A DNA stretch of 64,000 nucleotides. It comes from Chrysaora quinquecirrha (taxonomy: Eukaryota; Cnidaria; Scyphozoa; Semaeostomeae; Pelagiidae). The stretch is taken from positions 535,297 to 599,296 of the forward strand of contig JACTAT010000285.1 of assembly GCA_014526335.1 (NCBI GenBank), in the 5' to 3' direction. The notes below the pieces were generated by a model, which did no database searches, was not told the DNA's origin, and saw only the letters and a program-made list of their open reading frames with translations. Below, one piece after another: positions 1 to 64,000 of the stretch. The stretch's first letter is position 1; the number at the start of each line of letters is the position of its first letter. Both the position numbers and the translations under genes were made by a program.

Positions 1-1537
1 ACTGATCAAAAGTTCATATTCAAGGCAGTATCATGGCAGGAGGTTGAGCAACAGCTGAAGTCCATTAAAAGAAATAAAGCAACGGGATTAGACAATCTAC
101 CACCAGGCCTAATCAAAGATTCAGCTGAATTAATATCTGCACCATTAGCACACTTAATAAATTTGTCGCTCAAAACCAGCATCTTCCCAACTGACTGGAA
201 GGCGGCCAAAGTTATTCCAACCCATAAGTCTGGTGCACACTCTAACCTGGATAATTATAGACCAATATCTGTGCTTCCTGTGATTTCTAAGATCATTGAA
301 AAAAATTATACATCGCCAACTCATAATTTTTCTCGACAAGAACCATTTGCTAACAAAGTTCCAGTTTGGCTTCAGGCCAAAACTATCCACAGAATATGCA
401 GCAACTATCCTACTGGATAGCATCAGGAATAACGTCGACAAAGGCAAATTGGTTGGAGCAATATTTGTGGACCTAAGTAAAGCTTTTGACACCGTAAGTC
501 ACGCAATGCTGCTAGATAAACTCCCTCTTTATGGAGTTCAAGGCAAGGAGCTAGAGTGGTTCAAGGATTATCTTTTCTACCGGAAAGCAAAAGTATCCTG
601 CAACAGCTGTTTCTCTAAGGAACATGTATTGCTGACAGGAGTACCACAGGGATCAATATTGGGTCCCTTATTATTCCTAATATTGTTTAATGACGTTGTA
701 AATGTAATTAAGCATTCGACCATCTTGAAATATGCTGATGACACAGTCTTGTATGTTGCGGACAAGGATATCCAGTCCATAAAAGCCAAATTGTCAAAGG
801 ATATGGATTGTTTAGCAGACTGGCTAAAGAGAAATGAACTGGTTCTAAATCTAAAGAAAGGCAAAACTGAATCCCTTCTCTTCGGCACCTCTCAAAGGAT
901 TGCGAAGCAAACTGAGCCGCTCGAAATTGAACTGTCGCATCAAACTGTCATCCACAACACAACGGAATACAAGTATCTTGGTGTTCACGTGGATAGCTCG
1001 CTAAACCTGAATTCCAATTTCAATACTTGTTATAAAAAAGCGTCTGGAAGGCTTCGACTTCTAGCAAAAATAAGATCGTATATTGATCACGCCACAGCTG
1101 CTACCATCTATAATTCAATGATATTGCCAACATTCACATACTGTGGCATACTACAACTGAAATACACAAATACCCAGTTGGGCAGGCTCTCCTCACTTCA
1201 CTCACGTTCGCTCAAAGTTGTCTATGGAGATATAAAACCAAACAAGAAGCTTACGTCAGTCGTCAATGCAAATAAGATCAGGGCTTGCAAGCTGGTGCGA
1301 AAATGTCTAGACAAGGAAACATGTGAACAGTTGCAGAATCATTTCAAGTTGCAAGAGCATGAAAAGCACACACGAAACAACAAGTACACATTAAAACTAC
1401 CAAGGATCAAAACAGAGTACGCAAGAAAATCATTTATGTTTATGGGCGCGAATGTGTACAATGAACTACCGCTGGATCTTCGTAAAATTGAGAGCTATAA
1501 AGAATTTGAGAAAAAACTTATAGAACATTTTACATGA
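1..1537 (+). pseudogene. Non-LTR (CR1/L2/jockey-like) retrotransposon reverse transcriptase, 5' part outside the window
   Basis: Reverse transcriptase of a non-LTR retrotransposon; such enzymes copy element RNA at a nicked target. The frame open from base 1 carries the fingers region (RNKATGLDNLPP, then NYRPISVLP near 260-290). It then shifts by one base inside the A-run at about 299-305 and continues in another frame to the stop at 1537. The second frame holds FVDLSKAFDTVSH, GVPQGSILGPLLF and the catalytic YADD box near 731-742, followed by a thumb and C-terminal region typical of CR1/L2/jockey-like elements. The endonuclease domain would lie left of the window. The A-run shift may be a sequencing error. 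The clade is an inference; RT identity is certain. Confidence 0.93.
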
Positions 1538-2459
1538 CATTTATTATAAAAATTATATCAGAAACTTAGAATGTAAATGGAAAAATTTCCTTTTTGTTTA
1601 TTTGTATTCTTACATGAGACTCATTTTAATCTGTAAATATTTAGGGTAGCAACACTAAGGCATAGGACACAGGACACACATTGATAACAACAGTATTTAA
1701 CTCGTTGACGTGTCTATCCTGTATAAATATTCGTCTTATTATTATTATTATTATATATATTATATATATATTACCTAACGGAAGAGCTTTGAAGTTGAGA
1801 TCATGATCACTAATGTAACAACAGTTTTTTTTATTCTTGTTTCTGTCCATGTATGAATGCTCTTTGCAAGTCTTAGGGCTGTATATATTGAAGAAAAGTC
1901 AATAGATCTGAATCTGCCATTCAGATTGATGACGTCATCATTCATTGGCTTATTCTCAGCAACATAAAATGTTGTCTACTACCGTAAAAAGTTCGCAATA
2001 ATTTTGGAAACACAATATATAGGGCTTGGCATTCTATCCAATCAATTTAACCCATTATTTTATCAAATCAAAGTTTTTGTTATGACGTCACTATGACATC
2101 ATATTAGTAAGAGCTAAGATATGTCAATAAATATAATTTGGTATATCTGAAGCTAATTGCTTACCAAATAAGGCATTCCCAAGTGAACACATTTTTTTCT
2201 TGAACAAATAGCTCAATCGATGATCCTGATAATTTTCGTGACGTAATCATGACGTCACACTCGTAATATCGAGAATTTGTCGTGGCAACATCGAAATTCG
2301 TAATCTGCAGGTCAAAACCTTTCGAATGATGTATAGAAAGTACAATTAACACAAAAAGTTCACAGGACCGTTTCTTTCAACAAACTGATACTGACTATAT
2401 GATAAATTATCGAAATTGTCATCTGCTCTTGCTGAACATGTCCATACATGACACTGATC
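1538..2459. other. Non-coding stretch with (TTA)n microsatellite
   Basis: No gene is visible. A TTA/TA microsatellite lies at about 1735-1775. Several TGACGTCA-like palindromes occur at about 1930, 2085 and 2240. The left part may be the 3' untranslated region of the upstream retrotransposon. Confidence 0.6.
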
Positions 2460-2785
2460 ACAACTTAGCTAGTAAGCTAGTTAGTAAGTTTGCTATACAA
2501 CTAATCGGTTAGTTAGTTAGTAAGTGAACTTGTTAGTTAGTTAGTAAACAAGATAGTTAGTTAATTTTTCAATTAATTAGCTAGCTAGATGGTTAGTTAT
2601 ATAGTTTCTTAGCTTGTTATTCACCATGTTAGTTAGTAAGCATAGCATGCAAGTCAGTTAGTTAATTAGCTAGTATGTCAGCTAGTTACTTAGTTTATTA
2701 ACAAGTTAGGTAGTAAGTTAGTTTGATATTTAGTGAGTTACAATGTTAGTTAGTAAGCATAGCTTGTAAGTCAATTCCTTTGTTA

Positions 2786-3848
2786 TTGTATTAGACATGA
2801 TAGTCACCACTTATCACGACAAGCCTTTGATATTTGGTTGGGCAACGTTTCAGGAGAGATCTGTCTCCCATCACCAGGCAATGAGAAATGTGGTTTCTTG
2901 CCTATTTATTGCAAAGGTCGGGTCGAAAGGCGTGAAATTAACCGGACCTGCGAGGAAGCTCGGAATTTTTCGGCGCTCAATTTCTAAAATTTGTGGCGCC
3001 AAAATTGTGTTCACCGCAACTTTTGATGTTATTCAACCAGATTTCTGGGATTGAGTAAGATACTTGATTGATACAAGTAGTTGATAGAACTAAGTGAATG
3101 CTCTCTTTAACAAGTCTGTTTTTCCAGTTCTTATCTTCATCAATCACTGAAATGTTATCCCAATCCATCTGGTGTTTTTCCGTCCAACAATGATTGGCAA
3201 GATCACTTTTGTCAGTTCGACCATGGGTCACATTCGATTTATGTTTTTTGAGCCTAGTTCCTGTCTCTCTTTTCGATTGTCCTATATATGATTTAGGACT
3301 ATCTCTTCATGGTATTTTGTATACCACGTTTGATTTTTCAAGATCGTCAACTTTGTCTTTTGGCCTTGAAAGCGACTTTTTAAGTGTATTAAGGGAATAA
3401 AAAGTACACCCTATATTTTGTTTAGACAAAGATCGATGGATTTTTCACTTGTCCCTCTGATATATGGCAGGTTCATAGAGCATTTACGCTCCTCTTTGTC
3501 AGCCTCAGTATTCTGTCTGGGCTTTGAGATTTTTCTTGTGACCTTGCGTATGTCTTCTTGTTTATATTCATTGGGCTTTAGAACGCTTGAGATCCTTTTG
3601 TACTCATTATCTAGATCATCAAGATTGCTCGTGATAGATTTTGCTCTGTTGTAGAGAAGATATGACACTGTTTTTGACACTGTCTAAGTGATGCGAGTTC
3701 GCATTCAGGTATTGGTCAGTGTGAGTGGGCTTCCTGTACACTGATACGCTTAGACTGTTATTGGAATTTCTTTGAATCTCCATGTCAAGGAAGGCTAGTT
3801 TTCCGTCATTCTCTACCTCTGTAGTGAACCTCAATTTCACATGCAGGG
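2786..3848 (-). mobile_element. Penelope-like retroelement, 5'-truncated, with 13 bp target duplication
   Basis: Minus-strand frames encode the end of a reverse transcriptase followed by a GIY-YIG endonuclease tail, as in Penelope-like elements. Readable parts are VYRKPTHTDQYLNANSHH (about 3690-3740), LPYIRGTSEK (about 3445-3475), SLSRPKDKVDDLEKSNVVYK (about 3310-3385), and YIGQSKRETGTRLKKHK (about 3240-3290), then NHCW...H about 40 residues later. Frames are broken in at least two places. The 13-base sequence AATTCCTTTGTTA occurs at both edges (2773-2785 and 3849-3861), and the insertion is absent from the duplicate locus near 18.03 kb. Family assignment rests on these motifs. Confidence 0.85.
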
Positions 3849-4737
3849 AATTCCTTTGTTAGTTAGTTATTTAGATTGTAAGTTGGTTAGTTAGTTAGTT
3901 CAGAAGTTTAGTTAGTTAGTTGGTTAGTAAAACAGTAGCAATAGTTTGAAAGTTTAGTTAATTAGCTTGTTAGTTAGATAGTAAACACGATGGTTAGCTA
4001 GATAGTTAGCTAGTTAGTTAGTTAATTGGTTAGTTAGTTTGCAAGTTGAGAGCTAAGTTGGTTGGTTAGTTAATTAGTTATTTAGATAGATAGTAAGCGA
4101 GTATTTAGCTAAAAAGTCATTTAGTTATTTAGTTTGTTAGCTAAAAAGTCAGTTAGTTACTTAGTTAGTTAACAAGTTAGTTAGTTAATTTCTTGGTTAG
4201 TTAGCTAGTTTGTTAGTTAGTTAGTTAGTTAGTTAGTTATGTTGCTAGTTTGTTGGTAATTTCGTTAGATATTTAGAAGGATAGTTCTTGAATTATTTAG
4301 CATGTATAGCTTGTAATTCGGTTAGTTAGTTAGCTAATAAGTTACTTAGTTACATATTTATTTTACAGGACAGTAAGTACATTAGCTACTTTGTTACTTA
4401 GTTTGTTAGTTATTTGGTTTGTTTTTTACTTAGCTAGATAGCTAGTTGGTTAGTTAGTTAGTTAGTTATTTACATACATAGATAGTTATTAAGTCAGTAA
4501 GTATAACTTCTAAGTTAGCTAATTAGTTTGTTAGTAAGTTTGCTGTGCAACAAGTTAGTTAGTTACTTGCTTAGTTAGATAGTTAGCTTGTTATTTAGTT
4601 AGCATACAATATAGTTAGTTTGATAGATGGTTAGGTAGTTAGTTTGATAGATGGTTAGTTGATTGGTTGGTTAGATTGCTATTTACCATGGTACTTAGTG
4701 AGCATAGCATGTTAGTCAGTTAGTTACATAGTTGGTA

Positions 4738-5191
4738 CAGTACATCCTTGATTATCGGAACAGGTTGAACTCAATTTTGCAGAGGGTTGCTCGGATAGGC
4801 CAAAAATTCGGATAACGGAGGACGTCAAATTCACTGGCTAACCTTCCTTTCAAGTTTATTGATACTGCCCACAGGTACTTAATAATTGCTCAGATGGATC
4901 GCAGACACATTGGTAGAAATTGTTCGATGCAAAGTAGCTACTTTTACAACCAAAAAAATGTTATTGTTTCTAAAAAAGTTAAAAACCAGTAAAAACGAAA
5001 GATATACTGATTTAATATAGCAAACGGATAAAATAATACAGTAATTATATGTATTGGACAAAGATTCGAAGTAGTGAGGCTTACATTTGGAAGGGTTAAA
5101 GAAGTGTTGAGAAATTATTGCATTTCGGAAAATTTAGGTTCGGATAATCAAGGTTTGGATAATCAAGGTTCAGATAATCGAGGATGTACTG
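4738..5191. mobile_element. pogo/Tigger-type MITE (454 bp)
   Basis: Terminal inverted repeats CAGTACATCCTTGATTATC at the left and GATAATCGAGGATGTACTG at the right, flanked by TA on both sides (4736-4737, 5192-5193). Extra copies of the terminal GGATAATCAAGG motif lie just inside the right end. It has no coding capacity. The duplicate locus at about 20651-20660 reads straight through with one TA, giving the empty site. CAGT termini and TA duplication are typical of pogo/Tigger elements. Confidence 0.92.
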
Positions 5192-5359
5192 TATGTCAGT
5201 TGCTTACTTAGTTTATTAATAAGTTACATATTTAGTTAATTCGTTATTAAGCGAGTTACAATGTTAGCAAGTCAGCATAGCTCTTAAGTCAATTGTTTAG
5301 TTAGTTACTTAGTTAGATAGTAAGGTAATTAGCTATTTAGTTTGTTAGTTTGTAATGTA

Positions 5360-5938
5360 ATGTGACACTTTTATATGTACGTCCCTTTTTCTAGCAACTA
5401 ACATCAAATTTGAAGAACAACAGCCTTTTAAAAAGCAAGAAAATTAAGAACATGTTAAGAACATTTTGAGCCTTCAAATCAGAAAAATTAAGGACATTGC
5501 ATTGGTTTCTTCAGTTTGGGTGTTCTTCTAAAAAAATGTGTAGTCAACTATATTCTTCTCTAGGGTTGCGATTACATGGTGTTTGTCTCTGGTTGCAAAA
5601 TATTCAGCAATGGTGAGATTTTAGCAGCAAAAAATTTTAGAAAATTCCGCTGTGTTTTGAACATTACGAGACAAGTTTTAGCAGAGGTGAAAGGTGGGCA
5701 TCGATTTACCATACCATGAAGGAATCATGAAACAATACTAATTACTTTTGCTAATTGTTTTGAGCACCCTCGGACCACGACTGTTATGCTTATGAGGTGT
5801 CTTTGATCACGCTTGAAATTTCAAGCTAAAGCACAATGCCGGAAACAGTTTAATCCCCTAATGACTGAGAAAGGCTTACTTTTTCGGTAGTGAACATGGG
5901 GCCTTAGTTTACATAGTGTACATAGGGCCTTAGTGAGT
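5360..5938. mobile_element. Remnant insertion, right part related to the Harbinger element end
   Basis: A non-satellite island inside the GTTA repeats. About 5713-5938 matches the right end of the Harbinger element at 30753-30960: shared ATGAAACAATACTAAT, the CGGACCAC phrase, ATGCCGGAAACA, a CTTAATGACTGA-like phrase and a GGCCTTAGT end. The left part (5360-5710) has no recognisable match or gene. Likely a decayed, non-autonomous relative. Confidence 0.7.
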
Positions 5939-8524
5939 TAACAAGTTGGTTAGATAGTCAGTTAGTTACTTACATAGTTAGTTTGATTGGTTAGTTAGTT
6001 ATTCAGACAGATAGTACGTTAGTTTCTAAGCATAGCTTATCAGTTATTGAGTTACATTGCTTGTTAGTTAGCTTTTCAATTGGTTTGTTAGTTTGCTAGT
6101 TAAGATGTTAGTTTATTTGTTGGTTAACTAATTGTTTAGATAGATAGTTAGTGAGTAAGTAAGCATAGCATGCAGGTCAGTTAGTTAGTTAGCTGTTAAG
6201 TCAGCTAGTTACATTGTCATTTGATAAGTAACTTAGTTGGTTAGTTAGTCAGTTAGTTAGATTGTTCCTTTGATTTTTGATAGATAGTTAGCAAGTTATT
6301 CCGCATAGCGTGTTAGTTAGCTAGCAAGTTATGTAGTTTATTAGTGTAAGAGTAAGTTAGTTTTTTTTGTAATTCAAATTGTTAGCTACATATTTTCATT
6401 GTTTGTGAGTTATACAAGTAATTAGTTAGAATAGCTTGAAAATTAGTCTATTAGATAGCTATTAATTCATTTAGTTTGCTGGTTTGTTTTTTATATGGTT
6501 AGTTAAGTCATTAGTTAGTTAGTTAGTCAGTAAGCTAGATTGCTACTTTGTTTACTTGTTTGTAAGACGTTTGATAGATAGTTAGTTAGTTAATAAGCAA
6601 AGCTTTCAAATTAGATAGTAAGTTGGGTAATTAGTTGATTAAGTAACTAGTAAATTAAATCGTTAGCCAGCTAATTAGCAAGTTTATTAGTATAATAATT
6701 AGTTAGTTTTTTAGTAATTTAAATTTTTAGCTAGATATTTTGATAGTTTGCGAGTTATACAACTTGTTAGTAAGCAGAGCTTAAAAATAGTCTGTTACAT
6801 AGCTATTAACTCAGTTAGCTAGTTTGTTTGTTATGTAGTTAGTTATTTCGTTAGTTAGTTAGTTAGTTAGTTAGTTGGTTGATTGGTTTTTTAATTTATA
6901 AGCATAGCCTATGGGTTAGAAAGTTAATGTGTTAGTGAGTTTGTGACATATGTAGTTAAGAAGTACGTTAGTTAGTTATTTAGTGAAATAATTATTTAGT
7001 TAGTTAGTTAGTTAGCTAGCTAGTTAGAATGTTAGTTGGTTAGGTAGTTAGATAGTTGGGTAGTTAGTTAGTTACTTAGTTACTAATTTAGTGAAATAGC
7101 TAGTTATTCAGTAAGTTTACTATTTAATTAGCAAGTTAGATAGTTTGTTAGTTAGTTAGTAAACAAGAGAGTTAGTTTCATAGATAGTTGGTTAATTATG
7201 TACATTGTTAGTTAGTTAGTTTATTTAGTTATTTAGTTTAGTTTAGTTAGTGAGTTAAAAAGTTACTTAGTAAGCATTGCATGTACATCAGTTACTTACA
7301 CAGTTAACCAGTTAAATAGTTAGTTAGATTGCTAGTTTGTTGTTTATCTTGTTAGTTCTTAAGCATGGTTTGTAAATTACGTAGTAAGATAGTTAGTTAG
7401 CTAGTTAGTTAGTTAGTTGGGGAAATAAGTTAGGTTAGTTATTAAGTTAATTAGTTAGCTAGTGAGGTTGTTATTAAGATACATGGATAGTAGGTTTCTA
7501 AGCAAACATAGCTTGTAAGTTAGCTTGCAAAATAGTTGGTTAGTTAGTTAGTTAGGAGACCTCTAAGAAAGTTAGTTACTTTGTGAGTTATTAGATAGTT
7601 AGTAAAAAAGTTAATTACTTAAATAGTTCATTAGTTTGTTAGCTAGATACATAGTTAGTAAGTCAATTAATTAGTTAGGTGATTAGTTATTAAATTAGTT
7701 CCAAAGCATAGTTTCTTAATTAGTTTATATTTTTGTTAGCTAGGTAACTAGTAAAGTAGTTTGTCATAAGCTTATTTAGTTAGTTAGTTAGTTAGCGTGT
7801 TTCTTTGATAGTTAGTTAGTTAATTAGTTAGTTAATTAGTTTGTATCTTTAGTTTGTTGGTTAGATTGCTAGTTATTTAGATACATATATACTTAGTCAG
7901 TTAGTAAGCATAGATTGAAAGTTTTGCAGTAAGTGAGTTAGTAAGTTACTATTGTAACAAGTTAATCAATTATTTGGCTAAGTAGATTGTTAGTTAAAAG
8001 GTAAACAAGGAAGTTAGTTAGTGAGCTAGATGGTTAGTTAATTATTTGGTTATTTAGTTAGTTAGTGGGTTACGATGTTAGTTAGTAAGCATGGCTTCTA
8101 AGTCAGTTAGCTAGTTAGCTAGTATGTCAGTTAGTTACATAGTTTTATTAACAAGCTATTTAGTTAGTTAGCTACTTCGTAAGTTAATAAATTACAATGT
8201 TAGTTAGTGAGAATAGCTTGTCAGTCAATTAATTAGTTAGTTAATTAGTTAGACCGATAGTTGGTTAGTTGTTCACTATTTTAATATATAGATAGTTAGT
8301 ATTAGTTGGCATTGGTTGCAGCTCAGTTAGTTAGTTAGCTAGTGAGCTAGACAGTTACCAAGTAAATTAACACGGTAGTAAGATGCATGACAGTAAGCTG
8401 GTTAGCTAGTATGACCATTGGTTAGTTACTTAGTTATTTCCTCATTTGGTAGTTAGCCAGTATGTCCGTGAGCATAGATTGTAAGGTAGCTAGTAAGTTA
8501 GTTAGAATATGTTTCTTCTTGATT

Positions 8525-9175
8525 TCACTCCTCCACTTTAAGTTGTTTCTCTGCTCTCTGTAATCTCTTCACATCCTTTCTTCTTGAGGACAGCTCTAAA
8601 GTTTGTCTGACCCAAGCTTTAAAACCTTGCATAGTAAGGTTTTCAACCATGTTCCTATTGTAAATTGGCTGACTACTAATGCCATGGCAGTTTGCATAGT
8701 TTTCCTGCAAACACATATTGCTTTTGGGCAGATTTTTCACATCATGTTATGCGAAGCCTTATTAGCATTTGAGTCATATTTCTTGAACATCTTTTAAGTA
8801 GCTGCTCATCCATAAGCCTACGATAGATTGAAACCAGTTTTCTTCCAACATTTTTGGGTATTTTTTCATGACCTTTGTGGGTCCCTTGATCCTTGGACTT
8901 AGCAACAGCCCTCAGCAAAAAGCACCAAGGTGTTGCTCCTGGTGGGCATTGGGCATGCTTTGGTATCTTGGCAGTAGATGACAAATGCAAGAGGATTCCC
9001 ATGATGTGCTCTTTTGAAATATTGACATCCAAAGAATATGTCTTGATAGCTTTTCCATAATAATTCTGGATGTTTTTATTTTTATAGCAGTCAGCTTGCC
9101 TTTGCCAGTTATTGAATCTTTTTTAGCTTTAGATACTGTGGCAAGATTTCTCTAATTGGTTCCCATTCTATTTGC
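8525..9175 (-). pseudogene. Mutator-like transposase, C-terminal half (split gene)
   Basis: Minus-strand translation gives KEDCINHFANRMGTN, then GKGKLTAIKIKTS, CPPGATPWCFLLRAVAK, and a damaged N-A-N-x-x-x-H-N...ICPK block near 8700-8770. This order matches the C-terminal half of the animal transposase family annotated as Mutator-like transposase domain (family name from memory). It is decayed: a frameshift precedes the NAN block, the usual Glu there reads Lys, and the usual Trp codon of the following IW is TGA. The N-terminal half lies at 14580-15475; the 5.4 kb between is another element. A 50 bp piece of this 3' end recurs at 31045-31098 in the duplicate locus. Confidence 0.8.
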
Positions 9176-9352
9176 AAAATGGTTTATACAGTCTTCTTTC
9201 TACAGTGGCTGACAACTGTCACGCACAATTAAAAAAGAATGCACACAAATAAACATGCAGAATTTAAAAACCAAACTCGCATTTAAAAAAGATTTGCATT
9301 AATTTAAAAGAAATATCAAATGTGAAAACCAAGAGCACAGTTTAAGCAAGCC

Positions 9353-9490
9353 ATGACAAAACAAAGAAAGCCACAGCAAAATAAAGAAAGCCATTGCAAA
9401 TTAAAGAAACCACGGCAAAACAAAGAAAGCCACGGGAGATTAAAGAAGGCCGAGGCAAAACAAAGAAAGCCACGGCAAACAAAGAACTCA
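9353..9490. repeat. 20 bp minisatellite in the left TIR
   Basis: Six to seven imperfect copies of AAAGCCACGGCAAAACAAAG. The reverse complement array is at 14290-14445 in the opposite terminal repeat. The open frames over it are repeat translation, not genes. Confidence 0.9.
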
Positions 9491-10478
9491 AAAACCCAAA
9501 AACTTGCTTTGATAATTACACCCTTCACACAAGTCCTGCACGTGTATCATACGCTTCAAGCTTCAAGAGAGAATGTTCTGCACATTTTTCGGGGAAGTTG
9601 TGAAGGTGCACCAGCCAAAGTTTTTGCTCCAAATGCGCCCACAGGGTAAGTTTGCCTGATTTTTCTCATGATTTTAACATTCCAATAGATATAATTTTAA
9701 CATTTAATGCAGGAATATGGCAGAGAATTGTTGATAATATCCTTGCCTCGCACAGGATAATGATAACGGCCCAGGCAGGCTAGGAGCCTGGCACATTACA
9801 GCCATGTTTCTTACTAACAAGAGGCCTTTGAAAAATTTTGTGAAACTTGGAACACAACAACAGACCATAGGTCAACTTATTATATATTACAAATGCTACT
9901 TAAATTCGACATGAAAATGTCTAGTATTTAATGTTGAGAAATTATTTCAGATAGATAAGATGGTATTTCCAAAGGAACCTATAGGGTGTGGGTCAACTGT
10001 GTCTCATGAGAGTCATTGGATATTTCATCTGGAATCCTTTATATTAATAGCATTTCCTTCATATTAAGATGTTATCATTACAATATGACTACTAGAATGG
10101 TCATGACATGATATAAAATTAGAAACTAGAAGAGGACATCAGCTTAATCTTGCGTGGTAATGCGAATGATCCATACAGGACAATTTTGGACAAAGCCAAG
10201 AAAAAATGGTAGGACTACAACAGTGACTTATACAAAGATGTTGAGTATATCCTGACATACAGCAATAGTAAATCAGCCAAATGCATGCCAGCAACAATCT
10301 TTGCAGTCAATTTTTTCAATCTTTGCAAGTACAAGGTAGAAGTTTGAAAAGACTACAAGTGGATTGCATTCTTTTCATGCATTCTTGAGATCACTAATTT
10401 TCAGAAAATGAATATTTGCAAGCCAGCAGCAAAGTATCGAAGAAATTGTGATTATTTCACTTGAGTCCCAAATGACTT

Positions 10479-11768
10479 CAGTGTGCAAAATACTGAAACA
10501 ACATCAGCGGTTCAAAGTGTTACTGAATCAGAATGCAATGTGGAGGATTCCACTATCGAGTCTCAGGTAAATGAAAACAGTCCACCACCAACACAGACAC
10601 AACCAATGCCATCATCATCACTATCACTGCCAACACCACTAGACGCCAGGAATAGTGATAAATCAAGAATCAGCCTGTACTTACGTACAAAGAGAAAGTG
10701 TTTAATCTCAGGGAGATATTCATGGGAGAAAGAAATGATTCCTGCACACTTGCAGTTCTTCGAAGAAAGTTATTGCTTCATACTGTCCAGAAGCTTAAAC
10801 GACTATTTACAGACTTGCTGAAACCATTTAGATTGCAGATTATTGGGGAGGCAGGTGTCGTTGCAGGGGGTCCAACTAAAGAGTTCTTCTCTTTGGTTTT
10901 TAATGAGTCACAAAAATTTTTGGCGTGTAGTGGGAACGGTACTGGGTTCACCCTGCTGCATGATGTAGAAAAAGTCCGAAAAGGAGATTTTCAACTTTTT
11001 GGAAATCTTGTTGCAGTTGGAACCTTTATGGAATGTGCTGGGTCACAATGCTTTATTTCTTCACCTTTTAAATGGAGAAGAATTACACCTAAAGCTTGAA
11101 GACATCCCTGGCTTTGACATACAAATGAAAGTACAAGATCTACTCAGTGCAGCAAATGAAGAAGGGTTCCAGGAGAGGTTGGAATCCTTCTCTGAGAGAT
11201 ATTTGTTTGGAGTTACAAATGTCCATGTCAGTTTGGAAGACTGTGATCAGCTGGTGAAATATGTTACACAGCACTTCTACTGCAAGTGCTTAAACAAAAG
11301 TTTAATGAAAGTGAAGTGGAGCTATGTGAACCAGGTTCTAATATTCTATGTCTGTTTGCAACCATCAAATACTCAGAAGCAAATGAGCAATATAGTAGTC
11401 TAAGACAGCAAGAAGAAGACATCATATATAAATTCACAAACTTTCTGAAAATCCTCAAGCATGATGGATCCCTAACCTTACCTCTGTTGGAGATTGAGGA
11501 TGATGGGTCAGTGTTGGAAAAAACCAAAGGAATTAAATTGCAAGAAGTACCAAGATTCTGTGCTGGTTCCCGATTCATAACTTCATCTATGAAAGGGAAA
11601 GGCACAATTTGCTTTGAAAATACAGGAAGGTATGGCACTGTAATTGCTAATACATGGAGTCTTATGCTAATTTTCCCTGTAATTGAGAGGTACACTACCT
11701 CCAAAGAGTTGTTCATTGAAAGTATGAAAGAGAACATGCGCAATGGGCAATACTTTGGTATGTTTTAA
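10479..11768 (+). pseudogene. HECT-domain (G2E3-like) protein, catalytic Cys replaced
   Basis: HECT domains are E3 ubiquitin ligase modules that accept ubiquitin on a Cys near the C-terminus. A Ser/Pro-rich leader (10483-10700) follows a possible splice acceptor (CTTCAG). The HECT N-lobe motif GEAGVVAGGPTKEFF is at about 10847-10890. The domain then runs through two frame changes (about 11030 and 11290) to FCAGSRFITSS and a C-terminal tail ending NGQYFGMF. In HECT proteins the T-C of the active site sits a little before the final FG; here the aligned pair is T-W, with codon TGG at 11655-11657, so the ligase would be inactive. Frame changes could be introns or indels. Cargo of the surrounding TIR element. 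Confidence 0.82.
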
Positions 11769-12728
11769 CTGGAGAACTATGTAATGATCTAAATTGTTTT
11801 GTTGACTAACGATTGTTCTGTTCTTTGTTTTGTTGAAGACTTATCGCCTTCTGTATCAGAAAATACAGACCTCTCTTGATTTCCTTATATAATGATGCAA
11901 AGTATGAACACAATTTTACATTTTAGATTGTAGATTTCCGATTCCTTTTCAATGCAGCAATGATACTGAACTCTAATAAGTTATCTTTTATACAAGTGTA
12001 TCATAGAAATGATGATGTTGCAAGCTCTTCAATGCTAACTTATGACCACTTACATGCACTATGAAAAAAGTTAAGCCCAGTCACTTACTTTAAAGCAATG
12101 CAAATAACATACTTTAAGTAATACAGTACATATTGTAATTGAATCGCTATAGAGAGAAGTAATGAAGCATTTGTTGGAACGTCTGGCAGTGGCTTTTATT
12201 TCATGTTTACTATGTACTAGAGTCTTTTAAGACAAACTAGTAGAAATTTGCACACCACGCAGAAAGGCATTCATCAAAATTATCAACCAGATTACCCACC
12301 CAATAAGGGTTCTTTCAAGAAATCTGATGAAAATGATACTATTACTAACTGCATTGGAAAAGTTGGAGTTTAAGTCATCAAATTTTCCTTCCGAAGAAAA
12401 ACAGCATCTTCCTACCTCATAAGACCCAGCTTTAAAGTGCTAATAATTGGCTGAAAAATATATGTGAATCATTATGAAATCTTCAATTCTTTAGGGCAAC
12501 ACAGAATGTTAGTAACTTGCTTTATTCAATTTTTCTATGTTCTTCAGACAGTTCTTATGTTCTACTATTTTTGTTTACATAACAGTGTACATGCAAAATC
12601 AAAACCCTGATGAAAGTTTTGATACATTGTCATTTCCCAAATTACAAGAGGACGTGATTGCTCTAGGACGTGATCTTTACAGTCGGTCAACCAGCTGCTG
12701 CTTCCATCAGTATATTATATATTCCCAA
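11769..12728. other. Non-coding sequence before the gap
   Basis: AT-rich sequence without a supported gene. A short open stretch ends at the gap (12537-12728) but has no recognisable domain. Confidence 0.5.
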
Positions 12729-13618
12729 NNNNNNNNNNNNNNNNNNNNNNNNNNNNNNNNNNNNNNNNNNNNNNNNNNNNNNNNNNNNNNNNNNNNNNNN
12801 NNNNNNNNNNNNNNNNNNNNNNNNNNNNNNNNNNNNNNNNNNNNNNNNNNNNNNNNNNNNNNNNNNNNNNNNNNNNNNNNNNNNNNNNNNNNNNNNNNNN
12901 NNNNNNNNNNNNNNNNNNNNNNNNNNNNNNNNNNNNNNNNNNNNNNNNNNNNNNNNNNNNNNNNNNNNNNNNNNNNNNNNNNNNNNNNNNNNNNNNNNNN
13001 NNNNNNNNNNNNNNNNNNNNNNNNNNNNNNNNNNNNNNNNNNNNNNNNNNNNNNNNNNNNNNNNNNNNNNNNNNNNNNNNNNNNNNNNNNNNNNNNNNNN
13101 NNNNNNNNNNNNNNNNNNNNNNNNNNNNNNNNNNNNNNNNNNNNNNNNNNNNNNNNNNNNNNNNNNNNNNNNNNNNNNNNNNNNNNNNNNNNNNNNNNNN
13201 NNNNNNNNNNNNNNNNNNNNNNNNNNNNNNNNNNNNNNNNNNNNNNNNNNNNNNNNNNNNNNNNNNNNNNNNNNNNNNNNNNNNNNNNNNNNNNNNNNNN
13301 NNNNNNNNNNNNNNNNNNNNNNNNNNNNNNNNNNNNNNNNNNNNNNNNNNNNNNNNNNNNNNNNNNNNNNNNNNNNNNNNNNNNNNNNNNNNNNNNNNNN
13401 NNNNNNNNNNNNNNNNNNNNNNNNNNNNNNNNNNNNNNNNNNNNNNNNNNNNNNNNNNNNNNNNNNNNNNNNNNNNNNNNNNNNNNNNNNNNNNNNNNNN
13501 NNNNNNNNNNNNNNNNNNNNNNNNNNNNNNNNNNNNNNNNNNNNNNNNNNNNNNNNNNNNNNNNNNNNNNNNNNNNNNNNNNNNNNNNNNNNNNNNNNNN
13601 NNNNNNNNNNNNNNNNNN
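12729..13618. other. Assembly gap of 890 N
   Basis: Run of N. Reading frames spanning it are artefacts. The missing DNA probably holds the rest of the integrase-like gene, because its N-terminal helix-turn-helix lies directly beside the gap on the minus strand. Confidence 0.99.
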
Positions 13619-13660
13619 CTTGCTATTAGGACACTGTTTTGATATTTGTTCCAACCTCTT

Positions 13661-13885
13661 TATAGCCCATATCCCTGTAGACGTCTCAATAATGTACTGT
13701 AGCTGATGCTAACGCTATGATGTTTTGCAAGAAAATGAAGTATGTCGTCATAGCTGTAGCCACAGTAGAAGTAATATGTCAGATTTTCTCCTTCATCAAA
13801 GTTGTCTTCTGCTCTTTCTGTTTCTTTGACATCAGAATCATTTTCAACATTCCCAACTTGTTTATTCTGTAGACCTGCAATAAAG
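13661..13885 (-). pseudogene. Integrase-type N-terminal helix-turn-helix fragment
   Basis: Minus-strand translation gives an acidic leader, then YYFYCGYSYDDILHFLAKHH and SYSTLLRRLQGYGL before a stop. The pattern YF-x-x-GY-x-Y-x-x-I-x-x-x-L...S-x-x-TL-x-R-x-L...GL is the N-terminal DNA-binding region of a metazoan family of rve-integrase transposon proteins. The catalytic core would be downstream, inside the assembly gap, or is lost because of the stop. Opposite in orientation to the HECT gene. Assignment is by motif memory. Confidence 0.6.
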
Positions 13886-14289
13886 AATTGCTACTTTTAC
13901 GACCTTATTTGATAAGATTGCATGACTGACCTGTACTGCTTTCTTCCTTTCATTCACAGACATGGATAGTCTAGCGCATTGACACTTTTGACATGAAACT
14001 CAATGCTAGATATTTTAACAAGCAAAACTGAAAATTTTTAATGTGGATAAAATCTTGATAAAATGATTGGATTTAAACACCATTGAAAAAATTGAGAAAT
14101 ATACCAAAGAAATTCATACTCACTGTTCCCACACCAGTATCACAATTTGAACAAGGCATTGTACCACAAAGTCAACTTGTCAATTAGACAATTTTGGTTA
14201 ACCGGTCAGTCCAATGCCAATACATTACTTAGCCATGTCTTCTTTATGTTCCACTGTGTGAAGAATGTAATTGTCAAAAGCATTTTTTG

Positions 14290-14445
14290 GATTTCCATTT
14301 CTTTGTTTTGCAGTGGCATTCTTTGTTTTGCCATGCCTTTCTTTGATTTGCAGCAGCTTTCTCTGCTTTGTCTGGCTTTCTTTCATTTGCCGTGGCTTTC
14401 TTTATTTTGCCGTGGCTTTCTTTGTTTTGCATAGCTTTGTTAAAC
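14290..14445. repeat. 20 bp minisatellite in the right TIR (inverted)
   Basis: Repeats of CTTTGTTTTGCCGTGGCTTT, the reverse complement of the array at 9353-9490. Part of the right terminal repeat of the 9217-14578 element. Confidence 0.9.
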
Positions 14446-14579
14446 CATGCGATTGGTTTTTATATTTGATATTTCTTTTCTAAATTAATGCACATTTTTT
14501 TTTATATGCGAGTCTAATTTTCAAATTGTGCTTTTTCCTTTTTTATTTGTGTGCATTCTTTTTTAAACGTGTGTGACAT

Positions 14580-15475
14580 ATGTGGGCCACCGTTTCTTTA
14601 TCTATCTCGATGCTTCCATAAAAATACGCCTCACAGACTTTAAGGTATGCCATGCTGATACCATCACACAGCATTGTGATGTAGCAAAATTTAAAACCTG
14701 TCTGCTGGTCTACCACAAAGACAAAAGGAACATTCCACTTCCAGAGATCCTGCTAATCTCTCATAATTCTTTGAACATGCATGCTTTTCTTTCCATTCTG
14801 CATCATCATCAACCTTACTCTCACAATTTCAGGAAAAATTAACAAAACCTGAAAGCCTATTGCGAGTCCTGTAAGCATATCGGTAACAGATGCTACCCCA
14901 TTATGGGATCTAAGGCCACCCTTTTGCCAGACACCATCATATGACACAACAATGTTAAGGATTGCATGCTCATCTGGATCAACTCCAATGTCACAGTATG
15001 CTTTTACTATTGCCTTTTCGGTTTCCTTGGTCATCTGTTTGAATGTTTCCATACTACTTTGCTCAAGTATGTTGTTATGTGTGTTTTAGCATTTTGGCTA
15101 AGAAAAAATGGCATATTCATAATACTGGCCCACTCCTGCATAGATAAAAATCCGCAAGCAATACCTCTGAATGCCAATTTGGTTCTGGTTTTAATGTCAA
15201 AGGGTACATTTTGCATGTTCGAGTTTCTAAATCTTTGGCACAGAAAGTTATTTTGAGAAAAATCTTCACAACTTAGGCAAGATGAACATGATTTCGCAGA
15301 AAATCTGAATTTAATTTCAGGAAGGACTTTGAAAATAACACCAGATAATCCACATTTCGGACAGAGGTAACTTTCAACCAGCCTTGACACAAGCTGTTCC
15401 TGGGCATAAAATAGCATATTAGCTGGCCCAGTTCTTTTAATGTTGATATTCATGCCAAAAAGTTTCAATTTTTCT
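14580..15475 (-). pseudogene. Mutator-like transposase, N-terminal half (split gene)
   Basis: Minus-strand frames carry, in order: a Cys-rich region (CPKCGLSG and SCLSCEDF, about 15270-15370), KLAFRGIACGFLSMQEWASI near 15150, VSYDGVWQKGG (first acidic residue of the DDE core, about 14930-14945), and TMLCDGISMAYLKVCEAYFY (second acidic residue, about 14625-14670). The coding then breaks at the right end of the nested element; the remainder is at 8525-9175. Frame breaks lie around 15040 and 14750. Same family as the C-terminal half. Confidence 0.8.
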
Positions 15476-16269
15476 GCACTAGCTCAAGTTTTTTCATTCA
15501 AATGACTTCATTTTCAACGGCTTTTGTTCTTGCTGTCTTAACATTTTTTTATATCAGCATCATTGGCTTTTTAAATTCTCACTTTTGAAATGTTCTTCCG
15601 TTCACTCTCAAATGCTTGCCTGTTCTCAGCTAAACATTTCTCATCTTTCCACTAAACAATAAATTTTTCTTCACAATAATATATTGCAATCAATATGTCA
15701 TTTATTCTAAAAGACTTCTGACACTTTGATAACGGCACACTTTAAATATGAAAGCTTGAAAGAAAATTCGACAACATGGAGAAGTTGGGTTTGTCAATAG
15801 GAGATGTCATTATGGCAGTCATTTGACAAAAACAGCGAATAGTATAGCTCCTTACTAAGCTCCAGCCAGCCAGGAAGCATGTAAACAAACAGCATCTGTT
15901 GGCAATAGAGATTCCAATGTTTGACCTGCTTGCAACAATGATAAATTTCTCACCACTGATACTCCAGAGAAGACATGGCTTTCCAGAAATGGATTTCTGA
16001 GGCACAGGGATTTAAATATATGTCTACTGTTGTTGGTGTTTTGGGAGGGTAACCAAAAGGGGTCCCTTCACAAAATGCTTACAAAAGTAAAAATCAACAC
16101 TGATTTCAGCTGTAGATAAGCTATAACTCTGTACTTTAAATGTCATTTATATCACTTTTCTTGAGTTGGACAAAAAAGCGATGCGTGTTATTGCATTTTC
16201 AATACACATTTCCATATATTTAAATCAAAATGAAATCCAATAAAATTTGGGGAAATTCATAATTCCCGA
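15476..16269. other. AT-rich stretch upstream of the Mutator-like transposase
   Basis: No gene recognised. A 264-base minus-strand open frame at 15742-16005 has no known domain. The promoter-proximal end of the Mutator-like element may be here, but terminal repeats could not be identified against the 8.5 kb side. Confidence 0.4.
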
Positions 16270-17094
16270 CAGATGCATAACTGTTAGTTAGCTAGTAAGT
16301 TAGCTAGTTAGTTATTTAATTAGCTCGTTGAACAGTTTACCAGTTATTTAAAAATATACTTTGTTGATTATCAAGTAAGTATGACTTGTAACTCAGTTTG
16401 TTAGTTACGTAGTAAATTGATTAGTAATTTAGTTAATTTACTGGCCAGTAACTAAGTTAGTTACTAAGTTATTTAGTTCGTTTGTTTGTTAGTTAGTTTA
16501 ATGGTTAGTTAGATTGCTAATTATTTAGTAAGTTTGTTACTTAGATAGTTATTTAGGTACATTCGTAGTTAGTTGGTTAGTATGTATAGATTATGAATTA
16601 GCTGGCAGTTTAGTTAGTAAGTTAGTTTGTTGACTAGTTAGTTATTAAGGTAGTTGGCTAGCTTGTTAGTTAGTTAGTAAATAAGATAGATGGTTGGGTT
16701 GTTAGCTACATAGTTAGTTAGTTGGCAAGTTAGTTAATTGGTTAGTTATGTTGTAATTTCCTAGGCATAGCTTGTAAGTTAGTTTAAATGTTAGCTAGTT
16801 GGTTGTTTAGGCAACTAGCTAGTTAGTTTATTTGTTTGTTAGTTGGTAAGTTAGTTATGTTAATAGTTCATTGATTAGTTTGGTAGTTATTCAGATAAAT
16901 AGTTGGCTAGTTTATTAGTAAACACAGCTTATAACTCAGTGTAAGTTAATTAGCTGATTAGTTACTTATCAACAAAGTAGCTTAGTTGATTTGTTTATTA
17001 GTTAGTTGCATAGTTTATTGAATAGTTAGCTTGTAAGTTAATTAGTTTGTTGGCTAGTTCATTTGCTTAGATTGTAAGTTTTTATGTTAGTTAA

Positions 17095-17470
17095 GGTAAA
17101 TTTTAAGGTTATAGTTATGGCTTTTGTCAGGGTAAGGGATATTGGTAAAGTTTGGGTTATGTTTTGGGTTATGGTTTAAGTTAGGGTTAGCGTTAGGGTT
17201 ATGTTTAGGGTTAGGGATAGGGTAAGGATAAGGTTAAAGTAAGGAATATGGTAAGATTAAGGATTTGGGTCAGGGTAAAGAGTGAGTTTAAGGTTAGCAT
17301 TAGTATTAAGGTTAGGGTTAGGGGTATGCTTAGGGTTTGGCTTTTGGTGAGTGATAGAGTTAGGGTTAAGTTTAGGATTAGTCTTGGGGTTGAAGTAAGG
17401 GTTTGGGTTAGGGTTAAGGTTAGGATCGTAGTTAGGGCTAGGGTTATGGTTAGCTAGAATTAGGGTTATG
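17095..17470. repeat. Degenerate TTAGGG telomere-like tract
   Basis: About 375 bp of TTAGGG, TTAAGG, GTTAGGGTTA and TTTAGGG variants in one orientation, embedded in GTTA satellite. It is an interstitial telomere-like tract, not a chromosome end, because satellite continues on both sides. Confidence 0.85.
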
Positions 17471-19640
17471 GTTAGCTAGTTAGCAAAACTTACTTGTTTC
17501 TGGAAAATTGTTAGCTAGTAACTTTTGAAGAGAATTAGATAGTTTCAAAGCTAGTTAGTGAGATAGTTCTGTAGTAACGCAGTTAGTTAATTAGTTAGTT
17601 AGTTAGTTAGTTACTTAGTTATCTTAGGAGATATCTAACGTGTTAGTCACTTGGTTAGTAAGTTAGTTTGTTTGTTACCTATTTAGATAATTAGTTAGTT
17701 AGTTAGTTAGTTAGTTATATAAAAACAATGATAGTTAGTTAGTTACTAAGCATAACTTGTAAGTTAGCTAGTAAGTAAGTTATTCAGTATGTTGTACAAC
17801 TAATTGGTTGGTTGGGTAGTTAGTGAGCTTGTTACTTAGTTAGTAAACACAATAGATGGTTAGTTATATAGTTTCTTAGTTTGTTAGTTACCATGTTAGT
17901 TAGGAAGCATATCATTTAAGTCAAATAGTTAAGTAACTAGTATGTTTGTTTTATTTATTAGCAAGTTAGGTATTTAGTTAGTTAGTTAGGTAGTGAGTTA
18001 CAATGTTAGTTAGTGAGCATAGCTTGTAAGTCAATTCTTTATTTATTTAGTTAGTTAGTGAGTAAGATAGTTCGTTATTTTGTGGTTCCTTGGTTAGTTG
18101 TTAGCTATTTAGTTATATATTATATGTAGTAAGTTGGTTATAATTTGCATTGCTTGAAACTCAGTTAATTGGCTAGTAAGCTAGTTAGTTACTTTGTTAA
18201 TTAGTTAGTTATATAGTTAGCTTCTTAATTTCTTAGATAGTAACAAAGTTAGTTAGTTAGTTAGTTGGCTACAATGTTAGTTTGTTTCTTAGCAAGTTAG
18301 ATTGTTATAGATTGTAAGCTAGCTACTAAGTTAGTTGGTAAGTTATTTATGTAACTAGTTAGTAAGTTAGTTAGTTAGATGGTTAGTCAGATAGCTGATG
18401 TTAGTAGTTTTTTTGTTAGTTCATTAATTATTTTGATATATAGTCAGTTAGGTTTAGTTAGCAGTTAGCTTTTGCTCATTTAGATAGTTTGCTACTAAGT
18501 TAATTGCTATGTCTGTAAATAAGATAGTAAGTTGGTAAATTAGTTCATTAGTTTGTTAGATAGTTACATACTTAGTTATTTTGTTAGATAGCTAGATTGT
18601 ATGTTATTTAGTTAGCTAACTAGTGAATTATAATGTTAGTTACTAAGGATATCTTGTAAGTCAGTTAGCTAGTTAGCTAGTATGTCAGTGAGTCTTTTAC
18701 TTAGTTAACAAGTAAGTTAGTTAGTTAGTTAGTTAGTTTGTTAGTTAGTTTGTCAGTTAGCTAGTTAGCTTGTAGGCATAGCTTGTAGTTAGTTAGTTAG
18801 CTACTTAGTTAGTTAGTTAAGTAGTTAGTTAGTTGTTTATTTAGTTAGCTATGTTAGTTAGTTTGTTAGTAAGCTAGTTAGCCTGTAACCTTCACTTGTA
18901 AGATAGCTAGTAAGTAAGTCAGTTAGTTAGTTACTTCGTTTGGTATTTAGTTAGCTAGTTAGTTGTTTAGTTATTTAGTTAGTTAGCCTGATAGTTAGTC
19001 AGTAAACCAGATGATTAGTTAGTTAATTATCTGTTTAGTTAGTTAGCTATGTAAGTTTGTTAGTTTCCTACCCATTTATTTTGTTGGATCCTTCATGTAC
19101 TTGTTAGTTAGTAAGTTAGAAAGAATAGTTTGTGGGTTAATGGGTTAGTAAACAGTAGGAAGAGACTGAACATTTACATAATTACCTTTTTTGTTAGATA
19201 GTAAACACGATAGGTAGCCATTTAGGTAGTTAGTTAGTTTATTGTTTAGTTATTTTGCTGGTTGAGATGTTATTTTGTTGGTTTTGTTAATTAGTTATTT
19301 TGATGGATAGTCAGTGAGTAAGTCAGCATAGCATGCAAGTCAGTTACTTTGTTACTTTAAAAGTCAGTTAGTTACTTAGCTAGGTAGCAAATTAGTTAGT
19401 TAGTTAATCTGTTAGTTAGTTAGTTTGTTAGTTAGTTAGTTAGTCACTTAGTTAGTTCGTTGGTTAGTTAGTTAGTTTGTTAGTTATTACGTTAGCTAGT
19501 TTGTTCGTAATTTCGTTAGTTATGTAGATCGATAGTTAGTCAGTTATTCAATATGCATAGTTTGTAACTAAGTTAGTTAGTTAGCCAATAATTTACTTAC
19601 CTAATATTTATTTTCTAATGCAATAACTACGTTAGCTATT

Positions 19641-20304
19641 TTATAAAATTAAAAAAAAATTGACAAATTAGTTACATGCATAAGTATATAAAACATCTTC
19701 AGTGCAATATAATATTTAAAAGTAAAATGTTTAAAAAAGATATTTTATACAAAAAGCTATAAAACCAGAGAAAATTTGCATCAATGCCCATTACAGCAAT
19801 CATGTCACTGTTGCATTTTTCTCTATGTAATTCCATTTCTCAAAAGTTCTAGAGTTTTTGTCTCGATTTGATTTTTAAAGCACAGTCTTTTTATAGGGAT
19901 TATTGATGCTTCAAAATTTCTTCTTTCTTGATAATTCTTCGGTGCAGATGAGAGAATACTCCAGATGAACTTGTGATAATTGTTTTCTTGTAAATCTTTC
20001 GATGGCTCAGATTTCCATGTCTCCGCAACAGCTACATTTCTCAAAATTTATTATACATGAGGAGTGAGGATTCAAAATCTTGCTTCTAAATAAACTTCTA
20101 ACATTTCGTGTTTGCAATTTAATTAGGAGATTGAATTTATCGTTAGTAAAAGCATGAGACTTTTCCATAAATTTTTTGGACAGAGTTTCATTTTGTTGGC
20201 AAAACAGTAGAGATACAGAAGCAGATCTCTTTGGTAATTGGAATAAATGCTCAGACATCATTCTCCAACTTTGTCATAAAGATTTTGGCAAAGGTAACCG
20301 ATAA
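19641..20304 (-). mobile_element. Penelope-like retroelement tail (GIY-YIG region), 9 bp target duplication
   Basis: Minus-strand frames at 20261-20007 and 20044-19823 read LLIKLQTRNVRSLFRSK, then CSCCGD, then SEPSKDLQENNYHKFIWSIL, SSAPKNYQERRNFEAS and a terminal LLRNGIT. This is the conserved GIY-YIG-linked C-terminus of Penelope-like and related elements; the YIGET segment itself is deleted or frameshifted. The insertion is flanked by TTAGCTATT at 19632-19640 and 20305-20313. The duplicate locus near 4.39 kb lacks it. The 5' truncation is typical of target-primed insertion. Confidence 0.82.
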
Positions 20305-21224
20305 TTAGCTATTGTGTTATTTAGTTTGTTAGTTAGCTAGTTTTTTTGTTACTTCATTAGATTGTTAGTTAGTTACTATAATAGTAAATTGGTTTGTTAG
20401 TTAGTTAGCTAGTTATTTTCATACATAGATAATGAGTAAGTCAGTAAGCATATCTTGTAAGATAGCTAAAAGTTAGTTAGTCAGTTTGCGTTGCAACTTG
20501 TTAGTTAGCTATCTTCTTAGTTGGATAGTTAGCTTTTTATTTATATAGTAAACAATATAAATAGTTAGATAGTTAGCTTATTGGTTTGGTTAGTTTGCTA
20601 GTTACCATGTTAGTGACTGAGCACAGCATATAAGTCAGTTAGGTAGATTGTTGGTATGTCAGTTAGTTACTTTGTTTATTGACACGATAGTGTGTAGTTA
20701 CTTCATTAGTTTGTGAGTTACAATGTTAGTTAGTCAGCATAGCTCTTTAGTCAATTCTTTAGTTAGTTACTTGGTAAGATAGTAAAGTAATAAGTTGTTT
20801 AGTTTGTTGTTAGTTATGTTAGTTAGCTACTGCGTTACATAGTTAACTTGCTGAATCCTTCATTGGTTGATTAGTTTGTTAGTTAGTTAGTCAGTAAGTT
20901 CGTTAGTCGGATAGTTTGTTAGTTAAACAGTAAAGTTAGTAATCATTGCTTGTAAGTCAGTTATTTAGTTAGCTATGATGTCTGTTAATAGGTTAGATGC
21001 ATAGTTACTTAGTGAGTTAACCTGTTGGTTAGTTAGATAGTTAGTTAGTTAATTAGTTAGTTTGATTGTTAAGTTGTTGGTTACTTAGTTAGTTATACAG
21101 ACGGATAGTAAGTTAGTTTGTAAGCATGTGTTATCAGTTACTGAGTTAGATTGCTTGTTAGTTAGCTAATTAGTTAGTAAATTAGTTTGCTAGTTGAGAT
21201 ATTAGTTTGTTTGTTAGTTAACTA

Positions 21225-21470
21225 CAATCCCGGAAAAAACTCAATGAGACTTCAATTAAGTTTCATCAATTTAGAAATACTTTGTACAAAATAGGAAGAA
21301 AATGAACTCCCCCTCCCCCAATCCAATGCTGGGTTTATTTGATGTTGTACAGATTATCTTTTACTTTCATCTTTTCTTGGAAAAACCATATTGATTTGGG
21401 GAAGGGGGGTGATATGTTTGGTAAGGCATTCTTCCTGTTTGTCTCATGAGTTTTGTCTGGGATTGTCTTC
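21225..21470. mobile_element. Tc1-like MITE of about 245 bp with double inverted repeats
   Basis: Left end CAATCCCGGAAAAAACTCA after TA; right end TGAGTTTTGTCTGGGATTG. A second, inner inverted pair is C-rich (CCCCCTCCCCCAATCCAATG) and G-rich (CATATTGATTTGGGGAAGG). The same two-layer design is seen in the blocks flanking the Tc1-like transposases at 43.4-62.8 kb. Absent from the duplicate locus near 6.13 kb. Confidence 0.8.
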
Positions 21471-21542
21471 TACAAAACGTTCTCCCTGCTGATCACATGG
21501 TCAGAATCATTTCATGATCAAAAATAACATTATTCAACAATT

Positions 21543-22400
21543 ATTACCTGTTATCCTAAAAAAAAGCTCATTTCAGAGAGGATTGCTGGAAGAAAGGCTA
21601 TGAAATCAGAGAAAAGGTCTTAGAAACACTTCATGTTTACATCAAATAAATCAGACACACAGAGTTATATAAAATTTCAACATCTGATCTCATGCCCCAC
21701 AACAAATAAATGTATGACAACCTGTAGAACTTTACTCGTATGTGTGAATCTGTTACTGAGCAAACCCACATGCCTATACATATTATTTAAAATTAACTTG
21801 CAATGTTGACCAGAATAAAGACACAATTCGTGTCACACATGCCATGTATTACTTCTGCTCGTATCTCTATGCAGCTGACATTTACATATTTATTTCTCAA
21901 AAAGAGACATAAAAATTTTCTATCTGTTCAGTTTTTATCTATTATTATTTTCTATTATTAGTTATAGTTTCAGGTCATAATATTGCTATAATCAATAAAT
22001 TAGATCAGGCTTATACATTCGCAGGAATAGTCAAACTCACTAAACATCTGATACATGGATGTGACATGATTTGAGGAAAATTGATAAAGAAAGGCCAAGG
22101 CAAGGAACTTTGTTCAGTAACAGTAATTACTACCTGTTATCCTAAAAAAAAGCTCATTTCAGAGAGGATTGCTGGAAGAAAGGCTATCGAATCAGAGAAA
22201 AGGTCTTAGAAACACTTCATGTTTACATGAAATAAATCAGACATACAGAGTTATATAAAATTTCAACATCTGATCTCATGCCCCACAACAAATAAATGTA
22301 TGACAACCTGTAGGACTTTATTGTATGTGTGAATCTGGTACTGAGCAAATCCAGATGCCTATACATATTATTTAAAAATAACTTGCAATATTGACCGGAG
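21543..22400. repeat. Pair of about 270 bp direct repeats (LTR/TRIM-like)
   Basis: Copies at about 21543-21814 and 22131-22399 are about 95% identical by eye. Both run from ACCTGTTATCCTAAAAAAAAG to AACTTGCAATRTTGACCRG. The 316 bp between them have no coding potential. The layout resembles a terminal-repeat retrotransposon in miniature, or a local tandem duplication. It is missing from the duplicate locus. Confidence 0.7.
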
Positions 22401-23979
22401 TAGGCATAGCTTGTTAGTTAGCTAGAAAGTTAGGTAATTAGTTAGTTAGGTACCTAGTAAGTTGGTTTGTTAATTAGTTAATTAACAAGTTTATTAGTAT
22501 AATAGTTAGTTAGTTTTTTAGTAAATTAAATTGTTAACTAGATACTTTGTTGGGATGAGAGTTATACAAGTGGTTAATAAGGATATCATGAAAATTTGCG
22601 TGTGACATAGCTATAAAGTCACCTAGTTAGCAAGTTTGTTTCATATGTAGTTAGTTAGTTCATTAGTTAGATAGTTAGTTAGTTAGATAACTAGTTAGTT
22701 GATTGGTTTTTTAGTTAGTAAGCACAGCTTATCAGTTGGAATGTTAACATATTAGTATATTTGTGAAACATGTAGCTAGCAGGCTAGTTACTTTGTTAGT
22801 TAGGAAAATAATTAGTTTGTTATGGAGTTAGCTGCAGTTAGTTAGGGTTAGTTTGTTTGGTAGTTGGTGTGTTAGTTAGTTAGTTATTTAGTTACTTGCT
22901 TAATTAGTTCAATACTTTGCTAGTAAGTTAGCTAGTTTGTCAGTTAGTTTTAGTTAGTTAGTTAGTTAGCTAGTAAATTAGTTACTAAGATAGTAATGTA
23001 ACTAGTTAGTTAGTTAGTAAGTTAGCTTGTTTGCTAGTTAGTAAAGAAGAGGGTTAGTTTCATAAATAGTTGGTTAATTAGGTAAATTATTAGTTAGTTA
23101 GTTTCATTTGTTTGTTAGTTTAGTGAGTTAAAATGTTAGTTAGTAAGCCTAGCTTGTACATCAGTCCTCTATCTGAGCTAATTTCAGTTACAAGTTAGCT
23201 ACCTAGTTTGATTGTTAGTTTATCAGTTATCTTGTTAGTTTGAAAGCATGGCTTATAAGTTAGGTAGTAAGTTAGTTAGTTAGTTAGTTAGGTTGTTAGC
23301 TAGCTAGTTAGTTACCTAGTTAGTTAGTTGGTTAGTTAGTTAGTGAGTTAGTTAGTGAGTTAGTTAGATAGTTGGTTAGTTAGTTTGTATTTTTAGTTCG
23401 TTGGTTAGATTGCTAGTTATTTAGATTCAGAGATAGTTATTTAGTAAGCATAGATTGTAAGTTTGGTAGTAAGTTAGTTCTTAAGTTCGTATTGTAACAG
23501 GTTAATCAATTAGTTAGCTATTTAGATTGTTAGTTGATAAGTAAACAATATGGTTATGTAAATACTTAATGATTACTTACGTAGTTAGTTACTTGGTTAG
23601 TGGGTTACAATGTTAGTTAGTAAGCATGGCCTCTAAGTCAGTTAGTTAGTTAGCTAGTATATCAGTTTGTTACATAGTTTTATTAACAAGCTAGGTAGTG
23701 AGTTAGTTTGTAAGTTCGTGAGTTACAATGTTAGTTGTAAGAATAGCTAGAAAGTCAATTCCCTAGTTACTTAGGCCTAATGTACACTACAGCTTGAAAA
23801 AGCAGTTAGCAAGCTTTTTCAACCACAGGGTTTGTGCAACCGGCTTGATTTGAAAACTATTTCAAAATTATTATATGTCAACATAAATTTGCTATAGGAT
23901 TAATGCTCTGCCGCATCGCTTTTGATAAATTTGAATGATTACACTTAGTTCGATACATTTTCATGTGTAGCACAGCAAT

Positions 23980-24640
23980 GGCGCATTTCAGAAGACTTTT
24001 GAACAAAAACTATTTTTCAAATGATCAGGAAGATGATGATATACAACATCCAACTAAAGAACAGAACAGAGCAACACCACTGACTACGTCATTTCAAATT
24101 TCAATTTGTCTCAAGAACAAGCACTCTGTTGTTTGAAAGAAATCTTTCTCGCTTTAATAATTTCAATTTCACACCAATTCAAAGGCCAACACAGTTCCCC
24201 TTTTTCTATGACACGTATCAACCAATGTCCCCTATTCAAAATGGATCAATTAGTCTTATTTTCAGCCAGAGAGAAGCAACCCCTCAAATTTCGAAAAGAC
24301 AAATGGCGTAAGTTGCGAAAACCTAAGCAAAAGTTACTGATAGTCAAGCTAGTGGTAGATGATCTACATAACAAATCAATGCTTTGATGCATGCATGGTT
24401 TGAGTGCTTTGTTTATCTTGAAAGCCATCAAAATTCAGCAGCATGGCGCAGAATTTTGAGCAAGGTAAACGAAAACTTTTGAGCAAGAAAATGATGCACA
24501 AAGTGAAGAAATAACTGCGATATTGAAAGGACAGGTACAAAGAAGCAGCAGACAAGAGCATGAAAAGTGGAAGTGTGAGCAATGTGCCAAAATATTATGA
24601 CATTGTCAAGGAGGTTTTGGAACGAGAAGCCTTGCAATAA
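23980..24640 (+). pseudogene. Harbinger Myb/SANT-like DNA-binding protein, decayed
   Basis: ATG at 23980 opens MAHFRRLLNKNYFSNDQEDD, which soon hits a stop. Later pieces in other frames read WRRILSKVN (about 24445-24470) and RYKEAADKSMKSGSVSN followed by KYYDIVKEVLERE (about 24533-24640). The tryptophan/SANT pattern and the SG...YYD...VL tail match the Myb-like helper protein of PIF/Harbinger elements, which aids transposase nuclear import and DNA binding. Several indels; non-functional as read. Confidence 0.7.
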
Positions 24641-24888
24641 TGAATGAAGTAAGAAAGACTGAAGTACAAAATAACAGCAGAAAACACAAGGAACATACTT
24701 TTATAAAAATTGCAAAAATTTTCTCGGGTAAGAGAAGAGAGGGGTCTTTTGAATCAGAAGAAGAAGATTGATTTTTTTTATATTTAAATTGGAAACATGA
24801 ACAAAACATAGATATGAACTATCAGTATAGTATAACAGAACTCATAGTAGCATAAAGTCAGTAACAAAATGTATTCAAGTTTCAGCCT

Positions 24889-25400
24889 TCAATCATTTTT
24901 GTTTAGTTTTTCATGTCTATAAAAAGGTTGACTCATTGTTAGCAACTGTGTATAAAATTCAACAAAAAGATCTCTTACTTTGCCCCATGCATTCTCTGGA
25001 GCTCTTTCACGATAAAAAGGTTCGTTTTCTTTAAACATTTCTTTTGCGTATGGATCTAGGATAGTTTCTTCTGGTTCCTTTCTCTCTTGAGAAATGTTAT
25101 GAAGCAATGCACATGCAACAACAAGATCTGCAGCAAGAGATGGCTCCAAACTGACTTTATTCAACAAGATCCTCCACTTGCCTTTTAAAACTCCGAAAGC
25201 CCACTCTATTGAGACTCTTGCCTGAGAAAGAGCAAGATTAACTTGTCAATGGTTTGGATCTAGATCTAGGTTAGCATTTAAATCAATTGTTTCATAATCT
25301 ACAAATTCACAGTTTCTTCTGTGATACACCCAAGCGCGTTGACGTTGATACAAATACAGAAAATGCTCTATAGCCAATAACTCTGCTTGTGAATTACGAA
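24889..25400 (-). pseudogene. PIF/Harbinger transposase, C-terminal part
   Basis: Minus-strand translation contains LALSQARVSIEWAFGVLKGK (about 25175-25235), carrying the catalytic Glu of the DDE domain, then WRILLNKVSLEPSLAADLVV, then CALLHNISQE, the hallmark HARBI1-like C-terminus, with the stop near 24889. The first two Asp-bearing segments are absent: upstream sequence is lost or removed before the piggyBac insertion at 25595. The fragment is inactive. Confidence 0.85.
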
Positions 25401-25598
25401 GCCTTATATACACATATACATGTACAAAAAGAATCTTTGATACCTGTGTTGCCTATTGGCCTCCAAAAGCAGAAGTATAATAGCAAAAAGCTGAAATGCT
25501 TGATGATTGTCCATGTCAATAAGTTTGCTTGCCAAAAAGTGGAAAATTCGAAAGGAATTTTTAAAAGAAGTTAGATGTAAACGTCGATTCACCATTAA

Positions 25599-26750
25599 CC
25601 CTCTCATGCCCAGCGTCCCAGTAGGTCCCAGAGGTAAAAAATTAGTCGAAAAATCAAAGTTTTCAGAATAGGGTGAAATTCATGTCAGGGGGCAAGTTTT
25701 GGGTGCTGATTTCAAAAATCTAATTCATTTTTCAATATTTTGACGTTAAGGGGGTCAAATCAGGGGTTAAAAGGGGAAAGGGGGCAAGGGTTTCAAAACA
25801 TCAAAGAACCATTAGAATTGTATGAAAATTTGAATATGGGGTGAATTTTAGGTGCTGATTTCGAAAATTTAATTAGTTTTTTTAAATTTTGACGTTTAGG
25901 GGGTCAAATCAGGGGTAAAAAGTGGACAGGGGGCAAGGGTTTAAAAACATCAAAGAACCATTAGAATTGTACAAAAATTAGTAATTGGGGTCAATTTCGG
26001 GAGCTGATTTCGAATATCTAACTAGTTTTTTAAAATTTTGACGTTTAGGGGGTCAAATCAGGGGTAAAAAGGGGAAAGGGGGCAAGGATTTCAAAACATC
26101 AAATAACTACTAGAATTGTACAAAAATTAGTAATTGGGGTCAATTTCGGGAGCTGATTTCGAATATCTAACTAGTTTTTAAAATTTTGACGTTTAGGGGT
26201 CAAATCAGGGTAAAAAGGGAAAGGGGCAAGGATTTCAAAACATCAAATAACTACTAGAATTGTACAAAATTAGTAATTGGGGCAATTTCGGGAGCTGATT
26301 TCGAATATTTAACTAGTTTTTAAAATTTTGACGTTTAGGGGTCAAATCAGGGTAAAAAGGGACAGGGGCAAGGGCTTCGAAACATCAAAGAACCATCAGA
26401 ATTGTATGAAAATGTGAAAATGGGGTGAATTTCGGGTGCTGATTTCGAATATCTAGGTCGTTTTAAAAATTTTGACGCTTAGGGGTCGAATCAGGGGCAA
26501 AAAGGGGACAGGGGGCAAGGGTTTCAAAACATTAAATAACCTCTAGAACTGTATAAAAATAAGAAATTGCGGGTCAAATTCGGGAGCTGATTCAGAATAT
26601 CTAACTCTTTTTTTTAAATTTTGCGTTGCGGGGTCAAATCGGGGGTGCATCGGTAAATAGGGGCAAGAGTTTCAAACATCCAATAACCCTAAGAATTGTA
26701 CGAAAATTTGAAATGGGGGTGGATGTAGACAGCTAATTAACATCCTCGGG
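25599..26750. repeat. Left piggyBac TIR: tandem ~147 bp units
   Basis: About seven units, each containing GACGTTTAGGGGGTCAAATC and GGGAGCTGATTTCGAATATC with small variations. Inverse counterpart at 29080-30748. G-runs are one base shorter throughout 26170-26370 than in the neighbouring units, which hints at consensus error. Confidence 0.9.
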
Positions 26751-27115
26751 AACATTAACAATGTAGAGCAATCTCGAATTTACGAAACTTTGACATTGAT
26801 GGGCTATTTAGGGAAATTTGCTTTATCATGTAATGAAGAATAAATAAAAATTTCAACGTTATTTTTGAAAAGTATTTTACAAACCTTTACAAATATATTG
26901 ACATCATGATTTACATACGGTATAAAGCTGTAGCTGTAGCAGAAATCGTATGAATCCTATGAATCGAATGAATTGCGGAGATGAATTCCGAAAAGGACTG
27001 GGCCTATTCTCAAGATATGGCGGGAAATTAAAATGACCATGACGACAATAAGCGAAGTGCTGCAGGTACTTTCAAAGTCTTGTCGTGAAATGTCAGATGC
27101 TTAAAATTTTTAGCA

Positions 27116-28952
27116 ATGGATTTTGAGTTTGAAAGTGACATTTCCGACAACGAAAGTGTAAGTGACATCTCCTCTGTATCTGAGTTGTCATTTGAAGACA
27201 ATGAAGAGATCTTTTCTGGCGATGAAAATGAATTGTACGACCCTGAAGGCATCGAAAGTGACGACGACCAAGCTGCCTGCTGTCACTGGTCAACAGTGCC
27301 AGAACCAAATTCACAAAACGCCATCGAGCCTTTGGACCATCTACCCGAGTATGGTAAGCCTGCTGTTGTTTTTCAACCTGACACAAGTCCTCATGAAGTC
27401 ATTGAAAGCATCATGGATGACGAATTTATCATCATTTGCATTGAGAGCACGAATGAGCATGGTTCTGCCGATCCGCATTTGTTGAAAAAGTTGGAGAAAT
27501 CTCCACAGATGAGGCGGGCATCAATTTCATGAGAGGCTTCTTGGCAATTAAATGGCATTTACGGCTTCTTGGTTATCGGCAATACAGATGGGCTTGGAGC
27601 GAAGATCCTCTGAAATCCCAACCAGAAATAAAAAGACCATGAGTCGTGAAGTTTTCAGGTTGATGCTCAAGCATTTCCGAGTTGTCAAACCTTCAACACT
27701 GCCCTGAAAAGATCATCCTTCCTACCACCCACTGCAGAATATCAATGCTGGTATGGAATATTTAAGAGAAAAGTCCTTGTCAAAATGGTCACTTGGCTGG
27801 AAAATGTGTATAGACGAAGGAAGAGTTACAAGCAAAAGTAAAAGAAACCCTTACAAGATTAGAAATCCCGACAAACCAGTAAGAATGGGTTGGACAATTT
27901 GCAAAGTGAGTGACAAGGGGACACATGGAGGAAATTTTGTTGCAAACCATGTTGTCAAGGTTGGTAAAAAAACATACAAGAATCCTGAAAATGGCAAGAA
28001 TTATGACATTGTGGAACAGCTGATTTCGGAATTTAAAGATAGTGGTCGTTTGGTCGTCATGGACAGTGGTTTTCCTACAACTAAACTGATGGAAGATGCG
28101 AAGAGCAAATGGAACACGAGATTGATCGCTACACAGAGAGGTAACACAGCCCATCTTCCAAGTAGTCATAAGGACAATCTGCATTCAGCCAGAGCCTTCT
28201 TTCGAGGGTTTTCTAAGGCTCTGCATAAGAACTACCTAAATCTTACCTACTGGAATGACAACAATGTGGTAGTTTTTTTGGATAACGACATCGAATCTGG
28301 ACGCCAGCACTGGGAAACAATCGAAGTTAACCAAGGAAGAGAAAAGGTCATCATTCATGTACCAAAAGTTGCTTCGTTATATCGCGAAATATACGGATGG
28401 GTTGACAGAACGAATCAGCAGTTGTCATATTACAGCACCGAATGCAGAAGTGTAAGAAAGCAAAGCAGAATTTTCGATAGCCTTTGTGAGATGTATGTGC
28501 TGGTGAATGCCCATACCTTGTGGCGCAACTGTCCCTATCTTCACGATCAGTTGTCCAAAAATGCATTATCTCAAAGTTCATTCCGTTTTGAGGCGATTCG
28601 TATCTGGTATGCCAAATTTAAAATGTTTCATGGACGCATGGATATTCTTCACTATCCATCTGAAAAGCCTCGCGCAAAGAAAAGACCACTGGAATCGGCA
28701 CTTGCTTCCCCAAGAAAAGGTCGCCATGAGCCAAAGACAATTGCATTGGAAGAGACATCAAGCAAAGAGAAAAGGCTGAAATGTCGAATATGCCACAAGA
28801 AAACATCATATGCTTGCAAGAAATGTTCCAATCCTGGTGATCCTTTGGCACTTTGCTCCAATACAACAGGAAGAGATTGCTGGAATCAATTTCATATTGC
28901 TAGAGAATTTGATGTGCCCAGCAGTCAGTCTCAAGACGCTGAAGATGTCTAA
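27116..28952 (+). pseudogene. piggyBac transposase
   Basis: The N-terminus is acidic and Ser-rich (27116-27535). A bridge in other frames (about 27490-27750) contains AIKWHLRLLGYRQYRWAW and SREVFRLMLKHFRVVK. The long frame from 27753 to 28952 has the DDD catalytic core: MCIDEGR (Asp at about residue 21 of that frame), VVMDSGF (about residue 104) and VVFLDND (about residue 174). A C-terminal Cys-rich domain follows (CRICHKKTSYACKKC, then LC and C...FH), which binds the TIR in this family. Two frame breaks, near 27500 and 27705, separate the N-terminus from the core; the core itself is intact. Lies between the two satellite TIRs. Confidence 0.93.
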
Positions 28953-29079
28953 TTTGCAGAGCCTTTTCATTGCTTTGCTCCTACTAATAAAACAGCTTTT
29001 TTCAAAGCTACCACATTTCCCAACGAGTTAACCAAGTTGCTATGTTTGTCAGACCGAATTTGCTCTTAGCACTTGGAAT

Positions 29080-30748
29080 TCACCCCCATTTACTTATGTT
29101 CATACAATTTTGATCTTGATGTCATGAATTTCTTGCCCCAATTTACCCCCTTACGCCAACTTGACCCCTGAACGTCAAAAGTTTAAAAGACTATTTAGAT
29201 ATTCAAAATCAGCACCCGAAATTCACCCATTTTCAAATTTTCATATAATTCAAATGGTTCTTTGATGTTTCAAGCCCTTGCCCCTGTCCCTTTTACCCTT
29301 GATTTGACCCCTAAACGTAAAAATTTTAAAAACTATTTAGATATTCGAAATCAGCTCCCGAAATTGCCCCAATTACTAATTTTGTACAATTCTAGTTGTT
29401 ATTTGATGTTTTGAAATCCTTGCCCCTGTCCCTTTTACCCTGATTTGACCCCTAAACGTCAAAATTTTAAAAACTAGTTAAATATTCGAAATCAGCTCCC
29501 GAAATTGCCCCCAATTACTAATTTTGTACAATTCTAGTAGTTATTTGATGTTTTGAAATCCTTGCCCCTTTCCCTTTTTACCCTGATTTGACCCCTAAAC
29601 GTCAAAATTTTAAAAACTAGTTAGATATTCGAAATCAGCTCCCGAAATTGACCCCAATTACTAATTTTGTACAATTCTAGTAGTTATTTGATGTTTTCAA
29701 ATCCTTGCCCCTTTCCCTTTTTACCCTGATTTGACCCCTAAACGTCAAAATTTTAAAAACTAGTTAGATATTCGAAATCAGCCCCGAAATTGACCCCAAT
29801 TACTAATTTTGTACAATTCTAATGGTTCTTTGATGTTTTAAACCCTTGCCCCTGTCCACTTTTTACCCTGATTTGACCCCTAAACGTCAAAATTTTAAAA
29901 ACTAGTTAGATATTCGAAATCAGCTCCCGAAATTGCCCCCAATTACTAATTTTGTACAATTCTAGTTGTTATTTGATGTTTTGAAATCCTTGCCCCTGTC
30001 CCTTTTTACCCCTGATTTGACCCCTAAACGTCAAAATTTTAAAAACTAGTTAAATATTCGAAATCAGCTCCGAAATTGCCCCAATTACTAATTTTTGTAC
30101 AATTCTAGTAGTTATTTGATGTTTTGAAATCCTTGCCCCTTTCCCTTTTTACCCTGATTTGACCCCTAAACGTCAAAATTTTAAAAACTAGTTAGATATT
30201 CGAAATCAGCTCCCGAAATTGACCCCAATTACTAATTTTGTACAATTCTAGTAGTTATTTGATGTTTTGAAATCCTTGCCCCTTTCCCTTTTTACCCCTG
30301 ATTTGACCCCTAAACGTCAAAATTTTAAAAACTAGTTAGATATTCGAAATCAGCTCCCGAAATTGACCCCAATTACTAATTTTGTACAATTCTAATGGTT
30401 CTTTGATGTTTTAAACCCTTGCCCCTGTCCACTTTTTACCCTGATTTGACCCCTAAACGTCAAAATTTAAAAAACTAATTAAATTTTCGAAATCAGGACC
30501 TAAAATTCACCCCATATTCAAATTTTCATACAATTCTAATGGTTCTTTGATGTTTTGAAACCCTTGCCCCTTTCCCTTTTAACCCCTGATTTGACCCCTT
30601 AACGTCAAAATTTTGAAAATGAATTCGATTTTCGAAATCAGCACCCAAAACTTGCCCCCTGACATGAATTTCACCCTATTCTGAAAACTTTGATTTTTCG
30701 ACTAATTTTTTACCTCTGGGACCTACTGGGACGCTGGGCATGAGAGGG
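29080..30748. repeat. Right piggyBac TIR: tandem ~147 bp units (inverted)
   Basis: About eleven units, each with GATTTGACCCCTAAACGTC and GATATTCGAAATCAGCTCC. Reverse complement of the left array but with more copies, so the two TIRs differ in length. Confidence 0.9.
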
Positions 30749-30962
30749 TTAAGGGATTATGAAACAATACTAATGAGTTTTGCTAATCTTTTTGAGCATC
30801 GTCGGACCACAACCATTTTGCTAATAGGACCTCTTTGATCGCGCCTAAAATTACAAGCCAAAAACAAAATAAAAGTATATCCATGTACACTATGCCGGAA
30901 ACAATTTAAACCCTTAATGACTGAAAAAAGCTCACTTTTTCTGTAATGTACATTAGGCCTTA

Positions 30963-31487
30963 GTAAGTTAGTTAGTTCGTTAGCTTGGTAGTTAGCCAGT
31001 ATGTGACCATACCCTGTGTTGTAGCTAGTAAGTTAGTTTGAATATGATCTGGATCTCACTCTTCCACTTGAAGCTTTCTCTGCTCCCTATAATCTCTTCA
31101 CATGAAATTTAGTAAATACAATCAGTCAGCTTTGTTACTTGCACTCATCGTTATGAAGTAAAAAGAATCTAACATACAGTAAGCCAGTAATGTGGTTCGT
31201 TGGTTATTCTTTCAGTTCGTTAGTTTGTTGGTTTGTTAATTAATTAGTTAGTATGTTGTTTATTTAGCTAATTAGGTTGGTATTTAGTTACTTAGTTATC
31301 TAGATTGTCAGCCAACCAGTGCAATATTTTGTTGTTGAGTTATTTGATTAGTTAGATAACTTGTTAGTTAGATAGTTAGTTAGTTAGTTAGTTAATTAGT
31401 TAATTAGTTAGTTGATTTGATAGTTAGTCACTTAGTTAGTTGGTAAGTTATTTATTTAAATTGTTAGGTATCAAGTTAATTAGTTAA
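30963..31487. repeat. End of satellite copy 2 with a Mutator-element scrap
   Basis: GTTA satellite resumes after the Harbinger element. 31045-31098 matches the 3' end of the Mutator-like transposase at 8510-8580 (TCCACTT...TCTCTGCTC...TAATCTCTTCACAT), so the duplication extended into that element and copy 2 is cut there. Satellite continues to about 31487. Confidence 0.75.
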
Positions 31488-31716
31488 AGTAGTATATAAT
31501 GGGGCCGAACCATCTGCGAGGCTTTTGTGCGAATAATTTTTGAGGAAATGAGGAAATTTCAGTTTCCTTGATGGTAAAAGGGAAAAGTGAGGTAAGTGAA
31601 AAGCAAATGCAAAAATTTGAATCTTATTTGTTTTAATGTTATAATTTGTTATAAATATGATTGACATAATGATTGACATATGCCTAATTAATTCAATATT
31701 TCAATCAAAATAAAAG

Positions 31717-31734
31717 TATATAAAGTGTGACTAC
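31717..31734 (+). promoter_or_regulatory. TATA-type promoter of the first viral gene
   Basis: TATATAAAGTGTGACTAC lies 26 bases before the ATG at 31760. A near-identical element occurs at 33035-33054, so the box plus the GTGTGACT sequence after it look like a shared promoter with initiator. Confidence 0.7.
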
Positions 31735-31759
31735 AAATTAGTGTTAAATCAAAAACACC

Positions 31760-32203
31760 ATGGCTAGTGAAGTGAATAATAAAGATATAGCACAAGTGGC
31801 TCACAAATTGAAATTTTTCAACATAAAAGATGATAAAAGACACAGAAGAGTGATTGCAGAAAATGCTGAAGATGCAGAGATGAGAAGTAGAGGAGAAGAA
31901 GTGCCAGTTAGGAAAAGATACGATTTTGAATCAAGGGTTCTCGAGAGAAAACCTCAAACTCAAGTGTTTCTCTTAAGGAGAAAATACATCGATTATATAA
32001 TAAGCTATGAGAGATTGCTTGACTTGTACGCATTATTGAAAGCTAAGAATCACATGATCTTGAGATATGAAAATAGTGCTGTTTTCTTTGGAGACGTGTA
32101 TACAAGCTATAAGCTGAATGATATCACAGATGATCCTGCAGTGCTGAGTGAGGATGAAGATGCAAAGAAAAGAAGAAGAACTATTTACTTCTTTAGAAAA
32201 TGA
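31760..32203 (+). CDS. Uncharacterised 147-residue charged protein of the viral element
   Basis: Intact frame with a good start context (ACACCATGG) just after a TATA box. The protein is rich in Lys, Arg, Glu and Asp, with a predicted helical middle (RRKYIDYIISYERLLDLYAL, about residues 74-93), an acidic patch (SEDEDA, about 130-135) and a basic tail (KKRRRTIYFFRK). No family recognised. As first gene of the rightward cluster it may be an early or structural accessory protein; that is inference. It is the only undamaged reading frame of size in this element. Confidence 0.65.
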   Translation: MASEVNNKDIAQVAHKLKFFNIKDDKRHRRVIAENAEDAEMRSRGEEVPVRKRYDFESRVLERKPQTQVFLLRRKYIDYIISYERLLDLYALLKAKNHMILRYENSAVFFGDVYTSYKLNDITDDPAVLSEDEDAKKRRRTIYFFRK

Positions 32204-32425
32204 AATGAAGAAGAATGATTATATGTTATTATTATTATATGTTATAATCAGAAAATGAAGAATTATTATATGAAGAATTATGTTATATGAAGAATTATTA
32301 TATGTTATAATCAGAAAAAGAAAGTTGTAAACGAGAATTTGAAGAAATACAAGTTGCATTCGAGCATGGAAAATGTGAGGAAAAGGGAAGAAATCAGAAA
32401 ACAAATTCAACATGAATCAAATGAA

Positions 32426-32511
32426 ATATGGTGATTTGGTAGAAGAGATTTTCTGTCCCATTTGTTATATATGGTGATTTGGCAGAAGAGATTTTCCATC
32501 CCATTTGTTAT
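32426..32511. repeat. 43 bp perfect-length tandem duplication
   Basis: Two copies (32426-32468 and 32469-32511) of a unit starting ATATGGTGATTTGG and ending CCCATTTGTTAT, with three mismatches. Lies in the AT-rich spacer after the first gene. Imperfect TTATATG repeats precede it. Confidence 0.85.
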
Positions 32512-32652
32512 ATATAACAAAATGACAGTTTTGAAAATAAATAGTTAATAGCGATAACAATTATTAATAATATAATTTTTTGTTATATGTAAAATGAGTT
32601 TCATTATACGGACATTAACATTTTTTTTTAGTGTTGAACTGAAGTTCTTAAA

Positions 32653-33042
32653 ATGGGGAGTATTATTACTGATAAAAGATTTTTTGGTGGAAGTGGAGGA
32701 TTACTTAGAAATAGCATTCATGATGGGATTATATCTATGCATAGACCATTGTATGGGGGATCTTTATTTGCAAACTTAAGGAAAGCAGGAACGACATTAA
32801 TTAAAAATGGATGACAAACATTTTTTAAGAAGGCAAAGCAAAAACAGAAAGTTTACCACGTACAGCAATTGGCAAAGCACCTGAACCAATAAATAAATTG
32901 AAAAGAAAAGTATTGAATAAAATGGTAGAAGGTGCCCAAACAATTAAAAAACATTTAACAACAAAATTTTGAAAGGCAATGGAAGCTGTTAAAAAAGCAC
33001 AAATTAAAGGAGATAATCTATTGGGTAAAAGGAATATATAAA
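32653..33042 (+). pseudogene. Small glycine-rich/basic minor-capsid-like gene, broken
   Basis: ATG at 32653 opens 53 codons with GGSGGLLRNSIHDGII and LYGGSLFANLRKAGTTLI. A second frame (about 32820-33042) continues as a Lys-rich segment ending KGDNLLGKRNI, with one internal TGA near 32970. The YGG-S-x-F...KAG pattern resembles the small minor capsid or core proteins of adenovirus-like and Polinton genomes, which line the inside of the shell. The function is an inference from composition and place beside the capsid gene. Confidence 0.5.
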
Positions 33043-33054
33043 AAGTGTGACTCC
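33035..33054 (+). promoter_or_regulatory. TATA-type promoter before the capsid gene cluster
   Basis: TATATAAAAAGTGTGACTCC, matching the element before the first gene. It overlaps the end of the small basic gene and precedes the capsid gene start by about 400 bases. Confidence 0.6.
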
Positions 33055-33237
33055 TTTTTCGACAGATAACTTAGAAGGTGATAAACCAAAACCATCTATG
33101 ACATTAACTCCTTGAAATAAAAAATATCAAAAAAATTAGAGAAAGAGAATAAAAGACAAAGAAAAAGAAGAAATCAACCAATATTAAAAAAGAATTAAAT
33201 AAAGTTAAAAAAAATAAAATAAAAACAATATAATAAA

Positions 33238-33342
33238 ATGGTTAATAGTTATTCATCTATTGTTAAAGATGCAACAAGATTTTTAAAACAAAGAGACAGG
33301 AGATTGTTGAGAAATAAAATAAAATATAACATGATGCATTAA
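33238..33342 (+). CDS. Possible 34-residue basic peptide
   Basis: ATG at 33238, stop at 33342. The peptide is rich in Lys and Arg (DATRFLKQRDRRLLRNK). No family recognised. It could be a small core peptide of the viral element or a chance frame. Confidence 0.3.
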   Translation: MVNSYSSIVKDATRFLKQRDRRLLRNKIKYNMMH

Positions 33343-33449
33343 TCATATTGTATTTGTTCTTTGAATTTTAAACAATATTTTAGTTAGTAATATATTATTA
33401 GAGTAGAACATTTGTGTTTATTGGTTCAGAGTTATCTGTTAGAGAAGAT

Positions 33450-34842
33450 ATGGAGACTAAAGGAACAATATCTGATCGAGTGACAAATGTGGAATCAAAT
33501 CGTGGACAATTTGATGTGAGTGTTGGGCAAAGTTTGGATTATGAACCTGATAAATTACTTAAAACTGAAATTCAGAGTTTGGGGTGGAGTACTTTTCTTC
33601 CACTTCACCCCATTCCGGGTACGAGTCATAATAATATAGATTTCCATATTGTACCAGAATCTGGTACGTTTTATAAATTGGCAGAAAGTAATGTTGAGAT
33701 AAAAATCCAACTACATGATCTTCATGCCAATCAAGTTGAAGGAGTTGATATTCCTGACAATAAGAAAGATCGATTTATACCTTATAACCACACTGTCCAT
33801 AGTTTGTTTAAAAATGTTAATTTTAAAATTGAACAGAGTATGATAGAAACTCAAGATGGTCAGTATTATCAACAAGCTTATTTGTATAATTTATTAGCTA
33901 GAGATCTGAAAGGACTTGGTCAAGAATTGATGTTTAGAGATGGGTTTTATTTGGATGAAAATACAGATCCAAATGACCCAGCAAATTATAATGTATTGAA
34001 TGAATTTGAAATAAAAAGGAAATCAGCAACAGATACAATTTTTGCGAATGGAAATAAAAAGGAGTTATAAGAAATGCTAAATATCGTGATAATCAAGTTG
34101 TAGCATTTTGGTTTACTCCTATTTTGGCTTCTTGGTTGAACGGTCAATTGTATGATGGTTCTAGAGGTTTTCATTTACAATTTCAGAGAGTGGATAATGA
34201 AATGGGGGTGCATTGTCTTATGGCACTAAGAACAATTAATTTAACCACTGAATTGTTGAGAGCATATATCAATAAATATAAAGCAAGCGAGCAAACGCAG
34301 TCTTTTCCTTTTACCCATTATAGAGTTACTAATTATTTTCCTGATCAAACAGTTCTTAATGTATATGAAAGAAGTATATACAACGAGAAACTCCCAGAAT
34401 TTTGCTTTACCATATTTAGAGGACAAGAGCATGGCAGAGGAAGTACAGAAAACAATCCATTCAATTACTTGCATATTCCAGGAGAATCATTTAACTTACA
34501 AGTTTTTAGCAATCACAAAACATCTCTTAGAGCGGTAGAATATACTGACAGAGATTCTGTTTTAAATGGTTTGTTTCATGTGTTAGATGGAATAATAATA
34601 TGTTTGATGTTGATCAATTTTTGACTAAAAATGGTTATGCGATATATTCATTTATGTTAACTAAGACAAGATACCAGAGAAATGGCCAGAGAATAGTTGA
34701 TTCAAGAACTGGACATGTACAATTAAAATTACAATTAAGGGCTAGATTTGCTGGAAATTATATAATAACATCTCTTGGAATATTTTCTAATCATATGGAA
34801 ATTGTTGAAGGAGGAGGAGTTGTTCTTGATTATATACCATAA
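33450..34842 (+). pseudogene. Polinton/adintovirus-type major capsid protein, two frameshifts
   Basis: Reads in three frames: ATG 33450 to about 34056, then to about 34590, then to the stop at 34840-34842. About 460 codons in all, somewhat shorter than typical Polinton capsids as I recall them. Landmarks are WSTFLPLHPIPGTSHNN (entry to the first jelly roll), HSLFKNVNFKIEQ, FTPILASWLNGQLYDGS, and near the end KNGYAIYSFMLTK, followed by LRARFAGNYI and a terminal VVLDYIP. The order and spacing match double-jelly-roll capsids of this group, which form the pseudo-hexameric virion shell. The first break follows an A/G run and could be a sequence error. The stop overlaps the protease ATG (TAATG). 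Confidence 0.8.
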
Positions 34843-35325
34843 TGTTATGTGAAGATGTAGAAAATATTTGCAAGAAAGATGATCATATAAAACAAATTTT
34901 TAAAAAAGTATTAGCTAAGAATGATGTTAGAATTCAAATGTCATTAAACATTGTATGAAGAACAACATTTTTTGTTTCCTGCATCTTTTGTCTTAAATAC
35001 TGGAACATATAAACAAAGAGGAAGACATTTGCAAGCAGTATATTTTGATATCGATGGAAACTGCTTTTATTTTGATTCATATGGACATAAACTAGAAGAA
35101 GATTATATTCAATTTTGTGAGAAAATAAACAGTTTACGTAATGGAAACACAAATCATATTCGTTTTAAACTTTATTATATGACGAGAGAGATTCAAGCAT
35201 ATAATACAAGTGTACGTGGGGAATACTGTTATATACTTTTGTATCAGATGAACACTTTGAAGTATCCTATATACATAAGTAAAATTATGGAAATGGCGTT
35301 TCCCCCACCAGATAAATCAAGTTAA
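34842..35325 (+). pseudogene. Adenain-like cysteine protease with catalytic Cys to Arg
   Basis: Maturation protease of the adenovirus/Polinton type, which cleaves capsid precursors. The ATG at 34842 overlaps the capsid stop. One frame break is near 34950. The second frame shows FVLNT, then GRHLQAVYFD (catalytic His; the usual Trp after it is Leu), CFYFDSYG (catalytic Asp), and TSVRGEYCYILL. In the family the last block is S-x-x-C-G-x-Y-C; here the nucleophile position reads R (codon CGT), a single T-to-C change from TGT. The enzyme would be inactive. Confidence 0.82.
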
Positions 35326-35500
35326 TAGCGTGATTAATTTGATAATTATAGACAATTTTATATAAACGATGAATTTGTAAGAGAATGGGCTCAAAGAAAA
35401 TATAATTATGATAAAATAAAAAACCGTTATATATGGAATATGAGTTGTTTAAATATGTTTTATTTTTCTATTTCTCATTATATCAGAGTATAAATTAATC
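35326..35500. other. Spacer between protease and core-like gene
   Basis: AT-rich. A short open stretch with EFVREWAQRKYNYDK but no ATG lies at about 35345-35490; it may be a decayed small gene. Confidence 0.35.
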
Positions 35501-36268
35501 ATGAAAAGATTAAATAAACATAAGATTAAGAAGAAAAAGAAGATAAAAGGAGGAGGGCTTTTCAAAAATTTACAACATTGGATTCTTAAAACTGGAATCA
35601 GAATTACTCCAATTGCCGGCTTTCAGAAGGCTTTAAAACCAAAAGTTAAATTAAAAGGAGCAAAAATGATTAAACCATTACAATTTGTACCTTGAGAATT
35701 TTGGAGAGCTGCGGGTGCTCCTAAAATTTCATTGGATAAATTTGTTTATGCTAATGATCTGTTAAAAAAGAATAGACCATCTTTAGCGCGTCAATTAAAA
35801 AAAGAAACATGTAAAATTAAATTAATGGCTAGTTTAGCAGCAAGTGTAATCGCATCTATTGTTATTGATGATATGTTAAAAGATGATGGAGGGAAAGAAG
35901 TGGCAGAAATGATGGGTGGGGGATATAAGTTTACGAAACAACGTTTAAATCATCATTTGAAGAAGATGGGGTCAGCATTAACATGTGTGGCTGTTCGTCA
36001 AGCTTTAAGAAGAGGTGGACAAATGGCTGATAAAAGACTTACAAAACAAGCAGTTAAAAGATTGGCAATCAAAGGAGCAAAATCAGCTGCAAAAGCCGCT
36101 GACGCAGGTGGAACAGGATTAGCTGCTGATGCAATTCTTCAAAAGAAGAAAATTAATGGAAATGGATCTAATGGTAAAGTAAAGAAGAGAATGAAAAGGA
36201 TGAATAGCAAAAGAAAGAGATTATCAACAAAACAATTAATAAAAGATTTTCGTATTCTTCATTGTTAA
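35501..36268 (+). pseudogene. Basic core/minor-capsid-like protein with in-frame TGA
   Basis: One continuous frame of 255 codons except for TGA at 35693-35695. The N-terminus is strongly basic (MKRLNKHKIKKKKKIKGGG) with an amphipathic FKNLQHWILK segment. The C-terminal part has an Ala-rich hydrophobic stretch (LAASVIASIVIDDML), a GGGYKF loop and a Lys/Arg-rich tail. This composition fits DNA-binding or membrane-active minor capsid proteins of adenovirus-like elements (pVI or core type). Family not firmly recognised. Next on the right, and convergent, is the polymerase gene. Confidence 0.55.
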
Positions 36269-36319
36269 ATACTTTCATTAGTAATAGAATAATATCAACT
36301 AACGGTTTATTTATGAAGT

Positions 36320-36611
36320 TAAATTTCTAAAGGGATGGTGCTGATTCCATCTTCTAACACTATTCTTTTACAATTGTGTAAATGCTCTTTTCTCTTGTTC
36401 GTATTGCCATACTGTGCCATACTTTCTTTTTAGTCCTCTGTTTGTTGCTAAAATAGTTTTTTGTTATCCAACGCATCTTTGTACAATTTCATCTGATTCT
36501 CTCCATCAAATTGTTTTTTTTTTGTATTCCCTTCATGCTAAATTTAAAAGTTTTATTATCTTAATTTTCAATGATATAAGTTTTGCTATTTAAGCTTAGG
36601 CCGACGGAAAT
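36320..36611 (-). pseudogene. DNA polymerase B, C-terminal end
   Basis: Minus-strand translation shows SKTYIIEN, then FKFSMKGIQK, then (next frame) an NRG-like segment, REK-x-IYTIV and finally a frame with ILVLEDGIST-like residues ending in P-L-E-I at about 36328. This matches the thumb end of protein-primed DNA polymerase B from Polinton/adintovirus-like elements. The break at 36611 is the left end of the inserted DDE transposon; the rest of the gene is at 42132-43346. Confidence 0.72.
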
Positions 36612-39600
36612 TTTATATTAGTTTAGCATCACTTTCCTCCTGTAAATGTCATGCGGCATGTTTTCATTATTCATTATTCATTATTTTTGTTATAGTGCCA
36701 TATATAGCTGAAAAACGCATCAAATACACCATTTTGCACTATAATCACTGATTAATATCGGAACAAATTCATCCAAACATGTTCGACAGAGATCCTGCCT
36801 GTCCGAGATTCGGTACTAGTTTGAGCTTTCACATTACTTGAGACCTACTTTTTCTTCAAACGCAATTTCAATAGAAGAAATTTTCATGAACTTAGTTTCG
36901 CAAATTATTCCACAAATTTGGCTGTTTCATCGTGTATCTCATAGGAAAACGAAACCATAACTCTATTACTAGACTGTACTAGAGTATTCAAAATCGCGGG
37001 ATATATTTCTTTTTTATATTTCTTTCTGAATGCAAAGAAAAAAGCAGAGGAGAAAAATCAGAAAAAGATAACCATGAGGTCATTTATTTTGTTTCAAATT
37101 CACACTCGTTTGACAACTTGAGGTAAATCACAATCTACACACTGTGGATAGGTGTTAGCGCTTTCATCTGCATCGGCGAGGTACCATCCACAATGAATGC
37201 AGATAGGTTCGTATCCGCACGAATAGTACAACTTCTCCACTGGGTCGGCCCAGTCGTGGTCTTTCACGAAAATTTCGATCCCGAATCCAAACTGCACACT
37301 CTCTGAAAAAAATTTCATAAAACATACCATTGAAAATACGAACGAGATTACATCCTTCCTGTCATTAGAGACACTAATCATGTTTGAATTGATGAAAAAA
37401 TGAAATATTTTTAAAGCAGATGACCTCAACTAACCCAAAAGTAATCCACAAGTGTAACTGAGATTTGTCAATACATTTTCCACAGCTTGTCGTTGTTGTT
37501 TTTTCAATTTCTTCTTCGAAAAAACCAGGCGCCATTTATTGCACTCTTCACATTGGAGCATAAGATCTGTGTTCTTTGCATGTTGGACAGATGGAGAAAA
37601 TCCTAATTTTTCACGGTCTTTAGCTGTACGAGAAGCCAAACTTGGATGATTCTAAATAAAAATAATAATGTTTCATGTAATTTCTTGGTAACGAAAAATA
37701 CAGTCGAATTTCTAGTAAGTGTGGCGTCACAAGACTTTACAATAAAAGAAACTTTTAAGTCTGCTTTTCTAACTTCTTACTGAATAAATCTCAATAAACA
37801 TGTATTTCATCACAAAGAGACATCAAAATCTCCATCACGTGTAAACTCTTCTCCCTCTACTACCCACATCATTGTTCTAAATTGCTTGAGTCTACATTCC
37901 TCTATCTCTCCTTTGCAGCACCCTCACATAAGACGTAAACAAAGTGCCATTTAATCGTTTCAAACAAGAAAATTGTATACAAAAACTCTTACGTCTTTGG
38001 TTGCTTTGCCATACATTTTGTCAAATGGTTTGTAATGACCATCAATTTCCAGTTCGGGATCTGGCAGAAATGGCAAAGTCTTGCATCTTTCACTAATGAA
38101 AGGCCTGAATTTGTACAAAATTTAAAGCAAATAAAGGTCTGATGTACAGATAGATCAATTTAAAATTTACTTAAGGAAATTCGTTTTTATATATAAAACA
38201 AAAATAAACTTACCCACAAAGGTCACACGATGCACATTTTTTAATTTGAAGTGTATAATGTGTTTCCTTGCAATGGCCTTCTAAAAACTTTTTAAGTGAT
38301 GTATAGTCTTTCAAGGCTTTTTTGGTTGTCTTATTCTTCTAAAAAAACCAATATGTTTAGGATAGAATTATATGAAAAATGTTTGGGTCCAAATTCGACC
38401 GTTAAGACCGTTAAGAAACGACGAGTTTGATAGCTTACTTGGATGTTACTATCGATTTCTTTAATTCGTGTCCACAGCTCGTCAATACTTTCGCCTGATG
38501 CTGCATTGTACACGCTGAAAGGTGTTTCTTTTAATGACAACCTTTTCATTTGCGATTCAAGCAATTCGACAGGGTCACTTAACGATTATTTCATTTCCAT
38601 CTTTAAATTTTCCGTCTTTAAGGCATCCCTCACTTCTTTAACGGTGTTGGCTTTGGCTATAGATGAAAAAAAGGAATAAACACTAAAACACTATTTCTAC
38701 TAGATTTAGTAAATTCCCAGCTTCGAACGGAAAACTACAAAAAAGCTTTGATAGTTTAATTGGGCGGTATACAATTCAAAAGAACGAAGTTCAAGTATAA
38801 CATTTAAGAACATAGCGACTGACTTACAAACAGCTTTTTCAAATTCTTCGGACATCTTTCTTCTCATTACACCAACGCCTTGGAGACCAATGTTAACGAT
38901 GCTCATGATTCGCTCTACAGGGTTGGCCCATGAGTCGCTTGGAGCTGTCCTCAGGGCTATGAGTAGGTCCAAGTTCAATTCTCAAAACAAAGCAATCAAT
39001 GCTATTTTGACAGATAAATAATTCACACGATGATCCGGACCACCATCAGTATACATTAGAAGAACGGGGTTTACAGTTGCTGAAAGAAAAGGAAAAACAC
39101 CCTTGTTTACCAAGGATAAAATGCACAGAGCCAAAAAGAGATATACAAAGACAAAATGATCAACATAAAATACATCAAATAAACAGCCATATTTGTAAAT
39201 ACACATCTTTTTATAACTAATAAGGAACTTAGAGGCTCAAACTGTAGAAAAAAAAGGAACTTGAGAATGAGAGCAAAACTAAGGTTCCTTATGAAAAAGA
39301 CGTGTATATAAAAAATAATGCATTTTCTACCTTGCCCTTGGAGGATTTCTTTGAGCTCACAGCTATGTCTCAAAGCTGAAGAGGGTTGTAAAGCTGAATC
39401 TTTGAAGCCAGTGCAAACATTTCCTCAATAGAACGAGTCTTTGATGGTATCAGGAATGTTTATCTAAAAAATTGATAATACCAAAATTTTATATTTGTGT
39501 ATCTTAGTTGGAAAATTATCACAAAAAAAACAAAGTGAGGTTTTTTCCAAACGATTCGTGTCGTGAACTTACAAGTAAATGAACAGTTGGAATGATTGAA

Positions 39601-42131
39601 TATTTGGTGAAGTCATGATCACCAACTGCCATGACTTGGTTATCACCAGCAATAACCTTTTTCCCTCTTTCTGCCGCAGCAACAGGGTATGATGGCTTGC
39701 CGCACTTGATCTTGTGTTTGTCAACCATGCTGACTAACGTCACAATATCTTTCTGCTTTACAGCATATTCGCGCATATATTTCCAACTTGCAGCGCAATA
39801 ATGAGAATCGACATGTCGAATCCCAACCTGAAAAACGAAATAAGAGTCTTAAAGGAAAGAGCAGATCGAACAAACATTTCTGTGAATGTGGTTTTTTTTG
39901 CAACGTCTTGCAGTAATAAATTTTGGCTACCAATTTTCAAATAACTAGAAATTTACATCCACAAAATTGTTGGTCCGATTAACGCTAAAATGCATCTTAA
40001 CAGTTTTTTAAGCGAACAAATAAAAAAGTATATGAACCAGAATGTATGCAAGAAAAAAAGTATTGATTTAGTTTGCTTAAACTTACTTGTCTCTTTTGAA
40101 CCATCATTTTTATTTTAATTCGTCCCTTGTAATACGTTTGGGTTTAACGGTTGAAATTGATAGCGTAGCCATTTTACTGATGGTATTGGTGTGCCTTGGG
40201 GTACCAACTCGACCACCCGTTTGTGCAAGTCTGCAAAACTTATGGCTTTGGCGAGATACAACTGCTCACCATGTCTCCGATCCTGACACGTGACGCCAAC
40301 ATCATTTGACAGATATTTTTCTGTTTCTTCAAAGAACAGTTTGAATTTGTCTTGTGTTTTCTTTCCAGGTTGCGGTTGGTTTCGCAGATCAACTAAAATT
40401 CCACTATCTTCGGCAAGAAGAGCAAATTCCATACGCTGGTCGATTTCAGCAGTTGTGAGATTTATCGCAGCTGACTTGTCATTAGTCAAATCTCTAAACA
40501 TTGCCCTAAGACTAACTTTTGACGATGTCACATATCCAAATGAATCTTGGAAAGCTTTTTTTGTAATTCTCCATTCAAAGTTGGGAATTTCTTTTTCAAT
40601 ACTTTTTATGACGTCGGTTGATTTCTTGATGAGCTCAGACTCGCTGTCATCTGTTATACCCCATACAAAATGTAGCGCTGGTTTTTGTCCACCAGGAATA
40701 TATACATAGTGCACAGATTTTACAGACAACCCTGTAAGGTGTAAATGTGTGTGAATCAGCGTGTACAGCTCTTTCCTATCCTTGAATTCAATGAATTCTA
40801 AGACATTTAAGGCATGAAAAGGTTCAGAATCTGCAATTTTTTCATTGAGTGATGACAGCTATGGATGTGGAGCTTCCTTCACAGGGAGAACTTTGACATT
40901 TACTTTTTCTTCAAAGCCACTGTGAGGGGTGGCATGTAATTTGATCATTTTTGAATTTGTCATGGCGAGAGAGGCTGCATAGCTATCCATCGCTTCAGCC
41001 ATTTTAAGGCAATCAATTTTCAATTACCACCACTCCACTGCTTTCCCAAACACCATTGCTTGAACTACCTCTTTCAAACCAATGGAAAGCTCGGACAATT
41101 TGTTTCCAGAAAGACTCGAAATTTCCCTTTTTCAATGTTTTGATTTCTCCGGCCTGTTGAAACCAAAGAACCTCTTGAAACTATCTGGAAATTTCCGGTT
41201 CGATTCTCTTTCCATGGTTGCAGTTTGGCCATCGACGTACCACAATGCATTGCTTAATCTTTGCAAGAAACGGTTGCCAACAGTTGCAGTACCTTCAGCG
41301 AATGAACAGTTTTGGGATCCCAAATAATTAATGATAACATTATATTGCTCCTCTTTCTGATTCTTTGGAAACTCGATAATTTTAGGTACCAGATTAGCTC
41401 TTTCAGATAGAGCTGAAGACATCAGCAAACTAAAAGCATTAGGTTTTTCTTTGTCCTTGTGTTTTTCGGAACTGCACTCACAATCAGTTTTTACACTTAT
41501 TGTGAAGTACAGCATTCCAAACTGTTTAGCCTTTCCAACGATATCTGTTGAGACAAAGCCATAATTTCTTCCAACAATTTGTAACTTATGGATGTTGTGC
41601 AGTCAATGACTTTTAAATGTTCAATATTGCAGAGTTTTTCTGTTGCTTTAAATTTTGCATGTTCAAATTTACCTACTTTAATTTGTTCCAGCAACTCACT
41701 TACCATCAGGGAATGTTCAATAAGGTCTATAAAAGTCCAAGGCATTAGAACTTCCTGTCCTGAGCGAACTCGCACGCTCACAGTGGTCGCCATTTCAGAT
41801 TTGCTCACTATTGTCCTCTCTCTTTTCATCACGTCAGGAAACGTGGGAAATACTATTCGATTACGTAATCGAATGTTGAATGAAATTTCGCTACCATTAT
41901 TAGATCGGAACACTGGCGAAGTGATTAGACGCATGCAAGAGCAAATTGGACATCATTTTAACCGTGCTGCGATGGTCGGTGGTGGGTAGGCAAGCAAAAT
42001 AAAGTGGATGGTGTATTGTTCTTGTTAAGAATTGTCAATTTGTATTGCAGTAATGAAATTTTTTAAAATAATGAATTTTTTTGTGCAGGCACGTAAAATG
42101 ATGCGGGCCGGTGACGCTAAACTAATATAAA
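36612..42131. mobile_element. 5.5 kb multi-exon DDE transposon inserted in the polymerase gene
   Basis: Inverted ends TTTATATTAGTTTAGCATCA (36612) and TGACGCTAAACTAATATAAA (to 42131), about 20 of 21 positions paired. Polymerase B coding flanks both sides. The only cargo is the multi-exon minus-strand gene described separately. A clear target duplication was not found. This supports reading that gene family, common in cnidarian and other invertebrate genomes, as a mobile element. Confidence 0.75.
37085..41950 (-). CDS. Uncharacterised multi-exon protein with DDE-like core and Cys-rich tail
   Basis: At least eight minus-strand coding blocks separated by AT-rich introns. Order from the N-terminus: 41934-41132 (unknown helical region), about 41030-40115 (IPGGQKPALHFVWGI, LRAMFRDLTNDKS, GEQLYLAKAISFADLH), 39830-39560 (VGDHDFTKYSIIPTVH), 39470-39330, about 39100-38980 (YTDGGPDHRVNYLSVKIALI), 38978-38810 (SDSWANPVERIMSIVN), 38640-38330, then a Cys-rich end (QIKKCASCDLCG; CEECNKWRLVF; CIHCGWY; CVDCDLP at 37110-37640). 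The D, D and E of GDHDFT, TDGGPDH and NPVE are candidate DDE residues. In-frame stops occur near 40860 and 38585. Family known to me only as unnamed invertebrate proteins; exon limits are approximate. Confidence 0.65.
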
Positions 42132-43346
42132 GTTTTCATTAGCCTTATCATATTTGTCCCTTCGAATTCAAGTTTAACGTTTCTCGGAGTACGTTTCCGA
42201 ATTTGGCAGAAGGAGTATTAAAGAATTGTTGTTTTAGATTATCATATTCTCTATTTTCTTTCAATTGTGGTTTGACATTTTCATCAAACGCTTTGCCGTT
42301 TTTAAGCCATATATATAAGCTGTCAGTGCCCATCTTGCAAAATTCGAACGAATTTGGCTCTAGAACTTCAACAAAAAAATCATAATAGCATTGAAGCATT
42401 CTTAGTTTTGCGTAGAATAAAACATTCCAAGTGATATAATGCGCTTCATTTTCATGTATTTTATTTTTTGGAGATATGGCTTCAATTATATTATCTTCAA
42501 GTAATTGTCCATTTAAGATTTGACCAATGTTTTTTTTCTAAACGGTCTTCCTTTCACTAGATAACTTACTTCTCTTTGTTTTGTTTTATTCATGATTGTA
42601 ATTCCAAAAGCCGAAATTCCAATTAACTTTTTTGAGTTTCAGCTCTGATAGAAGAAGATGGATCTTTATCTCCTCGCAGTCTATCTTTAGTGATGTTTTC
42701 CACAAAATCTTTGAAGATGATTTTACTTACTTTTGTACTGTATGAAACATTGTACTTTTGTAATTTTTTATCCATGGTCACGGTACCATTAAGCCAAAGC
42801 AGTGTTTAAACCAAAATATGAATTTATTAATAATCGCCTATCGGCAGTTGAGAACCCACAATCCGCAACCACTTGTTGCATATATTCTCTGATATCGTCG
42901 AATCGCACAGTTGCATTCTTCAATATTGGTGTAAACTCTTTGAATTTCTCTTTCAATTCTTGAATATCAACTTCAAGCGCGCCAAATACCCGCTCATTTC
43001 GTATATCATCAAATAACTGACGTAATGATATCTCACCTTTGTCACTATTATGTATTTTGTTTTGATCTATAAACATGCGTATTTCTTCACCAGCTTTGCT
43101 TTGGAGAAGTTTTTCCACTCACATTCTTTCATTTTTATAATCGTATATCTTCTGTTTTCAAAAAGTTGTCACGTGCTTGATCAAAGCTGCGTATCTCTTC
43201 AGCAGTTAATTTAGACTCCCCTTCAAAATGTGATGCCAAAGTTTTGATTATTTTATTATCAAGACATTCTTTACAAGCATGGTAATAGCAACCGTCAAAT
43301 TCGTAAACAATTCTGTTTACTTCATCGATCCCATCCACAAATATGT
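42132..43346 (-). pseudogene. DNA polymerase B (protein-primed type), N-terminally cut
   Basis: Blocks read on the minus strand: NRIVYEFDGCYYHAC (43290-43330), GALEVDIQELKEKFKEFTPI (about 42940-43000), DIREYM...GF...RRLLINSYFG (about 42800-42890), GDKDPSSSIRAE with ISAFG (palm motif B region, about 42590-42690), and YYDFFVEVLEP...MGTDSLYIWL (42310-42395). Motif C in this family is DTDS; here the first Asp reads Gly, removing a metal ligand. Several frameshifts. The left break at 42131 is the DDE transposon; the right break at 43346 is the junction with the Tc1-like block. Confidence 0.85.
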
Positions 43347-43434
43347 GATCAAGGATTTTCTGTACATTATTCAAAGATCACACCCCCTCCCCCCCTAATC
43401 AATGTTGTTTTCACTAAAAAGTAGTTAGTTTTGT
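43347..43434. repeat. 88 bp direct repeat, left copy
   Basis: Begins GATCAAGGATTTTCTG and ends GTAGTTAGTTTTGT; contains the C-rich inner arm of the block. Identical to 62669-62756. Confidence 0.97.
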
Positions 43435-43579
43435 TCTAGGAGCTCCACTGTTACTATTCCACAACATCGACTAAGGGGGGAGGGGGGCCTTTCAAATTTT
43501 TATCTCTCTAAACGTGAAATTTCATTTAGATAGCAAATTTACAGCACCAATCTCGTAGCCTTTTGCCCAGGATTGTCTC
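43347..43579. repeat. Tc1-type palindromic block A (left-truncated)
   Basis: Inner inverted pair: CCCCTCCCCCCCTAATC (about 43385) against CGACTAAGGGGGGAGGG (43469-43486). The right outer end is CCAGGATTGTCTC followed by TA. The matching left outer end (TA, then GAGACAATCCTGG) is present only in block B at 62639, so block A has lost about 30 bases on its left. Confidence 0.8.
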
Positions 43580-43775
43580 TATATGTGATATATTATTTGG
43601 GTAAAAAAGGCCATAAATGTGGTTAGAATATGCCCCCCTCGCTGTAATTCGGCAAAATTGTAGGAGAGTGAATTGAGAAAACCATATATGGAAATCGTTG
43701 GTATTGGGAAATATAATTTGACGTCAAATGTTAATAGAATGCAAAGAACTTCAGGAATGTTTATTCTGCAAAAAA

Positions 43776-44854
43776 ATGGTTCGACCAAGATGCATAAAAC
43801 CTGAAACGCGAGCTTTGTTTTCTTGCAACAAAATGAAAAAGTGGAAAACATTGGTAAAGAAACTGGAGTTTCAAGGGCACACATTTACAGAATAAGGAAG
43901 GAATCGTTTGAGGCAAGGACAGGAAATTATAAGGGAGGAAAAACAGGGGGAAGGCCATCCAAAATATCACATCGAATGAAGAGGAGGTTGCTTAGACTAA
44001 TAACAACAATACGAAAAGATAATCCCAATTGGACTGTTCAAAGGTTGATGGAGCGCGCAGATTTACGAAATGTGTCTAGAAGAACTGTTACAAGATTTCT
44101 AAATGCAAATGGGTTTAACTATTTACAGGCACGCAAGAAAGGACTCCAGACAGATACTGACAAAAAGAGACGTTTGAAATTCGCAAAAACCGTTAGCAGA
44201 GATCACAGTGAAGACTTTTGGCAATCGAGAATAGCTTTTTATTTAGATGCTGTCGGCTTTGTGTACAAAAGGAATCCTAAAGACCAAGCACTTGCTCCGT
44301 GTGGAAGAGTTTGGAGATCAAAAGCGGAGGGTTTGCTGCAAGGCTGCACTGCAAAAGGACAGGCATGCGGAACAGGGGGCTGCACCATGAAGTTTGTTGT
44401 TGCTATTAGCTTTGGGAAGGGGGTTATTTGCACAGAGTATTACGAAAAAATGAATGGAAAATACTTCTCAAACTTTTTGGACAGAAATTTTCAGTCATTA
44501 GTTGAAGCTTCTGGAAAGAATAGTCGCATGTGGATACAAGATGGAGACCCTTCACAAAATAGTGGTCAGGCAAAACAAGCTATGAAACGTGTAAACTCTG
44601 AACTCTTTCCGATTCCACCAAGAAGTCCAGACATAAATCCTATTGAGAATGTTTTTGCAATGGCGAAAAGAATACTCAAACAAGAAGCGATTGATTGTAA
44701 CATTTCCTATGAATCAAAGGAGCAATTTCAACAAAGAGTTGTGAATGTATTGAAATCTATTCCAGTTGAAAAAATCGATACAATAATTGAGTCAATGCCT
44801 AAACGAATGAAAATGATAATTTCCACCAAGGGGAACGAATTAAGTATTAAATGA
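43776..44854 (+). CDS. Tc1/mariner-like transposase (DD34E), nearly intact
   Basis: Cut-and-paste DDE transposase. ATG at 43776 gives MVRPRCIKPETRAL, followed by a one-base frame change near 43815; from 43823 the frame is open to 44854 (343 codons). Paired helix-turn-helix regions: GKETGVSRAHIYRIRKES, and NVSRRTVTRFLNANG after a GRPSK linker. Catalytic triad: AFYLDAVGF, WIQDGDPSQN and SPDINPIENVF, with 34 residues between the second Asp and Glu. Only the early frame change mars it, so it is young or recently active. It is a divergent relative of the transposase repeated at 47-60 kb. The next gene, Rep, is convergent, 670 bases away. Confidence 0.93.
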
Positions 44855-45100
44855 TTAACAGTCTTACCGTATAATGTAAAGTTTTAGTTACTGTAATGCA
44901 CCAACTTTAATCTTGATTGCCACCAGCAAGACATATACATATTTGTGCCACTATATTTTCTATGTGTTTTTAATTTCTAATTGTAATTGTGTATATGATA
45001 GGATGTACAGTATTGATTGCAACAATGTGTATGCTTGTATGACCAGCAATGGCTTGTTTTCGGAAACAATTTACCTTGCATAATAAACAGATTGTTAATC

Positions 45101-45327
45101 ACGGGTCTGCAATGAGCGCAACGAGTCAGCAAAACGGGTCAGCAATTTGCGATGTTGAAATGCTTTGCTATCAACGGGTCAGCACGAGTCAGCAACACTT
45201 TTTTATAAAATATATATATATATTTTAAAAAAGAAGTGCTGACCCGTGCTGACTCGCTGAGTCCAATAGGATTTTATATGTTTGAACTGCTGACCCGTTT
45301 GCTGACCCGTTGCTGACTCGTTGCTGA
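45101..45327. promoter_or_regulatory. Candidate replication origin: iterons around an AT palindrome
   Basis: Nine-base iterons RGTCAGCA with a preceding G: forward at 45103 (variant), 45123, 45136, 45176 and 45186; inverted (TGCTGACYC) at 45237, 45247, 45288, 45300 and 45311, plus a partial copy at 45322. The inner copies form the arms of a large palindrome whose centre is the AT-rich sequence at about 45200-45232. It lies between the transposase and Rep 3' ends, 200 bases from the Rep stop. Rep proteins of the CRESS group bind iterons beside a hairpin; the role here is inferred. Confidence 0.6.
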
Positions 45328-45526
45328 ATATTTTTATAAAGAGTAAATGTGCTCACTACCCATCAAGTACACATGTATAACATAACAAAATAGAGATTAC
45401 AATGAGCTGTCATAGCTAACTGACAGAAGGGGTCTTTTCATACTTATGTTAACTTTTTAAATGCAAACGTGAAAACAGGAAAATTAGAATGAATACAAAT
45501 GTACGATATTCAGTGTCATGATGAAA

Positions 45527-46362
45527 TTAAATGTCACGTCCCATCATGACTAATTCTGAAAAACATCTCTTGCATTTTGGTATGTCCTTTTGATCATATT
45601 CGGGTATTTGATGCCGAAATTCAAAAATTCGCCATCTTGCTTCCATCATCTCATTTTCTTTCTCATCTGTCGTGTTGTACTTTCCAATGTACCGAATGCG
45701 CTCTTTGCTTGTTGCCAAAATGGGTGTGTCCTTGTCAAAATAGATGTCTTGAGCATATGTTGATTTCGGTGCAGAAAAATGAAGTGGTTGGCCTTCTAGC
45801 AGTAGTAGCATGTCCTTCCATGCCAAGATCTCATTGCTATACCTAAAGTCGTTTAAGAAGATAATTTCTGCCTTTTCTGCCCCTATACAAGCGTAACTCG
45901 TGTTTGCAGGGTTAATGAACGTTATGAAGATATCATTCAAGGGGTTAAGCATAAACGTTTTCCCAGAGTTAGCTGGGCCAATTATCATCAAATTGCGATA
46001 TTTTCCACGTCCCTTCAACAACAGCTCTCTCAATGATACTGCGAATACAAAGACATTGATACTGTTATTTCTCAACACTTCCAATGCACAGGTTATCCAA
46101 TTCCTGTGGCAACCAAATGTACAATCCTGCTCCAGTTCCTTTTGTATCATTTCCATTCTTGTTGTCTTGCTCCTTTCGATAGCTTGAGGTGCATGCTCCA
46201 TTTTCCAAGCTGAGCTTAACAAGTCATTTAGACTTTTCTGCGACTTTCCAAGAATGAACATAGCCAGATCAGTTTTCCCTTCGTTTTTCTGCTCCTTAGC
46301 AAGTGCGTATAGTTCGTTGTCTACTTTTATGTTCTTCGCTACAATAAGCTCGGCAACATCTA
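45527..46362 (-). pseudogene. CRESS-type Rep, SF3 helicase half (gene split by array)
   Basis: Replication initiator helicase domain. Residue numbers refer to the frame that runs into the array: Walker A GPANSGKT (138-145), Walker B EIIFLNDF (165-172), motif C region PILATSKERIR (213-223) and a C-terminal Cys pair PKCKRCF (about 271-277). Motif C normally ends in Asn; here that position reads Lys. The open frame is uninterrupted, so the gene was intact when hit. The first nine codons of the frame belong to the inserted repeat. The nuclease half is at 61690-62211; reading phase on the two sides agrees if one TA is kept. Confidence 0.88.
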
Positions 46363-46647
46363 CAATGCCGGCCAGAATTTGTTGGAACACCCATCATATT
46401 TCCAGCCTTTTTCCCATGAAAGAGTGTTTACAATTCCAAGCACAAATCACGGACTCAATCCCCCCTCCCCCTGAAAACAATGTTGTTTTCTTATGTCGAA
46501 GGGTGCTACTGCGTGATGTGAATGTTGATATGCAGCTGAAAAGGTTTTATCATACAGTAAACCAACATTGTTTTCAGAGGGGGGAGGGGAGTTGTTACGT
46601 TGAGTAGAAAATTCAATCTAGCGTTCCAAGTAATCTGGCAGGCATTG
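46363..46647. repeat. Array block 1 (representative)
   Basis: Outer inverted ends CAATGCCGGCCAGAATTTG and CAAGTAATCTGGCAGGCATTG; inner inverted pair CCCCCTCCCCCTGAAAACAA and TTGTTTTCAGAGGGGGGAGG around about 85 bp of spacer. In internal copies the inverted symmetry continues about 40 bp into the core (TTCAGA before, TCTGAA after). Short frames here are repeat translation. Confidence 0.9.
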
Positions 46648-47176
46648 TCTGAAGTCTGAATTTCTTGTTTTTCGAGATATGAGAATGAAATTAAGCACCA
46701 AGAGTAAACTTGACACGCTTGTTTCAAAAATGACATCAGTTTTTATGTGGGTGGTTGTTGTGACGTCATAATTTGCCACTGAAGCCACGAGCGCATACAT
46801 CGGTGTGGACGGGCACGAAAAATATACAGAACGGTCTTGAAATAAGAAAGAGCTTGGGTATCGGCCTTCGGGAAGCCTATGTAGCTCTTTGCAATTGATA
46901 GCAAGTTGTCTACGCTTGTAGTTACCAGGTATTGACAAAGATATTAGGCTTCAAACGCGAAAATGTGTATTGCATGAAAACGAGGCTGTATTAAAGGCTC
47001 CTCGCTCGAGTTGAACAGTGAAGGTGAGGCTGCAAAGTTATAGAATGTGACGTTTAATAAGACATCCCCAAAAGACATTTTTACTGTTAACGAACTGAGA
47101 AATGAAATTTAGACTGTTTTCATATATGAGTCGAGGCGGTTGTTTTATGCTATCGTAGTATATATTGTCTTCTGCA

Positions 47177-48264
47177 ATGGTGTTCTACAAAAAATTTCAC
47201 CTGAAACTAGAGCTATGATCAAGTGTTTAAGAAAGCATGAATCAAAATCATATAGAGAAATAGCATCAGAGCTTGGAGTACCTGTGTCTTTAGTATACCG
47301 TGTCGCTACGAGCAGGCAAGAAGTAACGATATCTGAAAATAACGGCAAGAGAGGCAGGAAAAGAATATTAAGCGCTAGAGATACCAGCCATATAATTCGA
47401 GAATTTTGAAAATGAGAGCCGAGAATCCCAACGTATCTGTCAAAGACATAATGCGTTCGTTGAAAATGTCAAATGTCAGTTATAGAACGGTTGTGCGGGT
47501 ACTCAATGACGCTGGCTATAAACGTTTACAGCCGAGGACGGAAAGGTATTCTATCAGAAAAAGACAAATCTCTCCGGAGGAAATATTCTATCGAGAAGCT
47601 GAAGAATTACAACCAACAGTTCTGGAACGAAGAAATTCTGTTGTATTTAGATGCGGTGTCTTTTGTACACAAAAACAACCCACATAGAGAAAGCTTAAGG
47701 CCGAAAGCGAGAATTCTCAGAAAGCCAAACGAAGGGCTAATTGTCACAGCCAAGGGCTCCAAAGACTTGGCAGGGGGGAGACGACTTCACCTCCTTGTTG
47801 CCATTTCGTATGGAAGGGGGGTTGTTCTTATAGAGGAGTATGAGAAGATGACGGGACAGTATTTTGCTGGTTTCATTCGCAATACCCTTGGACCAGCTTT
47901 ACATGAATTAAGTGACAGTAACGACGCAACTAAAGACAGACTGTTTGTAATGGACAATGATCCTTCGCAAACAAGCAAAGCTGCGATGGAAGCCCTAAGT
48001 GATATACAGGCAACATTCATCAAAATACCACCCCGCTCTCCAGATTTAAATCCTATCGAAAATGTCTTCAACAATGTCAAAAGAGAGCTTGACAGGCAAG
48101 CCCTTGAACAAAAAATAGTTCGAGAAGATTTCCATACATTCAAATCCCGCGTGAAGGAGACGCTAAGGAAACTCGACATTGAGCTCATAAACAAGACGAT
48201 AGGAACAATGACGAAAAGACTTTTGGAAATTCACCGTACTAAGGGAAATAGAACGAGATACTGA
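47177..48264 (+). pseudogene. Tc1-like transposase, array copy 1
   Basis: DD34E transposase of about 360 codons. Motifs: SPETRAMIKCLRKHESKSYR (first helix-turn-helix), KRGRKRILSARDTSH, LLYLDAVSFVH, FVMDNDPSQTS and SPDLNPIENVF. Broken by a short A-run after the ATG (47177), a missing T at about 47405, and an extra G at about 47537 (GAGGACGG). The C-terminal two-thirds, including all three catalytic residues, stay open to 48264. Confidence 0.9.
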
Positions 48265-49936
48265 TAATTGTCTTAGAATTAAATTGTAACACATGGATGT
48301 TAATGTACAGTAACATATTCTTGTAAAAATCATGCAAACAAATACTGAATCAGACGTTTCCTAAACTGTTCTATTTTGATTACATTTCAATCGCGTGCTG
48401 TGTTCTCATTCAATCACTTCTGCATAGCATGATAAACTGATTGCTGTCTTCAGTGCTACTGTACTGAAATTCAAGTGTCAAAGAATCTCCAACGGTTTGC
48501 ACCTCTATTTCGAGTTTCATCTCCCTCGTACATACTCCTATTTTAATGAATTATTATAATAGAAACACTGAGGGGTGTAAAGGAGATGTTCTCGAAATTA
48601 AGTAATTTTATTTGTAGATATGTAACTCCATTGCGCTGTAAATTGCAAAAAGGATGACTGCTCGATTAAAAGAATAGATTAGACTATAGTCATATCATAT
48701 TTTATTCTAGCAGCTTTCTGGGCAAAACTTCCCAAAATCATTCTCTAACCATTGAACTCAGAGAGTTGCAAGTTTAGGAAACAAATCTGATCCTACATGT
48801 ACACCTATACATGGAAAGAAAATGAACAAAAACAAGACGAAGAATTGATTTTCCTTTTCTAAAGTACAAAATTTAGGTGCAAACCGTTGACTTCAGTTCA
48901 ACATTCAATTCAATTCAATTGGCTACTTTCGGGTTCATAAGCATTCATAAGCTGTATCACAAGTGAATCAATATGTTTTATTCCGAAAAAAGATACGAAT
49001 ATGGTATCACACATTATCGACATGTTCAAGACGAACATATTCCTCTTAATTATCTCTGAGAATCATTTTTCATTCATTGAAAATAACATTGTCATCTTTA
49101 GAATAAAATTCAAACACTAGTTCCCAGACCCTATGGCAACTCTGTTCTTTGGCTACATTGATACTGTGTATAAAGGTCTTATTTCATTTATCCATATATA
49201 TAATAAGGTATTACAGAGATTGTTTCAACATATGCAAGTAGAAAAATGTCATTTAATCTTTGTCTGCTAGCAGATGCCTTGCTTCATGTCAGCGTATCCA
49301 TTTAACTCCCCTATCTATGAATTGTGACGTCATTAGATATACCTACTGATGTTCTAGAGCAAAATTATTGCCATATCCGAATTCTCCGCCCAAAAATACC
49401 CCTAAATGCAATGTTTCAACCACATATGATCAAAAATACGATTTTCAGCTTTCAGAAAATGCCGGCCAGAATTTGTTGGAACACCCATCATATTTCCAGC
49501 CTTTTTCCCATGAAAGAGTGTTTACAATTCCAAGCACAAATCACGGACTCAATCCCCCCTCCCCCTGAAAACAATGTTGTTTTCTTATGTCGAAGGGTGC
49601 TACTGCGTGATGTGAATGTTGATATGCAGCTGAAAAGGTTTTATCATACAGTAAACCAACATTGTTTTCAGAGGGGGGAGGGGAGTTGTTACGTTGAGTA
49701 GAAAATTCAATCTAGCGTTCCAAGTAATCTGGCAGGCATTGTCTGAAGTCTGAATTTCTTGTTTTCGAGATATGAGAATGAAATTAAGCACCAAGAGTAA
49801 ACTTGACACGTTTAATAAGAAGTTTTACCGAAAGACAGTTTTACTGTTAACGAGCTGAGAAATGAAATTTAGACTGTTTTCATATACGAGTCGAGGCGGT
49901 TGTTTTATGCTATCGTAATACATATTGTCTTCTGCA

Positions 49937-50941
49937 ATGGTGTTCTACAAAAAATTTCACCTGAAACTAGAGCTATGATCAAGTGTTTAAGAAAGCATGG
50001 ATCGAAATCATATAGAGAAATAGCATCAGAGCTTGGACTACCTGTGTCCTCGGTCTACCGTGTCGCTACGAGCAGGCAAGAAGTAACAATACCTAAAAAT
50101 AACGGCAAGAGGGGCAGGAAAAGAATATTAAGCGCTAGAGATACCAGCCATATAATTCGGGAATTTTTGAAAATGAGAGCCGAGAATCCCAACGTATCTG
50201 TTAAAGACATAATGCGTTCGTTGAAAATGTCAAATGTCAGTTATAGAACGGTTGTGAGGGTACTCAATGACGCTGGCTATAAACGTTTACAGCCGAGACG
50301 GAAAGGTATTCTATCAGAAAAAGACAAATCTCTGCGGAGGAAATATTCTATCCAAAAGCTGAAGAATTACAACCAACAGTTCTGGAACGAAGAAATTCTG
50401 TTGTATTTAGATGCGGTATCTTTTGTACACAAAAACAACCCACATATAGAAAGCTTAAGGCCGAAAGCGAGAATTCTCAGAAAGCCAAACGAAGAGCTAA
50501 TTGTCACAGCCAAGGGCTCCAAAGATTTGGCAGGGGGGGACGACTTCACCTCCTTGTTGTCATTTCGTATGGAAGGGGGGTTGTTCTTATAGAGGAATAT
50601 GAGAAGATGACGGGACAGTATTTTGCTGGTTTCATTCGCAATACCCTTGGACCAGCTTTACATGAATTAAGTGACAATAACTACGCAACTAAAGGCAGAC
50701 TGTTTGTAATGGACTATGATCCTTCGCAGACAAGCAAACAAAGCTGCGATGGAAGCCCTTAGTAATAAACAGGCAACAATCATCAAAATACCACCCCGCT
50801 CTCCAGATTTACATCCTATCGAAAATGTCTTCAATAATGTCAAAAGAGAGCTTGACAGGCAAGCCCTTGAACAAAAAATATTTCGAGAGGATTTCCATAT
50901 TGGAAATTCACCGTACTAAGGGAAATAGAACGAGATACTGA
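49937..50941 (+). pseudogene. Tc1-like transposase, array copy 2 (most divergent)
   Basis: Reads through the site where the other copies carry an extra G (GAGACGG at about 50297), giving an open frame from both DNA-binding regions to LLYLDAVSFVH and beyond. It then breaks in the G-run near 50540. Two deletions: about 330 bp upstream of the gene (near 49810) and about 85 bp near the 3' end (50897). The second Asp motif reads MDYDPSQ. Represents the older sequence state for the G site. Confidence 0.88.
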
Positions 50942-52946
50942 TAATTGTCTTAGAATTAAATTGTAACACATGGATGTTAATGTACAGTAACATATTCTTG
51001 TAAAAATCATGCAAACAAATACTGAATCAGACGTTTCCTAAACTGTTCTATTTTGATTACATTTCAATCGCGTGCTGTGTTCTCATTCAATCACTTCTGC
51101 ATAGCATGATAAACTGATTGCTGTCTTCAGTGCTACTGTACTGAAATTCAAGTGTCAAAGAATCTCCAACGGTTTGCACCCTCTATTTCGAGTTTCATCT
51201 CCCTCGTACATACTCCTATTTTAATGAATTATTATAATAGAAACACTGAGGGGTGTAAAGGAGATGTTCTCGAAATTAAGTAATTTTATTTGTAGATATG
51301 TAACTCCATTGCGCTGTAAATTGCAAAAAGGATGACTGCTCGATTAAAAGAATAGATTAGACTATAGTCATATCATATTTTATTCTAGCAGCTTTCTGGG
51401 CAAAACTTCCCAAAATCATTCTCTAACCATTGAACTCAGAGAGTTGCAAGTTTAGGAAACAAATCTGATCCTACATGTACACCTATACATGGAAAGAAAA
51501 TGAACAAAAAACAAGACGAAGAATTGATTTTCCTTTTCTAAAGTACAAAATTTAGGTGCAAACCGTTGACTTCAGTTCAACATTCAATTCAATTCAATTG
51601 GCTACTTTCGGGTTCATAAGCATTCATAAGCTGTATCACAAGTGAATCAATATGTTTTATTCCGAAAAAAGATACGAATATGGTATCACACATTATCGAC
51701 ATGTTCAAGACGAACATATTCCTCTTAATTATCTCTGAGAATCATTTTTCATTCATTGAAAATAACATTGTCATCTTTAGAATAAAAATTCAAACACTAG
51801 TTCCCAGACCCCTATGGCAACTCTGTTCTTTGGCTACATTGATACTGTGTATAAAGGTCTTATTTCATTTATCCATATATATAATAAGGTATTACAGAGA
51901 TTGTTTCAACATATGCAAGTAGAAAAATGTCATTTAATCTTTGTCTGCTAGCAGATGCCTTGCTTCATGTCAGCGTATCCATTTAACTCCCCTATCTATG
52001 AATTGTGACGTCATTAGATATACCTACTGATGTTCTAGAGCAAAATTATTGCCATATCCGAATTCTCCGCCCAAAAATACCCCTAAATGCAATGTTTCAA
52101 CCACATATGATCAAAAATACGATTTTCAGCTTTCAGAAAATGCCGGCCAGAATTTGTTGGAACACCCATCATATTTCCAGCCTTTTTCCCATGAAAGAGT
52201 GTTTACAATTCCAAGCACAAATCACGGACTCAATCCCCCTCCCCTGAAAACAATGTTGTTTTCTTATGTCAAAGGGTGCTACTGCGTGATGTGAATGTTG
52301 ATATGCAGCTGAAAAGGTTTTATCATACAGTAAACCAACATTGTTTTCAGAGGGGAGAGGGGAGTTGTTACGTTGAGTAGAAAATTCAATCTAGCGTTCC
52401 AAGTAATCTGGCAGGCATTGTCTGAAGTCTGAATTTCTTGTTTTTCAAGATATGAGAATGAAATTAAGCACCAAGAGTAAAATTGACACGCTTGTTTCAA
52501 AAATGACATCAGTTTTATGTGGGTGGTTGTTGTGACGTCATAACTTGCCACTGAAGCCACGAGCGCATACATCGGTGTGGACGGGCACGAAAAATATACA
52601 GAACGGTCTTGAAATAAGAAAGAGCTTGGGTATCGGCCTTCGGAAGCCTATGTAGCTCTTTGCAATTGATAGCAAGTTGTCTATGCTTGTAGTTACCAGG
52701 TATTGACAAAGATATTAGGCTTCAAACGCGAAAATGTGTATTGCATGAAAACGAGGCTGTATTAAAGGCTCCTCGCTCGAGTTGAACAGTGAAGGTGAGG
52801 CTGCAAAGTTATAGAATGTGACGTTTTATAAGACATCCCGAAAGACATTTTTACTGTTAACGAACTGAGAAATGAAATTTAGACTGTTTTCATATATGAG
52901 TCGAGGCGGTTGTTTTATGCTATCGTAGTATATATTGTCTTCTGCA

Positions 52947-54034
52947 ATGGTGTTCTACAAAAAAATTTCACCTGAAACTAGAGCTATGATCAAGTGTTTA
53001 AGAAAGCATGAATCAAAATCATATAGAGAAATAGCATCAGAGCTTGGAGTACCTGTGTCTTTAGTATACCGTGTCGCTACGAGCAGGCAAGAAGTAACGA
53101 TATCTGAAAATAACGGCAAGAGAGGCAGGAAAAGAATATTAAGCGCTAGAGATACCAGCCATATAATTCGAGAATTTTTGAAAATGAGAGCCGAGAATCC
53201 CAACGTATCTGTCAAAGACATAATGCGTTCGTTGAAAATGTCAAATGTCAGTTATAGAACGGTTGTGCGGGTACTCAATGACGCTGGCTATAAACGTTTA
53301 CAGCCGAGGACGGAAAGGTATTCTATCAGAAAAAGACAAATCTCTCCGGAGGAAATATTCTATCGAGAAGCTGAAGAATTACAACCAACAATTCTGGAAC
53401 GAAGAAATTTTGTTGTATTTAGATGCGGTGTCTTTTGTACAAAAAAACAACCCACATAGAGAAAGCTTAAGGCCGAAAGCGAGAATTCTCAGAAAGCCAA
53501 ACGAAGGGCTAATTGTCACAGCCAAGGGCTCCAAAGACTTGGCAGGGGGGAGACGACTTCACCTCCTTGTTGCCATTTCGTATGGAAGGGGGGTTGTTCT
53601 TATAGAGGAGTGTGAGAAGATGACGGGACCGTATTTTGCTGGTTTCATTTGCAATACCCTTGGACCAGCTTTACATGAATTAAGTGACAGTAACGACGCA
53701 ACTAAAGACAGACTGTTTTGAATGGACAATGATCCTTCGCAAACAAGCAAAGCTGCGATGGAAGCCCTAAGTGATATACAGGCAACATTCATCAAAATAC
53801 CATCCCGCTCTCCAGATTTAAATCCTATCGAAAATGTCTTCAACAATGTCAAAGAGAGCTTGACAGGCAAGCCCTTGAACAAAAATAGTTCGAGAAGATT
53901 TCCATACATTCAAATCCAGCGTGAAGGAGACGCTAAGGAAACTCGACATTGAGCTCATAAACAAGACGATAGGAACAATGACGAAAAGACTTTTGGAAAT
54001 TCACCGTACTAAGGGAAATAGAACGAGATACTGA
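52947..54034 (+). pseudogene. Tc1-like transposase, array copy 3
   Basis: The only copy whose ATG (52947) is in frame with the first helix-turn-helix (MVFYKKISPETRAM), thanks to a longer A-run. Then the shared extra G at about 53309. A TGA replaces the codon before MDNDPSQ (about 53718), shared with copies 4 and 5. A lost A at about 53852 shifts the last part. Confidence 0.88.
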
Positions 54035-56043
54035 TAATTGTCTTAGAATTAAATTGTAACACATGGATGTTAATGTACAGTAACATATTCTTGTAAAAAT
54101 CATGCAAACAAATACTGAATCAGACGTTTCCTAAACTGTTCTATTTTGATTACATTTCAATCGCGTGCTGTGTTCTCATTCAATCACTTCTGCATAGCAT
54201 GATAAACTGATTGCTGTCTTCAGTGCTACTGTACTGAAATTCAAGTGTCAAAGAATCTCCAACGGTTTGCACCCTCTATTTCGAGTTTCATCTCCCTCGT
54301 ACATACTCCTATTTTAATGAATTATTATAATAGAAACACTGAGGGGTGTAAAGGGAGATGTTCTCGAAATTAAGTAATTTTATTTGTAGATATGTAACTC
54401 CATTGCGCTGTAAATTGCAAAAAAGGATGACTGCTCGATTAAAAGAATAGATTAGACTATAGTCATATCATATTTTATTCTAGCAGCTTTCTGGGCAAAA
54501 CTTCCCAAAATCATTCTCTAACCATTGAACTCAGAGAGTTGCAAGTTTAGGAAACAAATCTGATGCTACATGTACACCTATACATGGAAAGAAAATGAAC
54601 AAAAAACAAGACGAAGAATTGATTTTCCTTTTCTAAAGTACAAAATTTAGGTGCAAACCGTTGACTTCAGTTCAACATTCAATTCAATTCAATTGGCTAC
54701 TTTCGGGTTCATAAGCATTCATAAGCTGTATCACAAGTGAATCAATATGTTTTATTCCGAAAAAAGATACGAATATGGTATCACACATTATCGACATGTT
54801 CAAGACGAACATATTCCTCTTAATTATCTCTGAGAATCATTTTTCATTCATTGAAAATAACATTGTCATCTTTAGAATAAAAATTCAAACACTAGTTCCC
54901 AGACCCCTATGGCAACTCTGTTCTTTGGCTACATTGATACTGTGTATAAAGGTCTTATTTCATTTATCCATATATATAATAAGGTATTACAGAGATTGTT
55001 TCAACATATGCAAGTAGAAAAATGTCATTAAATCTTTGTCTGCTAGCAGATGCCTTGCTTCATGTCAGCGTATCCATTTAACTCCCTATCTATGAATTGT
55101 GACGTCATTAGATATACCTACTGATGTTCTAGAGCAAAATTATTGCCATATCCGAATTCTCCGCTCAAAATACCCCTAAATGCAATGTTTCAACCACATA
55201 TGATCAAAATACGATTTTCAGCTTTCAGACAATGCCGGCCAGAATTTGTTGGAACACCCATCATATTTCCAGCCTTTTTCCCATGAAAGAGTGTTTACAA
55301 TTCCAAGCACAAATCACGGACTCAATCCCCCTTCCCCCTGAAAACAATGTTGTTTTCTTATGTCGAAGGGTGCTACTGCGTGATGTGAATGTTGATATGC
55401 AGCTGAAAAGGTTTTATCATACAGTAAACCAACATTGTTTTCAGAGGGGGGAGGGGAGTTGTTACGTTGAGTAGAAAATTCAATCTAGCGTTCCAAGTAA
55501 TCTGGCAGGCATTGTCTGAAGTCTGAATTTCTTGTTTTTCAAGATATGAGAATGAAATTAAGCACCAAGAGTAAAATTGACACGCTTGTTTCAAAAATGA
55601 CATCAGTTTTTATGTGGGTGGTTGTTGTGACGTCATAACTTGCCACTGAAGCCACGAGCGCATACATCGGTGTGGACGGGCACGAAAAATATACAGAACG
55701 GTCTTGAAATAAGAAAGAGCTTGGGTATCGGCCTTCGGGAAGCCTATGTAGCTCTTTGCAATTGATAGCAAGTTGTCTACGCTTGTAGTTACCAGGTATT
55801 GACAAAGATATTAGGCTTCAAACGCGAAAATGTGTATTGCATGAAAACGAGGCTGTATTAAAGGCTCCTCGCTCGAGTTGAACAGTGAAGGTGAGGCTGC
55901 AAAGTTATAGAATGTGACGTTTTATAAGACATCCCCGAAAGACATTTTTACTGTTAACGAACTGAGAAATGAAATTTAGACTGTTTTCATATATGAGTCG
56001 AGGCGGTTGTTTTATGCTATCGTAGTATATATTGTCTTCTGCA

Positions 56044-57122
56044 ATGGTGTTCTACAAAAATTTCACCTGAAACTAGAGCTATGATCAAGTGTTTAAGAAA
56101 GCATGAATCAAAATCATATAGAGAAATAGCATCAGAGCTTGGAGTACCTGTGTCTTTAGTATACCGTGTCGCTACGAGCAGGCAAGAAGTAACGATATCT
56201 GAAAATAACGGCAAGAGAGGCAGGAAAAGAATATTAAGCGCTAGAGATACCAGCCATATAATTCGAGAATTTTGAAAATGAGAGCCGAGAATCCCAACGT
56301 ATCTGTCAAAGACATAATGCGTTCGTTGAAAATGTCAAATGTCAGTTATAGAACGGTTGTGCGGGTACTCAATGACGCTGGCTATAAACGTTTACAGCCG
56401 AGGACGGAAAGGTATTCTATCAGAAAAGACAAATCTCTCCGGAGGAAATATTCTATCGAGAAGCTGAAGAATTACAACCAACAATTCTGGAACGAAGAAA
56501 TTTTGTTGTATTTAGATGCGGTGTCTTTGTACAAAAAACAACCCACATAGAGAAAGCTTAAGGCCGAAAGCGAGAATTCTCAGAAAGCCAAACGAAGGGC
56601 TAATTGTCACAGCCAAGGGCTCCAAAGACTTGGCAGGGGAGACGACTTCACCTCCTTGTTGCCATTTCGTATGGAAGGGGTTGTTCTTATAGAGGAGTGT
56701 GAGAAGATGACGGGACCGTATTTTGCTGGTTTCATTTGCAATACCCTTGGACCAGCTTTACATGAATTAAGTGACAGTAACGACGCAACTAAAGACAGAC
56801 TGTTTTGAATGGACAATGATCCTTCGCAAACAAGCAAAGCTGGGATGGAAGCCCTAAGTGATATACAGGCAACATTCATCAAAATACCATCCCGCTCTCC
56901 AGATTTAAATCCTATCGAAAATGTCTTCAACAATGTCAAAAGAGAGCTTGACAGGCAAGCCCTTGAACAAAAATAGTTCGAGAAGATTTCCATACATTCA
57001 AATCCCGCGTGAAGGAGACGCTAAGGAAACTCGACATTGAGCTCATAAACAAGACGATAGGAACAATGACGAAAAGACTTTTGGAAATTCACCGTACTAA
57101 GGGAAATAGAACGAGATACTGA
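56044..57122 (+). pseudogene. Tc1-like transposase, array copy 4
   Basis: As copy 3 (extra G, TGA before MDNDPSQ), but many homopolymers are one or two bases shorter than in all other copies: A-run after the ATG, T-run at 56272, A-run at 56424, G-runs at 56637 and 56678. The pattern suggests consensus error. TAG near 56974 follows another lost A. Confidence 0.88.
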
Positions 57123-59119
57123 TAATTGTCTTAGAATTAAATTGTAACACATGGATGTTAATGTACAGTAACATATTCTTGTAAAAATCATGCAAACAAA
57201 TACTGAATCAGACGTTTCCTAAACTGTTCTATTTTGATTACATTTCAATCGCGTGCTGTGTTCTCATTCAATCACTTCCGCATAGCATGATAAACTGATT
57301 GCTGTCTTCAGTGCTACTGTACTGAAATTCAAGTGTCAAAGAATCTCCAACGGTTTGCACCTCTATTTCGAGTTTCATCTCCCTCGTACATACTCCTATT
57401 TTAATGAATTATTATAATAGAAACACTGAGGGGTGTACAGGAGATGTTCTCGAAATTAAGTAATTTTATTTGTAGATATGTAACTCCATTGCGCTGTAAA
57501 TTGCAAAAGGATGACTGCTCGATTAAAAGAATTGATTAGACTATAGTCATATCATATTTTATTCTAGCAGCTTTCTGGGCAAAACTTCCCAAAATCATTC
57601 TCTAACCATTGAACTCAGAGAGTTGCAAGTTTAGGAAACAAATCTGATGCTACATGTACACCTATACATGGAAAGAAAATGAACAAAAAACAAGACGAAG
57701 AATTGATTTTCCTTTTCTAAAGTACAAAATTTAGGTGCAAACCGTTGACTTCAGTTCAACATTCAATTCAATTCAATTGGCTACTTTCGGGTTCATAAGC
57801 ATTCATAAGCTGTATCACAAGTGAATCAATATGTTTTATTCCGAAAAAGATACGAATGTGGTATCACACATTATCGACATGTTCAAGACGAACATATTCC
57901 TCTTAATTATCTCTGAGAATCATTTTCATTCATTGAAAATAACATTGTCATCTTTAGAATAAAAATTCAAACACTAGTTCCCAGACCCCTATGGCAACTC
58001 TGTTCTTTGGCTACATTGATACTGTGTATAAAGGTCTTATTTCATTTATCCATATATATAATAAGGTATTACAGAGATTGTTTCAACATATGCAAGTAGA
58101 AAAATGTCATTAAATCTTTGTCTGCTAGCAGATGCCTTGCTTCATGTCAGCGTATCCATTTAACTCCCCTATCTATGAATTGTGACGTCATTAGATATAC
58201 CTACTGATGTTCTAGAGCAAAATTATTGCCATATCCGAATTCTCCGCTCAAAAATACCCCTAAATGCAATGTTTCAACCACATATGATCAAAAATACGAT
58301 TTTCAGCTTTCAGACAATGCCGGCCAGAATTTGTTGGAACACCCATCATATTTCCAGCCTTTTTCCCATGAAAGAGTGTTTACAATTCCAAGCACAAATC
58401 ACGGACTCAATCCCCTCCCCTGAAAACAATGTTGTTTTCTTATGTCGAAGGTGCTACTGCGTGATGTGAATGTTGATATGCAGCTGAAAAGGTTTTATCA
58501 TACAGTAAACCAACATTGTTTTCAGAGGGGAGGGAGTTGTTACGTTGAGTAGAAAATTCAATCTAGCGTTCCAAGTAATCTGGCAGGCATTGTCTGAAGT
58601 CTGAATTTCTTGTTTTCAAGATATGAGAATGAAATTAAGCACCAAGAGTAAAATTGACACGCTTGTTTCAAAAATGACATCAGTTTTATGTGGGTGGTTG
58701 TTGTGACGTCATAACTTGCCACTGAAGCCACGAGCGCATACATCGGTGTGGACGGGCACGAAAAATATACAGAACGGTCTTGAAATAAGAAAGAGCTTGG
58801 GTATCGGCCTTCGGGAAGCCTATGTAGCTCTTTGCAATTGATAGCAAGTTGTCTACGCTTGTAGTTACCAGGTATTGACAAAGATATTAGGCTTCAAACG
58901 CGAAAATGTGTATTGCATGAAAACGAGGCTGTATTAAAGGCTCCTCGCTCGAGTTGAACAGTGAAGGTGAGGCTGCAAAGTTATAGAATGTGACGTTTTA
59001 TAAGACATCCCCGAAAGACATTTTTACTGTTAACGAACTGAGAAATGAAATTTAGACTGTTTTCATATATGAGTCGAGGCGGTTGTTTTATGCTATCGTA
59101 GTATATATTGTCTTCTGCA

Positions 59120-60206
59120 ATGGTGTTCTACAAAAAATTTCACCTGAAACTAGAGCTATGATCAAGTGTTTAAGAAAGCATGAATCAAAATCATATAGAG
59201 AAATAGCATCAGAGCTTGGAGTACCTGTGTCTTTAGTATACCGTGTCGCCACGAGCAGGCAAGAAGTAACGATATCTGAAAATAACGGCAAGAGAGGCAG
59301 GAAAAGAATATTAAGCGCTAGAGATACCAGCCATATAATTCGAGAATTTTTGAAAATGAGAGCCGAGAATCCCAACGTATCTGTCAAAGACATAATGCGT
59401 TCGTTGAAAATGTCAAATGTCAGTTATAGAACGGTTGTGCGGGTACTCAATGACGCTGGCTATAAACGTTTACAGCCGAGGACGGAAAGGTATTCTATCA
59501 GAAAAAGACAAATCTCTCCGGAGGAAATATTCTATCGAGAAGCTGAAGAATTACAACCAACAATTCTGGAACGAAGAAATTTTGTTGTATTTAGATGCGG
59601 TGTCTTTTGTACAAAAAACAACCCACATAGAGAAAGCTTAAGGCGAAAGCGAGAATTCTCAGAAAGCCAAACGAAGGGCTAATTGTCACAGCCAAGGGCT
59701 CCAAAGACTTGGCAGGGGGGAGACGACTTCACCTCCTTGTTGCCATTTCGTATGGAAGGGGGGTTGTTCTTATAGAGGAGTGTGAGAAGATGACGGGACC
59801 GTATTTTGCTGGTTTCATTTGCAATACCCTTGGACCAGCTTTACATGAATTAAGTGACAGTAACGACGCAACTAAAGACAGACTGTTTTGAATGGACAAT
59901 GATCCTTCGCAAACAAGCAAAGCTGCGATGGAAGCCCTAAGTGATATACAGGCAACATTCATCAAAATACCATCCCGCTCTCCAGATTTAAATCCTATCG
60001 AAAATGTCTTCAACAATGTCAAAAGAGAGCTTGACAGGCAAGCCCTTGAACAAAAAATAGTTCGAGAAGATTTCCATACATTCAAATCCCGCGTGAAGGA
60101 GACGCTAAGGAAACTCGACATTGAGCTCATAAACAAGACGATAGGAACAATGACGAAAAGACTTTTGGAAATTCACCGTACTAAGGGAAATAGAACGAGA
60201 TACTGA
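59120..60206 (+). pseudogene. Tc1-like transposase, array copy 5
   Basis: Shares the extra G and the TGA before MDNDPSQ with copies 3 and 4. Lost a G near 59643. From 59892 the frame with MDNDPSQTS and SPDLNPIENVF is open to 60206; note S in place of P in the IPSRSPD segment, as in copies 3 and 4. Confidence 0.88.
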
Positions 60207-61689
60207 TAATTGTCTTAGAATTAAATTGTAACACATGGATGTTAATGTACAGTAACATATTCTTGTAAAAATCATGCAAACAAATACTGAATCAGACGTT
60301 TCCTAAACTGTTCTATTTTGATTACATTTCAATCGCGTGCTGTGTTCTCATTCAATCACTTCCGCATAGCATGATAAACTGATTGCTGTCTTCAGTGCTA
60401 CTGTACTGAAATTCAAGTGTCAAAGAATCTCCAACGGTTTGCACCCTCTATTTCGAGTTTCATCTCCCTCGTACATACTCCTATTTTAATGAATTATTAT
60501 AATAGAAACACTGAGGGGTGTACAGGGAGATGTTCTCGAAATTAAGTAATTTTATTTGTAGATATGTAACTCCATTGCGCTGTAAATTGCAAAAAAGGAT
60601 GACTGCTCGATTAAAAGAATAGATTAGACTATAGTCATATCATATTTTATTCTAGCAGCTTTCTGGGCAAAACTTCCCAAAATCATTCTCTAACCATTGA
60701 ACTCAGAGAGTTGCAAGTTTAGGAAACAAATCTGATGCTACATGTACACCTATACATGGAAAGAAAATGAACAAAAAACAAGACGAAGAATTGATTTTCC
60801 TTTTCTAAAGTACAAAATTTAGGTGCAAACCGTTGACTTCAGTTCAACATTCAATTCAATTCAATTGGCTACTTTCGGGTTCATAAGCATTCATAAGCTG
60901 TATCACAAGTGAATCAATATGTTTTATTCCGAAAAAAGATACGAATATGGTATCACACATTATCGACATGTTCAAGACGAACATATTCCTCTTAATTATC
61001 TCTGAGAATCATTTTTCATTCATTGAAAATAACATTGTCATCTTTAGAATAAAAATTCAAACACTAGTTCCCAGACCCCTATGGCAACTCTGTTCTTTGG
61101 CTACATTGATACTGTGTATAAAGGTCTTATTTCATTTATCCATATATATAATAAGGTATTACAGAGATTGTTTCAACATATGCAAGTAGAAAAATGTCAT
61201 TTAATCTTTGTCTGCTAGCAGATGCCTTGCTTCATGTCAGCGTATCCATTTAACTCCCCTATCTATGAATTGTGACTTCATAAGATATACCTACTGATGT
61301 TCTAGAGCAAAATTATTGCCATATCCGAATTCTCCGCCCAAAAATACCCCTAAATGCAATGTTTCAACCACATATGATCAAAAATACGATTTTCAGCTTT
61401 CAGACAATGCCGGCCAGAATTTGTTGGAACACCAATCATATTTCCAGCCTTTTTCCCATGAAAGAGTGTTTACAATTCCAAGCACAAATCACGGACTCAA
61501 TCCCCCCTCCCCCTGAAAACAATGTTGTTTTCTTATGTCGAAGGGTGCTACTGCGTGATGTGAATGTTGATATGCAGCTGAAAAGGTTTTATCATACAGT
61601 AAACCAACATTGTTTTCAGAGGGGGGAGGGGAGTTGTTACGTTGAGTAGAAAATTCAATCTAGCGTTCCAAGTAATCTGGCAGGCATTG

Positions 61690-62211
61690 TAGGTTTGACA
61701 ATCTTCGGCTTTTATTCCCCTTCGACAAATCTTGCTTTTTGTCTATTTTACCGGCATTGAAGTCGTTGGATTTTCTCTTGCGAGACTTGCTTGCCTTTGA
61801 TGTCTTTGGAGATGTTGCGTTCGAAAGATCTTTGTGTCCTTCGCTGTGAAGTACATTGCTATCCTCCTTTGTGATGTATTTGTAGGCGCTATAATAATCA
61901 TGATGGTCATCATTATCAGAAACATGCACCGAGATCCCATCGTTTTTCTGTAAGTAGCATTTCGCTGGCAACCAGCCCCTGTTGCCACTAAACTTTATTG
62001 TCATATGATAGTGTTTCTCTCCATTATGATGCTCCTTTTTACAGCATGCCCACTGTACAATGGTGGCTTTCGATTTTCCTTCTGAAAAAGCCTTTACAAC
62101 GGCCTCTGCAAAATGACGACGAGTAGGAAACTTTTGCAAGTCCGCTTTACTGTAAGTCACAAGATAAGTTTTTTTCGTTACTCTGTTGTTTAGCTCACTC
62201 CCAGAATCCAT
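61690..62211 (-). pseudogene. CRESS-type Rep, HUH endonuclease half (gene split by array)
   Basis: ATG at 62211. Rolling-circle initiator nuclease motifs: motif 1 TYLVTYSKADL (residues 15-25), motif 2 HYHMTIKF (67-74, the HUH pair), motif 3 YITK (112-115, catalytic Tyr and Lys), with VQWACC before motif 2. After the domain comes a Lys/Ser-rich linker (residues 130-170), then the gene is cut by the array at the TA. Family knowledge: CRESS Reps nick an origin loop and the helicase half unwinds DNA. The arrangement nuclease-linker-SF3 over about 450 codons fits. Confidence 0.88.
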
Positions 62212-62638
62212 TTCAATGTAGCTATTTGCTAAAATGTGCTCACAAGGGTTTTGATTTTAGCTTTAACCGATTGTGATGCCGTAATGTTAGCCTACCGAAT
62301 TAGCCTTGTTGTTGATACTTGTTTCCGTTATTATGGAGATGACAAGCTTAGATTTATTTAAAACTTCTTGTTTCCCGTTTCGTAACAGTAACTGTGACGA
62401 GCGGAATTCGTAAATTAAACTTCTTACGTTACCGATCTTGCCAACTGGCGTGGGTCTGTGTACCTTAGTAGGCAAATAAGGTGACGAATTATTCCCAAAG
62501 GCACGTTGTTTTCACAAAACTATGCTAGACTTATATTAAGATAAGCAATTCGTTACAATAATTGTTATTTCCGAGTACAGAATCGCAGATTCCTTACTTT
62601 AGTACAGACAGGAATGTCATCCATCCTGTATCTAAATA
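62212..62638. other. Rep upstream region
   Basis: No gene. Should contain the Rep promoter, but no clear TATA box was picked out. Ends at the TA before block B. Confidence 0.5.
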
Positions 62639-62756
62639 GAGACAATCCTGGACAATAGTTAGGAGACCGATCAAGGATTTTCTGTACATTATTCAAAGAT
62701 CACACCCCCTCCCCCCCTAATCAATGTTGTTTTCACTAAAAAGTAGTTAGTTTTGT
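62639..62756. repeat. Tc1-type palindromic block B (right-truncated)
   Basis: Left outer end GAGACAATCCTGGACAA after TA (62637-62638), inverse of CCAGGATTGTCTC in block A. The last 88 bases (62669-62756) repeat 43347-43434 exactly. The G-rich inner arm and right outer end are missing. Confidence 0.85.
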
Positions 62757-62880
62757 CAAAGATCGTGGAAATGAGACTGGATAGGACACTCTGGGGAGAA
62801 CAAAAGACTATGTTAAGCATCACTGATTTTCCAAGTTTGTAGGGAATGATCATTTCCGGCCTACTGCAGCGCGCTTTGAT

Positions 62881-64000
62881 ATGGTTGTGAATTGTTGTAT
62901 GGTTGGATGTACTACATACCAAAATAAAGCAAGGTACCCTCTTCTTAGTTTCCACAAAATACCATCCGATTCGGTAAAGAATAAAGCAAAAAAGGAGTGG
63001 AGAGTGTGCTTGTTAAGAATTGTAAACAGGTGCGATAAAAGTTTCAATTCTGAGAGGGCTTACATATGTTCTAGACATTTTAGTCCAGATTGCTTCAAGA
63101 CAGGTTAGTGCACTTTTTTAATGATTTTATCTTTATAATTCAGACTGATTGGTTTCTAAAAAGGCCCGAAAATACATATATAGAGTATAAGTATGTTTAG
63201 AGACAAACTGCGCACAAACTGAGTACATACAAACTGAAGGACCGGTAAGGGTAAAGCACAACACAACCAATGTTTCCCATACTTCTTATTATGGTAGATT
63301 TTATCCCATTGTTTGTATGTATAGTTACAATATTTATTTACTTGAGAATATGAAATACTAATTTTTTGAATATTGTATTTCAGGCAACACAGGAAGGAAA
63401 GATCTTATTGTTGGTAGCTTACCCACTCTTTTCATTGCAAAGAGGAGTCACGAGAGACAAGCAGTTGAAAGACGTCAGCTAGTGCGGCACAGTGAAGTAG
63501 TTGTACCTATTTTGTACAAATATAGGGATTTTGAAGAACTTGAGAAAGATCTGTCAAAGGTTAATGCACCTTGGGTAAAACTTTGTCACACTGAAAATAA
63601 TTTGATTCTGGGATTTGTCAATACATTTGGAGATGTTCAGGCCAAGCTTACTGTGGATGAGTCGCTTGGTTTTGTTGTAGAGGGTGCTTTCAAGGAAATA
63701 CCTGATGACCATCCAATTTACAAAAAGTTCAGGCGAACAATTTCAAAAAAGCAAATTAATGTAATTTTGAATAGTGTATCAAAATGGAATCCATGCCAGG
63801 GCATTGAGGAATCAGTTGAAAAGGACTATGGGTTGAAGCTAGTTTCCTCTGGAAAGACAGCAAAAGTGGTTTCGATTAATGCAAAAAGTGGCACAGAGCT
63901 TGTGCACCAGTTGCATAGCAGTGACTGCTCTGTTCTTTGCGAAACAAGTCCTTGTAAACAATGTACGCTTTCTGCTAAAGCACTTGCCAGAAAATTAAAA
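62881..64000 (+). CDS. THAP-domain protein, two exons, runs off the window
   Basis: Exon 1 (62881-63103) encodes a complete THAP zinc finger, a C2CH DNA-binding domain found in cellular regulators and in P-type and Kolobok-type transposon proteins: CCMVGC, then FHKIP, KKEWRVC, YICSRHF and DCF. Donor CAG/GTTAGT at 63103/63104; acceptor TTTCAG at 63378-63383; exon 2 is open from 63384 to the window end in the matching phase. Exon 2 begins GNTGRKDLIVGSLPTLF, has an acidic, Lys-rich middle, and reaches a Cys-rich stretch (CSVLCETSPCKQC) near 63930-63970. No transposase motif is visible so far. May be a host gene or the start of a THAP-bearing element. Confidence 0.85.

What the first reader, a model, noticed from the sequence alone, without database searches (positions are those of the whole stretch)
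43347..62756. A Tc1/mariner transposase and a CRESS-type Rep may form one mobile unit
Two copies of the same Tc1-type terminal block enclose both genes, and no other end for the transposase element is found between 44854 and the Rep gene. By analogy with the 2.8 kb cores of the array (block-core-block), this unit would be a block-core-block whose core also carries a HUH/SF3 Rep. A DDE transposon fused with a rolling-circle replicon would parallel other virus-transposon mergers, and I know of no description of it.
Basis: partly seen in the sequence, partly recalled or inferred. Interest (0 to 1): 0.88.

Follow-up and report, generated by a model that had tools for sequence, protein, structure and literature searches.

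The report
Jumping gene with its own replicase
The genome around this window holds many copies of a roughly 4-kb jumping gene that carries both a Tc1/mariner cutting-and-pasting enzyme and a virus-like rolling-circle replication protein, so the pair in the window is one mobile unit and not a chance neighbourhood.

Summary
Confirmed and extended. Its Tc1 transposase (43823-44854) and HUH/SF3 Rep belong to one element. Here Rep is split (N 61690-62211, C 45527-46362) by a Rep-less five-unit Tc1 array inserted at a TA. On 11 of 11 contigs fetched for Rep hits, Rep and transposase lie convergently; an iteron palindrome lies between them in 11 of 11 units tested. Units are single or head-to-tail, 3.5-4.7 kb. 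Canonical form: TA|block-core-block|TA, with ~255-bp direct-repeat blocks, each ending in inverted CAATC...GATTG. Rep and transposase divergences correlate (Mantel r 0.90). The window copy is truncated at both outer blocks, so 43347 and 62756 are not true ends. Rep-deleted derivatives exist. Inferred mechanism: DDE cut-and-paste at TA, plus Rep-driven copying of a block+core circle. The second step is unproven; the Rep-less array shows arrays can form without Rep in cis. Closest known: KolobokP (same architecture, other proteins) and a truffle Rep+transposase element. Ten searches of the held library found no description of this combination.

The parts
43347..43575 (+). left terminal block, lacking its first 26 nt; 43347-43434 is the 88-bp direct repeat; inner end GATTG|TCT at 43575/43576
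   Evidence: full block of the same family
43823..44854 (+). Tc1-type DD34E transposase; the first ~16 residues of relatives lie in another frame just upstream
   Evidence: Pfam DDE_3 and HTH_Tnp_Tc3_2; 34 residues between second D and E; relatives start 16 aa earlier
45100..45323 (.). iteron palindrome: nine ACG(A/G)GTC(A/T)GCA words on both arms, candidate replication origin; these words occur nowhere else in the window
   Evidence: (fold z -12)
45527..46362 (-). Rep, C-terminal piece: SF3 helicase
   Evidence: model pLDDT 91.5 with E1/AAV Rep40 fold matches
46361..46362 (.). TA target copy, left of the array
46363..61689 (+). nested tandem array of a related Rep-less Tc1 element, block-(core-block)x5, interrupting Rep
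   Evidence: broken transposase ORFs
46363..46647 (+). array block 1 (others 49457-49741, 52138-52420, 55230-55514, 58315-58592, 61405-61689)
61690..61691 (.). TA target copy, right of the array
61690..62211 (-). Rep, N-terminal piece: HUH endonuclease
   Evidence: model pLDDT 86.6 with gemini-/circo-/vientovirus Rep fold matches
62643..62756 (+). right terminal block, lacking its last ~141 nt; 62669-62756 is the 88-bp direct repeat; inner end AGA|CAATC at 62642/62643

Best explanation
The unit is one transposon lineage that joins a Tc1/mariner DD34E transposase with a CRESS-type Rep (HUH endonuclease plus SF3 helicase) and the Rep's probable origin, an iteron palindrome between the two convergent genes. 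The integrated form is TA|block-core-block|TA. The blocks are ~255-bp direct repeats, and each carries Tc1-like inverted ends. SHOWN: gene order, architecture, TA at most outer ends, AGA/TCT at nearly all inner junctions, tandem arrays, joint divergence of both proteins, low dN/dS, and a Rep-less derivative with clean TA flanks. INFERRED: (1) the transposase cuts and pastes at ends flanked by TA; inner block ends, flanked by AGA/TCT, are spared, so block-core-block moves as a unit. (2) Recombination between blocks releases a ~4-kb block+core circle. (3) Rep nicks the iteron palindrome and copies that circle by rolling circle. (4) Circles or multimers re-enter at existing blocks, making or lengthening arrays. 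In this window a Rep-less relative has inserted as an array into the Rep gene, so this copy's Rep is interrupted.
For: One unit: 11 of 11 contigs, fetched on the strength of Rep hits alone, have convergent Rep and transposase; with close pairs merged, and C138 counted with the window, these are about eight deep lineages. Genome-wide, 61 of 122 listed transposase places have a convergent Rep N-piece 0.5-3.5 kb downstream (41 of 73 transposase loci); all 98 Rep-transposase pairs in that range are on opposite strands: 63 convergent, 35 divergent (read as the next unit across a block), 0 same strand (both lists truncated). Co-divergence: Mantel r 0.90, none of 20000 permutations as high, 12 lineages (some proteins partial); r 0.82, p 0.004 for eight deep lineages. 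dN/dS 0.22-0.39 in close pairs, three for Rep and two for transposase. Origin: iteron palindrome in 11 of 11 units (window and 10 contigs), z -9.9 to -24.7 for the best 240-nt window, iteron word family-specific; iteron distance follows Rep distance (r 0.66, p 0.0003; deep lineages only r 0.43, p 0.048; words picked by eye). Ends: TA at 8 of 10 left and 8 of 9 right outer ends. Fold matches to CRESS Reps and E1/AAV helicases. In databases both proteins show a separate contig-length peak at 3.5-4.5 kb and share five lengths of 3 kb or more against 1.07 on average in shifted lists (0.63% of 796 shifts reach five); their distances agree (r 0.83, p 0.0014).
Against: No circle, no junction read and no nicking data. 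No TAxTATTAC nonanucleotide (motif recalled) in the outer unit. The window's own five-unit array lacks Rep and these iterons, and the core stretch examined (48265-49462) has no iteron-like repeat family, so arrays do not need Rep in cis; unequal crossing-over between blocks could explain them. A Rep-deleted copy has clean TA flanks, so Rep is not needed for insertion. 50 of 122 transposase places have no listed Rep within 6 kb (truncated lists, and the window itself counts among them), so some lineages may live without Rep. 91 of 150 listed Rep places have no listed convergent transposase; some of these do have one in the fetched sequence (C185, C424), the rest were not checked. Outer flanks that are not TA: C327 TT, C2 AA (left), C286 TG (right). 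Inner junctions that are not TCT: C439 TTT, C192 TCG. Fold z-scores are somewhat inflated because the lowest-energy window was picked first. Pfam matches of the window's Rep pieces are at or below the curated cut-offs.
Confidence: 0.78

Rival explanations
1. One unit, but Rep plays no part in amplification: arrays and circles come from unequal crossing-over between the direct-repeat blocks (as proposed for KolobokP multimers), and Rep does something else, such as aiding excision repair or timing transposition to replication.
For: A Rep-less relative forms the five-unit array in this very window; KolobokP makes the same multimers with a His-Me nuclease and no Rep named (PMC9587614); block-to-block recombination needs no element protein.
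Against: Rep has low dN/dS and its iteron palindrome is kept and co-diverges with it, which argues for origin use.
Confidence: 0.22
2. Mainly an extrachromosomal replicon (a capsid-less CRESS-like plasmid) that acquired a Tc1 transposase as an integrase; chromosomal copies are side products.
For: Rep fold is CRESS type; Rep and transposase contigs in databases show a peak at 3.5-4.5 kb, the size of block+core.
Against: Inserted copies are many and, where ends were resolved, in the transposon form with two blocks and mostly TA flanks; no Rep relative found in IMG/VR, plasmid or phage collections with the patterns and searches used; ~4-kb contigs may be collapsed genomic repeats.
Confidence: 0.12
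3. Chance or local nesting: a Tc1 element next to an endogenous Rep gene, with the 88-bp repeats arising by later rearrangement.
For: The window copy alone is truncated at both ends and lacks TA at 43347/62756.
Against: The same order recurs on 11 of 11 fetched contigs with deep, correlated divergence.
Confidence: 0.02

Closest known systems
KolobokP (Kojima and Bao 2022, PMC9587614; abstract, passages and section 7 read)
   Same: Internal region between two long terminal direct repeats, each with its own short inverted ends; single copies and (repeat-internal)n-repeat multimers.
   Different: Kolobok transposase and a His-Me nuclease, repeats of about 450 or 660 bp and target duplications of 3-5 bp; here Tc1 DD34E transposase, Rep, iteron palindrome, ~255-bp repeats and TA. 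Solo blocks could not be counted here because the DNA searches did not complete.
Geminivirus-like transposon of Tuber melanosporum (Liu et al. 2011, PMC3198968; abstract, passages and section 3 part 3 read)
   Same: Rep-like gene and transposase genes in one repeated element.
   Different: Fungus; 37-bp inverted ends with no obvious target duplication; two damaged transposase ORFs of unstated type; no direct-repeat blocks, iteron palindrome or arrays reported in the text read.
CRESS-DNA virus Rep proteins (geminivirus, circovirus, vientovirus)
   Same: HUH endonuclease fold plus SF3 helicase.
   Different: No capsid-sized third ORF, no nonanucleotide found in the window's unit; helicase sequence nearest to papillomavirus E1 / parvovirus NS1 models.
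Tc1/mariner elements
   Same: DD34E transposase, inverted ends, TA target.
   Different: Direct-repeat blocks with ends at both sides of each, and a second gene (Rep) with its own candidate origin.
Parvovirus-like elements DENSOV_HM and PIVE (in PMC3198968)
   Same: Multi-copy NS1/E1-like helicase genes in animal genomes.
   Different: No transposase reported in the text read; could not be compared by sequence here.

Membership tests
Tc1/mariner (DD34E) | DDE_3 domain with DD34E spacing and Tc-type helix-turn-helix | tested here: met
Tc1/mariner (DD34E) | insertion at TA with inverted ends | tested here: met
   8 of 10 left and 8 of 9 right outer ends have TA; inverted CAATC/GATTG ends. Not at the window copy's own truncated ends.
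Tc1/mariner (DD34E) | transposition activity | not testable with these tools
   no bench data
CRESS-type Rep | HUH motif, YxxK motif and Rep endonuclease fold | tested here: met
   invariant H67, H69, Y112 and nearly invariant K115 in 32 sequences; fold; Pfam matches of the N piece itself are weak (E 0.022 and 0.11)
CRESS-type Rep | SF3 helicase domain | tested here: met
CRESS-DNA virus | nonanucleotide stem-loop TAxTATTAC (recalled) | tested here: not met
   none in the outer unit of the window; other copies not scanned
CRESS-DNA virus | capsid gene | tested here: not met
   apart from Rep and transposase frames, ORFs of at most 202 aa, mostly antisense to those genes, in eight units; these small ORFs were not searched
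KolobokP | internal region between long terminal direct repeats with own inverted ends; multimers | tested here: met
KolobokP | Kolobok transposase and non-TA target duplication | tested here: not met
   Tc1 domains and TA flanks
KolobokP | His-Me finger nuclease | tested here: inconclusive
   no third large ORF; no profile search of small ORFs
Helitron | Rep fused to a SF1 helicase, no DDE transposase (recalled) | tested here: not met
   SF3 helicase and DDE transposase present
Tuber-type Rep transposon | Rep and transposase in one repeated element | tested here: met
   relatedness of the proteins was not tested

The most novel reading that the evidence does not exclude
A widespread class of animal transposons with two engines: a Tc1/mariner transposase that inserts direct-repeat-bounded DNA at TA, and a captured rolling-circle replicase with its own co-evolving iteron origin that multiplies the excised circle and builds head-to-tail arrays. 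The AGA versus TA flank would tell inner from outer ends, so that monomers and multimers move intact.
Probability: 0.5. Interest if true: 0.92.

Novelty: new variant of a known kind. Interest (0 to 1): 0.85.

Why it matters
Cut-and-paste DNA transposons generally have no replication machinery of their own (general knowledge). An element that pairs a Tc1 transposase with a virus-type replicase and origin would show how such an element can copy itself and build arrays, and would be a living link between ssDNA replicons and transposons in animals. The prediction is directly testable: ~4-kb circles with a single block flanked by AGA and TCT, and nicking at the iteron palindrome. The family may also matter for annotation, since uncharacterised Rep-like genes in cnidarian genomes (names) may be transposon genes.

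Tried and rejected
Chance neighbourhood: rejected. Rep as a separate endogenous viral gene: rejected for the same reason. 43347/62756 as true ends: rejected by full blocks. Arrays as proof of rolling-circle replication: rejected, because the window array has no Rep and none of these iterons. A resemblance of the left flank to type-B DNA polymerase was from memory and not supported by Pfam. Rep and transposase relatives sought in IMG/VR and GTDB genomes, and Rep relatives in plasmids and phages: none found. The left-flank ORF had no match in phages. DNA searches for solo blocks in the own genome did not complete, so solo blocks are untested.

Numbers to read with care: shared contig lengths pair proteins by equal longest-contig length, not by contig name; one of the five is a 1.69-Mb contig that could hold both by chance; the three protein searches listed 120 of 284, 344 and 881 hits. 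Lists are truncated (150 of 326 and 118 of 578 candidates scored). For the outer-flank counts I dropped C459 (boundary unclear), C185 and C424 (blocks not resolved), the right ends of C138 (truncated) and C327 (unresolved), the left end of C368 (unresolved) and the window's outer copy (truncated). In one search some proteins are partial ORFs. The dN/dS of C2 against C368 rests on very few changes (dS 0.012-0.022). One search failed part-way and was redone.
Full report
What was checked. The finding says that a Tc1/mariner transposase and a CRESS-type Rep lie between two copies of one terminal block and may be one mobile unit. The 88-bp blocks at 43347-43434 and 62669-62756 are identical. [quoted passage not shown] its first ~16 residues lie in another frame. 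No other block end was found between it and the Rep.

The Rep is one gene in two pieces. The C piece (45527-46362, minus) is an SF3 helicase and the N piece (61690-62211, minus) an HUH endonuclease. Searched apart, both match 109 of the 120 Rep relatives in hand, and in the cleanest of the 25 rows printed the two matches meet at the same residue. Between them lies a 15.3-kb tandem array of a related element, block-(core-block)x5, bounded by TA on both sides: 285-bp blocks (two are 283 and 278 bp) and cores of 2.8 kb (one of 2.4 kb), with broken transposase frames and no Rep match; the window's iteron words do not occur in it, and the one core stretch examined has no iteron-like repeat family. 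The array is therefore a nested insertion into the Rep gene.

Structure models of the pieces are confident (pLDDT 86.6 and 91.5). The N piece matches geminivirus, vientovirus and circovirus Rep endonuclease domains (seven matches with E up to 0.001, best 1.9e-5; viral models). The C piece matches papillomavirus E1 and AAV Rep helicases (83 matches with E up to 0.001). Sequence profiles are weaker: the window pieces only reach or fall below the Pfam cut-offs, and of 30 aligned members 17 match PPV_E1_C, 14 Parvo_NS1 and 14 REP_ORF2-G2P at E up to 0.01. HUH and YxxK residues are conserved in 32 sequences.

Other copies. The window is G000:C285:535297-599296 of a 328-Mb genome. The Rep N piece has 150 scored places of 326 candidates, often evenly spaced by 3.5-4.7 kb. 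I fetched 20 stretches around Rep hits on 11 contigs. On all 11, Rep and transposase are present and convergent. Irregularities: one C368 unit has ~2.7 kb extra between the genes, the last C368 transposase has no Rep, the fourth C2 unit is scrambled, and the C138 copies (86-94% identical to the window's proteins) are interrupted. The transposase search lists 122 places. Of these, 61 have a convergent Rep N-piece 0.5-3.5 kb downstream, in 41 of 73 transposase loci; of the 98 pairs in that range 63 are convergent, 35 divergent (read as neighbouring units) and none on the same strand. 50 of 122 have no listed Rep within 6 kb, and 91 of 150 Rep places have no listed convergent transposase. Both lists are truncated and some of these do have the partner in fetched DNA (C185, C424), but true single-gene copies exist.

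Architecture. Four single copies have direct repeats of ~254 bp at both ends (98.8, 99.6, 97.6 and 80.6% identical; start-to-start 3992, 3980, 3937 and 5012 bp, the last with an inner insertion). Each block has inverted ends CAATC...GATTG (GAGTG in C2). Outer ends are flanked by TA in 8 of 10 left and 8 of 9 right cases (exceptions C327 TT, C2 AA, C286 TG). Inner junctions read AGA|CAATC in all cases read (first base of the block A instead of C in two array blocks), and GATTG|TCT in all but C439 (TTT) and C192 (TCG). Arrays follow block-(core-block)n, for example C190 with four units and TA at both ends. Of 11 blocks read, 10 hold a C-rich run, 7 a G-rich run and all 11 a CAATGTT- or AACATTG-type word, possibly further transposase sites (inference). 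The window's outer copy fits this plan but is truncated in both outer blocks, so its true ends and target site are gone.

Origin. Between the 3' ends of the two genes lies a long palindrome of short repeated words: in the window nine ACG(A/G)GTC(A/T)GCA words at 45100-45323, folding energy z -12. The same kind of palindrome with a family-specific word is present in 11 of 11 units tested (the window and one unit from each of 10 contigs; C138 not in that test), z -9.9 to -24.7 (30 shuffles each, best window picked first, so somewhat inflated). Word distance follows Rep distance (r 0.66, p 0.0003; deep lineages only r 0.43, p 0.048; words chosen by eye). That is what a replicase and its binding site would do. 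No CRESS nonanucleotide was found in the window's unit.

One evolving unit. Distances of Rep and transposase correlate across 12 lineages of this genome (r 0.90, none of 20000 permutations as high; eight deep lineages r 0.82, p 0.004). dN/dS is 0.30-0.39 for Rep (three close pairs) and 0.22-0.29 for transposase (two close pairs); in distant pairs synonymous change is saturated. In a database of 5.8 billion proteins, relatives of both show a separate contig-length peak at 3.5-4.5 kb beside one of short contigs, and share five contig lengths of at least 3 kb where shifted lists share 1.07 on average; on those, with the window, distances again agree (r 0.83, p 0.0014). That pairing rests on equal lengths and is indirect. 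Named sources include Paramuricea clavata, Acropora millepora and Rhopilema esculentum. The host of the window itself is not named; that it is an animal is an inference.

How it may work. Shown: the anatomy. Inferred: the transposase cuts at TA-flanked outer ends and inserts at TA. A Rep-deleted copy at C285:520148-522154 with clean TA flanks and only ~34 bp of right end supports movement without Rep. Blocks can recombine to give a ~4-kb circle; Rep can copy it from the iteron palindrome; re-entry at blocks would make arrays. Against this last part, the window's array has no Rep and none of these iterons, so arrays can form by recombination alone. I put about 0.95 on 'one mobile unit' and about 0.6 on Rep-driven copying.

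Known relatives. KolobokP has the same block-core-block and multimer plan with other proteins, and its authors called its terminal direct repeats unlike any other DNA transposon (PMC9587614; abstract, passages, section 7). A truffle element holds Rep and transposase genes with 37-bp inverted ends (PMC3198968; abstract, passages, section 3 part 3). PMC6668415 was read in passages only; the Rep transposons it names in those passages are IS200/IS605, IS91 and Helitrons. Ten searches of the held library listed no paper whose title or abstract start describes a Tc1/mariner element with Rep; preprints and most subscription papers are not in it. I file it as a new variant of a known kind: a Tc1/mariner lineage with a captured replicase and KolobokP-like architecture.

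Noticed in passing
window 25688-30659: An ORF with a DDE_Tnp_1_7 transposase domain (27753-28952) sits between two tandem arrays of a 143-149-bp unit in opposite orientation, as if arrays formed very long inverted ends.
   Followed up: no
window 9344-14438: Two arrays of one 20-bp unit in opposite orientation (9344-9486 and 14298-14438) flank a stretch with a 389-aa ORF without Pfam match in DNA of about 19% GC.
   Followed up: no
window 3858-23424: Long degenerate arrays of a GTTA/TTAG-like 4-bp word with strong G over C skew, up to 2 kb each.
   Followed up: no
window 62827-64000: A THAP-domain exon starts ~70 bp right of the right block, seemingly (by eye) followed by an intron and a further open frame.
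   Followed up: partly
window 40115-43377: Open minus-strand pieces end near the left block, one running 31 bp into it; a likeness to type-B DNA polymerase is recalled only and Pfam does not support it.
   Followed up: partly
window 296-1537: Reverse transcriptase ORF (RVT_1, E 1.5e-27).
   Followed up: no
L023 (C138) near 131022 and window 43347: Two copies of this family are truncated on the transposase side within about 6 bp of the same place in the block, next to unrelated flanks; cause unknown.
   Followed up: partly
G000:C387:1836405-1841887, C387:1704046-1707189, C489:14398-20120: Clusters of transposase fragments spaced ~2.2-2.4 kb with no listed Rep within 6 kb, perhaps Rep-less arrays of this family.
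   Followed up: no
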